DNA from: Nitrobacter winogradskyi | GTDB taxonomy: Bacteria; Pseudomonadota; Alphaproteobacteria; Rhizobiales; Xanthobacteraceae | Reading direction: 5' to 3' | Assembly: GCF_006539545.1 (NCBI RefSeq) | Contig: NZ_BJNF01000029.1 | Coordinates: 1 to 64,000 of the forward strand | DNA: 64,000 nt | Part shown: piece by piece, positions 1 through 64,000 of the stretch | Layout of the letters: the number at the start of each line of letters is the position of its first letter | Position numbering within the stretch: the first letter of the stretch is position 1 | The notes under the pieces: model-generated | The model's input: the letters and a program-made list of their open reading frames with translations, nothing else | Told to the model about the DNA's origin: nothing | Database searches by the model: none | Program-made: the position numbers and the translations under genes

Positions 1-2
1 AA

Positions 3-233
3 CAGACCGCGCGCGTGACACGCTACCGGGGCCCTGTCGTTCACTGTGCAACGGATTTTCTGGATGGCTCCGGACGGCGACTACACCGCGAAACCGCGAA
101 TTTTTATTACTACGCCTCAGTGTGGAACATGCAGTCCGTCTATCCGCCGCGTGTCGCCGCGTTGTGGCGCAATCGCGAACGGTCGCCCAAGGACTTCTGG
201 TGGTGGGTGCCCGGCCGGCCTCGCTACGAATAG
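3..233 (+). CDS. Hypothetical protein, 5' end outside window
   Basis: The frame is open from the left edge and ends with TAG at 231-233, so only the C-terminal 76 residues are present. The tail is rich in aromatic residues (FYYYASVW, KDFWWWVPG). I do not recognise the family. A ribosome binding site for the next gene (AGGAGGGGGG) follows directly, so the two may be one transcript. It could be a chance frame, but codon use is consistent with coding. Confidence 0.4.
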   Translation, partial: QTARVTRYRGPVVHCATDFLDGSGRRLHRETANFYYYASVWNMQSVYPPRVAALWRNRERSPKDFWWWVPGRPRYE

Positions 234-242
234 GAGGGGGGC

Positions 243-914
243 GTGCGCGACGCGCTGACATCGATAAAACAAAGGCACTATATTAGATGTTGGCGCTTTT
301 TGTGCGCATTTTTCCGAGATATCAGACGGCGCTTTGTACGCGCCTTGATCGCGATGATAATGATGGTCGATCTTTCCACTGGCGTTCATGCGCAATCGCT
401 AACGCCCGACCCCGGGGCCTGGCGGCCGATGTCATATGCGGACCTTCAGAAGCCGTCACCGCAGACCGCGACCTATCTGGACATTTGGAAAGACGCCATC
501 GACGTCAACAATCGCGCCTACAAGGCGCGTGGCGACCAGAGATTCACCGATGGTAACGCGCCCGCCACGGAAGCGCATTTCGTAATCTGGAGCTCCACGA
601 AATCCGTTGTACTTTCAATCCTCAACACTGTCACCGGCTGCACGCTCAAGGAACTGCGCGCGGCCGCCGGCGCGACCGTAAAACTCTGCCCGCTGCGGAT
701 CGCCATCTACGAAGGACTCCAGGTCCGCACCCTCGACGGTGGCCGAGCCTGCTTTCTCGAACTCACTTCGCGCGGGGTCGGCACCAGCGGTGACGCGCAA
801 GCTGCTTCCTATGCTTCCTACGATGCCGTCACCAAGACCGTGAAAACCGGTCTGATCATCGATCGCCAGGCCGTGGATGGCTGCTCACAAAAGATCGCTC
901 TGTATCCGCAATGA
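243..914 (+). CDS. Secreted hypothetical protein (paralogue of next gene)
   Basis: 223 residues from a GTG start with AGGAGG just upstream. An arginine-rich N-terminus is followed by a hydrophobic stretch ending near GVHAQS at about residue 51, which looks like a signal peptide with a long n-region. A later start inside this leader (MIMMVD) would give a more ordinary signal peptide. The mature part shares landmarks with the 1057-1623 protein: W-x-x-MSY near its start, a CPLRI motif in the middle and a C-terminal cysteine. The two are probably diverged paralogues of unknown exported function. No enzyme motif is visible. Confidence 0.6.
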   Translation: MRDALTSIKQRHYIRCWRFLCAFFRDIRRRFVRALIAMIMMVDLSTGVHAQSLTPDPGAWRPMSYADLQKPSPQTATYLDIWKDAIDVNNRAYKARGDQRFTDGNAPATEAHFVIWSSTKSVVLSILNTVTGCTLKELRAAAGATVKLCPLRIAIYEGLQVRTLDGGRACFLELTSRGVGTSGDAQAASYASYDAVTKTVKTGLIIDRQAVDGCSQKIALYPQ

Positions 915-1056
915 AACGCTGCCCGCCTGTCCATCATGGTGTCCCGTCCGCTGACGGCGCCGTCAAGGCGACCCTCCGGGGCGCGCTGGCGCGCGGCCTG
1001 GACCGCGCTCGCGGCCGTGTCATGCTGGTCGGCCATCTCAGCATCAGGAGGCTTCG

Positions 1057-1623
1057 ATGCTATTCAGGTTAACCCTTCCGATCATCGCGCTACTCGCGAT
1101 TCCTTGGGTCGCAGCCGCGCAGGATCAAGCTGCCGGTCGTTGGCAGGCGATGAGCTATTATAGTTTCGAGACCCCATCGACGACCGACCCGTTACAGACG
1201 CTGGTCTGGCCCGACGTCATCCGCGAGGCCAACGCATACGTGACCACCGAGCTCAGGCGGCCCCTCGGCGGCAAAAACGCGCTGGTGACCGCGCTCGCCT
1301 CGACCTATCGCGACGGCAACCGGACCATCATCGTCAGCACGGCGCTATCGCGCGCTTGCGATAGCGGCGCCAATGACAAAGGGGCCGAGATCGAGCCGTC
1401 GAACTGCCCTCTGCGCATTGTCACGATCGAGAGCGGAAAGGTGATGTCCATTAAGTCGGACACCGGCTGCTACACGGATCACGCGGATCCCGACCTGCCG
1501 GCGAAGAACCGCAACGATAATTCCTACACACGCTACGATCCGGCGACCGGCACGATTAGCTTCCGCACCACGATCGGTGGCCATGACGTGCCAAGCTGCG
1601 CACGTGTCTATTCGCTCAAATGA
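1057..1623 (+). CDS. Secreted hypothetical protein
   Basis: 188 residues with a classical signal peptide (MLFRLTLPIIALLAIPWVAAAQ, cleavage expected after AAA or AQ). The start is set by AGGAGG seven bases upstream. The mature protein has WQAMSYYSF near the N-terminus, a central NCPLRIV and four further cysteines, suggesting disulfides in the periplasm. It resembles the preceding gene in layout. Function unknown; its neighbour downstream is a lysozyme-like protein, so a role at the cell envelope is possible but inferred only from context. Confidence 0.65.
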   Translation: MLFRLTLPIIALLAIPWVAAAQDQAAGRWQAMSYYSFETPSTTDPLQTLVWPDVIREANAYVTTELRRPLGGKNALVTALASTYRDGNRTIIVSTALSRACDSGANDKGAEIEPSNCPLRIVTIESGKVMSIKSDTGCYTDHADPDLPAKNRNDNSYTRYDPATGTISFRTTIGGHDVPSCARVYSLK

Positions 1624-1647
1624 CGCTCTAGGATGCGGAGGAAATCC

Positions 1648-2352
1648 ATGTTCACGCGCCTTAGCGGTCTTATGTTCTTCCTTTTTCTTTGCGCGAGCTT
1701 CCTGTGGCTCGGAGACGGTCAGGCAGTGGCGGGACAGTATTGCGAACGCACCAATTACTCCGCACAAGATATCACGGATGCCGTGAGAAACTCTCCATTG
1801 CGCGACGATCTTAAAGGGACGTCCTGCTCGCTTGGCGGATTGGGACGGTTCGAGTCGGGCGGCAACAAAGGCAACTACAATGGCAGCTGCTGCACCGGCA
1901 TCTTCCAGCTCAACAATGCCAACGTCCAAAAATACGCCGGGACTGATCGGGCGGGCTACGGCTGTATGTCGCTGCAGGACCAAGTCGGCGCCTGGGCCAA
2001 GCTGACCAACGACGGTTACAATTCACCCGCCGTCAGACAGCTGGCCTCGATGACGACCTTCGACGGCCAGAAGGTCGATGCCAGCTTTATTGCCGCCTGC
2101 ATTCAGCTCGGCACCGGCAATTGTCAGAAGATGCTGAATTCCGGCAAATGCTCCGGCTTCGCGGATATCAATGGAACCACCATCTGCCGCATGGCTAATA
2201 ATGCGCGCGCGATGGCAGATCCAAATTGCCAGGATGGCCAAGCCGTCTGCGGCCCCTCTGGGCCAGGCGACTTTCCGACCTCGACGGGCATCGCCGCCAA
2301 TCCGCCGACAGCTTCGAGCGCATCGATTATCGTCAACCCGACAGATGTTTAG
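1648..2352 (+). CDS. Exported lysozyme-like / transglycosylase-like protein
   Basis: 234 residues. ATG 1648 is preferred over in-frame ATG 1633 because GGAGGAAA lies between them at ribosome-binding distance. A signal peptide ends near AVAGQ. The segment GLGRFESGGNKGNYN followed by GIFQLNNANVQKYAG fits the lysozyme-like fold: a catalytic glutamate in FESGG, then a G-[IV]-[FM]-Q-[LM] motif as in lytic transglycosylases. Many cysteines (at least ten) suggest a disulfide-bonded periplasmic protein. Plasmid-borne proteins of this kind often open peptidoglycan for a secretion or conjugation apparatus (VirB1 role), but no type IV secretion genes are in this window, so that role is an inference. Confidence 0.6.
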   Translation: MFTRLSGLMFFLFLCASFLWLGDGQAVAGQYCERTNYSAQDITDAVRNSPLRDDLKGTSCSLGGLGRFESGGNKGNYNGSCCTGIFQLNNANVQKYAGTDRAGYGCMSLQDQVGAWAKLTNDGYNSPAVRQLASMTTFDGQKVDASFIAACIQLGTGNCQKMLNSGKCSGFADINGTTICRMANNARAMADPNCQDGQAVCGPSGPGDFPTSTGIAANPPTASSASIIVNPTDV

Positions 2353-2364
2353 GCGGCCGCGCGG

Positions 2365-2616
2365 TCAATTGACCTCGGACGGCTCGCGGATGATGAAGGG
2401 CGCGAAGAAGTTCAGCTGCTCCTCGATCGCGGCGCAGAGATCGCCGCCTCGGTAGTGCGCATGCACCAGCGCCCAAAACACGACCTCGTCCGAGCGGCCC
2501 GCGAACAGCGCTTTCTGCAGCGACCTACCGATCAGGGTGATCGCTCTCAGGTGGTCGTAGCGGGCGTGCAGCTCTCGGGCAACGATTTTGGTGTCGGCAG
2601 TCCGTATCACAGCCAT
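2365..2616 (-). CDS. Small hypothetical protein (83 aa)
   Basis: The protein begins MAVIRTADTKIVARELHARY and ends FFAPFIIREPSEVN. The frame stays open far upstream, but ATG at 2616 is preceded by AGAGGAA and the codon use beyond it changes. It overlaps the end of a second small frame (2607-2855) by ten bases, a pattern of translational coupling. Family not recognised; mostly helical character with no membrane segment. Confidence 0.5.
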   Translation of the reverse strand: MAVIRTADTKIVARELHARYDHLRAITLIGRSLQKALFAGRSDEVVFWALVHAHYRGGDLCAAIEEQLNFFAPFIIREPSEVN

Positions 2617-2855
2617 TTCCTCTTTTTCGCACTCGTTTCGGTCATCGGGTGCGGGGCCACGCTGCGTCCGAAAGGCGGGTTTGCCCTGCCGGCCTGGATC
2701 GCGTCGAGTGTCTCGCGATTTAAGGATATCGGCAGCGCGACGACCGCGCCGCGCCGATGCGCTTCGCGAATCGTCGAGCTGTCGCGCTCGAGCCGTCCTC
2801 CTCCCGTCCCTTCTCTTCGACGAAGACCGCGTGGCGAAACGAAAAGCCCGGTCAA
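2607..2855 (-). CDS. Small hypothetical protein, start uncertain
   Basis: The C-terminal half (RRGAVVALPISLNRETLDAI then QAGRANPPFGRSV) has high GC in third codon positions and reads as a true protein. The N-terminal half is doubtful: the only starts are a TTG at 2855 and no clear ribosome binding site. The overlapping frame just upstream also looks partly coding (DAQVIPDPDICRHVALIDRA), so an older gene with a frameshift is possible. Function unknown. Confidence 0.3.
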   Translation of the reverse strand: MTGLFVSPRGLRRREGTGGGRLERDSSTIREAHRRGAVVALPISLNRETLDAIQAGRANPPFGRSVAPHPMTETSAKKRKWL

Positions 2856-3038
2856 TCAGCGCAACGTGACGGCAGATGTCCGGGTCGGGAATGACCTGAG
2901 CATCGGTGACTCCTGGGCTTGTTAGACAAGACGACATGGCCACGCATGACACGGTGCCGGTATGGTCAGAAAAGACCATTGCCAGCGAGAGTTCCGTATT
3001 GCAGACGCCGTGCCAAAGACCGCAAAGGCAGGCTTGGG

Positions 3039-3341
3039 CTAGCCGGCGCCGGAGGCCGATGGGCAACCCTCAGGCGGAAGAGCGACGCCGTGGCCGTCGG
3101 GCAGGTAGCCGAGCTCGTCGCATAGATCGCGGAAGACAACGCGCCGGCGCTCCTTCACGGCCTCGGCAGATGCGCAACGGAGAAGGTGCTGCTCCTCGGT
3201 TGTGCCCTCGGGCCAGCAGGCCGGGCAACTCGCTGTGTGGAGCGCGCGCTCCCATGACGCCAGCGCCTCGACGTAGGCGCGGTGGGCTGAGACCGCCTGC
3301 GACTCGAGCGCGCTGTCGCGTCGCTCCCCTGCCTTGGCCAC
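3039..3341 (-). CDS. Hypothetical protein with CPAC motif (100 aa)
   Basis: GTG at 3341 is chosen because CGGGAGAG sits six bases upstream. The product contains ASCPACWPEGTTEEQHLLRC, a C-x2-C with a third cysteine 16 residues on, which could bind a metal, followed by a basic helix (EAVKERRRVVFRDLCDELGY). GC at third positions is high throughout. I do not recognise the family. Confidence 0.5.
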   Translation of the reverse strand: MAKAGERRDSALESQAVSAHRAYVEALASWERALHTASCPACWPEGTTEEQHLLRCASAEAVKERRRVVFRDLCDELGYLPDGHGVALPPEGCPSASGAG

Positions 3342-4563
3342 TCGATCTCTCCCGGCGAAAACAGTGTCTGCGGTACGCCCCCGCAAACAAACTCGGTGAC
3401 TCTTGGTGATCGGGGAGTTCGAAAACCGCTGTTACACGGCCCCGTGGCCTTTAGTTCGGGTGAACCTGTTGCATACGCCACAGGCTCCCCGACCCTAAGG
3501 TCAAGGAGTGCGGTGCCGTAACGGCCGGCACCAACCGGTAACAGAGGGGTTTCGACGCCCCAGGGCAGCGCGTACTGCCCCGCACGACTCATAACCCCTT
3601 GTGGCGGCGTGTTCCAGAGGGATTCGCTGAACAATCTGCCGCGAAGCGGATGCAAGCGCTTGAACCGCTAGAAGAATTAGTCGCGCACGGACGCAATGGA
3701 TGCGCAACTGTTGTTAAGAAAGGCCCCGCGCTGGGGTCAGCAGGCTGCACCGTGATGCAGCGCCTCCCCTCGCGGCCAGTAACACCTCGACGACTCCGGG
3801 AGTGCGACGACGGGCATGATTTGATCGTGGCTGCGCTCGCGTCGGCAATTTCCGGCGCCGGTGGTTCCGATTCTCCGGCAGGCGTGGAGTGAGCACCGTC
3901 AAGAGCACGCAGCGCTTGGCGTGGTGCGAGATAGTCGCGGTGTGGCTGTGGCAGCCGCGCTTACGCGCGGGCGCGCGCTATCTTCGGCCGGGAAAGCCGG
4001 CCTCAGACCGAACCCGCGGCAAGCGGTTTCGGCCCATGCGGGTCACGATCGCTCTGCCAGAAGCGAGTAGAGCTTATGTCTAGCTTGGCCATCGCCATCA
4101 GCGGGAAGCCGACAGGTTACCCCATGGTGTGCGCTTGTTTTGTCTTTCCTGCCGAAGCTAGCGGCCATAGCGATCGGCAGAGCGCCAAAGCTCCCACCGG
4201 AAGACGCGAGAACGTCAGTCTCGTGTAATGTTGCTCGGCGTCAGGACAAGTGGCGCCCGGCGAGCAGTTGTCGACACAGCGAAGACACCACGAGGCACGC
4301 GTCGTTGCGCGTGAGTGAGGCAGCGACAACCTCGGGTCGGGACCGCGGCATTCGATTTGGCATGCGTCCGGGGAAGGACCACCCCGCTCTCAAATGGGCT
4401 TTCCTTGGTCCGGGTCACGGCCTTCCACGATCAACCCACGAGGGGTTCGCTACGCAAGCGTGCGACCTCTCCGGCTTCGCCTGCGAGGTGACCGCGGCCG
4501 CGCCCGGACACGTCGGCGCCTGTCGAGCGGGGATGGTCCCCGCCCCAAGACGGGAGCCTCACG
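3342..4563. other. 1.2 kb without a convincing gene; inverted-repeat-rich stretch
   Basis: From about 3405 to 4130 short complementary arms are dense. CGGGGAG at 3412 pairs with CTCCCCG at 3486 and encloses hairpins such as GTTCGGGTGAAC and CCTGT-N10-ACAGG. Next come GACCCTAAGGTC, GGTGCCG-N7-CGGCACC (3510-3535), AGGGGTT with AACCCCT enclosing GGGCAG-N6-CTGCCC (3544-3600), GCTGCA-N6-TGCAGC (near 3742-3763) and GGCCGG-GAAA-GCCGGCC (near 3990). Such nesting suggests a structured RNA or a decayed ribozyme. GC-rich DNA also folds easily by chance. The minus-strand frames here have poor codon use. Confidence 0.35.
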
Positions 4564-4749
4564 ATGTCGCAGAATCTCAACCTCGCCCAGGAGAACGCCT
4601 TCAATCTCGCTCGCACGCTGATGGTGCCCGTGGTGCTGTTTCAGGTCGACGAGGCGTTCGGCGTGATGGTCTCCAGCGAATACGACGGCGACGAAGACAC
4701 CATCGTGCACGATTATGATCCGTGGGAGATTATGAGCAGCTCGGACTGA
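4564..4749 (+). CDS. Small acidic plasmid protein (61 aa)
   Basis: Starts MSQNLNLAQENAFNLARTLM and continues with a beta-rich stretch (VPVVLFQVDEAFGVMVSSE) and an acidic end (DGDEDTIVHDYDP). GGGAG lies eight bases before ATG. Similar short proteins are common on rhizobial plasmids and have no known function. The last nine or so codons (HDYDPWEIM) coincide with the left copy of a 28-bp inverted repeat whose other copy is at 11342-11369, so the C-terminus may have been rewritten by the insertion of the RIT-arsenic unit. Confidence 0.65.
   Translation: MSQNLNLAQENAFNLARTLMVPVVLFQVDEAFGVMVSSEYDGDEDTIVHDYDPWEIMSSSD
4707..4734 (+). repeat. 28-bp inverted repeat, left copy
   Basis: Perfect reverse complement of 11342-11369. 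It contains two copies of GATTATG (4711 and 4728) separated by TCCGTGGGA, a possible pair of recombinase core or arm sites. It lies in the last codons of the 61-aa gene. Confidence 0.9.
4729..4739 (+). repeat. ATTATGAGCAG motif, outer left copy
   Basis: Identical copies are at 8029-8039 (plus) and 11380-11390 (minus), with a one-base variant at 4785-4795 (minus). This copy faces inward towards the recombinase-ars unit. Confidence 0.7.
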
Positions 4750-4763
4750 GGAAGCCGGATTCA

Positions 4764-4789
4764 CGCAGCCCGACCGAGATCGGGCTGCG
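4764..4789. terminator. Hairpin between the 61-aa gene and ritC
   Basis: CGCAGCCCGA and TCGGGCTGCG form a perfect 10-bp stem with a six-base loop, between two convergent genes. No run of T follows on either strand, so it may be a weak bidirectional terminator or part of the element end. Confidence 0.4.
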
Positions 4790-4795
4790 CATAAT
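4785..4795 (-). repeat. ATTATGCGCAG motif, left end of recombinase trio
   Basis: Reads ATTATGCGCAG on the minus strand, directly at the ritC stop codon. With 8029-8039 it forms an outward-facing inverted pair that tightly encloses the three recombinase genes. Confidence 0.6.
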
Positions 4796-5799
4796 CATAG
4801 CGATTGCAGGAAGGCCATGAGTTGGTCCGGTGGCCGATACCGCATTGGCGCAGTGACGATCGGCTGGAGCCGGCTCAATGCCTGCTCCTTCATGGCGAGA
4901 TCGGCCTCCATGTAAATGTGTGTCGTGCTCGGATGCTCATGGCCTAGCCACAGCGCGATGACCGTGATGTCCACGCCTGATTGCAATAGGTGCATTGCCG
5001 TGGTGTGGCGGATGGTGTGAGGCGAGATCGGCCGGCCGGCAAGAGCCGGAAGCGTGCACGCCGCGTGGGCAACTGCCTGTCCGAGCCGCTGAGTCACGCT
5101 CGATCGGGACAGTTGTTGGCCACGCCCGCTTGGGAACAGATGCGCCCGAGGGCTGGCATCTGCCAGGTGGGGTAGCCAGTGCCGGATCATGGCCGCGGTC
5201 GACTTCCACAGCGGCACGCTTCGGCGCTTTCTGCCTTTGCCGTGCAGGTGCGCGACCGGCGAGACATCGAGCACCACATCGCAGACCTTGAGGTCGATCG
5301 CCTCAGAGACCCTGGCACCAGTGTTGTACAAGAGCGTGAACAGCGCTTGATCGCGCCGGCCAGCCCATGTCGTGCAGTCGGGGGCTGCTATGATCGCCTC
5401 CATCTCGGGGCGGGACAGGAAGCCGAGCACGGCTCTGTCGTGACGCTTCTGCGGGACGGCCAGGCTGCGCTCGATGACCGCGAGCGCGGTCAGGTCTTGG
5501 TGAGCGGCATACTTCAGGAACGATCGGATGGCGCACAAACGCGCATTGCGGCTCCGAACTGCATTCTTCCGCTCGCGTTCGAGATGGTCGAGAAAGGCGA
5601 GGATCAGCGTTGCGTCAAAATCGGCCAGGGCGATATCGGTCGGCGTCTTTCGAAGCTGCTTCTCCGCAAAGGCGAGCAGTAGCGTGAACGTGTCGCGGTA
5701 GGCCGCGACTGTGTTGGAGCTGACGGCGCGTTGCTGACGAAGATAGTCGACGAAGAACCGCTGGAGCAGCATCGGGAACGAAGGTGTCGCCTCAACCAT
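4795..5799 (-). CDS. ritC: Tyrosine recombinase, third gene of RIT trio
   Basis: 334 residues, XerC/D-like. An N-terminal SAM-like core-binding domain (about 10-105, FFVDYLRQQRAVSSNTVAAY) is followed by the catalytic domain with NTGARVSEAIDL (first Arg), HTIRHTTAMHLL (His-x-x-Arg), WLGHEHPSTTHIYM (His/Trp and nucleophile Tyr). ATG 5799 overlaps the upstream recombinase stop by eight bases; the longer open frame to 5940 lies inside ritB and is rejected. In RIT elements the three products are thought to act together in site-specific integration; their individual reactions are not known. Confidence 0.85.
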   Translation of the reverse strand: MVEATPSFPMLLQRFFVDYLRQQRAVSSNTVAAYRDTFTLLLAFAEKQLRKTPTDIALADFDATLILAFLDHLERERKNAVRSRNARLCAIRSFLKYAAHQDLTALAVIERSLAVPQKRHDRAVLGFLSRPEMEAIIAAPDCTTWAGRRDQALFTLLYNTGARVSEAIDLKVCDVVLDVSPVAHLHGKGRKRRSVPLWKSTAAMIRHWLPHLADASPRAHLFPSGRGQQLSRSSVTQRLGQAVAHAACTLPALAGRPISPHTIRHTTAMHLLQSGVDITVIALWLGHEHPSTTHIYMEADLAMKEQALSRLQPIVTAPMRYRPPDQLMAFLQSL

Positions 5800-6757
5800 G
5801 GCGCGCCTCCCTGCGATGCGACGAGAGCGTCTCGAAGCGCACTCCCGCCAGCGCCATGATCTCTGGGACAGCCTGCATGTACCAGTATGTGTCGCCGAGA
5901 TTGACGTGGCCGACATAGGTCGAAAGCGCCAGCATTGCATTGTCGATATCTGTACCGTCGGCCTGCCAGAGCATCAGGCGACGGCAGATAAAGGTATGTC
6001 GCAGATCATGGATGCGGATAAACCGATGTCCGCCGCGCGGTACGATGCCGAGGTCTCCCGTCAGGCGGAGCCACGCTCGACGCACGGCTGCGTAACGGAG
6101 AATCTCCCCGCTTCGCTCATCGAGGAAGAGTGGCGCGGAGCGGTACGTCGAACCGAGCCTTGCCCGCGCCCGGAGATATTCTCGCAAAGCCACCGCCGCC
6201 GTTGGATGCAACGGCACAATGCGTGTCCGCTCAAATTTGGAGCGTTTCACGGTGATGTGGGTGTTCAGATCGCTAAGATCGCCGCACCAAAGCCGCAGCG
6301 CTTCGGAGATCCGCAGGCCGGTTGCGGCAAGCAGTCCGAGCAATGTCGGGAGCGTGGCCGGGCCAGCACCAAACACAGCTGGAAGAGTGCCCGCTGCTGC
6401 AATGAGCCCGTTTACCTCGGCTGGTGTGAAGATATGTGGCGCAAGCCGGCGCTTTGACCGCCCGAATGGTGCGCCCTCCGGGAAGCCGGTCCTTGGCTCT
6501 GCGTCGGCTAGGTGGCGGGCGAACGGCCGGAGGACATTGAGCCGCTGCGCCCAAGTGAACGGGTCGGCATGTACCGCTTCCTCCTTCACCCATCGCAATA
6601 CGATGGCGCTGGTGAGCGGACCTTCATGGCCGCTTCCATCGGCGAAGCGAGCGAACGCCAGCGTGAGACTGCCCGATCGATCCAAGACGAAGCCGAGCCG
6701 GCGGCGCTCGGAGAGGTAAGCCTCGGCGCGCGCGAGCATTGTAGCCGGCGCGCTCAT
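5792..6757 (-). CDS. ritB: Tyrosine recombinase, second gene of RIT trio
   Basis: 321 residues. ATG 6757 overlaps the ritA stop as ATGA and has CGGGAG eight bases upstream, so it is preferred over in-frame ATG 6775. Catalytic landmarks: ATGLRISEALRL (Arg), IHDLRHTFICRRL (HxxR) and YVGHVNLGDTYWYM (His and Tyr). Length and the extra spacing between HxxR and the final His (ADGTDIDNAMLAL insert) match the middle recombinase of RIT elements. Translationally coupled to both neighbours. Confidence 0.85.
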   Translation of the reverse strand: MSAPATMLARAEAYLSERRRLGFVLDRSGSLTLAFARFADGSGHEGPLTSAIVLRWVKEEAVHADPFTWAQRLNVLRPFARHLADAEPRTGFPEGAPFGRSKRRLAPHIFTPAEVNGLIAAAGTLPAVFGAGPATLPTLLGLLAATGLRISEALRLWCGDLSDLNTHITVKRSKFERTRIVPLHPTAAVALREYLRARARLGSTYRSAPLFLDERSGEILRYAAVRRAWLRLTGDLGIVPRGGHRFIRIHDLRHTFICRRLMLWQADGTDIDNAMLALSTYVGHVNLGDTYWYMQAVPEIMALAGVRFETLSSHRREARHG

Positions 6758-7989
6758 GCGATTTCTCCCGGCCAAGGCAATGCGACGGATGACAGCCGTG
6801 CGACGTCAACCCTCGCATATGTCGCAGACGTGACGATGCTGCGATGGCGCAGAACGTCGGCGACCTGCTTCATCGGCACGCCGGAGTTAACCAGCCGACT
6901 TGCAAGCGTGTGCCGGAGGATGTGGACGCGGGTTCGGTCCCAGCCGAGCCGAGAGTAGGCTGCATGCAGGGTTTTCTGCACGACGCGCCTCCCGACCGGC
7001 TCGCCGAGAGGGGCAACATGACGAACGAACACCTCGCGCCGGGCTGTCGCTGGCCGCTCATTGACGATGTAATCGACGATCGCTTCGCCGGTCGACGGCG
7101 AGAGAGGAAGGATGTCGGATCGCCGGGCTTTCCCTGCCGGGACTTTCACGATGCCTTCTGTCCAATCGATGTCATCGAGGGTCAGTCGGATGACCTCGCT
7201 CGAACGCAAGCCGAGATCAGCCAGGCAACGCACGATGGCGTAGCCGCGCCGTCGCGACGGGCACGGCTTGTCGAACGCAGAGAACAATTGTTCGACGTCT
7301 GCCGCCGACAGAGCCTCCGGCAGGTTTGCAGCACGCCAGAACGCGGGCCGCGGCACCGCTTTGCCGAGGTGAGCGATATCGTCACCCATCAGCGCGCGAT
7401 AGCGGAGATAGCAACGAACCGCGCCAGCCATGACGCGGACCGTGCTGGTGCTTCGGCTCGCGTCGCCAAGCACGAACGCCCTAACGGCGTTGCGGCTGAT
7501 CGCACCGAGCTCAATCGGCCCGGTGCCGACCTCTTGCCGCAGCAGACGTCGGATGATGCGTCGGCGGTGATCGCGCGTGCCTTGGGTCAGCCCCCAGACG
7601 TCCCTCATCTTGGCATCGAACCGGACAAGCTCCAGCTCGATAGCGTCGGGTGCAGGTGCAGCGGCGATGTCATGCGTGCGCAGCACGCGCAAAAGATTGT
7701 TCAGCGCCGCCCTGTTAAGGATGACGCCGTGTGGGGTCGGATGATCGCAGGAACAGTTATGCAAATGGCTCGTGAGGAAGCGGCCAATGAGAACCTCGTC
7801 AATGTCACCTGGCCCAGCGCCAAGGCTTTGTAGCCAGTCGCCGAAGTGGAGAGCTGAGGCGGTATAACGGCGACGGCGCTTAGCTCCGTAACGGCTACGC
7901 GTAAGATAGTCGGTGTAGAAGCCTATGACGGGCCAGAGAACATTATCTGGATCTTGGATCTTCAACTGAAGGCGTGGGGGCGTCGGCAT
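6754..7989 (-). CDS. ritA: Tyrosine recombinase, first gene of RIT trio
   Basis: 411 residues, start ATG 7989 with TGGAGATC upstream. It has an extended N-terminal region (about 1-110, including a cysteine-rich HNCSCDHPTPHGV) before the core-binding domain, then LGLRSSEVIRL (Arg), VHILRHTLASRLV (HxxR) and VLRHRSIVTSATYARV (His and Tyr). The long N-terminus and first position are as in other RIT elements. The promoter should lie in 7990-8090, back to back with the arsR promoter. Confidence 0.85.
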   Translation of the reverse strand: MPTPPRLQLKIQDPDNVLWPVIGFYTDYLTRSRYGAKRRRRYTASALHFGDWLQSLGAGPGDIDEVLIGRFLTSHLHNCSCDHPTPHGVILNRAALNNLLRVLRTHDIAAAPAPDAIELELVRFDAKMRDVWGLTQGTRDHRRRIIRRLLRQEVGTGPIELGAISRNAVRAFVLGDASRSTSTVRVMAGAVRCYLRYRALMGDDIAHLGKAVPRPAFWRAANLPEALSAADVEQLFSAFDKPCPSRRRGYAIVRCLADLGLRSSEVIRLTLDDIDWTEGIVKVPAGKARRSDILPLSPSTGEAIVDYIVNERPATARREVFVRHVAPLGEPVGRRVVQKTLHAAYSRLGWDRTRVHILRHTLASRLVNSGVPMKQVADVLRHRSIVTSATYARVDVARLSSVALPWPGEIA

Positions 7990-8028
7990 GCTCGATCTCC
8001 ATTGTTGGGATCTCGAGCAGGACTCCGC

Positions 8029-8039
8029 ATTATGAGCAG
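8029..8039 (+). repeat. ATTATGAGCAG motif, right end of recombinase trio
   Basis: Exact match to 4729-4739 and to the reverse complement of 11380-11390. It lies 40 bases upstream of the ritA start and marks the likely end of a minimal RIT element. Confidence 0.6.
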
Positions 8040-8096
8040 TTCAACGTTAGTTTGACCGTGGATGGGTCTGTCCGCACGACCAGTGCCCCTTGCGTT

Positions 8097-8132
8097 GTCT
8101 CCATATGTCTAGTAGTCTCGACATATGGAGAC
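8097..8132. promoter_or_regulatory. Long inverted repeat over the arsR start (probable ArsR operator)
   Basis: GTCTCCATATGTC and GACATATGGAGAC form perfect 13-bp arms around a ten-base spacer. ArsR repressors bind such dyads. The arsR ATG (8125) lies inside the right arm, so bound repressor would cover the start codon. Confidence 0.7.
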
Positions 8133-8496
8133 AAATGAAGCCATCCTCGCCTTTTCCGCGCTCGCCCAGCCGACCCGCCTGGAGGTGTTCCGTCTCCTCA
8201 TGGTGCATGAGCCCAGTGGCTTGCCTGCCGGCGAGATCGCGCGCCGCCTAGCCGTGCCGCACAACACCATGTCGACGCACCTCGCGATCTTGACCCGGGC
8301 CGGGCTTATCGAGGCCGAGCGAGAGAGCCGATCTATCGTCTACCGCGCGCAGCTCGAGGCGGTGCGAAGTCTGGCCGGCTTCCTCGTCAAGGATTGCTGC
8401 GGCGGCCGACCAGAGTTGTGCGCGCCGCTGATCGCCGATCTTTCGCCCTGCTGCTCACCCCAAACGACCCCGTCGAAGGAAGTCATCCATGGCTGA
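8125..8496 (+). CDS. arsR: ArsR-family arsenite-responsive repressor
   Basis: 123 residues, winged helix (GEIARRLAVPHNTMSTHLAI as recognition helix-turn-helix). Candidate arsenite ligands are at the C-terminal side: Cys91-Cys92 and Cys99 in DCCGGRPELC, with a further Cys109-Cys110 pair. This differs from the E. coli-type site in the DNA-binding helix. No Shine-Dalgarno is visible because the start is inside the operator dyad; the message may be leaderless. It heads the ars operon and overlaps the next gene by eight bases. Expected to repress the operon until arsenite binds. Confidence 0.9.
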   Translation: METNEAILAFSALAQPTRLEVFRLLMVHEPSGLPAGEIARRLAVPHNTMSTHLAILTRAGLIEAERESRSIVYRAQLEAVRSLAGFLVKDCCGGRPELCAPLIADLSPCCSPQTTPSKEVIHG

Positions 8497-9016
8497 CCGT
8501 ATCTATAACGTGCTGTTCCTTTGTACGGGCAATTCTGCCCGATCCATTCTGGCCGAAAGCATCTTGCGTAAGGATGGCGCCAGTCACTTCCGTGCCTTCT
8601 CGGCCGGAAGCGATCCGAAAGGCCGGATAAATCCGCTCGCGCTGAAGGTGCTCGACAGCTTCGACTATCCGACCGACGGCCTCCGCTCCAAGAGCTGGGA
8701 GGAGTTCGCCAAGCCCGACGCCCCGACCATGGATTTCGTGTTCACCGTTTGCGACAACGCCGCTGGCGAGACCTGTCCCGTTTGGCCGGGTCAGCCGATG
8801 ACGGCGCATTGGGGGATCGAGGATCCGGCTGCGGTCGAAGGCTCCGACGTCCAGAAGGAAGCCGCCTTCGTCACCGCGTTTCGCTATATGAAGACGCGCA
8901 TCGGCGTGTTCGCGGCGCTGCCGCTGGACAGCCTCGACAAGATCGCACTCGGCACGAAGCTGCGCGAGATCGGCCAAAGCGAAGGCACGACGTCGCCTCG
9001 CACGAGCGCCGCATGA
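8489..9016 (+). CDS. arsC: Arsenate reductase, low-molecular-weight phosphatase type
   Basis: 175 residues. The P-loop VLFLCTGNSARS gives the CX5R signature at Cys12-Arg18 used to attack arsenate. It has the LMW-PTPase fold and SWEEFAKPDAPTMDFVFTVC, whose second cysteine lies in the redox region. GGAAG lies upstream, and the start overlaps the end of arsR. It reduces arsenate to arsenite for export by Acr3. A second arsenate reductase of unrelated fold follows directly; operons with both types are known. Confidence 0.9.
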   Translation: MADRIYNVLFLCTGNSARSILAESILRKDGASHFRAFSAGSDPKGRINPLALKVLDSFDYPTDGLRSKSWEEFAKPDAPTMDFVFTVCDNAAGETCPVWPGQPMTAHWGIEDPAAVEGSDVQKEAAFVTAFRYMKTRIGVFAALPLDSLDKIALGTKLREIGQSEGTTSPRTSAA

Positions 9017-9024
9017 GGCACATC

Positions 9025-9474
9025 ATGGACGTCATCATCTACCACAATCCCGACTGCGGGACCTCGCGCAACACGTTGGCGATGATCCGCAATGCCGGTA
9101 TCGAGCCGCATGTGATCGAGTATCTGAAGACGCCGCCTTCGCGGAGGATGCTCGAGCAGCTCATCGCGCGCATGGGCATCTCATCTCGCGCGCTCCTGCG
9201 CGAGAAGGGCACGCCCTATGCGGAGCTTGGTCTGGGCGATCCGAACCTTACGAATGACCAACTCCTCGATGCGATGATGGCGCATCCGATCCTGATCAAC
9301 CGGCCGATCGTTGTGACGCCCCAGGGCGTTCGGCTCTGCCGTCCTTCCGAGGAAGTGCTCAATCTGCTGCCGCCGCAGCAGGGGCGAGTTCATCAAGGAG
9401 GATGGAGAGCGCGTGGTGGACCAAGACGGCCGCCGCGTGGCGACGGCGTGAGGAAGAGCTATGTCCACATTTGA
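9025..9474 (+). CDS. arsC: Arsenate reductase, glutaredoxin-dependent type, C-terminal frameshift
   Basis: The N-terminal 115 residues are canonical: IIYHNPDCGTSRN with catalytic Cys11, and PILINRPIVVTPQGVRLCRP carrying substrate-binding arginines. ATG 9025 has GAGG six bases upstream; ATG 9013 (overlapping the arsC stop) is an alternative. At 9381-9384 a GGGG run shifts the frame. As written the protein ends in an arginine/glycine-rich tail at 9474. With one G fewer it would continue as GEFIKEDGERVVDQDGRRV and stop at 9451, the normal family end, just before acr3. Either a sequencing error or a recent mutation; the catalytic core is intact. Confidence 0.8.
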   Translation: MDVIIYHNPDCGTSRNTLAMIRNAGIEPHVIEYLKTPPSRRMLEQLIARMGISSRALLREKGTPYAELGLGDPNLTNDQLLDAMMAHPILINRPIVVTPQGVRLCRPSEEVLNLLPPQQGRVHQGGWRARGGPRRPPRGDGVRKSYVHI

Positions 9475-10516
9475 ACGGTATCTCACCCTCTGGGTTGCTT
9501 TGTGCATCGTCGTTGGCATCGCGCTCGGGCACGTCATGCCCGGCACATTTCAGGTGATCGGTGCTGCGGAGATCGCCAAGGTCAATCTGCCCGTCGCCGT
9601 GCTGATCTGGCTGATGGTTATTCCGATGCTGCTGAAGATCGATTTCGCCGCGCTCGGCGAAGTCGGCCGCCATTGGCGCGGGATCGGCGTCACCCTGTTC
9701 ATCAATTGGGCGATCAAGCCATTCTCGATGGCGCTGCTCGGCTGGCTGTTCATTGGATACCTGTTCCGACCGTACCTGCCGGCCGGCCAGATCGATAGTT
9801 ACATTGCCGGACTCATCATCCTTGCCGCCGCGCCCTGTACGGCAATGGTGTTCGTCTGGTCCAACCTGACCAAGGGCGAACCGCATTTCACGCTGAGCCA
9901 GGTAGCGCTTAACGACGCGATCATGGTCGTGGCCTTTGCGCCGATCGTCGGCTTGCTGCTCGGGCTCTCCGCGATCACCGTGCCGTGGGGCACGCTCGCC
10001 CTGTCGGTGGTCCTCTATATCGTCATTCCGGTGATCATTGCGCAGCTTCTCCGGCGCCAACTGCTGGCGACCGGCGGGCAAACCGCGCTCGACCGGCTGT
10101 TGGCCAGGCTCGGCCCGGTCTCCCTCGTGGCGCTGCTGGCAACGCTTGTGCTGCTGTTTGGCTTCCAGGGCGAACAGATCATCGCACAGCCGCTGGTGAT
10201 CGCGCTGCTCGCCGTGCCGATCCTGATCCAGGTTTATTTCAATGCTGGTCTTGCATATCTGTTGAACCGGATTTCGGGCGAACAGCACTGCGTTGCCGGC
10301 CCCTCCGCTCTGATCGGGGCCTCCAACTTCTTCGAGTTGGCGGTCGCTGCCGCCATCAGCCTGTTCGGCTTCCAATCCGGCGCGGCGCTGGCCACCGTGG
10401 TTGGCGTGCTGATCGAAGTGCCGGTGATGCTGACTGTCGTCTGGATCGTGAACCGCTCGAAGGGGTGGTACGAGCGCGGCCAGCCAGCGCCTCGTGTCAT
10501 CGAAGAGGCGCGTTGA
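9461..10516 (+). CDS. acr3: Acr3 arsenite efflux permease
   Basis: 351 residues with ten hydrophobic segments, inner membrane. Diagnostic motifs are the [13 protein letters not shown] segment with conserved Cys126 and [13 protein letters not shown] near the C-terminus. GAGGAAGAG precedes ATG. It exports arsenite made by the two reductases; Acr3 carriers are unrelated to ArsB and need no ATPase. The next gene starts at its stop codon. Confidence 0.92.
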
Positions 10517-11238
10517 TGCCCGCTTCTAAATTATCGGACTTACCGAACATCGATCCTGTTGCTTTCGAAGCTCCAGCCGCAGACGAACTTGGTTCGCAAC
10601 CGCCCGCGCACCCACCGCGCATCCTGCTGCTTTACGGCTCCCTCCGCGAGCGCTCTTTCAGTCGGTTTCAGGCACAGGAAGCCGCGCGCCTGCTGAAGGC
10701 CTTCGGCGCCGAGACCCGCATCTTCAACCCCAGCGGCCTGCCGCTTCCGGACGATGCGCCCGTCGATCATCCCAAGGTCCAGGAACTGCGCGAGCTGTCA
10801 GCTTGGTCGGAGGGGCAGGTCTGGTGCAGTCCGGAGCGTCACGGCGCCATGACGGGCATCATGAAGGCCCAGATCGACTGGATTCCCCTTTCTATCGGGG
10901 CAGTCAGACCCACACAGGGCAAGACGCTCGCGGTCATGCAGGTGAGCGGCGGATCGCAGTCCTTCAACGCCGTGAACCAAATGCGCGTTCTCGGTCGCTG
11001 GATGCGTATGATCACGATCCCGAACCAATCCTCAGTCGCCAAGGCTTATGAGCAGTTCGATGAGGACGGCCGGATGAAGCCGTCTCCGTATTATGATCGC
11101 GTCGTTGATGTCGTCGAAGAGCTGATGAAGTTCACTCTGCTGACGCGCGGCCCCTCCGCCTACCTCACCGACCGCTACAGCGAGCGCAAGGAAGCGGCGG
11201 AGAAGCTCGCCGCGCGTGTCAAACTGTCGGCGATCTGA
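10516..11238 (+). CDS. arsH: ArsH NADPH-dependent FMN flavoprotein
   Basis: 240 residues with the flavodoxin-like motif [14 protein letters not shown] (FMN phosphate loop) and [20 protein letters not shown] typical of ArsH. The ATG overlaps the acr3 stop (TGATG). Family members oxidise methylarsenite to the less toxic methylarsenate or act as NADPH:FMN reductases. Last gene of the ars operon; 100 bases later the right inverted repeat of the RIT unit begins. Confidence 0.92.
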
Positions 11239-11341
11239 ACTCCACCTCCTGTGGGTGATGGTCGGTGATGCGTAGCGCAATATGCGCGCTCGACCATCGC
11301 TGCCGCTTCGGTCGAGCGCCAAGCAAAGCTGCTCAACTGTC

Positions 11342-11369
11342 CATAATCTCCCACGGATCATAATCGTGC
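11342..11369 (-). repeat. 28-bp inverted repeat, right copy
   Basis: Perfect reverse complement of 4707-4734. Read on the minus strand it encodes HDYDPWEIM, the same residues as the end of the 61-aa gene, followed by DS and a stop. Confidence 0.9.
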
Positions 11370-11379
11370 TTATACGCAC

Positions 11380-11390
11380 CTGCTCATAAT
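11380..11390 (-). repeat. ATTATGAGCAG motif, outer right copy
   Basis: Exact inverted partner of 4729-4739, facing inward. It lies just outside the 28-bp right repeat. Confidence 0.65.
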
Positions 11391-11622
11391 CACGAGTATG
11401 ACCCGTGGTCACCGGCTCATTGAGCCGGGCGACCGGTGCCGCTGGCGCTGTGCCGGATGCAAGGGAAGCTGCGCCGCGGCCGAAGCGAAATCATCGCAAT
11501 GACTTGCCAGCGCGCCCTTGCATCCGGCACGCTTCGCGGCAGGCGGGTGGCGTCCCGTCGCGGTGTGGCGATGGGCACCAACCGAAGAAAGGACCGGGCG
11601 GGATGCCCGCGTGGTGAAGAGC

Positions 11623-12549
11623 ATGGAGAAAAGTGAAATCGAAGAATTGAGAGACAGGGTCGGCTGTGCCGCCCTGCTGGAAGACGACGGCTGGAAAGTC
11701 GACGTGAAGGAAAGCACCCGACGCGCGGTGAAGTACCGCCGCGATGCGAAGATCGTCATCGTGATCCACGACGGTCGCGGTTGGTTCGATCCGTTGTCCA
11801 CGGCGAAAGGCGACGTGTTCGACCTTGCCGAGCATCTGGGCGCTCATGGTTTCCCCGAAGCGTCCGCCCGCGTTGCCGCCCTCGTGGGTTTCGTTCCCGA
11901 AGCGCCCGCGTGGGAGCGGCAGAGCCGGCCGGCGCCGGTCCATTCCGTCGCCGACCGCTGGGGACGTCGCGCCAGGCCTCGGCCCGGTTCGGCGACCTGG
12001 CGTTACCTGACGGAAGAGCGCGGAATCCCCGAATCGATCGTGGCCACGGCAGTCCAGCAGGATCTGCTGCGCGAAGGACCGCACGGCAGCATGTGGGCAG
12101 CACACCGCAATGGCGACGGCGCCCTTCTCGGCTGGGAGGAGCGTGGCCGGCAGTGGCGCGGCTTTGCCACCGGCGGCGACAAGGAGCTTCTCCGGTTTGG
12201 TCCATCGGCGGCGCCGCGGATCTGCGTCACCGAGGCAGCAATCGACGCCATGAGTCTCGCGGCAATCCAGGTGCTGCGCCCGGACACGCTCTACGTCAGC
12301 ACAGGTGGCGGCTGGTCGCCCGCAAGCGAGAAGGCTATCCGCCGGCTCGCGGAGCGGCGGGGAACCCGTCTTGTCGCCGCGACTGATAATAACCGACAGG
12401 GCGACGTCTATGCCGACCGCATTCGCGCGATCGCGGAGGAGACAGGCGCCGGGTACGCACGCTCGCGACCGCGTGCCGGCGACTGGAACGATGACTTGAA
12501 GACGCTCCTCGCGCGCATCGAAAGCGAGCCGTTGGCCAAAGCGGGATGA
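11623..12549 (+). CDS. Toprim / DUF3991-type DNA primase-like protein
   Basis: 308 residues. An N-terminal zinc-less DUF3991-like part (DIFDLAEHL-like GDVFDLAEHLGA at about 68) leads to a Toprim-like domain with ICVTEAAIDAMSLAA (the conserved glutamate) and LVAATDNNRQGDVYADRI (the D-x-D-like acidic pair). Such proteins are common on conjugative plasmids of alphaproteobacteria and are thought to prime or handle the transferred strand. ATG 11623 is likely; GTG 11611 and 11614 are in frame with no better ribosome site. Confidence 0.75.
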   Translation: MEKSEIEELRDRVGCAALLEDDGWKVDVKESTRRAVKYRRDAKIVIVIHDGRGWFDPLSTAKGDVFDLAEHLGAHGFPEASARVAALVGFVPEAPAWERQSRPAPVHSVADRWGRRARPRPGSATWRYLTEERGIPESIVATAVQQDLLREGPHGSMWAAHRNGDGALLGWEERGRQWRGFATGGDKELLRFGPSAAPRICVTEAAIDAMSLAAIQVLRPDTLYVSTGGGWSPASEKAIRRLAERRGTRLVAATDNNRQGDVYADRIRAIAEETGAGYARSRPRAGDWNDDLKTLLARIESEPLAKAG

Positions 12550-12914
12550 CGGCGCCGGACGTCTCTGTTGCTGGCGGCGCGCGTCTGACCAAAGAGCGTG
12601 GACAGGAAATCGCTTGCATCCTGCTCGCTCGCTTGCGGCGGCGCCACGCTCATCGATCCGCCAACCTGTGGCTGGTGAGGCGGACACACACATCGCGGAT
12701 CGGACGGATGTGGAAGGAGGAAAATAAGAAAGGAGCTGAACCCTGCTGCCGCATGCCCGACCGTCGCGTCAAGGGAGGCTTCGCCCGCTGCGCGGCCCTT
12801 GACCCGCCGGACCGGAGAGGCGGCCGCGAAGGAGGGGTCTGAAGGGCTGAAGAGGATGGTGAGCCGAAGGGGTGAGCCGCGCTCCGGCCCGACGAGGCTG
12901 AAAGGAGCCCGCTC
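12550..12914. other. Intergenic leader, GC-rich, no firm gene
   Basis: A frame starting ATGA on the primase stop (12546-12842) codes for about 40 plausible residues and then degenerates into low-complexity basic sequence; I do not call it. The rest is GC-rich inverted-repeat sequence (for example the arms around 12770-12830) before the DUF1419 gene. Confidence 0.5.
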
Positions 12915-13514
12915 ATGACCCCCTTATCCGTCCGCAAAGTCTTTCAAGGAATCGCCGACCGCCGGCAAATGTTTCGGATGTTCGATCGGCACGCGCAGCG
13001 CCCGAACCCTTCACCAGACGATGCACATCTTTATCGCGGGGAGTGGTTCGAGGTCGGTCAGCCCGAGCACAACTACATGTTCGAGATCCTGCCGCCGCTC
13101 TGGATGCGTGGCGATGCATTCGCAATGCGCGAATACCTCACCGGCAGCATCACCAGCGTCTTCTTCGCGCTGACGGTCGACAACAATCTGCGTTTCTTCC
13201 ACGCCTATTGTGACCTGTCGGATCGCGCCTCCTCAGAGCGCATGCGCACGGCGATCGCCGAGCGGGAATCACGGCCCGTGAAAGCGATGACGCGCGAAGA
13301 GCGGCTCGAGCACATCTGGTCGAGTACGCACGACGACTATCGCGGTTACGCCGGCGAGCGCTTCTCCAAGCATCTGTGGGGCAAGCGCACGGTGCTGTTC
13401 TACGGCGGCCAAAGGGGAACCGTGCTGAAGCTGCTCGACCAGCTCACCGATACGGAGATCTTGGCGAAGCTGCCCGTGCATCTGCGATATCTGCCCGATG
13501 CGATCGCTGCGTAA
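12915..13514 (+). CDS. DUF1419 family protein
   Basis: 199 residues, start fixed by AAAGGAGC. Features include RGEWFEVGQPEHNYMFEILP and WMRGDAFAMREYLTGSITSV, matching the plasmid-borne DUF1419 family as I remember it. No catalytic motif, signal peptide or membrane span. It sits at the head of a backbone run with DUF3085 and the methyltransferase-helicase. Role unknown. Confidence 0.7.
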   Translation: MTPLSVRKVFQGIADRRQMFRMFDRHAQRPNPSPDDAHLYRGEWFEVGQPEHNYMFEILPPLWMRGDAFAMREYLTGSITSVFFALTVDNNLRFFHAYCDLSDRASSERMRTAIAERESRPVKAMTREERLEHIWSSTHDDYRGYAGERFSKHLWGKRTVLFYGGQRGTVLKLLDQLTDTEILAKLPVHLRYLPDAIAA

Positions 13515-13525
13515 GGGAGGTGACG

Positions 13526-13924
13526 ATGTTCACGTTCCCCATCCCGGCCGTCCGCACGGTGATCGAGCGCGGTCAATCCGATGCCGCCGCCAATGGCGGC
13601 TTCCGCAATCCCTATTACGGCCTCAAGCCCGGCGAAGGTGAGAAACCAGGCCTCTGGCTGGTCGGCGACAGCGGTGTCTACATCATGGCGAACGGTAAGC
13701 TCGCTAATGGCAATCGCCCGCTTGTCGTCTATTCCGAGGAATGTCATCCAGTCGGCAACCCGGACTGGTTTGACTACAAGCGCCGCCATTTCGGCGGTGA
13801 CGACGGCATCGAGTTTCTTGATGCCGAGCAGATCCTTCCTCTCATCAAACGTGACTTCCGGTTCACCCATCTGCGCGTGCAGCTGAGCGAAGCCGAAGTC
13901 TCGCTTTCGCTCATCGCGCGCTAG
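13526..13924 (+). CDS. DUF3085 family protein
   Basis: 132 residues; AAGGGAGG precedes ATG 13526, so the longer frame inside the previous gene is rejected. Sequence includes GLWLVGDSGVYIMANGKL and VYSEECHPVGNPDWFDYKR, typical of small DUF3085 plasmid proteins. Probably a compact cytosolic fold. Function unknown; 11 bases after DUF1419 and 91 before the methyltransferase-helicase, probably one operon. Confidence 0.7.
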   Translation: MFTFPIPAVRTVIERGQSDAAANGGFRNPYYGLKPGEGEKPGLWLVGDSGVYIMANGKLANGNRPLVVYSEECHPVGNPDWFDYKRRHFGGDDGIEFLDAEQILPLIKRDFRFTHLRVQLSEAEVSLSLIAR

Positions 13925-14015
13925 CGCCCCTTCAAACCGCATCACCGTGATCATCAACGCCGCCGCCCCAATCGGCGGAAGGATGACGCGCGCCCTCACC
14001 ACAAGGAGAACTTCC

Positions 14016-17000
14016 ATGGCGCAAGACGATCCCTTCACCCTCGACCTTTTCGGCAACACGGCGCTCTCATCGGGCCTCGGGTTCGGCGTCACCGCGTTCG
14101 CCGGCGGTATCATCGCCGAGCAAGCCGATGACGATAATCCCGATCCGTCGTCACCTTCCCCCGCGCTTTCGGTCGCGGCGGTGGCGCGGTACGGATCAAC
14201 TGCTGGTCGAGAGCGAGGAACGAACTTCCACCTCGTCGGCGATCGCGCTCTGGCGAAGAGCTGGAAGGAGCGTGCACGCGACAACATCGCCGCGATCCGC
14301 CTCGCGGCAACCATCCAAGCCGAGGAGCGGCCGGCCACCGTCGAGGAGCAGGAGCGGCTGATCCGCTTTCTTGGTTTCGGCGCTTCCGAACTCGCCAACT
14401 TCGTCTTCCGCCGCCCCGGCGAGGCAGAATTCCGCCAAGGCTGGGAAGTGATCGGCGAGAACCTGCAGGATGTGGTCGACGACCTTGACCACGCCTCGCT
14501 GGTGCGCTGCACCCAATATGCGCACTTCACGCCGGAGTTCATCGTGCGGTCGATCTGGGCGGGGCTCCGGCGCCTCGGCTGGCGCGGTGGCCACGTTCTC
14601 GAGCCTGGTATCGGCACCGGGCTGTTTCCGGCGCTGATGCCCGAGGAGTTTCGCGAGGCCTCGTACGTCACCGGCGTCGAGCTCGATCCGGCGACGGCGC
14701 GCATCGCACACCTCTTGCAGCCGCGTGCACGGATCATCACCGGGGATTTCGCGCGCGCGGAGTTGCCGAGGAGTTTCGATCTCGCGATTGGCAATCCGCC
14801 TTTCTCCGATCGAACCGTGCGGTCAGATCGCGCCTATCGGTCGATGGGCCTGCGCCTGCATGATTATTTCATTGCCCGGGCGATCGACCTTTTGAAGCCA
14901 GGCGCGTTCGCCGTCTTCGTGACGAGCTCGGGCACGATGGATAAGGCAGACACATCGGCGCGCGAGCACATCGCGAAGACGGCCGACCTTATCGCCGCGA
15001 TTCGCCTGCCCGAGGGCAGTTTCCGCGCCAGCGCCGGTACCGATGTCGTCGTTGACCTCCTGTTCTTCCGCAAGCGCAAGATCGGCGATCCGGAAGATGA
15101 TCTGTCTTGGCTCGAGCTCGATGAGGTGCGGCCGGCGACCCCGGACGAGAGCGCGATACGCGTCAACCGATGGTTGGTGCGCCACCCTGACTTCGTGCTC
15201 GGCACGCACGCGCTCGCATCGGGACCGTTCGGCGAGACCTACACATGCACACCGCGTGAGGGCGAGGAACTCGAAACGACGCTCGCCGCCAGGATTGGTC
15301 TCCTTCCGGAAACGGTCTACGACGGCGAGCCCGAGGTGATCGACATCAATCCAGATGATGACGGCGACGTGGCCGACCTCGACCTGCCTCAAGATGGGCA
15401 TGTGCGCGAGGGCAGCTACTTCTTCGACAAGGCGCACGGCTTGATGCAAGTCCTCGACGGCGAACCCGTTCCGGTGACGGCGCGAAAGGGGCGCAGCGCC
15501 GACGGCATCCCGGAGAAACACGTCCGGATTATCCGCAAGCTGATCCCGATACGCGACGCCGTCCGCGAGGTGCTCAAATGCCAGGAGCTCGACCGGCAGT
15601 GGAAGGACGCGCAAGTCCGACTGCGCATCGCATGGTCGAACTTCGTCCGAGACTTCGGCCCGATCAACTTCACGACCGTCTCCATGACCGAGGAGGAAGA
15701 GACGGGCGAAGTGCGCGAGACGCACCGCCGGCCGAACATCCAACCTTTCCTTGACGACCCCGACTGCTGGCTCGTCGCCTCGATCGAGGACTACGACCTG
15801 GAGACGAACACCGGGAAGCCCGGACCGCTTTTCACCGAGCGGGTGATCGCGCCGCCGGCGGCGCCTGTGATCAACAGCGCGGCCGATGCGCTCGCCGTCG
15901 TGCTCAACGAGCGCGGTTACGTCGACATCGATCACATCGCCGAACTTTTGCATCGAGACCCTGAGGTCGTGATCGCCGAACTTGGCAGCGGTATCTACCG
16001 CGACCCGGCGGATGGATCGTGGCAGATGGCCGACTCCTATTTGTCCGGTCGTGTGCGCGAAAAGCTGAAGACGGCTGAGGCCGCCGCGGCGCTTGAGCCG
16101 GAGTACGAACGCAATGTCAACGCGCTCGCCGCCGTGCAGCCCGCCGACCTCAAGCCGTCGGATATCACCGCGCGTCTAGGTGCGCCATGGATACCAGCCT
16201 GCGACGTTGTCGCCTTCGTCAAGCAGACGATGGATGCCGAGATAAGGATCCACCACATGCCGGAATTGGCGTCATGGACCGTCGAGGCGCGGCAGCTCGG
16301 GTGGACCGCTGCGGGCACGTCGGAGTGGGGCACAGACCGCCGGCATGCGGGTGAGCTCCTCGCGGACGCGCTGAACAGTCGCGTCCCGCAGATCTTCGAT
16401 ACTGTCAAGGACGGCGATAGCGAGCGGCGCGTGCTCAATGTCGTCGACACCGAGGCCGCGAAGACAAAGCTCCAGAAGATCAAGGATGCCTTCCAGCACT
16501 GGATCTGGTCCGATCCCGACCGCACGGATCGACTGGCCCGTGTTTATAATGACCGCTTCAACAACATCGCGCCAAGAGCGTTCGACGGCTCCCATCTGAA
16601 GCTTCCGGGCGCCTCTGGCGCCTTTGTTCTTTACGGGCACCAGAAGCGCGGCATCTGGCGCATCGTCTCGGCCGGGTCGACCTATCTCGCCCACGCTGTC
16701 GGCGCCGGCAAAACCATGACGATGGCGGCCGCCGTCATGGAGCAACGTCGGCTTGGCCTGATCGCCAAGGCGATGCTTGTCGTCCCGGGGCATTGCCTGG
16801 CGCAGGCAGCCCGAGAGTTCCTCGCTCTCTATCCGAACGCGCGCATCCTTGTCGCCGACGAGACCAACTTTTCGAAGGACAAGCGGCATCGCTTCTTGTC
16901 GCGCGCGGCGACGGCGACATGGGACGCGATCATCATCACGCATTCCGCCTTCCGCTTCATCGCGGTGCCCTCGGCCTTCGAGCAGCAGATGATCCAGGAC

Positions 17001-19118
17001 GAGCTGGAGCTTTATGAGACGCTTTTGACCAAGGTCGAGAGCGATGATCGCGTGTCGCGTAAGCGGCTCGAACGGCTGAAGGAGGGTTTGAAGGAGCGGC
17101 TGGAATCGCTGGCGACCCGCAAGGACGATCTCCTCACCATCTCAGAGATCGGGATCGACCAGATCATCGTCGACGAGGCACAGGAATTTAGGAAGCTCTC
17201 CTTCGCGACCAACATGTCGACCTTGAAGGGCGTCGATCCGAACGGGTCGCAGCGTGCCTGGGATTTGTTCGTCAAGTCGCGCTTCGTCGAGACGAAGAAT
17301 CCCGACCGCGCGCTCGTCCTCGCCTCCGGCACGCCGATCACCAACACGCTAGGCGAAATGTTCTCCGTGCAGCGCTATCTCGGTTACGCCGCGTTGTTCG
17401 AACGTGGTCTGCACGAGTTCGACGCATGGGCCTCGACCTTCGGCGACGTCACGACCGAGCTCGAGCTTCAGCCGTCTGGCAAATACAAACCGGTGACGCG
17501 CTTCGCCACCTTCGTCAACGTGCCGGAGCTGATCGCCATGTTCCGGTCCTTCGCCGACGTGGTGATGCCGGAAGATTTGCGCCGATACGTCAAGGTGCCC
17601 GCGATCTCGACCGGCAAGCGCCAGATCCTCACCGCGAAGCCGTCGGATGCCTTCAAGCGCTATCAGACCCTGCTCGGCGAGCGCATCAAGGCGATCGAGG
17701 AGCGCGACCGCGCGCCGGAGCCCGGCGACGACATTCTGCTCTCCGTCATCACCGATGGCAGGCACGCCGCGATCGATCTACGTCTGGTCGATCCAGATAA
17801 CGACAACGAGGCCGCCAATAAGCTGAACATGCTTGTCAGCAACGCTTTCCGTATCTGGAAGGAGACGGCCGAGAACGGATACACGCGTACGGACGGCAAG
17901 CCGTTCGACTTGCCCGGCGCCGCGCAAATGATCTTCTCCGATCTCGGCACGATTAGTGTCGAAAAGAGCCGCGGCTTCTCCGCCTATCGCTGGGTTCGTG
18001 ATGAGCTCGTCCGCATAGGCGTGCCTGCGTCCGAAATCGCCTTCATGCAGGAATTCAAGAAGTCCGAGGCCAAGCAGCGCCTGTTCGGCGACGTGCGTGC
18101 TGGCAAAGTGCGTTTCCTGATCGGCTCGTCCGAGACGATGGGCACCGGCGTGAACGCGCAGTTGCGCCTCAAGGCCCTGCACCATCTCGACGTTCCGTGG
18201 CTGCCGTCGCAGATCGAACAGCGCGAAGGCCGCATCGTGCGCCAGGGGAACCAGCATGACGAGGTCGATATCTTCGCCTACGCGACCGAAGGCAGTCTCG
18301 ATGCGCAGATGTGGCAGAACAACGAGCGCAAGGCTCGCTTCATCGGCGCCGCGCTCTCGGGCGACACATCGATCCGGCGGCTCGAGGATATGGGTGAGAG
18401 TCAGGCCAACCAGTTCGCCATGGCCAAGGCGATCGCGTCAGGCGACCCGCGTTTGATGCAGAAAGCGGGCTTGGAGGCCGACATCGCGCGGCTGGAACGC
18501 TTGCGGGCCGCCCATATCGACGATCAGCACGCCGTGCGGCGTCAGATGCGCGACGCCGAGCGCGACGTTGAGCTCTCGATCCGGCGCATCGGCGAGATCG
18601 GACAGGATATCGAGCGGCGCACACCGACGTGGGGCGATGCCTTCTCCATGGCAGTCGCGGGCGAATTGTACGCCGAGCGCAAACTCGCTGGCCGTGCGTT
18701 GCTGAAGGAGATCCTGACGATGGTTCAGCTTCAGCAGGAAGGCGAGACGGTCATCGCCTCAATTGGTGGCTTCGACATCGAGTATAGCGGCGAGCGGATC
18801 GGCCGCGACGGCTATCGCTACACCACGATGCTCCTGCGAACCGGCGCCGAATACGAGATTGAGTTGCCCGTGACGGTGACTCCGCTCGGAGCGGTCGCCC
18901 GTCTTGAACACGCGGTGGACGATTTCGAGGGCGAGCGCGAACGCTACCGCCAGCGTCTGGCCGACGCTCGCCGACGGCTTGCGTCCTACGAGTCGCGCGA
19001 CGGCGATGAATTCAGCTTTGCTGGGGAGCTTGCCGAAAAGCGCCGCCAACTCGCCGGGGTGGAGAAGGCCTTGTCGGAGGAGAGTGAGGGCGCAGGAGAG
19101 ATGGCTGTGGCTGCCTGA
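14016..19118 (+). CDS. Giant N6-adenine methyltransferase / SNF2-like helicase fusion
   Basis: 1,700 residues; AAGGAG precedes ATG 14016. The methyltransferase part has the SAM loop EPGIGTGLF (about 193), a VTGVELDP acidic residue and the catalytic NPPF (about 259, IGNPPFSD). A superfamily 2 helicase follows, with Walker A VGAGKT (about 895), Walker B DEAQEF (about 1052), SGTPITNTLGE, and motif VI QREGRIVRQGN (about 1405). A coiled coil ends the protein. Architecture and size recall the phage P1 DarB antirestriction protein and relatives on rhizobial plasmids, so protection of entering plasmid DNA is a reasonable guess. A defence role is the alternative. Confidence 0.85.
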   Translation: MAQDDPFTLDLFGNTALSSGLGFGVTAFAGGIIAEQADDDNPDPSSPSPALSVAAVARYGSTAGRERGTNFHLVGDRALAKSWKERARDNIAAIRLAATIQAEERPATVEEQERLIRFLGFGASELANFVFRRPGEAEFRQGWEVIGENLQDVVDDLDHASLVRCTQYAHFTPEFIVRSIWAGLRRLGWRGGHVLEPGIGTGLFPALMPEEFREASYVTGVELDPATARIAHLLQPRARIITGDFARAELPRSFDLAIGNPPFSDRTVRSDRAYRSMGLRLHDYFIARAIDLLKPGAFAVFVTSSGTMDKADTSAREHIAKTADLIAAIRLPEGSFRASAGTDVVVDLLFFRKRKIGDPEDDLSWLELDEVRPATPDESAIRVNRWLVRHPDFVLGTHALASGPFGETYTCTPREGEELETTLAARIGLLPETVYDGEPEVIDINPDDDGDVADLDLPQDGHVREGSYFFDKAHGLMQVLDGEPVPVTARKGRSADGIPEKHVRIIRKLIPIRDAVREVLKCQELDRQWKDAQVRLRIAWSNFVRDFGPINFTTVSMTEEEETGEVRETHRRPNIQPFLDDPDCWLVASIEDYDLETNTGKPGPLFTERVIAPPAAPVINSAADALAVVLNERGYVDIDHIAELLHRDPEVVIAELGSGIYRDPADGSWQMADSYLSGRVREKLKTAEAAAALEPEYERNVNALAAVQPADLKPSDITARLGAPWIPACDVVAFVKQTMDAEIRIHHMPELASWTVEARQLGWTAAGTSEWGTDRRHAGELLADALNSRVPQIFDTVKDGDSERRVLNVVDTEAAKTKLQKIKDAFQHWIWSDPDRTDRLARVYNDRFNNIAPRAFDGSHLKLPGASGAFVLYGHQKRGIWRIVSAGSTYLAHAVGAGKTMTMAAAVMEQRRLGLIAKAMLVVPGHCLAQAAREFLALYPNARILVADETNFSKDKRHRFLSRAATATWDAIIITHSAFRFIAVPSAFEQQMIQDELELYETLLTKVESDDRVSRKRLERLKEGLKERLESLATRKDDLLTISEIGIDQIIVDEAQEFRKLSFATNMSTLKGVDPNGSQRAWDLFVKSRFVETKNPDRALVLASGTPITNTLGEMFSVQRYLGYAALFERGLHEFDAWASTFGDVTTELELQPSGKYKPVTRFATFVNVPELIAMFRSFADVVMPEDLRRYVKVPAISTGKRQILTAKPSDAFKRYQTLLGERIKAIEERDRAPEPGDDILLSVITDGRHAAIDLRLVDPDNDNEAANKLNMLVSNAFRIWKETAENGYTRTDGKPFDLPGAAQMIFSDLGTISVEKSRGFSAYRWVRDELVRIGVPASEIAFMQEFKKSEAKQRLFGDVRAGKVRFLIGSSETMGTGVNAQLRLKALHHLDVPWLPSQIEQREGRIVRQGNQHDEVDIFAYATEGSLDAQMWQNNERKARFIGAALSGDTSIRRLEDMGESQANQFAMAKAIASGDPRLMQKAGLEADIARLERLRAAHIDDQHAVRRQMRDAERDVELSIRRIGEIGQDIERRTPTWGDAFSMAVAGELYAERKLAGRALLKEILTMVQLQQEGETVIASIGGFDIEYSGERIGRDGYRYTTMLLRTGAEYEIELPVTVTPLGAVARLEHAVDDFEGERERYRQRLADARRRLASYESRDGDEFSFAGELAEKRRQLAGVEKALSEESEGAGEMAVAA

Positions 19119-19375
19119 ACCAAAGAGGGAGGAATGAGAAATGAAAAGGTCCGCTCGCAGAGCGGGCGGACCGCCGACGCGAGGGCTCAACCGCCGCCTG
19201 CGCGATCCCGGCCCGTCGTCCTGCGCAGGGCTTAGGCCCTGCTCGTCCTGCCGGGCAGGGATGCTCGGCCGCAGTTGCACCGGCCCGCCCGCTCCGCGGG
19301 CTGGGGGACGTCTTCGGGAAGAAGACGAGAAAAGGCCGGCAGTGCCGGTCCACAACCCCCAACAGGAGCAATCCC

Positions 19376-21049
19376 ATGCAACTTCTCAAGGTCGATCCGC
19401 GGGCGCTGAAGGAAAATCCCGACCGCACGCGCCAGACGAAATCCACGCCGCAGGCCGATGCGCTGCTGCTCGCCACGATCAAGGCCGTCGGTATCGTACA
19501 GCCGCCCGTGATTACACCGGAATCCGGTGGCGGCAACGGCTACGTCATCAATGCAGGCCATCGCCGGGTGAAGCAGGCCATCGCCGCCGGCCTGGAGGAG
19601 ATCGACGTGCTCGTCGACGAGGCGGCAAACGATAATGGCGCCATGCGCTCGATGATCGAGAACATCGCCCGCGAGGCGCTGAATCCGGTCGACCAATGGC
19701 GTGCGATCGAACGCCTCGTCGCGCTCGGCTGGACCGAAGAAGCGATCGGCGTCGCGCTCGCGCTTCCGGTGCGCCAGATCAAGAAACTCCGCCTGCTCGC
19801 GAACGTCCTGCCGGCGATGCTCGACCATATGGCGAAAGGCGACATGCCCGACGAGCGTCAGCTGCGCACGATCGCGGCGGCTTCGCCCGACGAGCAAAAG
19901 GAGGTCTGGAAGAAGCACAAGCCGTCGAAAGGTGATCCGCAGGTTTCGTGGTGGAGCGTCGCGCAGGGATTGCAGAAGACGCGGATGTATGCGCGCCACG
20001 CCAGTTTCGGTGACGATCTCGCTCAGGCTTATGGCATCCAGTGGGTTGAGGACCTGTTCGCTCCCGCCGACGAGGACAGTCGCTACACCAACGATGCCGA
20101 GGCCTTCCTCGGCGCGCAGCAGGAGTGGATGACGGCAAATCTGCCGAAAAAGGGCCTCATCGCCGAGGTGACCAACTATGGGGAGGTGAAGCTGCCGCCG
20201 AAGGCGGAACGCGTCTACGGCAAACCGGCGAAGTCCGACTGTACGGCGATGTATCTCGATCGTGACGGCCGCGTACAGACCGTTCACTTCCGCATGCCCG
20301 TGGCGAAGAAGCCGAAGGGAAAAGGCGCGGCGGCTTCGGATAGCGGCGCCGACGACATCGGTGTCGTTTCGAAGACGCGTCCCGACGTCACGCGCAAGGG
20401 CGTCGAGATGATCGGCGATTACCGCACCGATGCGCTGCGCGAAGCGCTCGGCCGCGCACCGATCGAGGACGACATGCTGATGGCGCTCTTGATCCTGGCC
20501 TTCGCAGGTCAGAACGTCTCGGTGACGGCGGGCGGCGGCGGTGTCTACTACGGCCATAGCCGACTGGCGAAGAACGCGGTGGTGCTGTTCGACGCCGACG
20601 GTAAGCTCGCCTTCGACATGGACACGCTGCGTGTCGCGGCGCGCACGATGCTGGTGGACGTGTTCTCGTGCCGGGAAAACGCCACCAACAGCGGCATCGT
20701 CGCGCGTGTCGCCGGCGAGACGATCGGCGCGGATACCTTCCTGCCGAACATGGGCTCGGAAGACTTCCTCTCCTGCCTGTCGCGTCCTGCCCTCGAAACA
20801 TCCTGCAAGGACACGCCGGTGCTGCCGCGCCAGCGGGTGAAGGACACGCGTGCCGCGCTCGTAGAGCACTTCAAGGAGGGACACTTCGTTCATCCTTCCG
20901 CGCTCTTCGCGCCTGATGCTTCAAAGCTTTCCGAATGGTTGTCGTCGGGCGCGACGTCGGCAGACGACGAGGCTGAAGACGACATCGCGGCCAACGGTGA
21001 TGACCTCTCCGACCAAGAAGCCGAGGCGTTCAGGGAGGCAGCCGAGTAA
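19376..21049 (+). CDS. ParB/RepB-like nuclease-domain protein
   Basis: 557 residues; CAGGAGC precedes ATG. The N-terminal 110 residues are a ParB domain: QADALLLATIKAVGIVQPP, then VINAGHRRVKQAIAAG and MIENIAREALNPVDQW, the ParB boxes. A helix-turn-helix follows (TEEAIGVALALPVRQIKKL). The long C-terminal part is not that of a partition ParB, and no parA is adjacent. Such proteins accompany the methyltransferase-helicase on many plasmids; they may bind DNA or cut it. The 257-bp leader before it contains a strong stem, GGTCCGC with GCGGGCGGACC. Confidence 0.8.
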   Translation: MQLLKVDPRALKENPDRTRQTKSTPQADALLLATIKAVGIVQPPVITPESGGGNGYVINAGHRRVKQAIAAGLEEIDVLVDEAANDNGAMRSMIENIAREALNPVDQWRAIERLVALGWTEEAIGVALALPVRQIKKLRLLANVLPAMLDHMAKGDMPDERQLRTIAAASPDEQKEVWKKHKPSKGDPQVSWWSVAQGLQKTRMYARHASFGDDLAQAYGIQWVEDLFAPADEDSRYTNDAEAFLGAQQEWMTANLPKKGLIAEVTNYGEVKLPPKAERVYGKPAKSDCTAMYLDRDGRVQTVHFRMPVAKKPKGKGAAASDSGADDIGVVSKTRPDVTRKGVEMIGDYRTDALREALGRAPIEDDMLMALLILAFAGQNVSVTAGGGGVYYGHSRLAKNAVVLFDADGKLAFDMDTLRVAARTMLVDVFSCRENATNSGIVARVAGETIGADTFLPNMGSEDFLSCLSRPALETSCKDTPVLPRQRVKDTRAALVEHFKEGHFVHPSALFAPDASKLSEWLSSGATSADDEAEDDIAANGDDLSDQEAEAFREAAE

Positions 21050-21140
21050 CGACACGCACCGTTCCTTCCGAACCGTTCGCCGCCGCCGGTCGTCCCGGCG
21101 GCGGTTTCGTTTCCATGCACGCGCACACAAGGAGGACTCG

Positions 21141-21614
21141 ATGTCCGCGCACACCATCATCGACAACGCACCCATCGGCTCGATCGTCACCTGGTCCGAC
21201 GGGACGCCGCAGCCACCGACGCGCTTCAGGAAAAAGCTCGCCTCGTGGCAGACCAACAACAGCCGAGGCCGTCTCATTCGCAAGCAGGGTGGTCGCAGCG
21301 TCGGCTGTGTCCCCCTGTCGGGCTGTTTTACCCTGCACGAGGCGGACTACGGCGCCGGCGGCGTCATCGCCATTCGTGTCCACCGGTCGTTCTCGTTGGA
21401 CTCGAAGCTTCAGTTCACAATCGTCGAACGTCCGGCCATCGGTTGGGTCCGCGTGTTCGACCGCGCCGGCGACGACGCCGAGCTCGTCTATCTCGCGACG
21501 AACGAACGCGACGCAAAAGAATGGCTGACACGCCACGGTTATCCGCACGCTGTGCTGGAAGAAGTGACGGCCGACGAGGTCGGCGCAGATGCCGTCGAAG
21601 GGAGGGCAGCATGA
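21141..21614 (+). CDS. Hypothetical protein, first of five-gene operon
   Basis: 157 residues, AAGGAGG nine bases before ATG. Begins MSAHTIIDNAPIGSIVTWSD and contains RLIRKQGGRSVGCVPLSG. The basic, beta-rich character could suit nucleic-acid binding, but no known motif is recognised. Its stop overlaps the next start as ATGA. Confidence 0.65.
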   Translation: MSAHTIIDNAPIGSIVTWSDGTPQPPTRFRKKLASWQTNNSRGRLIRKQGGRSVGCVPLSGCFTLHEADYGAGGVIAIRVHRSFSLDSKLQFTIVERPAIGWVRVFDRAGDDAELVYLATNERDAKEWLTRHGYPHAVLEEVTADEVGADAVEGRAA

Positions 21615-22486
21615 CCGCCCCCTTCCCCGCTGAAAGTTCGGCCGCGCAGGCTGACCCGTTCCCGAGAACTGAATTCGGCCGCAGCGGCGACGGACTTGTC
21701 GTCGCGTGTGTCGCCGATACCGCCTTTGCCATGTTGCCGGCGCGTGACGGCCGGCATTATCTCGCGACTGCCTGGCGCATCGGCCGGGCGTTGACGGAAT
21801 GGCGGCGCTCGGATTTCTACGGTCATTCCGGTGAACTCGCCGACGAGGCGGCGTTCCGTACTCGCGTCCTTGAAAATGCCGAGCACCAACGTGAGCGCAA
21901 GATGCTGGCTCGCGTCGAGCAACACTCGCGCGCGCACACGCCTTGGGGTGCCTCGCAGTGTGCGACGGTCTACGCCGAAGGCGTCACGGCGCACTCCACT
22001 GCCGGGCATGGCGGTTTCAAGCTCTCGGCCGAGCGGAACCGCAAGGTCCACCCCATGCTGCGCGCGACGGGCGGTTGGTACGAAGAGGACGCCGCATGGG
22101 CGATTGTCGCGACTACCTTTCCGCATCTCTTCACATCCTTCGAGCGGCGCTGCGCCGAGCGAACCGTCAAGGACAGCTGGCCGGACGCATGGGAGACGAT
22201 CTCAGGCACAATCCTGCAACCGGGCGAGTCCCATGAGAAAGACCGCCGCGCCTTTGTGAAGGCGCACGCGCAGGACTGGATCGTCGTGTCGGCGATCACC
22301 TCCAAGCACGTAGGCGGCTTCGTGGAGACCGTCGCCACACCTGGCGGCAAGCGCGGCCCGGGGACCGAGGAGCGCCGCTTCCTCGTCCCCGTCGACGAAT
22401 ACGACGTCGGCCGCTTCGGCTTCGTCATCGACGAGGCGCGACACCAGGTCTACGGCGGTCCCTCCGACTTCATCGGATGGAGGTGA
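21611..22486 (+). CDS. DUF7007-like hypothetical protein
   Basis: 291 residues. Contains ARVEQHSRAHTPWGASQ, a segment VTAHSTAGHGGFKLS and GGWYEEDAAWAIVATTFP, a layout I associate with the DUF7007 plasmid family (name uncertain). ATGA overlap with the preceding gene plus GGGAGGGC upstream fixes the start. The histidine-rich middle could hold a metal. Function unknown. Confidence 0.6.
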   Translation: MTAPFPAESSAAQADPFPRTEFGRSGDGLVVACVADTAFAMLPARDGRHYLATAWRIGRALTEWRRSDFYGHSGELADEAAFRTRVLENAEHQRERKMLARVEQHSRAHTPWGASQCATVYAEGVTAHSTAGHGGFKLSAERNRKVHPMLRATGGWYEEDAAWAIVATTFPHLFTSFERRCAERTVKDSWPDAWETISGTILQPGESHEKDRRAFVKAHAQDWIVVSAITSKHVGGFVETVATPGGKRGPGTEERRFLVPVDEYDVGRFGFVIDEARHQVYGGPSDFIGWR

Positions 22487-22489
22487 GCC

Positions 22490-22693
22490 ATGCCCTGGCG
22501 CCTCATTGCAAAAGCCTTCGGCTGGCAAACCGCCACAGATGGGGACGGCGAAATGCCGTTCCTCATCGTCTGGCATCCGCGGTTGAGACGACATTTCGCC
22601 GGCTCCGGCGCCTGGAGACGCGCCGTCCGCCTCTCCATTCACGCGCCGAACTCTTATCCCCCGGACGCCGGCAGAAAGGAGGTCCAGACATGA
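22490..22693 (+). CDS. Small hypothetical protein (67 aa)
   Basis: Starts MPWRLIAKAFGWQTATDGDG after GGAGGTGA and ends by ATGA overlap with the next gene. Basic and tryptophan-containing, codon use typical of the neighbourhood. Family not recognised. Confidence 0.5.
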   Translation: MPWRLIAKAFGWQTATDGDGEMPFLIVWHPRLRRHFAGSGAWRRAVRLSIHAPNSYPPDAGRKEVQT

Positions 22694-22941
22694 AAGCCTA
22701 TCTCGTCGCCGTGAATCTCCTGGTGCACGCACACCACAATGCTGAGAGCGCCATCGCCGATGCGCTCGAAGGCATCCTCACGCCTGACATGCGCAAGAAC
22801 GCCGGCGCCGATTCCGCACTTGTCGACTGGGCGATCGCTGGTGACGACATCGCCTCTTCGATTGCAGCGGTGCCTCTCCAGGACGACTACGTACCGTATG
22901 AATTCCCCTTTCCGTTATGGCCTTGTGGGCTGGTGCGATGA
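22690..22941 (+). CDS. Small hypothetical protein (83 aa)
   Basis: Starts MKAYLVAVNLLVHAHHNAES, with AAAGGAGG upstream. The first part resembles a ferredoxin-like beta-alpha fold with a histidine pair, followed by an acidic end (VPLQDDYVPYEFP). Overlaps the next gene as ATGA. Function unknown. Confidence 0.55.
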   Translation: MKAYLVAVNLLVHAHHNAESAIADALEGILTPDMRKNAGADSALVDWAIAGDDIASSIAAVPLQDDYVPYEFPFPLWPCGLVR

Positions 22942-23261
22942 GTCAATCCTGGGATCGGCGTATCCTCACGCGCATCGAAGCGGCGCAAGCCCAGACACTG
23001 CGCCACCTCGGCGTCATCGAGCGTCAAATTGCGGCACGCGCCGCACGGCTGACGATCACTGATCGTGTCAAACGCAGGCAATTCGGCCGCAGCGCGACGC
23101 GTTGGACGAATGCGGATGAGCGGCTGTTTCAGCAGCATGTCGCGGAACTCACCCTTGCACGATGCGGTGAGATCGACGCCCTCTTGTACAAGCTCGATCG
23201 GCAGGAGCGGACGATAGCCGAATTTCGGACGCTCAACGACGGTTCTTCTGCGGGGCCATGA
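22938..23261 (+). CDS. Small helical hypothetical protein (107 aa)
   Basis: MSQSWDRRILTRIEAAQAQT and an almost fully helical, charged sequence suggest a coiled coil. The start overlaps the preceding stop; ATG 22917 in frame is less likely. Last gene of the operon that began at 21141. No known family recognised. Confidence 0.5.
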   Translation: MSQSWDRRILTRIEAAQAQTLRHLGVIERQIAARAARLTITDRVKRRQFGRSATRWTNADERLFQQHVAELTLARCGEIDALLYKLDRQERTIAEFRTLNDGSSAGP

Positions 23262-23650
23262 GCGACGAAGGGCCTGTCTGATCGCTGGGAGCGGGAAGCA
23301 AACGCCGGGTCCCCACGTGGTGTGGTTGGTGGATTTGGTGTGACCTTCCAGGGTTTCGGCAATGGACTGTCCCTTATCCGTCACTCCCTCGGTTTGTGCT
23401 GCGGTCTGAACCGTCCGCGAACCGCTTCAAGGGCAAGTCGCGAAGCGATCGGCGGTCGCCGTCTCGCGATAGGAAGGATGCGTCCTTCGCAGGCCTGAAG
23501 GCCCGCTCGCCCGCAACCCTCCCATGCTCGTCCTGGCAACCGCCGCCCCCTGATGCGGCCCGCTGGGGCCGGTTCTGGTCGACCGCACCCGAGGGAGCAA
23601 CGGCAAAGGGCCAATCGCTTCCCAAGGTGAAACCGAGAAAGGATCTCATC
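23262..23650. other. Intergenic, GC-rich leader
   Basis: No gene is supported. The last 200 bases are a GC-rich leader with short inverted repeats leading to a gene on the plus strand. Confidence 0.5.
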
Positions 23651-24238
23651 ATGACCAAATCCGCCCGCTCCCCTCGCGCCGCCGCCCGGGTTATTCCGCT
23701 CCGCCGCGGCACGACGCTCGAAATGGTTCGCCTTGCCTGTCCCGACTCCGCGCAGACGTTGCGCATCTCCGAGAGCTTCGGTCTTGCGATCCTCGACAGT
23801 GACGGCATCCGCGAATTGCACGAGCGGCTCGTCGTCGAGACCGCCGACGCGCTCAAGGACGGACTTAGCGAGCGCGCGATGCAGATCCACCTGCAGCGCA
23901 TCGTCGGCGCCTATGTCGGCTCGGCCCATGGAGCCGGCCAATTCTATTCGAGGGCCGTGACCGAGGCACGTGAAGTCACCGCCAAGCTCGCCAACGATGT
24001 CCGCGACGAGGACCTCGACGGCCCCGTGGGCTTCGACAGCCAGGCGCAGCGCAAGCGGGAGTTCGCGGCCGACATGGGGCTTCAGGCGCACGGATTGCGC
24101 ATGGCGGCCGAGGGTGCCGTCGCTGCTTACGAGCAGGTCATCGGCGAGGCCTGGAAGCCCTTCGAACGACCGGTCGAACACGCCGGTGAAACGGTTTCGA
24201 AAAAGGCCGCCGCGGTCCAGATGGCGGCTTTCGGATAA
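23651..24238 (+). CDS. Hypothetical plasmid protein (195 aa)
   Basis: AAAGGATC lies upstream of ATG 23651; the longer frame to 23396 lacks one. Mostly helical (LHERLVVETADALKDGLSER, EAREVTAKLANDVRDEDLD). I do not recognise it. A strong hairpin follows at 24246-24265, so it may be transcribed alone. Confidence 0.6.
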   Translation: MTKSARSPRAAARVIPLRRGTTLEMVRLACPDSAQTLRISESFGLAILDSDGIRELHERLVVETADALKDGLSERAMQIHLQRIVGAYVGSAHGAGQFYSRAVTEAREVTAKLANDVRDEDLDGPVGFDSQAQRKREFAADMGLQAHGLRMAAEGAVAAYEQVIGEAWKPFERPVEHAGETVSKKAAAVQMAAFG

Positions 24239-24245
24239 GCCGCGC

Positions 24246-24265
24246 GGCGGGGCTTCGGCCCCGCC
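24246..24265 (+). terminator. Hairpin after the 195-aa gene
   Basis: GGCGGGGC-TTCG-GCCCCGCC, an 8-bp stem with a UUCG loop, seven bases after the stop codon. Only two T follow. Confidence 0.5.
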
Positions 24266-24526
24266 TTGGACATGCTGTCCCTGTGGGGCCGGTCGCGCGA
24301 CCGGCCCTTTAGCGTGTTGACGGCAAAACCAACGCAAAGAGCGTCGCGCCGCGCCAGCGGCCCCTCCCGGTTCGTGGTCCATGCGGCCGGATACGACGCA
24401 CGCGCAACGGCTACGCCGTCCTCCGCTGCGCTGCGGCCCGAGCGGGTGCGCGAGCGCGAGATACCGCCTCTCCGGACGCCGTGAGGGGCCACAAAAGGCG
24501 CGGCCTCCGAGATGGAGTTTATAGAA

Positions 24527-25453
24527 ATGAGCAGGAAAGAAGAAAAGCCGCGTGCCGACGTTTACGCGCGTATCACCGATCGCATCGTCGCCGACCTGGA
24601 GCGCGGCGTGCGGCCGTGGGTCAGGCCGTGGAATGCGGCCAACGCCGCCGGGCGCATTACGCGACCGCTGCGATATAACGGGATGCCCTACCAAGGCATC
24701 AACGTCGTGCTGCTCTGGTCCGAAGCCGTGTCGCGTGGTTTTGCGTCGTCGACATGGATGACCTTCAAGCAATCGCTCGAGCTCGGCGGCCACGTCCGCA
24801 AGAGCGAGACTGGAACGATGGTGGTCTACGCCAACAAGATCACCAAGACCGAGACGGACGACAAGGGCGACGATGTCGAGCGGACGGTGCCGTTCCTGCG
24901 TGCCTACACCGTGTTCTGCGTTGACCAGATCGACGGCCTGCCGGACCAGTACTACACATCGCTCGCTCCAAGCACCCCGCCCGAACGACGCCTCGCATAC
25001 GCCGACGCATTCTTCGTCAACACCGGCGCGACGATCCGGCATGGCGGCGACAAGGCGTACTACGCGCCGTCGCTGGACCTCATCCAGATGCCGCCGTTCG
25101 AGAGCTTCCGCGACGCCGAGAGCTACACCGCGACGCTCGCGCATGAGTGCGTGCACTGGACGGCGCCGGCGCATCGCGTCAATCGCGACCTCAGCCGTTA
25201 TGCGAAGGACCGCAGCGAGCGCGCCCGCGAAGAACTTATAGCCGAACTCGGCGCATGCTTCCTCAGCGCGGACCTCGGCGTCGTGCCTGAGCTCGAGCCG
25301 CGCGCAGATCACGCGAGCTATCTCGCCTCGTGGCTGGAGGTTCTTTCCAATGACAAGCGCTTCATCTTTTCGGCGGCCGCGCACGCGCAGCGCGCCGTGA
25401 CGTACTTGCACGATCTCCAACCGAAGGCGATCGAGATCGGCGAAGCGGCGTGA
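24527..25453 (+). CDS. ardC: ArdC-family antirestriction protein
   Basis: 308 residues. ATG 24527 has GGAG eight bases upstream; ATG 24512 is an alternative. The N-terminal ArdC domain (ADVYARITDRIVADLERGV, RPLRYNGMPYQGINVVLLW) binds single-stranded DNA in characterised relatives. The C-terminal metallopeptidase-like domain has HECVH at 206-210 (HExxH) and a downstream EELIAELGACF with the third metal-ligand type glutamate. ArdC proteins enter or are made in the recipient and protect transferred DNA from restriction. It sits with other transfer-associated genes here. Confidence 0.85.
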   Translation: MSRKEEKPRADVYARITDRIVADLERGVRPWVRPWNAANAAGRITRPLRYNGMPYQGINVVLLWSEAVSRGFASSTWMTFKQSLELGGHVRKSETGTMVVYANKITKTETDDKGDDVERTVPFLRAYTVFCVDQIDGLPDQYYTSLAPSTPPERRLAYADAFFVNTGATIRHGGDKAYYAPSLDLIQMPPFESFRDAESYTATLAHECVHWTAPAHRVNRDLSRYAKDRSERAREELIAELGACFLSADLGVVPELEPRADHASYLASWLEVLSNDKRFIFSAAAHAQRAVTYLHDLQPKAIEIGEAA

Positions 25454-26120
25454 CGCGCACCAACATCCTCGCGATCGACGCTTGCGTTTATCGCCCGCTT
25501 TCTTCGTCATACGTAGGCCTCGTCATTAGGCGGGACCTTTCTCGTGTTTTTCGTCAAACGCGTGCTAGCGACCGGAGGCAGGAGGGCCTTCCTTCCGCCT
25601 TTCGGCCGCGGCGCCAAACGGGCCGAGTGCGGGTCGCACGGCTGTGCGAAATTGCAGTTCGTTGTTAGGAGGGCAATCTTCCTGTGGCCGTCGTGACGCG
25701 CGCGCCGCGATCTTGTGTCCAATTGTCCTGTCCTGATCACCGACAGGGAAGGCCTTGGACGGTGTGGGCGAGTCTACTTCCCAGGTTGTGCGCAGAACAC
25801 TGCCGCGTGGTATGGCTTGCCGATCGCTGCTGCCTTTCCTCATCGTTCGGTCTGACGCGTCCACTGCGTCCTCGATTTGGCATGTCTATCCGAAGGCCGG
25901 CGTTCGCTGCGCTCCTTCTCGATCTCAAGACCGCAACGGCCGTTCTCGGCTTTCTTCCCCTGGCCGCTGCGCGCCCATTCCTCGCGCGACAAGAAAGCCT
26001 CGCCCTGTCCGTCCTCCACTGCGTTGCGGCCCTTCGGGTGATCGGTCCGATCGCCTCCGGCTGACGACAGCCATCGAGGTCGCGATGGTCGCGGCCCGAG
26101 AAACGAAAGAGGACGTGAAC
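25454..26120. other. 667-bp intergenic leader, no gene seen
   Basis: Frames here are arginine-rich and without ribosome binding sites. The last 250 bases form a GC-rich, inverted-repeat leader before the DUF736 gene, similar in character to those before the ParB-like and SSB genes. Confidence 0.5.
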
Positions 26121-26438
26121 ATGGCTACCATCGGCAACTTCACCGCGAACGGCAACGGCTTCGTCGGCACCGTCAAGACCCTCGCTCTCGGCACCGTCAA
26201 GACCAAGATCGTCCCGGCCGAGCGGACCTCGGACAAGGCCCCGGACTACCGCATCTTCGCAGGCGCGAACATCGAGTTCGGCGCGATGTGGAAGAAGAAG
26301 TCCCAGGACACGGGCCGCGAATACCACTCGGTCAAGCTGGACGACCCGAGCTTCCCGGCGCCGATCTACGCGACGCTGGTCGAAGTCGAAGGCGAGGAAG
26401 GCTTCTCGCTCATCTGGTCTCGCCCGAGCCGCGACTGA
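26121..26438 (+). CDS. DUF736 family protein
   Basis: 105 residues, start after AAAGAGGACGTG. Hallmarks are [20 protein letters not shown] and [20 protein letters not shown], matching DUF736, a small beta-rich family nearly always found on alphaproteobacterial plasmids and integrative elements beside transfer genes. Role not established; probably cytosolic. A 12-bp hairpin follows its stop. Confidence 0.85.
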
Positions 26439-26450
26439 GATGGTCGCGAC

Positions 26451-26478
26451 GAAGGCCTCGCCTAATGGCGAGGCCTTC
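26451..26478. terminator. Hairpin after DUF736
   Basis: GAAGGCCTCGCC-TAAT-GGCGAGGCCTTC, a perfect 12-bp stem, 12 bases after the stop. No T run on either strand; it may stop or protect transcripts from both sides. Confidence 0.55.
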
Positions 26479-26549
26479 GAGCATGAGCGGAAAAAATGCG
26501 GACCGCGTGTCACGGCGATGTCGTCGTCGACCTCGCCAACGGGCTCTGA

Positions 26550-26738
26550 TCAACCGCCCGTTTGATCCAATCTTGCAAGGCGTTCAGGCATGTCGAGCAG
26601 TTTCATCGCGGCGGCGGCAATGGCTTCGCCGATCGTCGGATAGGTTTCCGCCGAGTTGATCGAGACGCCGTCAGGAAACGTTACCGTGGCCTGATAGCCG
26701 TTGCCTTTTGGCGTGGCCGAAAGCTGGATGGTGGGCAT
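26550..26738 (-). CDS. Small hypothetical protein (62 aa), HicB-like fold possible
   Basis: MPTIQLSATPKGNGYQATVT then FPDGVSINSAETYPTIGEAI shows a beta-beta-beta-alpha order resembling HicB-type antitoxins, with AGGGAG about ten bases before ATG. No HicA partner is adjacent, so this is only a fold impression. Confidence 0.5.
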   Translation of the reverse strand: MPTIQLSATPKGNGYQATVTFPDGVSINSAETYPTIGEAIAAAAMKLLDMPERLARLDQTGG

Positions 26739-26840
26739 TTCGCGGGTACTCCCTGTCCGATGACATCTCCCGTTGAAGTCTGGCGGCGCCGCCGTGAATT
26801 ATATCCATCGGCGCTTGTGGTGGAACGGCAGCGGCTGACC

Positions 26841-27344
26841 TCATCTCCCGCGTGTTGAGCGCGACAGGCGCCGCCTGGATTCGCCACTCGAGGCTGCCGA
26901 TAGGAGTTCGTTCCACGTGTCTGGCGGGTTTCCACGGTCCAACATCTTCGTAAATACTGCGTAGGCGTCGTTCGAGCTCTCGTAAGCGCGCAGCGTCGAG
27001 TCATCGTTCACCCATGCGAGAACGATGATCTTGGCGTCTGCTGATTGCTGGTAGCGGAAGAATAGGCGGAATTGCTGAAGGAATTTGGCGCGGAACCAGT
27101 GTTTGTAATTCTCGCCGAGCGTGCTTCCCTGCCGGTAGACGTCGCGCGTCGGGTCACTTGGGATGTCTTCGAACGCCACCTTCAGCACGGCCGCGAGTAG
27201 CTTTGTCGCGCGCTTCCTTTTGTATCTTGTTGGGTCCGTCTTACGCGCCTTCTCGACGGTCTCGATCATCGACTCGAGTTGATCGAGAAAGAGGGGATGC
27301 GCGTAGATCGTCCAACCGTTGATCTCAAGGATGTCGTCGCTCAC
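26841..27344 (-). CDS. yhaV: YhaV-type ribonuclease toxin
   Basis: 167 residues, GTG start overlapping the antitoxin stop. Matches YhaV in order: INGWTIYAHPLFLDQLESMI, YRQGSTLGENYKHWFRAKFL and RLFFRYQQSADAKIIVLAWV, then DDSTLRAYESSNDAY. YhaV is a RelE-superfamily RNase that cuts mRNA. The C-terminal 20 residues (GESRRRLSRSTRGR) are longer than usual. Stabilises the plasmid by post-segregational killing. Confidence 0.88.
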   Translation of the reverse strand: MSDDILEINGWTIYAHPLFLDQLESMIETVEKARKTDPTRYKRKRATKLLAAVLKVAFEDIPSDPTRDVYRQGSTLGENYKHWFRAKFLQQFRLFFRYQQSADAKIIVLAWVNDDSTLRAYESSNDAYAVFTKMLDRGNPPDTWNELLSAASSGESRRRLSRSTRGR

Positions 27345-27682
27345 GCCTCATCGTCCGAGAGAGCTGCGTCGAGGTCGATCTTAACGCCCTTGACCAGCGC
27401 CTTGCCGCGTGTGAGCGTCGATTTCGACACCGGCCGAATCCGCGCAGGCTCTTTCGCCATGTCGCGCGCCAGGAAGTCGAGGAACTTGCCGATCACGGGA
27501 TCGTCCTGGTTCTCGCGCGCCTCCTTTTTCGAGATCATGACGGTGCCGTCGGCCAACCCGCGGAACACGACCTGGTCGCGTTTGCCAAGTGCAAGCATCT
27601 TGCGGATCGCTGCGGGCACGGTGGTCTGGCCGCGGTCCGTGATGGTCGCGGGGATCTCGAGGATTTCAGCCGTCTTGGCCAT
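27341..27682 (-). CDS. prlF: PrlF/SohA-type antitoxin
   Basis: 113 residues with the AbrB/MazE swapped-hairpin motif ATITDRGQTTVPAAIRKMLA. Length and C-terminal DLDAALSDDEA agree with PrlF. It neutralises YhaV and represses the operon. The upstream region (27690-27740) holds the AT-rich ATGCATTTGCATT, a likely promoter/operator. Confidence 0.88.
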   Translation of the reverse strand: MAKTAEILEIPATITDRGQTTVPAAIRKMLALGKRDQVVFRGLADGTVMISKKEARENQDDPVIGKFLDFLARDMAKEPARIRPVSKSTLTRGKALVKGVKIDLDAALSDDEA

Positions 27683-27801
27683 CGGAGACTCCTTGCGTCG
27701 TCATGCCATCCTATGTAATGCATTTGCATTGTAAGTCAAGGCTTGCCCTGATCCCGTAGTTCTCTTCCGACTTGAACACTCCGAGGCCACTTCTCCTGAT
27801 A

Positions 27802-30800
27802 TTATTGCGCGCTACTCGGCGCAGGCCATGCGGCTTCCATGCCCTCGGAAACTCCAATCTCCGATCGCCCACCGCCACGCTTTTCTACGCGAACCTGCAC
27901 GGCGATCCGCTCGATCATGGCGGCCACATGCGTGATGACGCCAACTTTCTGACCTTTGCTCTGCAACGTCTCCAGCGCATCTACTGCTAAATCGAGCGTC
28001 TCCGCATCGAGCGATCCAAAGCCTTCATCGATAAACAGTGTGTCGACAAAGGACGATCGGCCTTCGAGACCCGACAGCGCAAGCGCAAGCGCAAGCGAGA
28101 CTAGGAAACGTTCACCGCCTGATAGGCTTCGGGTCCCACGGACCTCGTCGTCCATGTCGCTATCGACGATATGCAGCGTAAGATCGGACGCGGTCCCCCG
28201 CGCGAGCCTATAGCGAGGGGTCAATGCGTGAAGGTGGTCATTCGCCAGTTGCACCATGTGGTCGAGCGTAATGCCCTGCACAAAGCGACGGAAACGATCA
28301 CCGCTGGCTGAGCCTATAGCATCGTCGACTGCTTGCCAGATTACGAGTTCGGCTTTCGCAGTGTCGATTTCCGCAGATAGGCTTGTCGCCGCGCGGCGCG
28401 CCTCGTCGTCTCGCGCAAGCGCAGCGGACAGCACGCCTATACGCTGTTGCAAGTCGCCGATTTCAGTCGCCAGCGCGGCAATGACCGCGGTCAACGCATC
28501 GGCATCGGTGGTCTCGTCGAACCCTGCCAACGCTCGGTGTAAGTCATTCTGACGCAGAACGACCGCAGCGCCGGCATCGTTCACACCCCGATCGATCTCC
28601 TGAAGTCGGATCCGCAACGCTCTGCTCAACGCTGGGTCGGTTTCGATCAGAGCGGCGACCTGATCCGACGAGCGGGCAACATCCAGGCAGGCCGCGTTGA
28701 ATGTCTCTTCGGCTGAAGCGTTACGGCCGTTGGCCGTCTCCAATCCGTCGGCAGCCTCGTCGCAACGAGCGGCGGCCGCCTGGAATACTGCATCGTTGGC
28801 TGATTTCGCCTCGCGCGCACGAGCGAACGCCTCACGGGTGGTTCGGCAAGCCTCGTTGATCCGTGCCCGGTGGGTGGCTGTCACCTCGCCACCGAGGAGT
28901 TCGGCTCTGGCGCGCGCTTTTTCTCCCTCGGCTATACGCCGTTGATCGAGAAGAAGTGCGGTCGCCGTCACCTGCGCCCGCGCGTGCTCCAGCGAAGCGT
29001 CTGCGGCCGCACGCTCTGGCGCCAGACGCCGGAGTGTCATTTCAAGTTCACCAACCTGCTCGCGCAGAGCTCTATATTCAGTCGCGACCGCTGACAGCGT
29101 AACGCTAACACTGGAAGGATCGACATCGAGGGCTTCAACGGTCAGACCTGCCGCAGCAAGAAACGGCGTGATTTCACGACCGATGGAGATGAGGCGCTCA
29201 GCGAGCGCCGCCGCCTGGACCGTGTACTCAGTCACCTTCAGTTGCGCAGCGTGGAAATCAGAACGTTTTTGATCAATGGACCGCGTGATTGTCTCGACAG
29301 CCTCACCGCGCGCGTCGTGCTCCCGCTGTAGACCGTCGATCTCCGCCCGAAGACGCCGAGCGTCTGCGAGTGGAGACGCAATAGCCATCCGTTCCACGAC
29401 TGCGACAGAGATGAGCGCTGCCAGCTCCGCCCCTGCTCGGTCATTGAGACCGGGAGGTACACTCCCCTCGATCCCAGCCTTCGTGCAGAGATCGTTCAAC
29501 GACAACCACTGTTCGCCATAAGCGCTGTTGGCAGCCAGAACTTGTCCGCGCGCCACATCGATTCCGCGATTTGTCTCCGCCTGGCGCGCCTCTCCAGCGG
29601 AGAGCGCGCGCGTTGCAGCGTCCAAACGCTGGCTCGTCGCGGACAACACGGTATCAAGTTCTTCGCGCCGGCGGCGAAGCCTAGCAGCTATTTCGTTCAG
29701 CGCGCTGGGATGTGCAAGATGGGGATGGTCAGTGCTGCCGCACACCGGACAGGCCAAATTTGGGCCCAGCAGGCTGCGCAGATGAATGGCCTCAGATGAT
29801 ACCGCCTCGTCGGCGAGCTCTGCGATTGGAACAATTTCTGCACGCGCGGTCCGATCGCGGAGCTGGTCCGCTTCGACTTCAACGATTTGGCTTTTCGCCG
29901 TGCTTACCTCCTGCGCCGCCAGCGTGTGTTCCGATTCCCGTCGTGTTAGATCTGTCGATGCCCGAGTATACTGGTCGCAGACGGTACATGCCTCGCGCAG
30001 AGCCTCGAGCGCGCGCTGCAGATCGATGTCTCGTTCGTGGAGCGTCGCCTCGTCGATGCCGGCGAGACCGGCTCTACGATCACCGATTTCACGACTTAGG
30101 CCATCCTTTCGCTCGCGATCCTCGGTGACCTTTCCCAACAGCATGGTTATTGCACTTTGCAATCGGGTAGCTGTTTCTTCCGCTCCAGCGGTCGCCACCG
30201 TGGCTGCAGCGTGCTCCTGTTGGAGAGCTCCCCGCTTCGTCAACAAGTCCATCGCATCGCTAAGACGATAAGCAAGGAGAACGCGATCCGATTGTCTGTT
30301 TAATTGCGCCGCGGTGGTGCGGTACGATTCTGATGTCTGACCGAGAGTCTGATCAATCGTTGCCAGCGCATCGGCTTTGTCGCGCAGTGTCGCTTCCGCT
30401 TGCTGCGATTTTTCTATCGCATCATTGAATTCTGTCCGAGCTGCCTCCAGCTCAGTATCGAGCCTTTCGGCCTCGCTCCAAAGGGGACCGAATTTCTTGA
30501 GGACGTCTTCTGCCGCTACGCTGGCGGTTGCCGCGCCCGCCAGTTGCGTTGCAGACGCCGCGTCCAGCGTCCGCGCTTCTTCGCGAGCAACAAGCAAACC
30601 GTCGAGGCGGGACTTGGCCTCCGCTGCCGTTCGCCGTGCATTTTGCAAATCAACCGCTAACGGTCGAAGCGGCTCGACCAGATCGAATTCGGCAAGAGAC
30701 CGATACTCATCAGCGGCTGCCTCGCGTGTCGCGCGCGCTGCGACCTCCTGGGCCTCAGCCAGTGCGAAGTCGCTGCGAGCGGCAGCCACGCGCTTGAAGT

Positions 30801-31587
30801 GATCCAACCGCCCGGTGTGTTGATCGCGCTCCGCGCCTTTTCGAGCAACAATTGAAACAAGCTGATTTTGCTCGTTCAGCAGTGCCTGCCTGGCTTCGTC
30901 ATCAAGCAGTCCGATGTCGTTTCGGCGCTGCTCCAATTGCTCTACAATTCTTCGTCGTGCCTCCGTGCCATCATGAACGCGGATCGAGATCGCTGCGTAG
31001 ATTTCGGTGCCTGTGATCTTCTCGAGCAATTCCGCACGCTCGCTCTCTGCGGCGAGCAGGAAGGCGTCGAACTCGCCCTGTGCGAGGAGCACCGTTCGCC
31101 GGAACTGATCGAATGTGAGGTCGGTTCTCGCCTCCACGGCCTCGCGAACCTGAGTCTTGCCAGTCGCCACGGCGCTGCCGTCGTCAAGTCGATACAGCGC
31201 GCGCTGCTCATTCTGAAGCCGCCCATTTGCCCGACCCCGCGCGCGATTGGCCTCCCAGCGGACGCGGTAGCGCTCGCCATCCTGCCCGACAAAATCTACC
31301 TCGGCATATCCGCCGCCGGCGCCTCGGCGCAGGATTGCCCGACCATCATGAATTGAAATCGCTTCTCCGCTGGGGTCGGGGGTATTTTCCCGACGGTTGA
31401 CGGAGACGCGCGGATATTCGCCATAGAGCGCGAGGCACAACGCATCGAGGATGGTGGATTTCCCGGCGCCGGTCTCGCCTGTGATGGCGAAAAGGCCGGA
31501 ACCAGCAAGAGGCCCTGCCGCAAGATCGATCTCGAACGGAGCCGCAAGACTTGCCAAATTTTCGCCGCGGATAGCCAAGATGCGCAT
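27802..31587 (-). CDS. sbcC: SbcC exonuclease subunit (SMC-like ATPase)
   Basis: 1,261 residues. N-terminal ATPase lobe with Walker A TGETGAGKSTILDALCLALY (about 33-45) and VLLAQGEFDAFL; long coiled coils; a central zinc hook ACPVCGSTDHPHL (about 600); C-terminal signature RSLSGGERFLVSLALALAL and Walker B DTLFIDEGFGSLD. With SbcD it forms the Mre11-Rad50-type nuclease that cuts hairpins and DNA ends. Three bases separate it from sbcD. On a plasmid it may process palindromes or phage ends; chromosomes usually carry this gene. Confidence 0.95.
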   Translation of the reverse strand: MRILAIRGENLASLAAPFEIDLAAGPLAGSGLFAITGETGAGKSTILDALCLALYGEYPRVSVNRRENTPDPSGEAISIHDGRAILRRGAGGGYAEVDFVGQDGERYRVRWEANRARGRANGRLQNEQRALYRLDDGSAVATGKTQVREAVEARTDLTFDQFRRTVLLAQGEFDAFLLAAESERAELLEKITGTEIYAAISIRVHDGTEARRRIVEQLEQRRNDIGLLDDEARQALLNEQNQLVSIVARKGAERDQHTGRLDHFKRVAAARSDFALAEAQEVAARATREAAADEYRSLAEFDLVEPLRPLAVDLQNARRTAAEAKSRLDGLLVAREEARTLDAASATQLAGAATASVAAEDVLKKFGPLWSEAERLDTELEAARTEFNDAIEKSQQAEATLRDKADALATIDQTLGQTSESYRTTAAQLNRQSDRVLLAYRLSDAMDLLTKRGALQQEHAAATVATAGAEETATRLQSAITMLLGKVTEDRERKDGLSREIGDRRAGLAGIDEATLHERDIDLQRALEALREACTVCDQYTRASTDLTRRESEHTLAAQEVSTAKSQIVEVEADQLRDRTARAEIVPIAELADEAVSSEAIHLRSLLGPNLACPVCGSTDHPHLAHPSALNEIAARLRRRREELDTVLSATSQRLDAATRALSAGEARQAETNRGIDVARGQVLAANSAYGEQWLSLNDLCTKAGIEGSVPPGLNDRAGAELAALISVAVVERMAIASPLADARRLRAEIDGLQREHDARGEAVETITRSIDQKRSDFHAAQLKVTEYTVQAAALAERLISIGREITPFLAAAGLTVEALDVDPSSVSVTLSAVATEYRALREQVGELEMTLRRLAPERAAADASLEHARAQVTATALLLDQRRIAEGEKARARAELLGGEVTATHRARINEACRTTREAFARAREAKSANDAVFQAAAARCDEAADGLETANGRNASAEETFNAACLDVARSSDQVAALIETDPALSRALRIRLQEIDRGVNDAGAAVVLRQNDLHRALAGFDETTDADALTAVIAALATEIGDLQQRIGVLSAALARDDEARRAATSLSAEIDTAKAELVIWQAVDDAIGSASGDRFRRFVQGITLDHMVQLANDHLHALTPRYRLARGTASDLTLHIVDSDMDDEVRGTRSLSGGERFLVSLALALALSGLEGRSSFVDTLFIDEGFGSLDAETLDLAVDALETLQSKGQKVGVITHVAAMIERIAVQVRVEKRGGGRSEIGVSEGMEAAWPAPSSAQ

Positions 31588-31590
31588 GGG

Positions 31591-32823
31591 TTATGCCTCC
31601 GCCCGCGCTCGGTGGAAAACATCCAGATGCGCGGCATCCGGCGCGACGCCGAACGCGCGTTCAAACGCAAGCTTGAACAAATCCTCCGGATCTCGCTCGG
31701 CCAGCCGGATCATAGCATCGGCAAGGATCACTGCATGTAACGCCCCGGGTATCGTAGCTACGCGGGCATCGACGATGCGCACCGGAAAGCTCTCGGCGAT
31801 ACGGTCGACCTCCTCCCTGAATCCAGGCGATAGCCCTTCGCGGGCAAGCCTGACCTGGACGAATGGCCGTTCATGAATTGCCAAATCCGACGGGAGACCC
31901 AATGCCGTCAGATGATCGCCTAGTTCGGTCAAGCGCATATCACCCGCCTCCGGAAGGCGGAGGAAAGGAACTGGCCGGTCGATCGGGATATGCTCGGATA
32001 CGACCTGTGTGCCATCCATACTCACAAGCGTGACGCCATGCGCGTAAGGCTGCTCCGTCGCCGACAAGGGGATCAGTGATCCCGAATATCGAACGGTTTC
32101 GCGACCGATGGCCTGGGCCTTGTGCAGATGGCCGAGCGCCACGTAGCTCGCTTCCGAAGGGAATACGCCGTGCGGCACGGCATGCTGACCACCGACCAGG
32201 ATTCGGCGCTCGGCGCCCTCCGACTCGATGCCGCCCGCGACATGCAGGTGCCCCGTCAAAACGAACGGCAAACCATCCAGTTGCCCCAGTAGCTTATCGA
32301 CCAATTCCGCGTAGAGACTTCGTACCCCGGCGATGACGGGCGAGCCCGCCTCGCCATCCAGCCGCGTCAAATTTGGGAGGCACGCTGCGGTTGGGTAGGA
32401 GACTGCCAGCACATGAGCGGCCACCGCACCGCTTACGTCAGCGATAGGCACGAGATGCCGTGCTGCCTCGATCCGCCCGTCATGCCGCCGAACATTGCCC
32501 ACGACGCGGATGTTGAATGCCTCCAACAGAGGCCGCGGCGCTTCCAACCGACCAGCGGCATCATGGTTCCCGGCAACGATCACCGTAGCCATGCGCGGCT
32601 GTGCGCGGCTTAGCCGCACAAGCGCATTGTAAAAGAGCTGTTGCGCTTCTCCGGAAGGGTTTTGACTATCAAATACGTCGCCGGCGATGACGAGCGCATC
32701 GACATCCCGCTCCACGACAATCTCTTCGAGCCGCTCAAACACCCTGCGGTGCTCATGCTCGCGAGAAAAACCGCGCAGCGTTTGACCGATATGCCAATCA
32801 GCCGTGTGCAGAATACGAATCAT
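31591..32823 (-). CDS. sbcD: SbcD exonuclease subunit (Mre11-like)
   Basis: 410 residues. Metallophosphoesterase motifs: ILHTADWHIGQTL (D-x-H), IAGDVFDSQNPS (GD), VIVAGNHDAAGR (GNHD) and LTGHLHVAGG plus YVALGHLHKAQ (GHxH). Two manganese ions are bound in relatives. First gene of the operon with sbcC. Confidence 0.95.
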   Translation of the reverse strand: MIRILHTADWHIGQTLRGFSREHEHRRVFERLEEIVVERDVDALVIAGDVFDSQNPSGEAQQLFYNALVRLSRAQPRMATVIVAGNHDAAGRLEAPRPLLEAFNIRVVGNVRRHDGRIEAARHLVPIADVSGAVAAHVLAVSYPTAACLPNLTRLDGEAGSPVIAGVRSLYAELVDKLLGQLDGLPFVLTGHLHVAGGIESEGAERRILVGGQHAVPHGVFPSEASYVALGHLHKAQAIGRETVRYSGSLIPLSATEQPYAHGVTLVSMDGTQVVSEHIPIDRPVPFLRLPEAGDMRLTELGDHLTALGLPSDLAIHERPFVQVRLAREGLSPGFREEVDRIAESFPVRIVDARVATIPGALHAVILADAMIRLAERDPEDLFKLAFERAFGVAPDAAHLDVFHRARAEA

Positions 32824-32994
32824 TTCGCCATACCTTACTTGGCTAGGGCGTCCCCAAATACTCGCCCTTCCCTGTCTTTTTCGGACTTTGGCTGATGCGC
32901 GCCGGATGGCGACAGTGTCAACGCCGACCTTTCTTTTCCTCGGTGCATCGATGAGACGAGAAAGTGCGGCGAAACTCTCGTGGCTGTCAGCGGG

Positions 32995-33714
32995 CTATCC
33001 TGCCAGGGTGATCCGGCCGTCCTTCAGCCGATGCCGACTAGCTTGAGCGAGGTTGACCGAATTTCGCACAAAATCGAGCCGCGCTATTCCAGCGTGGTAG
33101 GCCCGGAATGCCTCGCTCAAGGCGTGATCCATCACCTCGGGCGAGACCTGGTCATCCTTGCCTGTCGTGAGCGGCACATTGTCGAGCGATAGACCGCGGC
33201 CGCAGAGAAATGTCGTCACGATGACCTCGAACGTCATTGGTGGACGGTGATCCATATGTGCCTCGTCCCGCGTGATGCGTTCGCCTGTCACGGCGCAGGA
33301 AACCAGGCCGTCCGAACCGCTATGGGTGGCGAAGAAATTATCGCGGGCCTTGTAGAGATCGAAGCGCACCGCACGTCGAAAGGCTTGAGCAACCTCCTGC
33401 TTACGGCTGGGTGGTCGCTGGGAGATGCAGTGTGGATAGGAAAAATCCGTGCCGCTGCCATCGGTGCGGATGATCCGGAAGCATTGGGTCCCATGCTCGG
33501 TTATCATGACTTGGAAATGACTGACGCCGCAGCCCACCTTGGCGACGTATTCGGTGTGGCGTTCGAGAAGGGCAGCAACGTCGAGGCCATCCTCGTCACT
33601 CACTCGTTCGCCAGGCCGGTAGCGGTTCAGCATGGCCTTGAAGAATGTCGTGGCGTCGCCTTGCTTCTCGAAGCTGCGTGTCGCCAACTCTACGGGTTTC
33701 GAACGCCCTCCCAT
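32995..33714 (-). CDS. DCL-family (DUF3223-like) protein with HNH-like motif
   Basis: 239 residues, starting exactly at the stop of the upstream ATPase gene. The middle region QAFRRAVRFDLYKARDNFFA fits the DCL fold. Then come SCAVTGERITRDEAHMDHRP and MTFEVIVTTFL: Cys, an A-H-x-D-H pair and a downstream helix resembling an HNH nuclease site missing some metal cysteines. Together with an SMC-like ATPase it looks like an effector nuclease, as in Septu (PtuA ATPase, PtuB HNH). Nuclease activity is inferred, not shown. Confidence 0.6.
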   Translation of the reverse strand: MGGRSKPVELATRSFEKQGDATTFFKAMLNRYRPGERVSDEDGLDVAALLERHTEYVAKVGCGVSHFQVMITEHGTQCFRIIRTDGSGTDFSYPHCISQRPPSRKQEVAQAFRRAVRFDLYKARDNFFATHSGSDGLVSCAVTGERITRDEAHMDHRPPMTFEVIVTTFLCGRGLSLDNVPLTTGKDDQVSPEVMDHALSEAFRAYHAGIARLDFVRNSVNLAQASRHRLKDGRITLAG

Positions 33715-36198
33715 TCAAGCCACCCCTACTGATGCAGCCGCAAACTTGAACTGCGCCTCGCACCCATCATGCGCACATACTGGCTTATTGAGGGTAAAGG
33801 GCCGCTGGAATTTAGTTCGGCTGCACTTCTTGCAAGCGAACTGGCTGCGGAAAGCCTTGAATTCCTCCCAGCGCGCCTTCTCGTCACCAATCGAGCCGTC
33901 GCCATACGGTCCGTCTTGGAAGTGGCTGCCGAAATTCTCGATCTCGCCCTTCACTATACTGTCGAGGAACCGGTTGTTGACCCCCGGCACCAACGCCGGC
34001 GCCAGCTTGGCGTCCTTGAGCAGTCCGGCGAGCGCCGAGGCCAACTCGCTACGCTCGTAGGAATACGCCCTCTCAAGTGGTCGGATGCGCACACTAACCC
34101 CGAAATCCCGACAGATGCCGAGAAGCCATTCCTCCTCGGCCTGGCGCATCTCGTTGGCCGCCGACTGGCCCGCCGCCCAACGTGCCTCGATCATCTCATC
34201 GCTGACCTTGTGATCAGCGAAACGCGGCCCGTAGGCTGGGTCGAGACCAATGATCCGGGTGAAGTGCCACGTCTTCATCTGAAGCTGATCCTTCAAATAA
34301 TTGAAAAACCGCTCGTCGTGAGTGGTGATCAGGATTTGGCAGTCGTCGAACACGGTGGCGATGAGTCCGGCGATGGTGCGCCGATGATCCGCATCATAGG
34401 AGGTCACGATGTCATCCAGCGCGATGATGGGCGCGCCTGCATTAAATTGCTTGATTGCCGCCATCCGCAGCGCCAGCGCCACCGAATGGATTTGGGAGTC
34501 ACTCAAATAGCCCCCCGGTTGCACGCCGGTGCGGTTTTTGGCGAAATCGATCAGGAGATTGAGGCGCTGCTGGTTCGCGTCGTCTTCCGCCGGCAGTTCC
34601 AGCCGGATTGGTGTGGCGCCAATGCCCTGGATCAGCTTGTAGATATCGTTCATCGGCGCCTGAACCTTGTCGAGCAGGGCCTGTACTTTCTTGCGGATCT
34701 CAGCCGAGATTATCGTCGCCTGCGCCGTCAAGGCGTTGGAGAGTTTGCCGAGCTCATCTCGCGTCCGCAGCGCAAGGTCCCGCTCTGTCTGTAGCTCCAG
34801 CAGTCGATCGATCTTCGCCTTGGCCTTAATATACGTGTGGTCGCCTTGCTTCGATTCGATATCGGCGATGGCCTGATCGAGCGTGGTGAGCAGTTTGGCG
34901 ATTTCCACAACAATACCAGCCGAGGCCGGAACGGCGGCCTGAGGCCAGCCGGCGATGTCGGTTTGATACGCGATAAGACCAGCTTTCAATGCCGCCTCGC
35001 CGTCGCTGAGGTGGCCAATCAGCCCCGGCACCGCCGCCCCCAACTGAGTATGGGCCTTGATCGCCGCAGTCTTGGCGTGGTCGAGCGCCTTCTTTGCGGC
35101 TGCGTAGTCCGCCAACTCCTCGAGGTGCTGGGCAATGTGGTCCCGGATCGTCTTAGCGCTACCCGCCGCGGTGTCCGCGACAGGTGTTGCACAGACGGGG
35201 CAAATGTCAGGTGCCGCCACTCCTTCGGCAAAAAGCGGCTCTGCGGCTTTCCACAAAGCCTGAAACACTGTGCTCGCCGCTTTGCCGCGTTCTTCCGTTT
35301 CCTTACTCTCTGCCGCCGCCAGCGCCGCGACAGCCGCGTCAAAGGTCGGAATCGCACCGCTGACGATAGTCTCGCCGTTCTCCGCGTCCGTCACCTCCGC
35401 CCGCAAAGTGGCAGCCGCATTGCGGATTTGGAGCAGGCCCGCAAGCCCGATTTTGTTTTCCTCGGCCTTGGCGCGCGATTCCAGTTCGAGATAGGCCAGA
35501 TCGCCGGCGGCCAGCGCCGCCAGCACCAGCGCCGGATCAAGTGGCGCCAGGACCGAGGTGTTGGCGTGGGAGAGCACCGCCGCCCCATCCCAGGTCTTCA
35601 CCGCCTGGGCCGACTCTTTGGCAAGCTGGGTATCCACGCGCTGCAGCGCCGTCTCGTCCTCGGCGGCGGCCTTCACCTGCGTGCGCAGCGAACGAACATT
35701 CTTCTGCACATCAACCAGCGGGCCGAGCTGCAGCCAATTGGCGACGTCCGTGTAGCGCTGTTCGGGAGTATGGATTTCGACGAACGTACGCAGCACATGC
35801 CCGCGGATGATCGGCGGCACTGCGAAGCAGGCGTTCACAGCCGTGCCCACCGCCGGTATCGGTCGCTTCGCCCCCGTCGCCAGCCGGCTGCCGTTGGTGG
35901 TATCCTTGCCCGACACCACGCTGATCGTAACCGCCGATGTAATCTTCGTCTCCGCAGCCAGATTGTGCGCCAGCGCCACGGGACCAGCCTGGTTGTTGAT
36001 GGCGCGCTGCCCGAGCCTTTCGAGCGTTCCGTCCTTGGAGAACATGAATTCCAGCGCATCGATGACGCTGGATTTGCCGCTGCCGTTCGGCGCGAAGATC
36101 GCCAGGCAACGCTTCTTGCTGAAATCGAAAGTCTTTGGTTGGAGATATGCGCGGAATCCGGAAAGTCCCAAAGACTGGAGGAAATAAGGGTCAGCCAT
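33715..36198 (-). CDS. SMC/RecF-like AAA ATPase with zinc hook
   Basis: 827 residues; ATG 36198 overlaps the upstream gene by eight bases. Walker A APNGSGKSSVIDALEFMF (Lys42), a hook-like CPVCATPVAD between short coiled coils (about 325), signature-like GGYLSDSQIHSVALALRM, Walker B APIIALDDIVTSYD and H-loop ILITTHDERFF. A C-terminal zinc ribbon (CKKC about 791, later CAHDGC) is unusual. Domain order is that of RecF/SbcC-type conflict-system ATPases. Neighbours are a 75-aa protein upstream and a DCL-HNH protein downstream, all coupled. Confidence 0.8.
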   Translation of the reverse strand: MADPYFLQSLGLSGFRAYLQPKTFDFSKKRCLAIFAPNGSGKSSVIDALEFMFSKDGTLERLGQRAINNQAGPVALAHNLAAETKITSAVTISVVSGKDTTNGSRLATGAKRPIPAVGTAVNACFAVPPIIRGHVLRTFVEIHTPEQRYTDVANWLQLGPLVDVQKNVRSLRTQVKAAAEDETALQRVDTQLAKESAQAVKTWDGAAVLSHANTSVLAPLDPALVLAALAAGDLAYLELESRAKAEENKIGLAGLLQIRNAAATLRAEVTDAENGETIVSGAIPTFDAAVAALAAAESKETEERGKAASTVFQALWKAAEPLFAEGVAAPDICPVCATPVADTAAGSAKTIRDHIAQHLEELADYAAAKKALDHAKTAAIKAHTQLGAAVPGLIGHLSDGEAALKAGLIAYQTDIAGWPQAAVPASAGIVVEIAKLLTTLDQAIADIESKQGDHTYIKAKAKIDRLLELQTERDLALRTRDELGKLSNALTAQATIISAEIRKKVQALLDKVQAPMNDIYKLIQGIGATPIRLELPAEDDANQQRLNLLIDFAKNRTGVQPGGYLSDSQIHSVALALRMAAIKQFNAGAPIIALDDIVTSYDADHRRTIAGLIATVFDDCQILITTHDERFFNYLKDQLQMKTWHFTRIIGLDPAYGPRFADHKVSDEMIEARWAAGQSAANEMRQAEEEWLLGICRDFGVSVRIRPLERAYSYERSELASALAGLLKDAKLAPALVPGVNNRFLDSIVKGEIENFGSHFQDGPYGDGSIGDEKARWEEFKAFRSQFACKKCSRTKFQRPFTLNKPVCAHDGCEAQFKFAAASVGVA

Positions 36199-36418
36199 TA
36201 GCCACCTCCGGCTGCGGAGGATTTGCACGTTCGCTTGCGAGTTTCAGGATCGCGTCCTTGGCCTGGGCGACGGCGTTCTGCGCGGGCGCCGTTTTCAGGA
36301 GGTGCGTCTTCAGGATGGTCGCCAGATCAGCATCGACGCCTTCCTTTCCCTTTAGGCTCTCTCCCAAGGCTTTAAGGAATGCGTCTGGCGTATCTGCCGC
36401 CTCTGTTTCACCTTCCAC
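36191..36418 (-). CDS. Small helical protein opening the ATPase module (75 aa)
   Basis: GTG 36418 with GGGGGGAT upstream is the likely start (VEGETEAADTPDAFLKALGE); no ATG is near. The frame continues upstream into an xthA stub, which would give a 133-aa fused product if translated. The sequence is helical (DLATILKTHLLKTAPAQNAV, AKDAILKLASERA). The stop overlaps the ATPase start by eight bases. Family not recognised; the tight overlap makes it part of the module. Confidence 0.55.
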   Translation of the reverse strand: MEGETEAADTPDAFLKALGESLKGKEGVDADLATILKTHLLKTAPAQNAVAQAKDAILKLASERANPPQPEVANG

Positions 36419-36532
36419 GCGCCTATCCCCCCGGTTGTTTGCATTCAACAGTACAACGGGAGCGCCAAAGGGAGAATGGCTTACATTTTCGAGATGATGG
36501 GCGCCGGGTTTCAATCGGCTCCTTCCCCCGCG

Positions 36533-36592
36533 ACGGAGGAGGACCGGAAGCTGTCCGTTGATTCCGTTGACGTTGTAGGTCGCAATTTTCAT
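36533..36592 (-). pseudogene. xthA: xthA (exonuclease III) 5' stub, 20 codons
   Basis: The first 20 residues, MKIATYNVNGINGQLPVLLR, are those of exonuclease III. The rest (starting WL-type helix and the DVVCLQE motif) is missing and is replaced by unrelated sequence leading into the ATPase module. No other xthA piece is in the window. The stub starts at the stop codon of the alpha/beta-hydrolase gene, its usual sort of chromosomal neighbour, so a chromosomal segment seems to have been cut here. Confidence 0.75.
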
Positions 36593-37239
36593 CGCCGGCC
36601 CTGACCGATGAGTTCGCTGGTCCAGGTTGCGACGCGATTTGCCATCGTGAGAAGGTGGTCACCGGCAGTGAAGCCGAAGATTGCCTTGCGAGGTTTGAGA
36701 TCATGATCACCGTCTTCGAGCCAGGCGATCTCGATCGCCTTGGAGAGCGCGTAGGTGGCAACCTCGTCACGCGTGCCGAAAGAGTCGCGCGTCCCCTGCA
36801 CAATGAGGGTGGGAGTCTGCATTTCGAGGAGATGCGCCGTGCGCAGCTGATCCGGTTTGCCAATCGGATGGAACGGATAGCCAAGGCACAACAACCCGAC
36901 GATCCTGCTGGAGGCGTGGAGCTGGTCAGCTATCATGCTCGCGACGCGTCCACCCATCGATTTTCCGCCGATAACGAGCCCGCCCATCGGGTTCAGCGCA
37001 TCGATTGCGGCGATGTATTCGGATTTGAGGGTCGCCGCCCGTGGAGGCGGCTTCCTGCCGGAAGAGCTGCGGCGGGATGCCATATAGCCGAATTCGAAGC
37101 GTGCGACGCGCAGGCCCGCGGTGGTGAGCGCCATCGTAGCGGCGTTCAGCGACGTGGAATCCATCGGCGCGCCAGCCCCATGAGCCAGCAATATGGTGAG
37201 CTTCGCATCATCAGGGCCGTCGAACAGAAACTCAGTCAT
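36589..37239 (-). CDS. Alpha/beta-hydrolase, KANL3/Tex30 type
   Basis: 216 residues. ILLAHGAGAPMDSTSLN (oxyanion HGAG), LVIGGKSMGGRVASMIA (G-x-S-x-G nucleophile Ser), a late DGDHDL with acid and histidine, and LIVQGTRDSFGTRDE. Small dienelactone-hydrolase-like enzyme, substrate unknown. It overlaps the xthA stub by four bases. It looks like chromosomal cargo caught between two defence modules. Confidence 0.8.
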   Translation of the reverse strand: MTEFLFDGPDDAKLTILLAHGAGAPMDSTSLNAATMALTTAGLRVARFEFGYMASRRSSSGRKPPPRAATLKSEYIAAIDALNPMGGLVIGGKSMGGRVASMIADQLHASSRIVGLLCLGYPFHPIGKPDQLRTAHLLEMQTPTLIVQGTRDSFGTRDEVATYALSKAIEIAWLEDGDHDLKPRKAIFGFTAGDHLLTMANRVATWTSELIGQGRR

Positions 37240-37518
37240 TGTCTCGACTTATCATGTGATATCGGTCAGCCGGGGCCAAACGGCTCGCGCATTTTTCCTC
37301 CACCCGGTTATGGTGCGGCCATACTATGAAGGGCAATGGGCAAAGCCTGGGTATTCTTGTAGAATCCAGCCGTGGCAGGGGGAGTGAAGGATTCGTGGCG
37401 AAAAAAGCAAAAAAAAACGAATTGGATGACTGTCGAGAGAACAATATCGGGGGGCTTGGTCCCTGTTGCCGTTTGCGTTGCTCTTCTATCCACGACATCA
37501 GCTAAGCAGTGAATTAAC

Positions 37519-38523
37519 GTGACGAGCCTCGCTGTTCGGCTGATGGAGATCGATGACACGCAGCTTGAGGAGTTCATCGAGCTGTGGATCGAACGTGCCT
37601 CCCAACAATATCATCGCGTGGAGAGAATTGGCGCGGCCAACGACAAGGGCCGTGACGTGATCGGCTTCCTGAGCCCTTCGAGGCATGAAGGCCTGTGGCA
37701 TCTCTATCAATGCAAACGGAAGACGCGGGGCGGAAAGCTCGGAAAGGGCGAGGGCCTTGCCGAGCTGGGCAAGGTTTTTTTCCACTATTGTCAGGGCGCC
37801 TATAAGACCCTGCCCGACAAATATGTCTTCGTCGCTCCTCGTGGGATCGTTGGATCGCTGATGGATCTCATCAACAACCCGACAACCCTGCGGACCGCTT
37901 TGATCGACGGTTGGGATGAGCATTGTGCCAGCAGCATCACCCGGCGCCAGACAACTCCACTGAGCCCCGAGATCCGCGCGGCCATCGACGGGTTCGACTT
38001 TTCGAAGGTCGAGCACCTCACAGCGCCTATGCTCGTGAAAGACAAGGCGGCGGGACCTGCCTTGTCGAAAGTGCTTGGGTTAATGCCGGATGAGGCCCCA
38101 TCTGGGTCGGCGCCTATAACGATTCAGGCGGAAGAAGCCGTCTATGTCGACCAGTTACGCCAAGTCTACGGTCAGGCGACTGGCAGCGCATTCGTGACCG
38201 CCGACGATGTGCTGGCAGACGCTGATCATGGCGAGCATTTCCGTGATCAGCGTACCCGCTTTTTCGAAGCGGCGTCGTTCAAGAGATTTCACCGCGATAA
38301 TACGGCGCCCGGCGCTCTGGGCACCTTCGAGGACGACGTCTATCACGGTGTCATCGAAGTACACCGTGACCGGCATGAAACGCTGTTGCGCCGCGTTGAT
38401 GCGGTCATGAAACACGCATCGATCTTGCCGGCCAGCTTGATCGGCCGAAGCGTGCGTGTCCCTGTTAAACAGGGGATGTGCCATCACCTCGCAAACGACG
38501 GGCGGCTCAAATGGGCGCCCTAG
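37519..38523 (+). CDS. ABC-3C-like effector: PD-(D/E)xK nuclease domain plus C-terminal ABC-3C domain
   Basis: 334 residues from GTG 37519 (ATG 37543 is an alternative). The N-terminal 75 residues carry an Mrr-like nuclease core: EEFIELWIERASQQY, GAANDKGRDVIGF (Asp46) and LYQCKRK (Gln64-x-Lys66). The C-terminal 120 residues include EHFRDQRTRFFEAASFKRFH, which fits the shared C-terminal domain of effectors in ABC-three-component systems described computationally by Krishnan, Burroughs, Iyer and Aravind. The last codons overlap the middle component. Predicted to cut DNA when the ATPase senses an invader. Confidence 0.7.
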   Translation: MTSLAVRLMEIDDTQLEEFIELWIERASQQYHRVERIGAANDKGRDVIGFLSPSRHEGLWHLYQCKRKTRGGKLGKGEGLAELGKVFFHYCQGAYKTLPDKYVFVAPRGIVGSLMDLINNPTTLRTALIDGWDEHCASSITRRQTTPLSPEIRAAIDGFDFSKVEHLTAPMLVKDKAAGPALSKVLGLMPDEAPSGSAPITIQAEEAVYVDQLRQVYGQATGSAFVTADDVLADADHGEHFRDQRTRFFEAASFKRFHRDNTAPGALGTFEDDVYHGVIEVHRDRHETLLRRVDAVMKHASILPASLIGRSVRVPVKQGMCHHLANDGRLKWAP

Positions 38524-38996
38524 GCGAGAGTGAGTTCGGAGGGCTGTTCAACTCACCACTCGAGGCCGGAATCCGGGCCGTGGTCGTGCTTGAGCATCTG
38601 CGACCGCAGGCCTTAGATCTGGCCGAGATGGTCCTTTTTGATCACGTCGTGGTGCATACGGCTGATCTGGGCGGGCCGCCGAGTCTGCATCCCGATGTGC
38701 CCGGCCGCAAAGGCGAGCTTCTGGTCAGGCGACGCCTGGTCGAGGCAAGCCTACAGCTGATGCAACGCTGTCACCTTGTCGATCAGGAAAGCGCCGATGA
38801 GGGAATCATTTATCGGGCTTCCGATGAGGCCGCAGCTTACGTTGAATTGCTCGAGACCGACTATTCGGTGCAGATGAAAACCTGCGCGCGATGGGTCGCC
38901 GAGCAGGTCAGAATTCACGGCAAGGCCCAATTCAAGCGGTTGGTTCGCGAGCACATAGGTGACTGGACCGAAGCATTCCAGACAGGCGCGCCATGA
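38511..38996 (+). CDS. ABC-3C-like middle component
   Basis: 161 residues; ATG 38511 lies inside the end of the effector gene. Text such as FNSPLEAGIRAVVVLEHLRP and MVLFDHVVVHTADLGGPPSL, then helices ending near WVAEQVRIHGKAQFKRLV, fits the small winged-helix-like middle component found between effector and ATPase. It ends by ATGA overlap with the ATPase. It probably bridges the two partners. Confidence 0.65.
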   Translation: MGALGESEFGGLFNSPLEAGIRAVVVLEHLRPQALDLAEMVLFDHVVVHTADLGGPPSLHPDVPGRKGELLVRRRLVEASLQLMQRCHLVDQESADEGIIYRASDEAAAYVELLETDYSVQMKTCARWVAEQVRIHGKAQFKRLVREHIGDWTEAFQTGAP

Positions 38997-40864
38997 GCAC
39001 GCCAGAGCCCGCACGCTTCCTTCTCCTCCGCCTGACCATTACCGGCCCCGGCAAAAAGCCGGTGGCACTCTTCTTTGAAGAACGCATCAACGTCGTCTGG
39101 GGCGCTTCGAACAGCGGCAAATCCTACATAGTCAAGGCGCTCGACTTCATGTCTGGCGGCAAGACGACCCTTCCCGATATCAAAGAAGCCCAGGGCTACG
39201 ACAGGTGCTGGCTGCAGCTCACGCTTCCGGTCAGCGGTACCGTGACCCTGACACGCGCTATGAAAGGCGGTGACTTTGGCCTGCATTTAGGCGCCGTGGA
39301 TCCAGAAACGGCCGGGCGCCCAGATCGCGCGCTCGCGTGGGACCATCGCGCAAAAGGAGAGAGTCTCTCCGGATTCTTGCTGAGCGAACTTGGTGTCGCC
39401 GATAAGGAGATTGCGCGGACGCTGACTGGCGACAAGAACGCATTCACGTTCCGGCACTTCGCAGCCTTCGTCTACACAGAAGAGACCAATATGATGGGAG
39501 AGTGGAGCCCGATCAGGATCTCGGAGCACAGCGGTGAGACGTTCGATAAGAACGTGTTGAAATTTATCCTGACGGGTGTCGATGACTCCGCTGTGGTCAC
39601 GACCCCGAATGTCGGCTCGCAGCGAACGGCGAATCTCGGCAAGGTCGAGATCATCGACGAGATGATCGCGGCCGCGCAGCAGGAATGGGATCGGGATTTC
39701 CCGGGCAACCCCGATCTGAACGAGCAAAGCGATCGCCTGACAGCGTCCATCAATGAGTTGCAGGAGGCGATGTCGGTCCGACAATCCAGGTTGGACGAGC
39801 TGCGATTGGACCGCAGATCGAGAGTGGAATCGCTTAGAGACGCGCAGGAGAGGCGAACTGAGATTTCCTTGTCGCTCGAACGTTTTGCATTGCTGAAAAG
39901 CGTGTATGAAAGTGATCTTCAGCGGCTCGCTTCCTTGGAAGAAGGCGGCGCGGCGTTGTTGGCGGGAGCACGGCGTCCCTGCCCCTTATGCGGAGCGGAG
40001 CCGTCCCACCAACTCCACGCGCACGGGATCGACGAGGTCGAACTGACCCAGCGCGCTGTTCGTGCTGAGATGGCAAAAATCGTTTTGGAGCGTGCCGATC
40101 TTGCCAAGGCCACACGATCTCTGGAGGCTGAGCAAGAAGGGTTGCAGCGGCGGGTCGAACGCCTGTCAGTCGAGATCGACGGGCTGGATGTTGAACTGGA
40201 AACAGTGAAACCCCTCGAAGCGGCGACGCGCCGCTCCTACGAGGATCTCGACGCCACCCGCCATCGTATCAGGCAAGGATTGGCTTTGCGGCAGCGGATG
40301 GACGAGCTCCTGCGGCGAAAAACGCAACTTGAGGCGTTCAAACCGAAATCGTTGCCACGGGGCAGCGTGACGGCTGGCATCGGTGGCGTGACTGGGCACG
40401 AGTTTGCAACGACAGTGCAATCGGTGCTCCATGCTTGGCGCTTTCCTGGCCTTCCGACCGTTTCGTTCGACGACAAGACGCACGACATCCTTATCGACGG
40501 CAAAAGCCGCCGGGCCAACGGCAAGGGCGTCAGGGCATTGATGAACGCCGCGTTCAAGATCGGCGTGCTGTTGTACTGCCGGCAGAAGGAGTTGCCCCAT
40601 CCCGGAATCGTCGTCCTCGACAGCCCATTGCTGAGCTATCGCGATCCGCTTACCTCGCGGCACGGCGAACTAGATGCGGACGAGAAAGAGGTGAAGGATA
40701 GCGGCCTCAAGGACCACTTCTACAAATTCTTGGTAGACCAAAAAGATAGTGCGCAGTTTGTGATCATAGAGAACGACCCGCCGCCGATTGAATTGGGCGA
40801 TAAGTCGAAGGTAACGTTGTTTGTCGGGGCGCTTGGTAGAGGTGAACGCCAAGGCTTGTATTGA
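38993..40864 (+). CDS. ABC-3C-like Rad50-type ATPase
   Basis: 623 residues. Walker A NVVWGASNSGKSYIVKAL (about 34-51), coiled coils around a zinc hook RRPCPLCGAEPSHQLHAHG (about 325), Walker B GIVVLDSPLLSYRD, and FVIIENDPP where other family members have the H-loop. The signature motif is degenerate (ANGKGVRALMNAAF), as in this branch. Together with the two preceding genes it makes a complete three-gene operon. The IS5-family element begins 45 bases after its stop. Confidence 0.75.
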   Translation: MSTPEPARFLLLRLTITGPGKKPVALFFEERINVVWGASNSGKSYIVKALDFMSGGKTTLPDIKEAQGYDRCWLQLTLPVSGTVTLTRAMKGGDFGLHLGAVDPETAGRPDRALAWDHRAKGESLSGFLLSELGVADKEIARTLTGDKNAFTFRHFAAFVYTEETNMMGEWSPIRISEHSGETFDKNVLKFILTGVDDSAVVTTPNVGSQRTANLGKVEIIDEMIAAAQQEWDRDFPGNPDLNEQSDRLTASINELQEAMSVRQSRLDELRLDRRSRVESLRDAQERRTEISLSLERFALLKSVYESDLQRLASLEEGGAALLAGARRPCPLCGAEPSHQLHAHGIDEVELTQRAVRAEMAKIVLERADLAKATRSLEAEQEGLQRRVERLSVEIDGLDVELETVKPLEAATRRSYEDLDATRHRIRQGLALRQRMDELLRRKTQLEAFKPKSLPRGSVTAGIGGVTGHEFATTVQSVLHAWRFPGLPTVSFDDKTHDILIDGKSRRANGKGVRALMNAAFKIGVLLYCRQKELPHPGIVVLDSPLLSYRDPLTSRHGELDADEKEVKDSGLKDHFYKFLVDQKDSAQFVIIENDPPPIELGDKSKVTLFVGALGRGERQGLY

Positions 40865-40925
40865 TATGGAATGTCCGTCGATCGCGCACTGACAGGCATA
40901 AGAGCTAAGAGCCTATCCAAGAAGA

Positions 40926-41620
40926 TTAGATTCGGGAGCATTGGGTTGAGCGTGTGAGGCGTTTGAGCATGATACGGACCATAGCGAGGCGGACGAAGGC
41001 TGCGACGGTCCTGGTGTAGCGCTCGAAATCGCGCATCAGGCGACGATTGCGGCTGATCCAGGCGAAAGTCCGTTCGACGATCCAGCGCTTGGGCAGGACG
41101 ACGAAGCGATGGAGATCGGAGCGCTTGACGATCTCGATCTTCCAACACTCCGTCGCGGCGACAGTCTTCGCCATTTTTGGTCCCTGATAGCCGCCATCGG
41201 CGAAAATCCGCTCGACGAAGGGAAAGCGCCGCCGCGCCCGGCGTAGCAAGTCATGCGCGCCGTCGCGGTCTTGAATATCTGCGGCATGGACGCTCACGCC
41301 AAGCAAGAGGCCGAGTGTGTCGACGAGGATGTGGCGCTTGCGGCCCGTGATCTCAGCGCAACGTCTTCGTTGTCGCTTCTTGCCCGCATCAAAGCCTTGC
41401 GGGTCGAGTGCAGGGCCCCTTTTTGCGCTGCCTTGCTGCTTTGGGAGTCGATGATTGCAACCGTGGGACTCGCCTCGCGTCCGGCCGCTTCGCGTGTCGC
41501 TACATAGAGTACGTCGTGAATACGATCGAACGTGCCGTCCCATTCCCATAACATGAAATAGAGATGCGCCGTGCTCTTGGGCGGTAGATCTTTCGGCATC
41601 GCCTTCCATTGGCAGCCGGT
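40926..41620 (-). pseudogene. IS5-family transposase, C-terminal part
   Basis: Begins within GCQWKAMPKDLPPKSTAHLY and reads to IIDSQSSKAAQKG. A slippery AAAAAGGGG (41416-41424 on the minus strand) then joins it to the other frame: DPQGFDAGKKRQRR, HILVDTLGLLLGVSVHAADI, FADGGYQGPKMAK and IVERTFAWISRNRRL (DDE residues in VAIIDSQ, FADGGY and the WIVER glutamate). IS427-group elements use this frameshift to make the full transposase, so the shift is natural; the split by IS256 is what kills it. Confidence 0.8.
41612..41620 (+). repeat. Target-site duplication, left copy (GCAGCCGGT)
   Basis: Identical to 43021-43029. The two copies flank the IS256-family element and match its usual 8-9 bp duplication. 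Confidence 0.9.
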
Positions 41621-43020
41621 GAGCTAAGGCGGAATCTGGGTGACGACGATTGATTGAAGGCGGCGTATCGAGGCGGGTGTCCAAGCCTGCCAGAACCTCC
41701 CCGAAAGGAGCGATATGCCATGTCGATAGATAGCACTGTCATTGCCTTCCGCCAGCCTGACGCCATCGACGATCCACTGACTGAACTTGCACGCGAAGGT
41801 GCCCGCCGAATGTTGGCTCAGGTGCTGATTGCCGAAGCCGACGCCTTCGTCGCCATGTGGAAGGACGTAAAGTTGGCGGATGGTCGCGACCGCATCGTGC
41901 GTCACGGCCACGGTCCGCATCGCGCGATCCAGACCGGAGTCGGACCTGTCGAAGTCCGTCGCGCCAAGGTGCGCGATCGGGGCGACGTGGAGGCGGAGGA
42001 GAAAATTCGATTTTCCTCGGCGATCCTGCCGAAATGGGCGCGGCGGACGAAGAGCCTCGATGCGCTGTTGCCGGTTCTCTACCTACGCGGAGTGTCGACC
42101 GGCGATTTCCAGGAGGCCCTCGCTGCCCTATTAGGCAAGGACGCGCCGAACCTGTCGCCGGCCGTGATCTCGCGGCTGACGGCGGAGTGGCAGGCGGATT
42201 ACGACGCCTGGCAGAAGCGCGATCTCTCGGCACGGCGATACGTGTACGTGTGGGCGGACGGGGTCTACCTTCAGGCCCGGATGGAAGATAACGCCGAATG
42301 CATGCTGGTGCTGATCGGCGCAACGCCTGAAGGCAAGAAGGAACTTGTCGGCTTTCAGACTGGAGTCCGCGAGAGCGCGCAGAGCTGGCGTGAGCTGCTC
42401 ATCGACATCAAGCAGCGTGGGGCTCGAGATCGCGCCTGACCTCGCGGTCGGCGACGGTGCGCTCGGCTTCTGGAGGGCGATCGAGGAGGCCTTTCCGAGC
42501 ACCAGGCACCAGCGCTGTTGGGTTCACAAGACGGCCAACGTGCTGAACAAGGTTGCGCTCTCGGTCCAGGTCAACATGAAGGCAGACCTTCGTGAGATTT
42601 ACGGCGCGCCGACCCGCGCGGCAGCCGAGGTCGCGATCGACGTATTCGCCGAAAAATACGGCGCCAAGTACGACAAGGCGGTTGTCTGCCTGACGAAGGA
42701 CCGGGAAACTCTGCTTGCCTTCTTCGACTTCCCTGCCGAGCACTGGGACCATCTGCGCACGTCAAACCCGATCGAGAGCGTATTCGCGACAGTGCGTCAT
42801 CGAACCGTGCGGACAAAGGGCGCGCTATCGGCAAAGACCGCCAAGCTCATGGTGTTCAACTCGTCAATGCCGCCGCGAAAACATGGCGCCGATTGAACGG
42901 CGAGAACCAGTTGCCAAAGGTCGTTCAAGGCGTCAAATTCAAAAACGGAATCGAGGTCACTGAAATGCCGGCTCACCACGCCGCCTGATCAATCTCGTCA
43001 CCCAAAATCCCGCATAGCTC
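41621..43020 (+). mobile_element. IS256-family insertion sequence, 1,400 bp
   Basis: Ends are inverted repeats of 26 bp with 21 matches: GAGCTAAGGCGGAATCTGGG at the left, GAGCTATGCGGGATTTTGGG at the right (minus strand), both followed by TGACGA. It is inserted in the IS5 transposase between the codons for LSTGC and QWK, with a 9-bp target duplication. Confidence 0.93.
41720..42988 (+). pseudogene. IS256-family (mutator-type) transposase with two frameshifts
   Basis: The start region MSIDSTVIAFRQPDAIDDPL and LYLRGVSTGDFQEALAAL are typical. The DDE parts VYVWADGVYLQARMEDN, LAVGDGALGFWRAIEEAFPS and NPIESVFATVRHRT are present. An extra G in GGGG at 42419-42422 breaks the frame after DIKQRG, and one base is missing near 42859, after KLMVF. 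With both repaired the protein ends VKFKNGIEVTEMPAHHAA at 42988. Confidence 0.88.
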
Positions 43021-43029
43021 GCAGCCGGT
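43021..43029 (+). repeat. Target-site duplication, right copy
   Basis: GCAGCCGGT, equal to 41612-41620; IS5 transposase sequence resumes here. Confidence 0.9.
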
Positions 43030-43165
43030 CGATAGCACATAGAAGATTGCGTTCAACACCTCGCGTACATCGACCGAACGGTGGCGTCCGCCTCGTCGCG
43101 CCGGCGGGATCATCGGAGCAACAAGCACCCACTCCGCATCACTCAAATCACTGGGATAGCGAAAG
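43030..43165 (-). pseudogene. IS5-family transposase, N-terminal part
   Basis: Encodes FRYPSDLSDAEWVLVAPMIP and VDVREVLNAIFYVLSTGC, which joins the 40926-41620 piece when the IS256-family element is removed. The normal first 15-20 codons are missing, so the element is also truncated on this side. Confidence 0.8.
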
Positions 43166-43296
43166 AGCAGGTGCGCGCGATCCGCGACCTTGCGATTGAT
43201 CACTCGGTTGAGACTATCGCCGAACGTATCGGTGCGCGGAATAAGGAGCAGGTTCAGCGAGTCATCGACGGCGAGACATACTCGCGCGTGATTTGA
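43156..43296 (+). pseudogene. 3' fragment of a helix-turn-helix protein
   Basis: The frame AKEQVRAIRDLAIDHSVETI then AERIGARNKEQVQRVIDG is a compact helix-turn-helix, as at the C-terminus of phage-type HNH or resolvase-like proteins. It has no start and its 5' side runs into the broken IS5-family element. Confidence 0.45.
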
Positions 43297-43306
43297 GAAC
43301 TGCGGA

Positions 43307-44074
43307 CTATGGCTGGGCCTTGCGGTCGACCTGGATCGCCTTTCCAAACCAGTCAGGCACCTCCGCTACTTGAGCACTGACGACATTTTCGGGCAGTTCC
43401 TGCCAGAACGCTACAATCGCCTCCGAAAACGCCTGAAATTGCTCGTCGGTCACTTTGAGATGTGTGTGATCCAGAAAATTCATTCTTGACGATTGCCCCG
43501 ACGAATCGCGAAATGGATCGTCAAGGTACTGAGGATAGTTCTGCTTCAACTCATCAAACGATTTTCCCGCGCCATGTTTGTAAACGTTGACCACTAATCG
43601 ACACGCATCGAGCGTGGAGAAGTAATCGGTGCTGCGGAGTTTCCAGCCCAAGCTCTCCAAGAGGTCGGCAATTTTGATAAAGTCCGCCGACCAGACCCTC
43701 GAAAATGCTGTCTCTCCACGATGCCAGTGTTGCATTTCGCGCACTAGCCAATCTCGCAGCTGTTTATCCCACTCGTGGAACATCCCGGCGATGACGCTGC
43801 GGTGGGTTTGGTCACGCATGTCGCTTAGGAGTTGGTAGAACTCAATACCGGCATCGTGGGCCGCCTCGTAGAATTCTCCGGGATCGTGTCGGTCAGGGTC
43901 GAACCGGTCGCTACTTTGCTCCAGCCAGTCTTCTGCTGCCTTGTCAGCTTCCGCTTCCAAATTGTCGAACTGTGAGAGAAGGCGCTTGCGCGCCTGATCC
44001 ACGTAGAAAGCGTGACGTTTGATAAGTGACTGCCGGAAGGGGCCCCACATCTGAAACAATACGTAGTCGCTCAT
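43307..44074 (-). CDS. Hypothetical protein (255 aa), HEPN-like motif possible
   Basis: All-helical, aspartate and tryptophan-rich protein. The segment STLDACRLVVNVYKHGAGKS holds an R-x7-H spacing reminiscent of, but longer than, the R-x4-6-H site of HEPN RNases, with N and K as in some HEPN variants. It lies in the defence island between IS debris and the AbiE pair. Unrecognised; the RNase idea is weak. Confidence 0.55.
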   Translation of the reverse strand: MSDYVLFQMWGPFRQSLIKRHAFYVDQARKRLLSQFDNLEAEADKAAEDWLEQSSDRFDPDRHDPGEFYEAAHDAGIEFYQLLSDMRDQTHRSVIAGMFHEWDKQLRDWLVREMQHWHRGETAFSRVWSADFIKIADLLESLGWKLRSTDYFSTLDACRLVVNVYKHGAGKSFDELKQNYPQYLDDPFRDSSGQSSRMNFLDHTHLKVTDEQFQAFSEAIVAFWQELPENVVSAQVAEVPDWFGKAIQVDRKAQP

Positions 44075-44196
44075 GCCGGGCCTCTCTCATCGCGTTCACT
44101 ACCCTTTTTGGACGGGATAACGAAGAGCTAGCCGCGGCTGCGCTGTTTGAGCTGCATCATAACGTTCGCCTCGTCCCCACCGTCCGTGTCTGCTTT

Positions 44197-45306
44197 TTAC
44201 TTCGTTGGTGGTGACTTGTTTTTGTGCTTCCGCGTCGGCCCGCCTTCGTTCGCGATATCCTTGTTTAGCTGCGTCTCAAGCGAGTTGATGCTCTTGAGCA
44301 CTGCCTCGAAACTTGGAGGGTAGCCGAAGATCATGCCTTGCATGGCCCTGTAGTCGGTGCGCAACAGCTCGATCATCTCGTCATGAGGCGCGAGCGCGAA
44401 GGAGCCGGGTGCGGCGGTTGCGAGGTCGTAATCCGGTCGATTGAAAAACATCCTGGCGTGCGCAACGCAGTCCGCGCCGAGCGCGGCGTCGTCAATGGCG
44501 GCGGTACCCACGGACGCTGCGGTGAGCCGGTGCAGGTCATAGTAGTGACGGGACACTCGCTGTCCCCCGCCGCGCAGTTCGCTGCGCTGGTCGAACCAGC
44601 GCCGCAGGCCATGGAGGATGACGACCTTGTCCCAGAAGGTGCGTTCGGGATCGACGGTCCGGACAGCCGGCACTGTCAGGTCAAGCGCCGGCAAGTCATC
44701 GTCGACATAAGCTTTGATTGGCACCTCGCTGTTCGGGTCCAGCGCGGACTTCGCACCCGACTCAATTTTGATCGCCGCCCGGACATAGTCCGACCGAGGT
44801 GTGGCGGCAGGATACCAGATCAATAGGGTCTGTTCGTCGGAATCGGCGTCGTCCGCTTCCACCCGAGCGTCGCCGGCGCTGAGGCCGGCGGTCTGTAGCC
44901 GCTTCTGTAAAATCGCCGTCAGTTCAGCCCGCAGAGGGCCGTTGATGTAGGCTTGGCTGGCTTCCTTTATGGCGTCGAGGCGCGCCCGGCGTTTGTTGCG
45001 GCTCAAGGCGTTGAGCTCCTCGATGGTCGCCGGTTCGCCGATGTCGTCGCGAAACACCGTGACGTCGATGTCTTCGGAGAAGCGGTTGATCAAGCCGAAC
45101 CCCTTGGACAATGAAGTACCGCCCTTGAAAAGGAGCCGGGGTCCACCTTCACTCAGGCCGTTGAACAGAGCATCCAGCGTCCAGCAAACCCAGAAGTCCT
45201 TCTCGATGTTCTGGGATGCCGTGCCGAGGCGCTGCGCCGTCGTGTCGAAGGCGCTCAGCATCGCGGCAGGTCCAGCTGCGAGAACTTCATCGAATGCCGG
45301 GTTCAT
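44197..45306 (-). CDS. abiEii: AbiEii-type nucleotidyltransferase toxin
   Basis: 369 residues. Key motif LLFKGGTSLSKGFGLINRFS then EDIDV: the G-G-T/S and D-x-D of the DNA polymerase beta-like fold that binds NTP and metal. Later TFWDKVVILHGLRRWF and SRHYYDLHRL are typical of AbiEii/AbiGii. Such toxins modify tRNA or other targets with nucleotides and cause phage abortive infection or plasmid retention. Overlaps the antitoxin gene as ATGA. Confidence 0.88.
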   Translation of the reverse strand: MNPAFDEVLAAGPAAMLSAFDTTAQRLGTASQNIEKDFWVCWTLDALFNGLSEGGPRLLFKGGTSLSKGFGLINRFSEDIDVTVFRDDIGEPATIEELNALSRNKRRARLDAIKEASQAYINGPLRAELTAILQKRLQTAGLSAGDARVEADDADSDEQTLLIWYPAATPRSDYVRAAIKIESGAKSALDPNSEVPIKAYVDDDLPALDLTVPAVRTVDPERTFWDKVVILHGLRRWFDQRSELRGGGQRVSRHYYDLHRLTAASVGTAAIDDAALGADCVAHARMFFNRPDYDLATAAPGSFALAPHDEMIELLRTDYRAMQGMIFGYPPSFEAVLKSINSLETQLNKDIANEGGPTRKHKNKSPPTK

Positions 45307-46130
45307 GCCTTTGCCGCCTTGTTCGTCGTGCGTTTGGTGGTCCGAGGTTTCAGTGGCGAGTGCGGTTTCGGGTTTGACTGCGCTCTGATGGTCTTGTGGT
45401 GACCATCATCAGCTACCTTGTGGCGTCGCTGGCGATCTTGGTCGGCGGCAGCACGGCCATCGTCAGGATGTTGACTACGACCGTCAGGACCGGTCCCGAT
45501 CAACGGCTTGAGGAAGACCAGCATCCATGTCGGAAGCGCCGTCATGCCCGCGGCGAGATCGGCCCTGAGCGGCGGTCCCATGGCCGGATCTTCGAAGAGC
45601 TTCGCGAGCTTCCGTTGGATCTGCTCGCTTTCGCCATCGCGAACCAGGACATCGCGTAGCCAATGAAGCGCCTGGACGAGGCGCATTGCGGGCCGCCCGG
45701 CCCAAAACAGCTTGCTGGCGGCGGTCGGACGAAAGGCAATCGTCACGTTGCCGAGCTTGATTGCACGGCGACGGGCATCGGTGTGGACAATGATTTTGGC
45801 GGGAACGGCGTCGGTGAGACCCAGATCGTTTGCGGCGGTCATACCGTCGACAAGCATCCGCGTTTGGTCTCGTCGCCCGACGGCATCGATGACGGAGCGC
45901 GGATCGGGCGGATTTAGCTTCTGGGTGAGTTTGTTGAATCCGGGCTGGTCGTAAAGGCCGCGATCGATCCGTCTGAGGGCTTCGGCCTTCGTCAGCCGCT
46001 GCAGCGTCTTGTCGACGGCATCCCGCGATGCCAGATCGACGAAATCACTGGGCGTCCAAACCTTGCGCGGCGCATCCGCACGGATGCGGCCGAGCATGGC
46101 TGTTTTCAGATCGGGCGAGTCGCTCTGCAT
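45303..46130 (-). CDS. abiEi: AbiEi-like antitoxin (DUF6088 type)
   Basis: 275 residues from ATG 46130 (in-frame ATG 46148 overlaps an operator half-site). N-terminal winged helix VWTPSDFVDLASRDAVDKTL with RLTKAEALRRIDRGLYDQPG, then a middle domain RDQTRMLVDGMTAANDLGLT. The C-terminal 60 residues are low-complexity and basic. AbiEi proteins bind inverted repeats in their own promoter; four half-sites lie directly upstream. Confidence 0.82.
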   Translation of the reverse strand: MQSDSPDLKTAMLGRIRADAPRKVWTPSDFVDLASRDAVDKTLQRLTKAEALRRIDRGLYDQPGFNKLTQKLNPPDPRSVIDAVGRRDQTRMLVDGMTAANDLGLTDAVPAKIIVHTDARRRAIKLGNVTIAFRPTAASKLFWAGRPAMRLVQALHWLRDVLVRDGESEQIQRKLAKLFEDPAMGPPLRADLAAGMTALPTWMLVFLKPLIGTGPDGRSQHPDDGRAAADQDRQRRHKVADDGHHKTIRAQSNPKPHSPLKPRTTKRTTNKAAKA

Positions 46131-46132
46131 GT

Positions 46133-46203
46133 CCGAAAATTGTAGCACTTTTTCGGACGGACCGCGAGTCGCTGTCCGAAATTCTTATACAAATTTCGGA
46201 CAG
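46133..46203. promoter_or_regulatory. AbiE operator: two inverted-repeat pairs of TGTCCGAAA
   Basis: CTGTCCGAAATT (46172) and AATTTCGGACAG (46192) form a perfect dyad. GTCCGAAAA (46133) and TTTTTCGGAC (46150) form a second. They lie immediately upstream of the antitoxin start, as in AbiEi-autoregulated promoters. Confidence 0.7.
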
Positions 46204-46247
46204 TCTCACGCCCTACCCTACCCCCTCTATCCCCCGCTATCAGTCTT

Positions 46248-47438
46248 TCAAAGGATTCCCCAGGCCCGGTATCGCCCTCGTCCCGTCGCCTCGCGCAGCC
46301 CGAGCTCGCCGACCAGGTCCTGCGCGGCGCGCGGCGTGATCTTCAGCTCCTTCGCGATCATGCCGGCCGAGACGATCGGGCGGGTGAGCACATAGTCGAG
46401 CAGCGCCGGCAGCCGGGAGGTCGAGCGGCGGCCGTCGAGCTTGCGGGCCAGCAGCGTGCGGGCGGTCAGCCAGCGATCATGATCCTTGAGCCCGCCCTCG
46501 GCGGCTGCCGCCATCGCCTCGAGCTGGACGACGAGGCGGCTGGCCGCGTCACGCGGCCGTCGCCGCTCGCGCGGAATGGCTTTGAGACCGTCATGGAGAC
46601 AGGCCAGATGCCAGCGTGTCTTGCTGCGCTGGCGCAACACGCTGGCTGCGAGCAGCCGGCCGATCCAAGGGGTGTGCTGCAGCGGTTCGAGCGCGGTCCA
46701 GGCGTCGGCGGCGATCGCCGCCGCCAGCGCCGGCGGCAGGTTGCGGGTCCGATCGACAACGTCGCACCAAGCATCGAGGCGCTCGTCTTCGTCCCAATCG
46801 AGGTCGTAGACCAGCGGGTCGCGCTCGGGAGATCGCTTCGCTTGACTGGCGATCTCGCCGGCGATGGTGCGGTCCGCCTGGGCGATCGCGGCGTCGACCG
46901 CGGCGAACACATCGGCCATCCGGTCGTCGACGGGGGTCTCGCGCATCGGCTCGGCGGCATCCGCCTCGCCGTCTTCGCCGATGCCAAGCCGATCGTCCCC
47001 CTCATCCCGGTCGCCCTGCCCTGTCCGGCCGCGCAGCCCCGCGAGGCCAGCCGCCGACAGCGCCCAGTCGGGCTTGGCGTCGGCAATTCGCCGGCGCGTG
47101 CGCAGCACGGCATGGGCGCGGGTGAGCTCAAAGGTCGGGGCGCGGACATCCATGCCGGCGTCGTGGAGGACGAGATCTTCGAGATGGACGAGTTCGCCCT
47201 CGAGCCACAGGCCGGCGCAGGCGTCGGTAAAGTGGGTCCGCGCGGCCCAGCCGTCGCGGATCGGGCTGTTGGCCAGCCGCTCGTCGAGCCGGGCAACGGC
47301 ATCTTCGGCGGCCGCAAGCGGCCCGGCGATGGATGCCCAAGGCAATGGGTCAGGGAGTTGGTAGCTGGAATGCAAGGTCTTGATAACCTTAACGGGAATC
47401 GGTCTAACGGAAGCTAACACAGGCTTGGCTTCCGTCAT
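46248..47438 (-). CDS. RHE_PE00001-like DUF1612 / HTH protein
   Basis: 396 residues. Contains TRAHAVLRTRRRIADAKPDW, ALEPLQHTPWIGRLLAASVL and, at the C-terminus, a winged helix RPIVSAGMIAKELKITPRAA followed by GLREATGRGRYRAWGIL. This is the layout of the rhizobial plasmid family with DUF1612 and a DNA-binding tail. Probably a regulator of plasmid genes; a perfect palindrome sits 29 bases upstream. Confidence 0.75.
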   Translation of the reverse strand: MTEAKPVLASVRPIPVKVIKTLHSSYQLPDPLPWASIAGPLAAAEDAVARLDERLANSPIRDGWAARTHFTDACAGLWLEGELVHLEDLVLHDAGMDVRAPTFELTRAHAVLRTRRRIADAKPDWALSAAGLAGLRGRTGQGDRDEGDDRLGIGEDGEADAAEPMRETPVDDRMADVFAAVDAAIAQADRTIAGEIASQAKRSPERDPLVYDLDWDEDERLDAWCDVVDRTRNLPPALAAAIAADAWTALEPLQHTPWIGRLLAASVLRQRSKTRWHLACLHDGLKAIPRERRRPRDAASRLVVQLEAMAAAAEGGLKDHDRWLTARTLLARKLDGRRSTSRLPALLDYVLTRPIVSAGMIAKELKITPRAAQDLVGELGLREATGRGRYRAWGIL

Positions 47439-47466
47439 AGCGATGCCTTTTGGCGCACCCTTCTCA

Positions 47467-47493
47467 CTATCGATAACTTGCCCTTATCGATAG
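47467..47493. promoter_or_regulatory. Palindromic operator before the DUF1612 gene
   Basis: CTATCGATAA-cttgccc-TTATCGATAG, perfect 10-bp arms, 29 bases upstream of the start at 47438. Likely the site of autoregulation by the HTH protein. Confidence 0.6.
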
Positions 47494-47947
47494 GGTTGGA
47501 CACCGACTCGCAAATCAGCGAGTCTGGCAGCCCGCAGCCCGGCAAAATCACCCCCGCCCGGGCCTCCGATCGTTGAGAGGACGCAGCGCGTGCCCAGCCC
47601 CTCCCCTCTTCCGAATCTTCCGAACGCCTTCCTTCGGCCGCCGTCGGGGTCGCGATCACCCTCGGGCACCGTAGAGTTCGGGCATTGAGGTGCTCGGAGC
47701 CAGGCGCCATTTCGCTGGCCTCGATTGCGGCGATCTCGTCATCGGTCAGATTCGCGGCGCGAACGACCCGGCGATCGCGTGCGACCGCCTGGTTCCGCTC
47801 CGCCGAATCGGCCTTATCACCCGCCGCCGGCGACGTGATGTTCCTTTACGTGGCTGCCATGGACGCCTTTCTTTCCGTTCCCTCTGGATCATAGCGGAAC
47901 GTCGCCCTCGCCGCGCGGCCCCTGTTGAAAATCGTCGGATCGCCACC

Positions 47948-47974
47948 TATAGTCACGATGGTCATTATAGTCAC
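47948..47974. promoter_or_regulatory. Direct repeats TATAGTCAC before phd
   Basis: TATAGTCAC occurs at 47948 and 47966, 18 bases apart, just upstream of the ribosome site. The spacing of about two helical turns suits Phd dimers binding side by side. Confidence 0.45.
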
Positions 47975-47985
47975 AGGAGCAGAGC

Positions 47986-48264
47986 GTGACAGCATCCCGA
48001 AAGATCTCGGCGAACGAATCAGACCATTGGACCGTGGCCGGCGCCAAGGCGCGGCTGTCCGAGGTGATTGAGCGCGCCCAGACCGACCCGCAAATCATCA
48101 CCCGCCACGGCAAGCCCAGCGTCGTCATGGTCTCGGCCGAGGAATGGGCCCGCAAGACTGTCCGCAAAGGCTCGCTGGCCGCGTTCCTGATGGCCTCGCC
48201 ACTGCGGGACGCCGAGCTTGACCTCGAGCGGCTCCGCGATCAGCCGCGCGACTTCGATCTATGA
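47986..48264 (+). CDS. Phd/YefM-type antitoxin
   Basis: 92 residues, GTG start after AGGAGC. Fold signature WTVAGAKARLSEVIERAQTD and ITRHGKPSVVMVSAEEW. It pairs with the PIN toxin that overlaps its stop. It represses its own promoter in characterised relatives. Confidence 0.85.
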   Translation: MTASRKISANESDHWTVAGAKARLSEVIERAQTDPQIITRHGKPSVVMVSAEEWARKTVRKGSLAAFLMASPLRDAELDLERLRDQPRDFDL

Positions 48265-48680
48265 AGGTGCTGCTCGACACCAACGTGCTGTCGGAGGTTC
48301 GCCGGCCGGCGCCCGAGCCCAAGGTGCTTGCCTGGCTTGATGCGATCGACGAGGACCGGGCCTTCATCAGCGTGGCGTCGATCGCCGAGCTCAAGCGCGG
48401 CATCTCCCTGATGGATGCCGGCCGGCGTCGTGAGGCGCTGGCCGCCTGGCTCGCCGAGGATCTGTCGGCGCGCTTCGCCGGGCGGATCCTCCCGATCGAT
48501 TCGGGAATCGCCGAACGCTGGGGCGATCTGATGGCGCAAGCCCGCCAGAGCGGCATTGCGCTCTCGGTCATGGACGGGTTTTTCGCGGCCACGGCCCTTG
48601 CCCACGAGCTCGTGCTCGTGACCCGCAACACCAAGGATTTCGCGCCGCTGGCTGTGCCACTGTTCAATCCATGGGACTGA
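48261..48680 (+). CDS. vapC: VapC/FitB-type PIN-domain ribonuclease toxin
   Basis: 139 residues. MKVLLDTNVLSEVRRP carries the first acidic residue (Asp6), ASIAELKRG the second (Glu), and SVMDGFFAATAL and VTRNTKDF the last two, making a PIN metal site. FitB-like length. Cuts tRNA or other RNA when released. ATGA overlap with its antitoxin. Confidence 0.9.
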   Translation: MKVLLDTNVLSEVRRPAPEPKVLAWLDAIDEDRAFISVASIAELKRGISLMDAGRRREALAAWLAEDLSARFAGRILPIDSGIAERWGDLMAQARQSGIALSVMDGFFAATALAHELVLVTRNTKDFAPLAVPLFNPWD

Positions 48681-48761
48681 GGCACCCGACCCCCTGTCCG
48701 CGTCTCGGATATCGCGGAACGGCGAAAAAATATATGCTAGACTGTTAATCGAGGTGACCCA

Positions 48762-48995
48762 ATGACCGATTTTGCCCGCATCAGCCAAGACCCCGCCGTG
48801 ATGGGCGGCAAGCCCTGTATTCGTGGCCAGCGTGTCACCGTCGGCATGATTGTCGGCCAAATTGGCGGCGGCCGTAGCATCGAAGCGCTGCTTGCCGACT
48901 ATCCCTACCTTGAGCGCGAGGACGTGCTGGAAGCCCTCCGCTATGCGGCCTGGCGCGCCGAAGAGCGGGAGGTCGATCTTCAGCGCGCGTCCTGA
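48762..48995 (+). CDS. DUF433 antitoxin (VapB45-like)
   Basis: 77 residues with the family motif DPAVMGGKPCIRGQRVTVGM and LLADYPYLEREDVLEALRYA, a helix-turn-helix that regulates toxin operons. Overlaps the DUF5615 toxin start by one base (TGATG). A preceding AT-rich run (ATATATGC near 48730) may be its promoter. Confidence 0.85.
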   Translation: MTDFARISQDPAVMGGKPCIRGQRVTVGMIVGQIGGGRSIEALLADYPYLEREDVLEALRYAAWRAEEREVDLQRAS

Positions 48996-49363
48996 TGCGG
49001 TTCCTGATCGACATGAACCTGTCGCCAAACTGGGTTTCTTTTCTGCAGGAAGCCGGGCTTGAGGCGACACATTGGTCGAGCGTCGGCGCGGCCAACGCGC
49101 CCGATCGCGCGCTCATGCAATGGGCCGCCGCCCATGACCATGTCGTCCTGACCAATGATCTCGATTTCTCGACAATCCTGGCGGCCACGGGCCGCCGAAA
49201 GCCGAGCGTCATTCAGATTCGCGCTGACCTCCTGACGCCGACGGCGATCGGCAGCGCCCTCCTCCGCGCTATCGCACAGACAGAGCGCGAGCTCGCTGAG
49301 GGTGCATTGGTGTCGATCGATCCGCAGCGTGCGCGTGTGCGCATTCTTCCCCTCGGTTCGTGA
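48995..49363 (+). CDS. DUF5615 PIN-like toxin
   Basis: 122 residues. RFLIDMNLSPNWVSFLQEAG and HDHVVLTNDLDFSTILAATG are hallmark motifs, with conserved Asp residues expected to bind metal. DUF5615 proteins pair with DUF433 in toxin-antitoxin operons. The integrase gene begins at its stop. Confidence 0.85.
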   Translation: MRFLIDMNLSPNWVSFLQEAGLEATHWSSVGAANAPDRALMQWAAAHDHVVLTNDLDFSTILAATGRRKPSVIQIRADLLTPTAIGSALLRAIAQTERELAEGALVSIDPQRARVRILPLGS

Positions 49364-50538
49364 TGGACGACCTCCTCACCGATCGCCACCCCCACTTTGA
49401 CTCCGCGACTCGTCGCGCGCTGCAACTCGACACGCTATCGGCGATCCTGCCGATGGAGCGGCGCGACCGGTTGGCCGAACTGCTGACCGACGATGACGTC
49501 GCGACGCTGAAGCATCTGGCGCGCGAGGGCATGGGCGAGAACACGCTGCGGGCGCTCGCTTCCGATCTGGCTTACCTCGAGGGTTGGGCGAAAGCCGCGA
49601 CCGGCGCGCCACTGCCGTGGCCGGCGCCGGAAAGCCTGGCCCTGAAATACGTCGCGCATCACCTCTGGGATCCAGCCGAGCGCGAAACCGATCCGCTGCA
49701 CGGCATGCCGGCCGAAGTTGCGACGGAGCTACGGGAGGCCTTGTTGCTTCGCACTGAGGGACCGCACGCTCCATCGACAGTCAAGCGCCGGCTGGCCAAC
49801 TGGGGCACGCTGCACCGCTGGAAAGGGCAGGAGGGTCCATTCCACGCACCCAGTCTTCGCGCGGCATTACGGCTCGCGGTCCGGGCCAGCACCAGGCCGC
49901 GCCAGCGCAAGAGCAAGCGGGCGGTGACTCGAGACGTGCTGGACCGGCTGCTTGCGACCTGCCGCTCCGACCGGCTCGTCGACACCCGGGATCTCGCAAT
50001 CCTGCTGCTGGCCTTCGCCTCCGGCGGACGTCGGCGCAGTGAGGTGGCGCGGCTCCGAGTCGAGCAGATCAGCGACGAGCCCGCGGTGCCGCTCGATCCC
50101 CAGGACCCAAAGTCACCAACTTTGCCATGCCTGGCGATCCAGCTCGGCCGGACCAAGACCGGTATCGCGGATGAGGCGAGCAGGGTGCTTCTGGTCGGGC
50201 CGCCGGTCGAGGCGCTACGCGAATGGCTTGAGCGCGCCGACATCTCCAAGGGGCCGGTCTTCCGCGCCATCGACCGCTGGGAGGCCATCGAGGAACGGGC
50301 GCTGACCCCGCAGTCGATCAACCTGATCGTCAAGCGGCGCTGCGCGATGGCGGGGCTCGAGCCGCAGGAGTTTTCCGCGCACGGGCTGAGGTCGGGATAT
50401 TTGACCGAGGCAGCGCGGCAAGGCGTGGCGTTGCCTGAGGCCATGCAACAGTCACAACACAAGTCGGTGCAACAAGCTGCAAGCTACTATAACGAGGCAG
50501 AGCGCGCGCAGGGCAGGGCAGCTAAGCTCGGCCTTTAG
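49363..50538 (+). CDS. Tyrosine-type site-specific integrase
   Basis: 391 residues from ATG 49363 (GTG 49360 also in frame). SAM-like N-terminal domain, then ASGGRRRSEVARLRVEQIS (Arg), FSAHGLRSGYLTEAARQG (H-x-x-R, with G in place of the common D/L) and QSQHKSVQQAASYYNEAE (His and nucleophile Tyr). It could integrate the island or resolve plasmid dimers beside repABC. It starts on the stop codon of the DUF5615 toxin, so the two are likely co-transcribed. Confidence 0.85.
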   Translation: MDDLLTDRHPHFDSATRRALQLDTLSAILPMERRDRLAELLTDDDVATLKHLAREGMGENTLRALASDLAYLEGWAKAATGAPLPWPAPESLALKYVAHHLWDPAERETDPLHGMPAEVATELREALLLRTEGPHAPSTVKRRLANWGTLHRWKGQEGPFHAPSLRAALRLAVRASTRPRQRKSKRAVTRDVLDRLLATCRSDRLVDTRDLAILLLAFASGGRRRSEVARLRVEQISDEPAVPLDPQDPKSPTLPCLAIQLGRTKTGIADEASRVLLVGPPVEALREWLERADISKGPVFRAIDRWEAIEERALTPQSINLIVKRRCAMAGLEPQEFSAHGLRSGYLTEAARQGVALPEAMQQSQHKSVQQAASYYNEAERAQGRAAKLGL

Positions 50539-50566
50539 TTAGGCACTCGCCGATCCGCCCCGCGAA

Positions 50567-50616
50567 GTTGATCGATGTCAACTCCAGCGACCTTTGGAAA
50601 GTTGACACCGGTCAAC
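50567..50616. promoter_or_regulatory. Two parS-like 16-bp dyads upstream of repA
   Basis: GTTGATCGATGTCAAC (50567-50582) and GTTGACACCGGTCAAC (50601-50616) both follow GTT-N10-AAC, the outline of repABC centromeres (usual GTTNNNNGCNNNNAAC; here the central GC is replaced). Also nearby are two GTTAAC repeats before the repA promoter. Probable RepB binding sites. Confidence 0.55.
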
Positions 50617-50775
50617 TCTCGGACGAGGCCATTGATGATTCGGCTGAGAAGCGCGGGCGAGACGCGTTAACACCTCGTTAACCCTTAATTTCTTGCCGAG
50701 TGACTCCGAATCGGACTTACTAGCCACGCTTTGCAACCGTAAGTGCGAAACAATGCGTAACTGGGCGAGTGGGCC

Positions 50776-51999
50776 GTGGATAAAACACTAGATCAGACCA
50801 CCCTGCAGCAGGAGTCCGGTCGACTTGCGATCCACGAGCTTATCGCGGCGGACGCACGAGAGCTATCTGCAAAACTGCAGGCTCACCGACTCAAGCTGTT
50901 TCCCCCAAAAGCTAGGAAGAAGCTTCGGCCATTCTCCTCAGGAGAGGCAGCCAAGCTCATCGGCGTCAACGACGGCTACCTCCGACAGCTCTCGCTCGAG
51001 GGCAAAGGCCCACAGCCAGAAACGAGCTCATCCGGACGGCGGTCCTATACATTCGACGATATTCAGGCGCTCCGGACCTACTTGGATGAGACCGGCAAAA
51101 GTACGCGCCGTTACCGTCCTTGGCGCGCCGAGGGCGAACACCTGCAAGTTGTCGCCGTCGTCAACTTCAAGGGAGGCTCAGGAAAGACAACGACGGCGGC
51201 GCACCTAGCGCAACATCTGACCCTTCAGGGATACCGCGTACTGGCAGTCGACCTCGATCCCCAGGCATCGCTTTCGGCGTTGCATGGGTATCAACCGGAG
51301 TTCGACATCGAAGAGAACGGGACGCTCTACGGCGCCATTCGCTATGACGACGCCCGCCGCGATCTGTGCGACATAATTCGTCCCACATACTTTTCGGGGC
51401 TCGACATCATCCCGGGCAACATCGAGCTCATGGAATTCGAGCATGAAACCCCAAAAGCCCTAGCGTCTCGGCAGACGGGTGATCCGCTTTTCTTTTCGCG
51501 TGTCGCGCGCGCTCTTGCTACGGTTGAAGACAAGTACGATGTCGTGGTGATCGACTGCCCGCCACAGCTCGGATTCCTAACACTGTCGGCGCTCTGCGCC
51601 GCGACAGCGCTTTTGATCCCGGTGCACCCGCAAATGCTCGACGTGATGTCGATGTGTCAATTCCTCATCATGACGTCGGACCTGATGGCCGTCGTGGCCA
51701 AAGCTGGGGGGAACACGAACTACGATTGGATGCGATACCTGGTGACGCGTTACGAACCCAGTGACGGTCCGCAGACGCAAATGGTTAGCTTCATGCGCTC
51801 GCTCTTTTCTGACAGGGTTTTGACCAATATGGTGTTGAAGAGCACCGCCATCTCCGATGCGGGCATCACCAAACAGACGCTGTATGAGGTGGAACGCCAG
51901 CAATTTACGCGCGCCACCTACGATCGCGCGATCGAGTCACTCGATAGCGTAAACGGCGAAATCGAGAAGCTCATTGAAGAAGCATGGCGGAGGGATTGA
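50776..51999 (+). CDS. repA: RepA plasmid partitioning ATPase
   Basis: 407 residues, GTG start. An N-terminal helix-turn-helix region (PFSSGEAAKLIGVNDGYLRQ) precedes the ParA ATPase: VAVVNFKGGSGKTTTAAHLA (deviant Walker A), AVDLDPQASLSALHG, VVVIDCPPQLGFL. RepA repGene operon order repA-repB-repC with a one-base overlap to repB is diagnostic. Segregates the plasmid and represses the operon. Confidence 0.95.
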   Translation: MDKTLDQTTLQQESGRLAIHELIAADARELSAKLQAHRLKLFPPKARKKLRPFSSGEAAKLIGVNDGYLRQLSLEGKGPQPETSSSGRRSYTFDDIQALRTYLDETGKSTRRYRPWRAEGEHLQVVAVVNFKGGSGKTTTAAHLAQHLTLQGYRVLAVDLDPQASLSALHGYQPEFDIEENGTLYGAIRYDDARRDLCDIIRPTYFSGLDIIPGNIELMEFEHETPKALASRQTGDPLFFSRVARALATVEDKYDVVVIDCPPQLGFLTLSALCAATALLIPVHPQMLDVMSMCQFLIMTSDLMAVVAKAGGNTNYDWMRYLVTRYEPSDGPQTQMVSFMRSLFSDRVLTNMVLKSTAISDAGITKQTLYEVERQQFTRATYDRAIESLDSVNGEIEKLIEEAWRRD

Positions 52000-53006
52000 T
52001 GGGACGAAAAAACCTCCTTGCTGACCTTATCGAAGACAGCCGCGCCGAGCCGGACGTTCGAGTGACCGTCGCCACAGAAAAAGAACCCACACCAACCCTC
52101 GGGACACGGGGCGCTGTCGGGGCCATGAGCCGTTCGCTTGAACATCTCTCTGCCGAGCGCGACGCCGCGAAGGCTTTATCGGAACAACTGGCAAGCGGCG
52201 AAGCCGTCTTGGAGATCGACTCTGGTCTCATCGATGATTCGATCGTCCCGGATCGCATGACAGGTACGGACGCTGGCTTTGCAGCGCTTACTGAGTCGAT
52301 CAAAGCGAGCGGCCAGCTGGTCCCAGCACTACTTAGACCGCACCCGTCGCAGTCTGGCCGCTATCAGATCGCATATGGCCATCGTCGTGTCCGAGCACTG
52401 AGGGAGCTAGGTCGCTCGGTCCGCGCGGTCGTCCGTTCTCTCTCCGATGACGAGCTTGTCATCGCTCAAGGAAAAGAAAATGGCGAGCGAGAGGACCTCT
52501 CCTTCATTGAGCGCGCGCGGTATGCCACGTTGCTTGAGGATCGCAACTTCAAGCGCGACACCATCATGGCTGCATTGTCCGTCGACAAGACAGAGCTATC
52601 GCGCCTGATATCGGTCTTTCGTGCGATCCCTGCAGAGGTGAGTGACGCGATTGGCGCCGCACCGAAAGTGGGTCGCCGGCGATGGACGGAGCTTGTCGAT
52701 CGACTCGGCAGCGCGAAGCGAAGCAAAGCCCTAGAGACGGTGCTCTCGAGCCCGCGGTTTCTCGCGGCGCCGTCGGACGAACGGTTTGCTATAATCCTGT
52801 CCGCGGTGACAGTGCGCGACACCAAACCTTCTAAGTCGACGACCTGGACTGCAAGCGACGGCAAGAAGGTCGCAAAGATTGAGAGAAATGCAGACCGGTT
52901 CGTTCTTGCACTAGACGAGAGAGCCGCCCCGCTATTCGGCGACTTTGTCTTAGACAAACTGCCTGAGCTCTACGATGACTTCAGGCAATCCAAGGGGGAG
53001 ACATGA
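51999..53006 (+). CDS. repB: RepB centromere-binding protein
   Basis: 335 residues from ATG 51999, which overlaps the repA stop. The ParB core has RYQIAYGHRRVRALRELG and QGKENGEREDLSFIERARYA, with SVDKTELSRLISVFRAIPAE as the helix-turn-helix. Binds parS-like sites and stimulates RepA. Confidence 0.95.
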   Translation: MGRKNLLADLIEDSRAEPDVRVTVATEKEPTPTLGTRGAVGAMSRSLEHLSAERDAAKALSEQLASGEAVLEIDSGLIDDSIVPDRMTGTDAGFAALTESIKASGQLVPALLRPHPSQSGRYQIAYGHRRVRALRELGRSVRAVVRSLSDDELVIAQGKENGEREDLSFIERARYATLLEDRNFKRDTIMAALSVDKTELSRLISVFRAIPAEVSDAIGAAPKVGRRRWTELVDRLGSAKRSKALETVLSSPRFLAAPSDERFAIILSAVTVRDTKPSKSTTWTASDGKKVAKIERNADRFVLALDERAAPLFGDFVLDKLPELYDDFRQSKGET

Positions 53007-53116
53007 TTTCTTCCCATGATCGAATTGCAGCTGCCACCCCGCGGGCTTCGCCCCCTGGTAGCGCTGTAATGCGTAAACCGCGTTTCCGACAACTACGAAA
53101 GGAATCATAAGGCAAA

Positions 53117-53168
53117 GAAAAGGCCCCCGAAACGTCACCGTCCCGGAAGCCCTCTCATCTCTTTGGCG
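53117..53168 (-). ncRNA. Counter-transcribed RNA controlling repC (incA type)
   Basis: In the repB-repC gap the minus strand has TTGACT (53198-53203) and TTCTCT (53175-53180) 17 bases apart, and a terminator hairpin with T run at 53122-53151. The product would be about 50 nt. repABC plasmids carry such an antisense RNA here, which limits RepC by altering its leader. Confidence 0.5.
53122..53151 (-). terminator. Terminator of the repC antisense RNA
   Basis: On the minus strand GGCTTCCG pairs with CGGGGGCC (two G-U pairs) around a loop and is followed by TTTTC. Confidence 0.55.
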
Positions 53169-53267
53169 ATTGATAGAGAATCACTTCCGCGAATCGTAGT
53201 CAAGTGTCTCGTGCGAGACGGCGTCGTTTTGACGAGCCGACTTCCTTTGCCCTGAAGAGGCAAAGAC

Positions 53268-54500
53268 ATGCAATCACACCCTCCAACGACGCCCTTTGGG
53301 CGGCGACCGTTGACGCTTGCCCATGTGGCAAGCCAAATGCTGGCCACCGCGCGGCCACCCGAGAAGATCGTGCACAAATGGAAAATCTTCCACGCCATCT
53401 GCACGGCGCGGCCCCGCTTGGGAGTCTCCGAACGCTCGCTATCGGTATTGAATGCGCTTCTCACCTTCCATCCTGAGACCGCGCTCACCGGCGAAGACGA
53501 TCTGATAGTCTTTCCGTCGAACCACCAACTGTCGCTGCGGGCGCATGGGATGCCGGCATCGACGCTCCGGCGCCATCTCGCTGCACTCGTCGATGCCGGC
53601 CTGGTGGTTCGGCGGGATAGTCCGAACGGCAAGCGCTATGCCCGCAAGGGCAGCGCCGGCGAGATCGAGTTCGCCTTCGGCTTCGATATCTCCCCCCTGG
53701 TTGTGCGATCCGAAGAGTTCGAGAGCCTGGCGGCCGACATCGAGGCAGAAGCGCGGGCGCTGAAGCTCGTCCGTGAGCGGATCACCCTTTGCCGGCGCGA
53801 CATTGCCAAGATGATCGCCACCGGCATCGATGAAGGTGTCCCGACACGTCAGGGAGGGCAGGGGCCGGCCGATTGGCAGGAAGTCCATGCCGCCTTCCGC
53901 TCGATCGTCGACCAGATTCCACGCACAGCGACGAGGCAAGAACTCGAGCCGATCGCCGAAGAGCTGTCACAGCTTGCGGACGACGTGCTCAATCTTCTGG
54001 AAACACACATCAAAACCAAGAATCCGAGCGCCAATGAGTCCCATTCTGAGCGCCACATACAGAATTCAAATACAGATCCCCTTATTGATCTTGAACCTAG
54101 CCTTCGCAAAGGCAGGGCGGCGAGCGCTGAGCCGAAACCTCAAACACCGAGGGTGGCGGAAGGGACCTATCCGTTGGGAATGGTGCTGAGCGCTTGCCCC
54201 GATATCGTCGATTACGCCAAGGGCGGGATTGGGAACTGGCGGGATTTCCTTGCCACCGCCGCGGTGGTTCGATCGATGCTCGGGATCAGCCCCAGCGCCT
54301 GGGAAGAGGCGCAAACGGTTCTGGGCGAAACGCCGGCTGCGATCGTCGTCGCATGCATTCTGCAACGCGGTGCCGCGATCAGGTCTGCCGGTGGTTATCT
54401 GCGCGGTTTGACGCGAAAAGCCGAGGCCGGAGAATTCTCGCTCGGCCCGATTTTGATGTCTCAGATCAATTCGCGCCTCCATGAAAAGCGACGGGCGTGA
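53268..54500 (+). CDS. repC: RepC replication initiator (repABC copy)
   Basis: 410 residues; GAAGAGG precedes ATG. The N-terminal TPFGRRPLTLAHVASQ and LRAHGMPASTLRRHLAALVD winged helix with RRDSPNGKRYARK are RepC hallmarks, as is LGISPSAWEEAQTVLG near the end. The replication origin of repABC plasmids is inside repC; the AT-rich stretch at about 54000-54105 is the likely place. About 60 per cent like the second RepC in this window by eye. Confidence 0.95.
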   Translation: MQSHPPTTPFGRRPLTLAHVASQMLATARPPEKIVHKWKIFHAICTARPRLGVSERSLSVLNALLTFHPETALTGEDDLIVFPSNHQLSLRAHGMPASTLRRHLAALVDAGLVVRRDSPNGKRYARKGSAGEIEFAFGFDISPLVVRSEEFESLAADIEAEARALKLVRERITLCRRDIAKMIATGIDEGVPTRQGGQGPADWQEVHAAFRSIVDQIPRTATRQELEPIAEELSQLADDVLNLLETHIKTKNPSANESHSERHIQNSNTDPLIDLEPSLRKGRAASAEPKPQTPRVAEGTYPLGMVLSACPDIVDYAKGGIGNWRDFLATAAVVRSMLGISPSAWEEAQTVLGETPAAIVVACILQRGAAIRSAGGYLRGLTRKAEAGEFSLGPILMSQINSRLHEKRRA

Positions 54501-55116
54501 CGTGATGGCAACCTCACGTCCACGTCCTCGCTTTGCTCGGCGTTCTCAAGCTTGGGCCGCGGACGCACCTGGCTGCGAACGGATCATTGCGCAACCCGAG
54601 AGTCGCGGAAACTCAAACTGTGCGGCCGTTCGGCGCTGCTGGGTCTCCCCGCCGTGGGTCGCACACGTCCTGGAAATCGCTAAGTCGATCGTACCCGTCA
54701 GTGCAGGTCGACGCTTCCGAAATGTCATCCACCGGGTGGGTGCGCAAAATGCCGCGATGATCACATGGCCGCCCTTTTGTCTCTCTCCGACCGGAGATCC
54801 GGTTGTGTGCGGCGATCGCACGCCTTTCTCCCGTCCGGGTTGTCGCTCCCGGTTGCATGGCTGGATACCTATGGCCGTCGACGACACGTCGGCCCCTGGA
54901 GCCAAGAATTTTCCCCTGCCGGTTTCCCCCGCACGCGGGGACCCCGACCGGCATTCCTCGCGCATGCGCCTGCGGCGCCAAATTCGTGGCTCCCGCCGGG
55001 GCGCAGCGCTGCGCTTGCCCTCCGCGCGCCTCTGGCGGCTCCGGCTCTGTTTCGTCTTTCCGGCCATACGGAAAAGCCATCGCAACGGGGCACAGCCCAC
55101 AAGATGGAGAAAGACA
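54501..55116. other. 616-bp leader between repC and ssb, no gene
   Basis: No supported frame. The last 250 bases are GC-rich with many short arms before the ssb start, similar in character to leaders at 19119, 25900 and 23460. Confidence 0.5.
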
Positions 55117-55449
55117 ATGCGCAATATCGCCGAATTCACCCTCGTCGGTCGGGTCGGAACCATCAAGCAGGTCGGCAAGACCGTTCGCGTCAGCATCTGC
55201 GCCAACTACCCCTTCAAGGACGACAAAGGCCAATGGAAGGACGACGCGCACTGGAACGAAGCCACGATCTTCACCAACGCGATCCAATCCTACGTGAGCG
55301 AGCACGTCAGCAAGGGCGACCTGGTCCACGTGCGCGGACGGCTCCGGCAGAACAGCTTCGAGCGCGACGGCCAGCGGGTCTACACCGTCGATCTCATCGC
55401 TCTGGAGCTCGGCCGATTGGCGCAAGCCAGCGAACGCGCCGCGGCATAG
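55117..55449 (+). CDS. ssb: Single-stranded DNA-binding protein (short)
   Basis: 110 residues, start after AGATGGAGAAAGACA. OB-fold: IAEFTLVGRVGTIKQVGKTV, ANYPFKDDKGQWKDDAHWNE, VHVRGRLRQNSFERDG. It lacks the acidic C-terminal tip of chromosomal SSB (here ASERAAA), so it probably does not recruit the usual partners. Plasmid SSBs support transferred single strands. Confidence 0.85.
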   Translation: MRNIAEFTLVGRVGTIKQVGKTVRVSICANYPFKDDKGQWKDDAHWNEATIFTNAIQSYVSEHVSKGDLVHVRGRLRQNSFERDGQRVYTVDLIALELGRLAQASERAAA

Positions 55450-55457
55450 CGATACCG

Positions 55458-55475
55458 GGGAGGCTTCGGCCTCCC
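55458..55475 (+). terminator. Hairpin after ssb
   Basis: GGGAGGC-TTCG-GCCTCCC with a UUCG loop, eight bases after the stop; no T run. Confidence 0.5.
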
Positions 55476-55523
55476 TAACGCTCACGGTTCAAGTCTCAGC
55501 GCCGCACTCGAATCTCCGGAGCG

Positions 55524-55895
55524 CTATGAAGGAAGTTTTCGCGATCGGGTCTGCCGCGCGAGACCGCGGTCGGCCCGATTTTTCTTGCCGATCGCCGAGA
55601 CCAGCTCGTCGTAGTCGACGCCGCTTTTCTTGAGAGCGCGGCGCGCATCCGCGGCCTCGAAACCTAAGAGCTCGAGCACGCTCATGTTCAGGCTCGAGGC
55701 AATCCGCTCCATCGTCCTCAGTGTTGGATTCCCGATGCCGCGCACGATCGTGTAGTAGGTGCCGCGCGCCAGTCCTGTCTTCGGCAGGAAAGCTTCCATG
55801 CCGCCGTTTTCGATCTCGAGCTGTTGCAGTCGGATCGCCAGCATCTCATTCAGGATCGAATGATCGACGGGCAGCGGCTTGCGAACAGGCGGCAT
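55524..55895 (-). CDS. XRE-family transcription regulator
   Basis: 123 residues from ATG 55895 (ATG 55946 in frame is nearer the promoter dyad). Helix-turn-helix MEAFLPKTGLARGTYYTIVR then GNPTLRTMERIASSLNMSV. The C-terminal arm DARRALKKSGVDYDELVSAI is unique. A dyad GTCCA-N6-TGGAC lies upstream at 55954. May control the neighbouring repC or mobilisation genes. Confidence 0.75.
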   Translation of the reverse strand: MPPVRKPLPVDHSILNEMLAIRLQQLEIENGGMEAFLPKTGLARGTYYTIVRGIGNPTLRTMERIASSLNMSVLELLGFEAADARRALKKSGVDYDELVSAIGKKNRADRGLARQTRSRKLPS

Positions 55896-55953
55896 CGGTG
55901 ACTGGCTTTCGGGTCCATAGCGAAAAACTGCAGGACCATACACCAAGCTCGAG

Positions 55954-55969
55954 GTCCAGTATATTGGAC
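55954..55969. promoter_or_regulatory. Palindromic element at the 55895 regulator promoter
   Basis: GTCCAGTATATTGGAC, perfect 5-bp arms. On the minus strand the broader form TAACGTCCAATATACTGGAC resembles the elements at 56389 and 59428. Confidence 0.55.
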
Positions 55970-56004
55970 GTTAGAAACTTCAACAGGCAAGTCCTTGAAA
56001 CGAC

Positions 56005-56316
56005 TCACCTTGCCGCGCGGCTATCCCTGATGTCCGGGCGGCGCGCGCCGGTCGGACTAGGCAACTGGAGAAGCAATCTCAGCGGGTCGACGCCGGCACG
56101 CTCGGCTATGCGCTCGATATAATCGAGGCTCGGGTTGGCGGCCGACGTCATTAAGTGGAAATAGCTCGATCGCGGAATGCCAAGCTGCTCGGCGAATTCC
56201 CGCCGGGTGAGGCCCGATTCGAGCCGCAGCCCCTCCAATCCTGCCTGGAACGCGCGCCGTAAGATGCTGCCTTGTGCCGGGTGAGCTGCCTTTCGGCGGC
56301 AATTCTTTTCGCTCAT
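56005..56316 (-). CDS. XRE-family transcription regulator
   Basis: 103 residues; ATG 56316 has GGGA seven bases upstream (GTG 56331 possible). Helix-turn-helix TRREFAEQLGIPRSSYFHLM followed by NPSLDYIERIAERAGVDPL. Lies between the first regulator and the second repC and shares the AT-rich promoter region with repC2. Probably an autoregulator. Confidence 0.75.
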   Translation of the reverse strand: MSEKNCRRKAAHPAQGSILRRAFQAGLEGLRLESGLTRREFAEQLGIPRSSYFHLMTSAANPSLDYIERIAERAGVDPLRLLLQLPSPTGARRPDIRDSRAAR

Positions 56317-56388
56317 CGCTGATTCCCGCACTTCCCAACGCTGATCGGCTCGTCCACCCGACAGCCAAGCTTACACGTTAGACTGTCA

Positions 56389-56410
56389 GTCAACATTCAA
56401 TATAATAGAC
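56389..56410. promoter_or_regulatory. Palindromic element upstream of repC2 and the 56316 regulator
   Basis: GTCAACATTCAATATAATAG followed by AC: GTC...GAC ends and a core close to TAACATTCAGTGTATTAG at 59428. It lies in the divergent promoter region. Confidence 0.5.
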
Positions 56411-56447
56411 GAATTCGATTCAACCCAGGAGAAGTGCGTTCGGACAA

Positions 56448-56527
56448 AGAAAAACCCGGCATAGCCGGGTCTCTCGTGAGGATGAACTGGCTGGCGACGC
56501 CAATCGCCGACAATGCCCCTATCGCAT
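56448..56527 (-). ncRNA. Counter-transcribed RNA for the second repC
   Basis: Minus-strand promoter TTGAAC (56557-56562) and TAAAAT (56534-56539) separated by exactly 17 bases, and a terminator ACCCGGC-TAT-GCCGGGT followed by TTTTTC ending near 56448. The transcript of about 80 nt is antisense to the repC2 leader. Confidence 0.65.
56454..56470 (-). terminator. Terminator of the second antisense RNA
   Basis: Seven-base perfect stem ACCCGGC/GCCGGGT with a 3-nt loop and TTTTTC on the minus strand. Confidence 0.75.
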
Positions 56528-56626
56528 GAAGGCATTTTAGCCCGCGCCATCCGACAGTTCAAGGGACTCGCGTTTTTACGCCACGGTCTTTGTTTGCCCC
56601 GCGCTCTCAATAACGAGAGGACGCGA

Positions 56627-57868
56627 ATGGAGATGCTTGACCAAAATCCGATTACGCCTTTTGGACAGCGACCGCTATCGCTTAACTCCCTCAGGGCGCA
56701 GCGCGACGTCAGGGAATGCCCCAAGGGCAAGCCGGTGCACAAATGGCAGGTGTTCCGAAACATCTGCGAAGCGCGGGCATCGCTGCCCGTGTCTGAGCGG
56801 GCGCTCGCCGTCCTCAATGCACTGCTCTCTTTCCACCCCGACACGGTGTTGACCGCCGGCGCCGCCGACCTGGTCGTGTTCCCCTCAAATCGTCTTCTCG
56901 CCCTGCGCGCCCACGGGATGGCGGTCTCCACCTTGCGCCGCCATCTCGCGGCGCTTGTCGATCACGGACTCGTTCTCCGACGCGATAGTCCGAACGGCAA
57001 ACGCTACGCGCGAAAGACGAGCTCGGGCGATATCGAACAGGCGTTTGGCTTCGATCTCGGACCGATCGTGGCCCGGGCCGAGGAATTCGCTGCTGCGGCC
57101 GAAGCCGCCATCGCCAAGCGCCAGGCGCTTGGCATTCTTCGCGAACGGATGACCTTGGCGCGGCGTGACATCGCTAAGATGATTGCAACTGGTGTGGAGC
57201 AGGGTGTCGCCGCCGATTGGGCCTCCTATCATCGGACGTTCCGAGAGATCCTGACCCGGCTCCCTCGCGTCCCGACATGCAAGGTCCTTCAACCCATCGT
57301 CGTCGAACTGGCGAGCCTGGCAAAAGCGATCGTCAAAGCTCTTGAACAACATCTTGATCCGATCGAGCCCGGTCCGCTAATTCCGCCGGCCGATCAGATT
57401 AATTCATTCCCGGAGAAGCCCAACCCACCCGAACCTGACCCGGCACCGGGCGCCCACGAGATGGCCGACTCTGACGGCTCCCGAACCGCCAACGCAATCC
57501 CCATTCGCATGGTGGTCGAACTCTGTCCCGACATCGTCGACTATGCGCGCGGCGGCATCCGCACCCCACAGGATCTAATTGCGACCGCATCAACCGTGCG
57601 TCCCATGCTCGGCATCAGTCCGAGCGCCTGGGAGGAAGCCCGCATCGCAATGGGCGATGGACAAGCCAGTGTGGTGCTCTCGGCCATCCTGCAACGCGGC
57701 AACGCCATCAAGAGCCCAGGAGGCTATCTCAGAATCCTGGCCCGCCGGGCCGCGGACGGGAAATTCTCAGTCTGGCCGATGCTCATGGCGCTTCGGCGGC
57801 AAGGGCGGGCTGCCGGTGACCGAGACCCACCCTCATCTTCCTTCCCGGATGACTTTTCGCAGAGGTGA
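56627..57868 (+). CDS. repC: Second RepC replication initiator
   Basis: 413 residues; GAGAGG precedes ATG 56627 (ATG 56633 also in frame). Contains TPFGQRPLSLNSLRAQ, LRAHGMAVSTLRRHLAALVD, RRDSPNGKRYARK and LGISPSAWEEARIAMG, parallel to the first RepC. It has no repA/repB beside it but has its own antisense RNA, as in solo-repC plasmids. AT-rich bases near 57390-57415 may be its origin. Confidence 0.93.
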   Translation: MEMLDQNPITPFGQRPLSLNSLRAQRDVRECPKGKPVHKWQVFRNICEARASLPVSERALAVLNALLSFHPDTVLTAGAADLVVFPSNRLLALRAHGMAVSTLRRHLAALVDHGLVLRRDSPNGKRYARKTSSGDIEQAFGFDLGPIVARAEEFAAAAEAAIAKRQALGILRERMTLARRDIAKMIATGVEQGVAADWASYHRTFREILTRLPRVPTCKVLQPIVVELASLAKAIVKALEQHLDPIEPGPLIPPADQINSFPEKPNPPEPDPAPGAHEMADSDGSRTANAIPIRMVVELCPDIVDYARGGIRTPQDLIATASTVRPMLGISPSAWEEARIAMGDGQASVVLSAILQRGNAIKSPGGYLRILARRAADGKFSVWPMLMALRRQGRAAGDRDPPSSSFPDDFSQR

Positions 57869-57939
57869 TCCTGCTTACTCGCACCCATCATTCGGTCGTC
57901 GCGTCGCCACGAATATGAGGCCTCGGCGGGACGTTTCCG

Positions 57940-58353
57940 TCAAAGTTCGCGCGGAGGCGGCAGGCGGCCGATCCGTTTGAGGTGGTCATAGACAATGCGG
58001 TCGATGATCCGAAGCGGATGTGTTCGCTCCTCGGCGGCCATTTGACGGACCACAAGGTCGATCGCATCGGGGAAGCGCAACGCGTAAGGTCGAGACGAGG
58101 ATCGCTCACCGTAGGCATCGAATGGATTTCGATCGCGGACTTTCTGAGGGCGCGGCAGCTTGCGTGCCGCCGCACTTTCCGCCGACGCGGAGTGTACCAC
58201 TGGCGCAACGACTTGATCTTCATACGCCGGCGTCACGACGACCGGCTTGGCCGCGAAAGCATCGGGCGCCGACGTGTTGACCCGATGGGCGCGGAACGCG
58301 TCGCGGGGCAGGGAAGGGCGATCGGGTTTCTGTCCTGAGGCGGGATCCGTCAT
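57940..58353 (-). CDS. Small partner of ParA
   Basis: 137 residues, overlapping the parA stop (ATGA). Proline-rich, disordered N-terminus; the C-terminal part PYALRFPDAIDLVVRQMAAE and RTHPLRIIDRIVYDHLKRIG may be a ribbon-helix or helical DNA-binding unit. Position suggests a ParB/adaptor for the ParA ATPase, as with partner proteins of small ParA systems. Confidence 0.6.
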   Translation of the reverse strand: MTDPASGQKPDRPSLPRDAFRAHRVNTSAPDAFAAKPVVVTPAYEDQVVAPVVHSASAESAAARKLPRPQKVRDRNPFDAYGERSSSRPYALRFPDAIDLVVRQMAAEERTHPLRIIDRIVYDHLKRIGRLPPPREL

Positions 58354-59048
58354 GCGGCGTCACCCTGGTCGGCACCTTGGCTTGCAGCGAGCAATTCGCG
58401 GACGACCTGATCGGCGTTGTAACGGGCCTTGCGGACCGATTCGTCCTTGTCGCTCATCTGGTACAACGTGCCGTGTCCGCTTGTCATGGTGCGATATGTG
58501 ACGCGCCGGTAAAGGGCATTGGCGCAGACGGGGACTTTTTCTGCATCGAAATAGGCGACGACCTCCTTGAGGGGGCGGGTGTTTCTGTCGAGGCTGTCAT
58601 ATTCGTTGAAAAGAACGCGATGCTGGCTCATCGGCAGCGTTGAACTGGCCGCATGCTGTTCGAGATTGCGGATGGTGCGCACGACCTGCGAGGCATCGAA
58701 GGTGTGCACCTTGCAAGGAAAGACGACGAGGTCGGCGCGCAGCGCCGACTGAATCAAGACATCACCATAATAGCCGGGGGTGTCGATGACGACGACGTCA
58801 TAGCCATCCAGCCGACCGATCGCCTGGGCGAGGACAGTCTCATCGGGCGCGCGCACCAGGTCCACGCCCTGCGGGCTCAAGCCACGCGCGACCGACGACG
58901 CATGCCATTGGTAAGAGGACCCTTGGGGATCGGCATCGATGATAGCGGCCGAGTAACCGTGCTTGGCGAACTCGCCGGCGAGGATGATCGCTACCGTCGT
59001 CTTGCCGCTTCCGCCTTTCGGGTTCGCCACGGCGAAGATGCTCGGCAC
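58350..59048 (-). CDS. parA: ParA-family ATPase
   Basis: 232 residues; GTG 59048 with GGAGGGAGAACC upstream. Deviant Walker A VANPKGGSGKTTVAIILAGE, Walker A' DADPQGSSYQW, Walker B VVVIDTPGYYGD. No N-terminal DNA-binding domain, so type Ib-like. It is divergent from mobC-relaxase; it may partition the second replicon or place the relaxosome at the transfer site. Confidence 0.88.
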   Translation of the reverse strand: MPSIFAVANPKGGSGKTTVAIILAGEFAKHGYSAAIIDADPQGSSYQWHASSVARGLSPQGVDLVRAPDETVLAQAIGRLDGYDVVVIDTPGYYGDVLIQSALRADLVVFPCKVHTFDASQVVRTIRNLEQHAASSTLPMSQHRVLFNEYDSLDRNTRPLKEVVAYFDAEKVPVCANALYRRVTYRTMTSGHGTLYQMSDKDESVRKARYNADQVVRELLAASQGADQGDAA

Positions 59049-59339
59049 TTGGTTCTCCCTCCGGCATTTCGCTCCATTAACGGAATAACAACATACAACA
59101 TAATGAACGCGCAGCAATCATGCATTGTCTTTTTCCGGTAGGTCAGGATTGTCGTTTTGCCGCAATGCCCTCCTGCGCCAGTCCGTCATGTCGCGAATGC
59201 GGTGATGCCTCATTGTGGCGATGTCGGGAATCGGTTGTTACGGCATTCGCGGTTTGCGGCATTGGTGCGTTACCGTGCTACGGTATTTCGTTGATGCCGC
59301 CATCACGACATGGCCGAATTGCGGTATTTCTGCAATCGC

Positions 59340-59363
59340 GTGCAGCGCCTCCAGGCGCTGCAC
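59340..59363. repeat. 24-bp inverted repeat in putative oriT region
   Basis: GTGCAGCGCCT-CC-AGGCGCTGCAC, perfect 11-bp arms. oriT sites often carry such a dyad next to nic; a transcription terminator for the leftward side is the alternative. Confidence 0.7.
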
Positions 59364-59427
59364 GCCGTAGGGTTGGAGAGTCATACTGACAGCTCTTCGG
59401 ACGCAGGCGCCCTTCATGCGCTGGGTA

Positions 59428-59448
59428 TCTAACATTCAGTGTATTAGA
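59428..59448. promoter_or_regulatory. Palindromic element at the mobC promoter
   Basis: TCTAACATTCAGTGTATTAG then A: TCTAA...TTAGA arms, immediately upstream of TTGACA. Related to the elements at 55954 and 56389. Confidence 0.55.
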
Positions 59449-59569
59449 TATTGGTTGACAAGATACCGGTTTGTGGGCCAAACTGGAGGACGGCTGCTGG
59501 ACGCAGCGGGAGAGCGCTGACCCGCGATGGCGGCAGAGCCGCGCGCGAACGGGAGGGAAGGGAGCGCCG

Positions 59570-59998
59570 ATGGCACGCTCCGCCACAGCACCGCGACGCA
59601 AGCCTAGGCTACGAACGGAGTTGTCGGACGCCGACGAGGCGCGGCTGCAGGCGGCCGTGGTGCTGTTCGGCGTGCCGAAGGCCGAGGTCGTGCGGCGCCT
59701 GATCCGCGCGTCGGTGCAGGCCGGCCCGGCTCTGTCGGCCGACAACACCCGCACCGTCATCGAGCTCGCCCAGCAGGTCCGCATGGTCGGTCGCAACCTC
59801 TCGCAGGTCCTGCGCGCCATCCACCGCGGCCAGGCGGTGCGCATCGAGGACACCGAGCCAGTGTGGCGCGGACTGCACGAAGTGGTCGCCGCCATCAATG
59901 ACGAGCTGACCGAGATAACCGTTGCCTACGGCTCGAAGCTGCGGCGCCAGGCTGGGCTTTCTCTGCCGGCTGAAGTCACAACAGAGGACGCCGGATGA
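59570..59998 (+). CDS. mobC: MobC-like relaxosome accessory protein
   Basis: 142 residues; GGGAGGGAAGGGAGC lies before ATG 59570. Ribbon-helix-helix-like TELSDADEARLQAAVVLFGV, then EVVRRLIRASVQAG and the MobC motif VRMVGRNLSQVLRAIHRGQ (compare N-x-N-Q-I/L). Helps melt DNA around the nick site. Overlaps the relaxase gene as ATGA. Confidence 0.82.
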   Translation: MARSATAPRRKPRLRTELSDADEARLQAAVVLFGVPKAEVVRRLIRASVQAGPALSADNTRTVIELAQQVRMVGRNLSQVLRAIHRGQAVRIEDTEPVWRGLHEVVAAINDELTEITVAYGSKLRRQAGLSLPAEVTTEDAG

Positions 59999-62310
59999 AC
60001 AGGGCGGCGCAGATCGCCTGGTGGGTGGCGCAGGTCGAGGCCGCCCGGACAGTCGTCGGCACGGCCGCCCAGTCGCGGCGGCAGCCGCGAGGCTTCGTCG
60101 GCCTTGACGAGGAGCCTCGACGTCGCGTGCCGCGCGTCGCGCCGCGTCCCAAATCGCCGCCGTCGGACCGGGTCATCCGCGGCCAGACGATTACCGGCGG
60201 CCGCGACGAGGAGCGCTCGCGATCATTGCCGGCGTCGTCCGCCGGGGGCGGCGGCGGTGGAGCGGCTGCCGGCCGTCCCTCCGCGCAGTCGCCAATCTCC
60301 GGCGGTTTTGGCGCGGGAGGGCAGGTTGCGGTCGGCCGCGCCCGGCAGCTCGCCTCCGGCTACCAGCCGGCCGTCATCAAGGTTCTGTCCTACGCCCACG
60401 GTACCGTCCGGGCCACCAAGACAGGGCAGTACGTGCAGCGCGAGGACGTGCCGCTCGAGACTTACGACGGGCGGATGCTGACGGACCGCGAGGCGGTCGC
60501 CGACGAGATTAAGGCCTGGTCGGTCAACTTCTCGAAGCGGGCGGAGAGCCGGGACGTCAGCGCCGTCCGCCTGTTGCTGCGCGGCGTGAAGGATGGCGAA
60601 GAGGGACGCGACGCCTACGAGAAGGCGATCGCAGCCGGCTTCGCGGGGCACCGCTACGCCTACCGGATCGACGCGACGTCGTCAGGCGAGCTCGAGGCGC
60701 GTCTGGTCGTCGCGTTGGCGGGGCCGCCGAAGGAGCGGTTTCGGGTTCGCGAGGAGCGGGTGGGGGACCAGGAGAACGGCTTCACCCGCAAGCGCTTCGA
60801 CATGGCGTCGGAAGGGAAGATCAAGGACCGCATCCACGCGGCGACTGGCGTCGACACACAGACGATCGGCGTGTCGCCCGGAATGACTAACCACGGACGC
60901 AGCGGCGTCACCTACCGCCTCAACAAACTCATCGCGCAAGGCGCGGCCGTCGACGACAAGGGCAAGGCCGTCGCCAACGTCGCCGACACGCGGATCGCGG
61001 CGCGCAAGTGGGCCCCTTCGCTGCGGTCGCAGTCGGTGCGCGACACGATGCACCTGATGCTGTCGGCGAAGGCGGGCACCGACGTCGAGGCGCTACGGCG
61101 CGCCGCGCGCAGCTTCCTGCACGACCGCTTCGGCGACCACAAGTTCATGTTCGGCATCCACGTCGACAAGGAGGCGGCCGGCCACATCCACGTCCACGCG
61201 GTTATCGCCGCGAAGAGCGAATCCGGTCAGAAATTGCACCCGGGCCCGGAGACGTTTCGCGAGTGGCGCGCGGCCTACGCGCAGCACGCCCAGGCGGAGG
61301 GGCTTCGCATCGTCGCGACGGCGGCGCGGGAGCGGGCGTCCTCGCAAAGCTACGGCCCGAAGGACAAGGCTATCGTCGACGCCGCCGACCGGCCCCGTCC
61401 ATCGCGAGAGGCGCGGGATCGGGCTTACGCCGCCGATCCCGCTAATCGAAACTTGATCAACAATGCGCGGCAACGCATCGCAACCGCCCTTTCCAACCCG
61501 ATACGCTTGCCCATGTCGCCGCCAGACCGCAGAGCCGTGAGCGAGAGCGTGCTGGCTTGGCGCACCGTGGCGGCCGAGCAGCCCGCGAACCCGCAAGCGA
61601 AAGACATGCTGGAGCGGCTGCTGGTGGCTCAGGCGGTCGGCGGCATCCTGCAGGCGATCGGGAAGCGCGTCGAGCACCTAACCAAAAAGGACGCCGCAAT
61701 GGCGATCACATCGGAGCAGATGGCGAAGGACCTTCGGACCATGACCGATGCGGTGTCGCGGACAAGCGACCTGCTCGACGGCCAGACGAAGCAGCAGTTC
61801 CGCGAGACGTCCGCGCGATACCTGGAAACGCTCGCGAACAGGATCGACCTGCAGCGGGCCCAGGAGCGCGGCGTCCAGCAGCTCAGCCGACGCGAGATGG
61901 AGGCGATCGTCGGGGAAAACGCGGACAGGCTCGTCGCCCGCGCTCAGGACGTCAGCGCGCAGGAGCGGCGCGAAGTCCCCGCAGCCGAGCGTTTCGCTGA
62001 CCGCGCGCGCGATGCGAATCGGCGACAGGAAGCGAACGCCGCCATGGATCCGACTTCGCAGCGGGAGCTCCGCGCCGAAAGGGCGATCGTCGCCGGTTCG
62101 CAGCAGTCGGCCGCCAGGGACGTCCGCGAGGCCGCGGCGGCCGCGGACGCGGCGCGCATGATCGCCGGGCACCCGGAGCAGACAATTCCCGATGCCCTGG
62201 TCCAGACGGACGCTCTTGCAAAGCTGCGATCGGAGCAAGAACGGATCGTACAGGAGCTGGAGGCTGCGAAAGGCGACACCCAGTCGATCAAAGGCCAGCG
62301 GCAACGGTGA
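59995..62310 (+). CDS. Relaxase / mobilisation nuclease (MOBP/VirD2-like)
   Basis: 771 residues. The metal-binding histidine triad GHIHVHAVI (about 396-404) and MHLMLSAKAGTDVEALRRAA just upstream are relaxase motifs. The residues before (1-130) are low-complexity and arginine/proline-rich with no clear catalytic tyrosine at the very start, so the nucleophile must lie later (for example AYAHGTVRA-type or YVQRED region near 130-140). The C-terminal half is charged and coiled. Nicks oriT and leads the strand into the recipient; T4SS genes are not in this window. Confidence 0.8.
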   Translation: MNRAAQIAWWVAQVEAARTVVGTAAQSRRQPRGFVGLDEEPRRRVPRVAPRPKSPPSDRVIRGQTITGGRDEERSRSLPASSAGGGGGGAAAGRPSAQSPISGGFGAGGQVAVGRARQLASGYQPAVIKVLSYAHGTVRATKTGQYVQREDVPLETYDGRMLTDREAVADEIKAWSVNFSKRAESRDVSAVRLLLRGVKDGEEGRDAYEKAIAAGFAGHRYAYRIDATSSGELEARLVVALAGPPKERFRVREERVGDQENGFTRKRFDMASEGKIKDRIHAATGVDTQTIGVSPGMTNHGRSGVTYRLNKLIAQGAAVDDKGKAVANVADTRIAARKWAPSLRSQSVRDTMHLMLSAKAGTDVEALRRAARSFLHDRFGDHKFMFGIHVDKEAAGHIHVHAVIAAKSESGQKLHPGPETFREWRAAYAQHAQAEGLRIVATAARERASSQSYGPKDKAIVDAADRPRPSREARDRAYAADPANRNLINNARQRIATALSNPIRLPMSPPDRRAVSESVLAWRTVAAEQPANPQAKDMLERLLVAQAVGGILQAIGKRVEHLTKKDAAMAITSEQMAKDLRTMTDAVSRTSDLLDGQTKQQFRETSARYLETLANRIDLQRAQERGVQQLSRREMEAIVGENADRLVARAQDVSAQERREVPAAERFADRARDANRRQEANAAMDPTSQRELRAERAIVAGSQQSAARDVREAAAAADAARMIAGHPEQTIPDALVQTDALAKLRSEQERIVQELEAAKGDTQSIKGQRQR

Positions 62311-62378
62311 CCGGAGTTCGGATGAGGCATGAGGTGAGCCCGATTCATGAGGTCGAGCCTCTGCCTTCTGAGCTCAAA

Positions 62379-62519
62379 TCAGCGGAACGCTATCCGCCGC
62401 CAAGCGGTAGCTATGAAGCCGAAGATCGCCGCCAGCATCAGCAGAATAACTACGAGCGCTAGCCCGAGGCGGTGCGCGGCGAAGAACACCGGCGACCACA
62501 GGATGAGCGCGAGTTGCGC
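62379..62519 (-). pseudogene. tspO: tspO-like remnant
   Basis: Minus-strand reading AQLALILWSPVFFAAHRLGL then ALVVILLMLAAIFGFIATAW is the Trp-rich middle of a TspO/MBR outer-envelope protein. It is preceded by an in-frame TAA and no start, and ends early at RRIAFR. Only about 46 codons survive, so it is a decayed fragment. Confidence 0.5.
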
Positions 62520-62603
62520 TTACCAGACCCACGTCGGCCAGCCACGGCGATTGCATTCGAAGGTGCGCCTGCACTACGGAAAACCAGCCTTGCGCGGGCG
62601 TGA

Positions 62604-63581
62604 TTAGGCGGCCTTCTCGACCTCGATAGTCACATGCGAGAGCTCGTGAATATGGGCCAGCTTTTCCCGGTAAATAGATGGCTCTTGCGGGACAGCTGTG
62701 CGAATTGACACGATAGCCCCATGATGGCCGGGGCCAAGCTGCCAGACATGCAGATCGGTAATCCTGTCACCCTCGCCCTCGATGACCTCACGGATTTCCT
62801 CCGGCAATTCCTCGTCGGCCGGAACATAGTCGAGCAGCACCCGGCCGGCATCGCGGATGAGGCCCCAAGACCACCGGGCGATAACCAGACCGCCGACAAT
62901 GCCCATGGCAGGGTCCATCCAGTCCCAGCCGTAGAGGCTTCCAAGCACCAAGGCGACAATTGCCAGCACAGAGGTTAGGGCGTCCGCCAACACATGGAGA
63001 TAGGCTGCTCGCAGATTGTTGTCGCCTGCATGTTCTCCGTGATCGTGGACATGCGGACGCGCGTGATCGTGATCGGGATCGGGCGAATGCCCATGGTGAT
63101 GGCCATGCCCATGATGCAAGTGGTCATCACGCAAGAGCCATGCGCAAAGGAGGTTCACCCCTAGGCCAATGACGGCAACGTTGATCGCCTGCGGGAAATT
63201 GATCGCCACCGGGCTGTAGAAGCGCAGCAGGCTTTCCCATCCGATCAGCAGGGCAATAAGAGCCAACACAACGGCACTGGCAAAGGCGGCCAGTTCGCCA
63301 AGCTTGCCCGTTCCAAAGGTGAAGCGTGGATTCCTCGCGTTCTTGCGGGCATAGAGATAGGCGAGCGCGGCAATAAGCATCGCGGCGGCATGGGTGGACA
63401 TGTGCCAGCCATCAGCCACAAGGGCCATAGAGCCGTATATCGACCCGGCCGCGATCTCGGCCACCATCATCGTTGCCGTGATCGCAATGACAATCCATGT
63501 CCTGCGCTCGTTGCGCTCGTGATTGTCGCCCAAGAAAATATGCTCGTGTGGGCTCGAAAGCCGCGCGGAATGATCGGTCAT
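62604..63581 (-). CDS. dmeF: DmeF cobalt/nickel efflux transporter (CDF family)
   Basis: 325 residues with six membrane segments. Metal site: ALVADGWHMSTHAAAML (Asp/His/His of helix II) and YLHVLADALTSVLAIV (helix V). Between helices IV and V a histidine-rich loop (HHGHGHHHGHSPDPDHDHAR) is typical of DmeF. C-terminal cytosolic ferredoxin-like domain. Overlaps dmeR as ATGA; exports Co(II) and Ni(II). Confidence 0.9.
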   Translation of the reverse strand: MTDHSARLSSPHEHIFLGDNHERNERRTWIVIAITATMMVAEIAAGSIYGSMALVADGWHMSTHAAAMLIAALAYLYARKNARNPRFTFGTGKLGELAAFASAVVLALIALLIGWESLLRFYSPVAINFPQAINVAVIGLGVNLLCAWLLRDDHLHHGHGHHHGHSPDPDHDHARPHVHDHGEHAGDNNLRAAYLHVLADALTSVLAIVALVLGSLYGWDWMDPAMGIVGGLVIARWSWGLIRDAGRVLLDYVPADEELPEEIREVIEGEGDRITDLHVWQLGPGHHGAIVSIRTAVPQEPSIYREKLAHIHELSHVTIEVEKAA

Positions 63582-63856
63582 TTTAGATACGCCCTAACGA
63601 CCTCGATCAACTCGGCCGCACCTTGCGCCCGCGCTGCATTGTCGTCTTTGTCGGGGTTGGAAACATGCTCGCGGATATGATCCTCGATCAACTCGGCCGT
63701 CAGGCCGCTGACTGCGCCGCGCACGGAAGCCGCGAGGTTTAGAACCTGGCCGCAGGAGGCGTCGGCCTCCAAGGATCGCTCGATAGCTTCGATCTGCCCT
63801 TTGAGGCGGCGCACACGTGCGAGCAGCTTGGTTTTGTTCTTCGTAGTATGAGACAT
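63578..63856 (-). CDS. dmeR: DmeR/RcnR-type metal-responsive repressor
   Basis: 92 residues from ATG 63856. CsoR/RcnR fold: LLARVRRLKGQIEAIERSLE, CGQVLNLAASVRGAVSGLTA (conserved Cys) and HIREHVSNP (His ligands). Represses itself and dmeF until Co/Ni binds. The G-tract operator lies directly upstream. Confidence 0.9.
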   Translation of the reverse strand: MSHTTKNKTKLLARVRRLKGQIEAIERSLEADASCGQVLNLAASVRGAVSGLTAELIEDHIREHVSNPDKDDNAARAQGAAELIEVVRAYLK

Positions 63857-63857
63857 G

Positions 63858-63872
63858 ATATAGGGGGGTATC
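63858..63872. promoter_or_regulatory. DmeR operator (G-tract)
   Basis: ATATAGGGGGGTATC, six G flanked by AT-rich inverted ends, as in RcnR/DmeR sites, immediately upstream of the dmeR start. Confidence 0.75.
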
Positions 63873-64000
63873 CTATTATCGGGTAGAAGGCAAACTTCCA
63901 TTACGGGCGATCTGAGCGTGACTTGATGTAATTTGCAGCCAAGAGACTTGAGATAACGTCCGTTGTCCCGCATGGCATCTGCGACGATCCGCAGCATTGC

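Follow-up and report, generated by a model that had tools for sequence, protein, structure and literature searches.

At one end of the window, by which we mean the whole 64,000-nucleotide stretch of Nitrobacter winogradskyi DNA that was analyzed, lie three adjacent, overlapping genes on the reverse strand, of the distinct RitC, RitB and RitA types: ritC (4795-5799), ritB (5792-6775, start codon uncertain) and ritA (6754-7989, 411 aa). All three are intact, match the Pfam family Phage_integrase (E-values of 1e-15 to 1e-32) and have counterparts in the same order in recombinase trios of other bacteria, in agreement with the original prediction of three tyrosine recombinases. RitC is 74% identical to its counterpart in the Rhodopseudomonas plasmid pBAL398.3 (BAL398), and RitA is 63% identical to that of BAL398 and 88% identical to that of Afipia sp. 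Root123D2 (L021); ritB was likewise identified from Pfam and from its relatives. The 334-aa form of RitC, rather than the 381-aa open reading frame (ORF), is most likely the correct one, because BAL398 RitC begins at the corresponding position. The R, K, HxxR, H/W and Y residues, which we take to be the catalytic ones from the known motif, are present in all three proteins (R262, K287, H356-R359, H382 and Y391 in RitA, with equivalents in RitB and RitC), and 93% or more of 79 aligned trios share each of them. Such trios define the RIT elements, which were named around 2009-2010 (PMC2864759) and are described as three overlapping tyrosine recombinase genes with inverted terminal repeats of about 28-34 bp and a palindromic sequence near the ends (PMC3414803, PMC10214605). 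They are poorly understood bacterial mobile elements that normally consist of the trio only, whereas here a complete arsenic-resistance operon lies between the ends.

This operon runs on the forward strand and consists of arsR (8125-8496; NCBIfam HTH_metalloreg, above cut-off), an arsC of the low-molecular-weight phosphatase (thioredoxin) type (8489-9016; Pfam LMWPc, with NCBIfam arsC_pI258 below its cut-off), an arsC of the glutaredoxin type (9025-9474; NCBIfam TIGR00014 above cut-off, scored on 9025-9450), the arsenite efflux gene acr3 (9461-10516; NCBIfam TIGR00832 above cut-off) and arsH (10516-11238; NCBIfam TIGR02690 above cut-off). The gene order arsR-arsC-arsC-acr3-arsH read earlier from the sequence is therefore real, and the regulator, arsenate reductase and arsenite efflux pump by which an ars operon is recognized are all there, with one of the two ArsC proteins below its model's cut-off. 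A dyad, CATATGTC-N10-GACATATG, overlaps the arsR start (8102-8127) and has a similar counterpart in L021; it is likely the ArsR operator.

Recombinases and operon are enclosed by a perfect 28-nt inverted repeat with arms at 4707-4734 and 11342-11369, which extends to 33 nt at 94% identity (repeat search of positions 1-20000). No other perfect inverted repeat with arms more than 200 bp apart is as long anywhere in the 64 kb, and the maxima in 20 first-order Markov randomizations of the window were 15-18 nt, so that a chance origin was rejected. The repeat, of RIT type, was thereby confirmed, but the unit had been drawn to end with it at 11369, and this right boundary did not hold: we place the element at 4713-11395 (6,683 bp), about 26 bp further, the ars cargo accounting for 3.3 kb of the 6.68 kb in all. 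On the left, a 6-bp core, GCACGA (4707-4712), forms attL, from which the empty-site plasmid L010 continues directly to window position 11396. The left terminal arm, on the ritC side (4713-4796), has TTATG motifs at 4713 and 4730, a hairpin at 4764-4789 and an inner CATAATC (4790-4796) that overlaps the ritC stop, a layout shared with relatives. On the ritA side, the inner motif CATTATGAGCAG (8028-8039) is where similarity to four cargo-free relatives (L022-L025) ends, and the cargo starts right past it. The right terminal arm lies beyond the ars operon (11286-11363) with a layout like that of relatives, having a hairpin at 11286-11319 and CATAA motifs at 11342 and 11359; an inner motif was sought in it and no clear one was found. 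It is followed by an inner core, TCGTGC (11364-11369), the reverse complement of GCACGA, then by a 20-bp dyad, TTATA-N10-CATAA (11370-11389), and finally by attR, an outer core TCACGA (11390-11395) that joins the restored target half GTATG at the junction with the L010 empty site. Core and dyad recur in related elements, although the two ends differ in their core in several, including this one (GCACGA left, TCACGA right). The dyad is confined to the side away from the target ORF: among 21 related elements it was found there in 18 by pattern and 20 by eye, and in none on the target-ORF side. The dyad count outside this group was made on 35 elements (33 of 43 measurable ones, plus L126 and L132).

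The target is the 3′ end of a small plasmid ORF (4564-4749, forward strand, 61 aa), which has no Pfam or NCBIfam match and whose final codons are supplied by the element; in three plasmids with the empty site (L010, L011 and L013) the ORF is unbroken and its C-terminus is a different one. On the far side lies a gene for a DUF3991 and toprim protein (11620-12549, forward strand; Pfam), which adjoins the target in L010 and L011. Comparison with other plasmids, proposed with the original prediction as a way to find empty sites, located them in Afipia pOC167, Bosea AS-1 and Bradyrhizobium 155. When the element is removed in silico and window 4560-4712 is joined to 11396-11640, the restored site matches pOC167 at 389 of 398 bases, Bosea AS-1 at 339 of 391 and Bradyrhizobium 155 at 290 of 396. 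BAL398 carries a cargo-free RIT with 112-nt arms at the same target site. In L021, window 4707-11238 aligns as a single 6,541-bp block (83%) in reverse orientation, whereas the DUF3991 flank next to it matches in forward orientation at 91%; such opposite orientations could come from in-place inversion instead of new insertion. The RIT+ars unit has no second copy in its own genome, and among the 169 matching records, a set that may miss near ones, there is no plasmid record covering 80% of the region.

These comparisons, together with an apparently recombined end in a relative described below, support a RIT element with ars cargo, and we put the probability that 4713-11395 is one site-specific RIT element with the ars operon inside at roughly 85%, judging from sequence comparison. 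Counting against it are the single genomic copy, the missing plasmid match over 80% of the region, the short match between the two window arms, the right arm with no clear inner motif, the unequal cores, the alternative of in-place inversion for the opposite orientations, and an ars operon without rit genes in Bradyrhizobium SK17. The alternative of two independent neighbors, in which the RIT would stop near 8039 and the ars operon would have entered a plasmid hotspot separately, with the outer repeat being a copy of the target, could draw on the inner motif at 8028-8039, on the similarity of the outer 18 nt of the repeat to the target itself, and on the presence of other genes at this target site in other plasmids. 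Bradyrhizobium SK17 also has an ars operon at the target site without rit genes, an arrangement that had been named as counting against the prediction; because one RIT end with dyad and core is kept there, we read SK17 as a decayed RIT+ars element. The other such arrangement, RIT units ending at 8039, is contradicted by the cargo-free L022-L025, in which a complete arm closes the element about 150 bp past ritA, whereas in the window only the innermost arm motif stands beside ritA. Outer arm, core and dyad are all found past arsH, and a RIT end at 8039 was rejected on these grounds. Two neighbors would also sit poorly with the single RIT+ars block of L021, with recombination at the cargo-side end in Rhizobium sp. 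ZX09, and with the finding that in seven of nine cargo elements (the exceptions being the window and L017) the cargo-side arm best matches its own opposite arm among the arms compared. We regard that alternative as very improbable.

The ZX09 plasmid has two close relatives, A. tomkonis KY000062 and R. oryzihabitans p5, 100.0% identical over 11.0 kb, with p5 matching ZX09 at 99.96% over a longer 18.5-kb block. Both diverge from ZX09 at the element's ars-side end, and the other side of the junction is again 100.0% identical over 2,431 bp in both. The two p5/ZX09 breakpoints fall on the 6-bp core GCATGA/TCATGC, equivalent to attL of the window, and each part of the ZX09 plasmid has one RepC. The ars-side end of the ZX09 RIT+ars element thus appears to have recombined, exactly at the core, with the target site on another plasmid segment that has its own RepC. 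An inversion was rejected as the explanation, and a fusion fits better, because mapping against p5 gives a segment of about 166 kb inserted in the same orientation. However, p5 also carries two RepC genes, and other blocks of this segment occur in it too. A second record, CP039918, spans the same element/ORF junction at 99.3%, and the DUF3991-DUF3991 junction is covered by ZX09 alone (1 of 127 records). Judged from the ZX09 junction, the end beyond the cargo seems able to serve as a recombination site in this relative.

The comparisons place the element at the 3′ end of the small ORF, with ends built of inverted arms of repeated TTATG motifs beside a 6-bp core and a second, inverted core with the 20-bp dyad at the end away from that ORF. 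On this layout, the three recombinases would exchange strands inside the 6-bp core. A circular form would hold two inverted cores around the dyad, either of which could be used, and this would explain why both orientations occur among related elements while the dyad keeps a constant side relative to the target. Lying between the innermost ritA-side motif and the outer arm, the ars operon would move with the recombinases, and the same element end might also fuse replicons, as the ars-side end in ZX09 suggests.

Target-specific relatives form a clade (90% ultrafast bootstrap) of which we read 21 elements to both ends. Terminal arms flank cargo in nine of them, six with ars genes, and the other 12 keep the RIT habit of about 3.5 kb and the trio only. 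Several members were chosen in ways that bear on these counts: L016 and L017 for the acr3 matches that their records also held, L015 and L018-L020 as RitA matches, and L009 from records matching the region. The 14 elements that came from genome scans alone (L021-L025, L027, L028, L030-L033, L035, L118 and L119) include five with cargo, two of them ars. Left out of the 21 were L020 (no usable repeat), L026, L029 and L121 (contig ends), L128 (broken ritA), the duplicates L120 and L122-L124, and further Agrobacterium and Rhizobium plasmids. Parsimony on 25 tips required five cargo changes and three ars changes. Relatives were found in 3 of 397 genomes in an order-wide sample and in 13 of 391 in a family sample, own genome included in both. 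Outside the clade, 66 loci comprised 42 compact elements (3.36-3.57 kb), one with a changed interior and 23 that could not be measured (14 with no usable repeat and nine with an incomplete trio), among which cargo elements could hide. In none of the 43 measurable elements did we find end-to-end cargo, which leaves unsupported the idea, put forward with the original prediction, that cargo explains how RIT elements spread.

One conceivable route of cargo capture is a composite, with the ars genes at first framed by two RIT copies in inverted orientation, one of which then lost its recombinase genes. In L016, L017, L035 and L021, the arm on the cargo side is more like the opposite-side than the same-side arm of close cargo-free relatives (for example, 75 vs 56 of 90 in L016 and 65 vs 55 in L021), as such a history would leave them; the window arm has no preference, scoring 53.5-56.5 either way. 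Nor is a rit remnant detectable inside the cargo-side arm in nine elements, where shuffled controls reach the score in 19-442 of 500 trials, or in SK17, where they do so in 103 and 406 of 2000. Arms can moreover grow alike without cargo, because four cargo-free elements (L009, L019, L027 and L118) have near-identical arms. We therefore hold composite capture to be a tentative option, on the doubtful side.

The arms of the window copy match each other over 28-33 nt only, its arm-to-arm score (58 of 90) is the lowest of the nine cargo elements, and the single genomic copy and the right arm without a clear inner motif would also suit a fixed relic of a once-mobile cargo RIT. The low score alone says little, because eight cargo-free elements have arms still less alike (52.5-57 of 90), and the three recombinases with their conserved motif residues, both cores and both outer motifs are kept, so that we find a relic unlikely.

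Taking the one-element reading to the wider group, we lean towards the view that RITs are genuine site-specific transposons whose strand exchange takes place at a 6-bp core, and that one clade lands in a conserved small ORF of alphaproteobacterial conjugative plasmids, in either orientation via two inverted cores around a 20-bp dyad, repeatedly gathers arsenic, chromate and other genes between its ends and fuses plasmids sharing the site. Judging from related plasmids, elements of this kind would insert at a single precise position, would have acquired resistance genes on more than one occasion and may link plasmids to one another. There are plasmids from before and after what looks like exact recombination, and metal-resistance genes were captured more than once; taken together, end model, target, recombination and captures point to a way for resistance operons to get into the conjugative plasmids of rhizobia and related bacteria and to connect these plasmids.

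Several known systems resemble the element in part. GInt islands, as described, likewise carry a trio of recombinase-type genes at one end, insert site-specifically and vary in their cargo, which includes resistance genes, but they need a fourth gene, ginD, and their GinC is without a catalytic arginine (PMC5385486); the survey in PMC10214605 gives none in Alphaproteobacteria. In the window, by contrast, no fourth gene follows ritC, only 82 bp separate it from the element end, and the motif residues are kept in all three recombinases, so GInt membership was rejected on gene content. Strand-biased circularizing integrative elements (SEs) and Tn554 are also transposons of the tyrosine-recombinase kind in which exchange takes place at a 6-bp sequence, and SEs carry cargo as well, but their gene sets (IntA-Tfp-IntB-Srap and TnpA-TnpB-TnpC, respectively) differ (PMC10214605); the main ORFs between our ends are all rit or ars by Pfam/NCBIfam assignment, and membership was rejected on gene content here too. 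In Acidithiobacillus ferrooxidans, a table in PMC10322971 assigns RitABC the role of integrase module in two islands, one of 21.4 kb and one, where Int accompanies it, of 94.9 kb; both are bounded by direct repeats at tRNA-Arg and comM, in contrast to the mapped RIT ends in the window. Among the open-access literature matches listed, there was no report of cargo inside mapped RIT ends, and a table of a 2023 paper marks the target specificity, empty site and movement of RITs as untested (PMC10214605). Whereas RITs as published are about 3.5 kb and consist of the trio only, the window element carries 3.3 kb of ars cargo, and both its target and its 6-bp cores are defined; what these sequences newly offer is a concrete candidate model of RIT ends (arms, 6-bp core and one-sided dyad) together with a specific target.

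A perfect 28-nt inverted repeat (4707-4734 and 11342-11369) encloses, on the minus strand, the three tyrosine recombinase genes ritC, ritB and ritA and, on the plus strand, an arsR-arsC-arsC-acr3-arsH operon, just as the original prediction held. Of all inverted repeats in the window whose arms are over 200 bp apart it is the longest, and the longest found in 20 Markov randomisations of the window measure only 15-18 nt. All three recombinases retain the conserved motif residues. A perfect 8-nt dyad at 8102-8127 lies over the arsR start codon and is perhaps an ArsR operator, with a leader that would be very short or absent; elsewhere in the host genome, a second stretch (G000:C50:44693-45025) has 71% identity to part of the ars operon.

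When the flanks of the window are compared with related plasmids, the limits of the element become clear. Its left arm (one of the two terminal inverted repeats) falls within the final codons of a 61-aa plasmid ORF, and in the Afipia carboxidovorans plasmid pOC167 this target ORF is intact and followed, with no insert, by the same DUF3991 gene. Joined at 4712 and 11396, the window flanks match pOC167 at 389/398 positions, Bosea AS-1 at 339/391 and Bradyrhizobium 155 at 290/396; the element therefore spans 4713-11395, counting one copy of the 6-bp core, the sequence at the presumed exchange point. The same site holds a 3.46-kb cargo-free RIT in a Rhodopseudomonas BAL398 plasmid. Among 21 elements of the target-specific clade that were read to both ends, the ritC end faces the target ORF in 11 and the ritA end in 10. 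One genome of the window's genus carries two cargo-free clade RITs on two contigs (L118 and L119), in opposite orientations at the target. In a Bradyrhizobium betae plasmid (L014:1-5018) the target ORF is broken by a different gene set: a tyrosine recombinase of 479 aa, together with two large ORFs, one of 602 aa and one of at least 516 aa, that had no match in a Pfam search.

Cargo-free relatives such as L022-L025 pass from ritA into a complete arm; the similarity of the window to them ends just past the inner motif, at 8039, after which come the ars operon and, beyond arsH, the outer arm. The arrangement recurs in Afipia sp. Root123D2 (L021), which aligns with window 4707-11238 as one block (83%, 6,541 bp, reverse orientation) and has additional genes ahead of its far arm: nhaA (by similarity), a sulfate-permease-type transporter and an MFS transporter. 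Differing ars sets lie inside RIT arms in the Agrobacterium and Rhizobium plasmids L015 (arms of 68 nt), L016 (90 nt) and L017 (188 nt, target ORF copies included) and in the Rhizobiales contig L035 (at least 56 nt). Among other cargoes, L028 carries a ChrB-domain gene and an MFS gene; L030 a TonB receptor, two phosphoesterase-type genes and an MFS-like gene (below NCBIfam cut-offs); and L031 a MerR regulator beside a gene fusing HMA, cation-efflux and signal-peptidase-II domains. The cargo lies on the ritC side in L016, L017 and L035 and on the ritA side in the remaining six cargo elements. A composite origin of these elements is one possibility, of fairly low probability: the cargo-side arm is closest to the element's own opposite arm in 7/9 of them, as a composite origin would predict, but this preference is absent from the window, a search beside the cargo-side arm found no recombinase remnant, and near-identical arms also occur in four cargo-free elements.

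Cargo is present in 9 of the 21 clade elements and ars genes in 6; because L016 and L017 entered this set through their ars genes, genome scans alone give the fairer figures (cargo 5/14, ars 2/14). Outside the clade, 42/66 loci are compact (3,355-3,571 bp), 14 are without a usable repeat, 9 have an incomplete trio and one is enlarged. The last (L071:10001-14736) has 5.0 kb between its arms, an altered interior and a displaced RitC, and RitB was not detected there. Paired, differing RIT trios stand side by side at six loci, convergent in L039, L044 and L089 and co-directional in L058, L093 and L129. In a concatenated RitABC tree the clade is supported by 90% ultrafast bootstrap, and several inner branches are weak (52-77). 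Parsimony on 25 tips needs five cargo changes and three ars changes, the latter explained most simply as three gains.

The original prediction had counted an ars operon at this place without RIT genes as evidence against it, and formally such a locus exists: Bradyrhizobium SK17 has at the same site an 84% similar ars operon with nhaA and chrA, lacking the rit genes. It retains, next to the DUF3991 gene, a RIT end that still has its core and dyad, and on this sequence we read it as a decayed RIT+ars element. The score of a putative ritC remnant at this locus falls short of significance, being reached by 103/2000 shuffles.

The left arm in the window has a pair of TTATG motifs, a hairpin and an inner CATAATC, arranged as in its relatives. 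An additional inverted core with a 20-bp dyad lies on the side of the element away from the target ORF, where a strict pattern finds the dyad in 18/21 clade elements (0/21 on the target-ORF side); those of L019 and L035 were recognised by eye, and L017 has none. With a looser pattern, 23/35 RITs outside the clade have a similar dyad at exactly one end, 12 at neither and none at both, and this one-sidedness may hold for RIT ends in general. Where RITs outside the clade have it, as in L084-L086, the ~20-bp dyad adjoins the 6-bp core at one end only. The arm-to-arm score of the window (58/90) is the lowest among the nine cargo elements, with eight cargo-free elements scoring below it, and no clear inner motif was found in its right arm, so the copy may or may not still be active.

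A rearrangement in Rhizobium sp. ZX09 bears on recombination at these ends. The L017-type RIT+ars element occurs in an ordinary setting in R. oryzihabitans p5 and A. tomkonis KY000062, to which ZX09 is identical (reported 100.0%) for 11.0 kb as far as the ars-side end, where it diverges. In ZX09 the ars-side end abuts a further copy of the target ORF in inverted orientation, and the DUF3991 gene adjoining this end in p5 now forms a head-to-head pair with another DUF3991 gene. The switch between ZX09 and p5 sequence comes exactly after 6 bp common to both, GCATGA at one junction and TCATGC at the other. If closed, the segment that these junctions enclose (computed as ~166.4 kb) would rebuild an ordinary target site, and it holds one RepC gene while the rest of the plasmid holds another. 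The simplest reading is that the ars-side inner core of the element underwent one site-specific crossover with the target on a different plasmid, by which the two were fused; the same sites would serve for the opposite event, resolution of a fused plasmid. p5 has two RepC genes of its own and shares further blocks with the ~166.4-kb stretch. CP039918, too, is continuous across the element/ORF junction, and an assembly error is less likely for that reason; the DUF3991-DUF3991 junction is seen in ZX09 alone.

Published accounts describe RITs of ~3.5 kb with a 28-9 bp inverted repeat and mobility not demonstrated, ~68% of the 19 chromosomal ones whose context is known lying on predicted genomic islands (PMC3414803), and 34-bp repeats, with target, empty site and movement given as not tested (PMC10214605); work on GInts (PMC5385486) and further literature (PMC2864759, PMC8138268, PMC6316836) was also consulted. 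Judged by title and the start of the abstract, no paper listed in the open-access searches describes cargo inside mapped RIT ends. In the literature searched, the nearest printed parallel to a cargo RIT appears to be the two A. ferrooxidans islands for which PMC10322971 tabulates RitABC as the integrase module.
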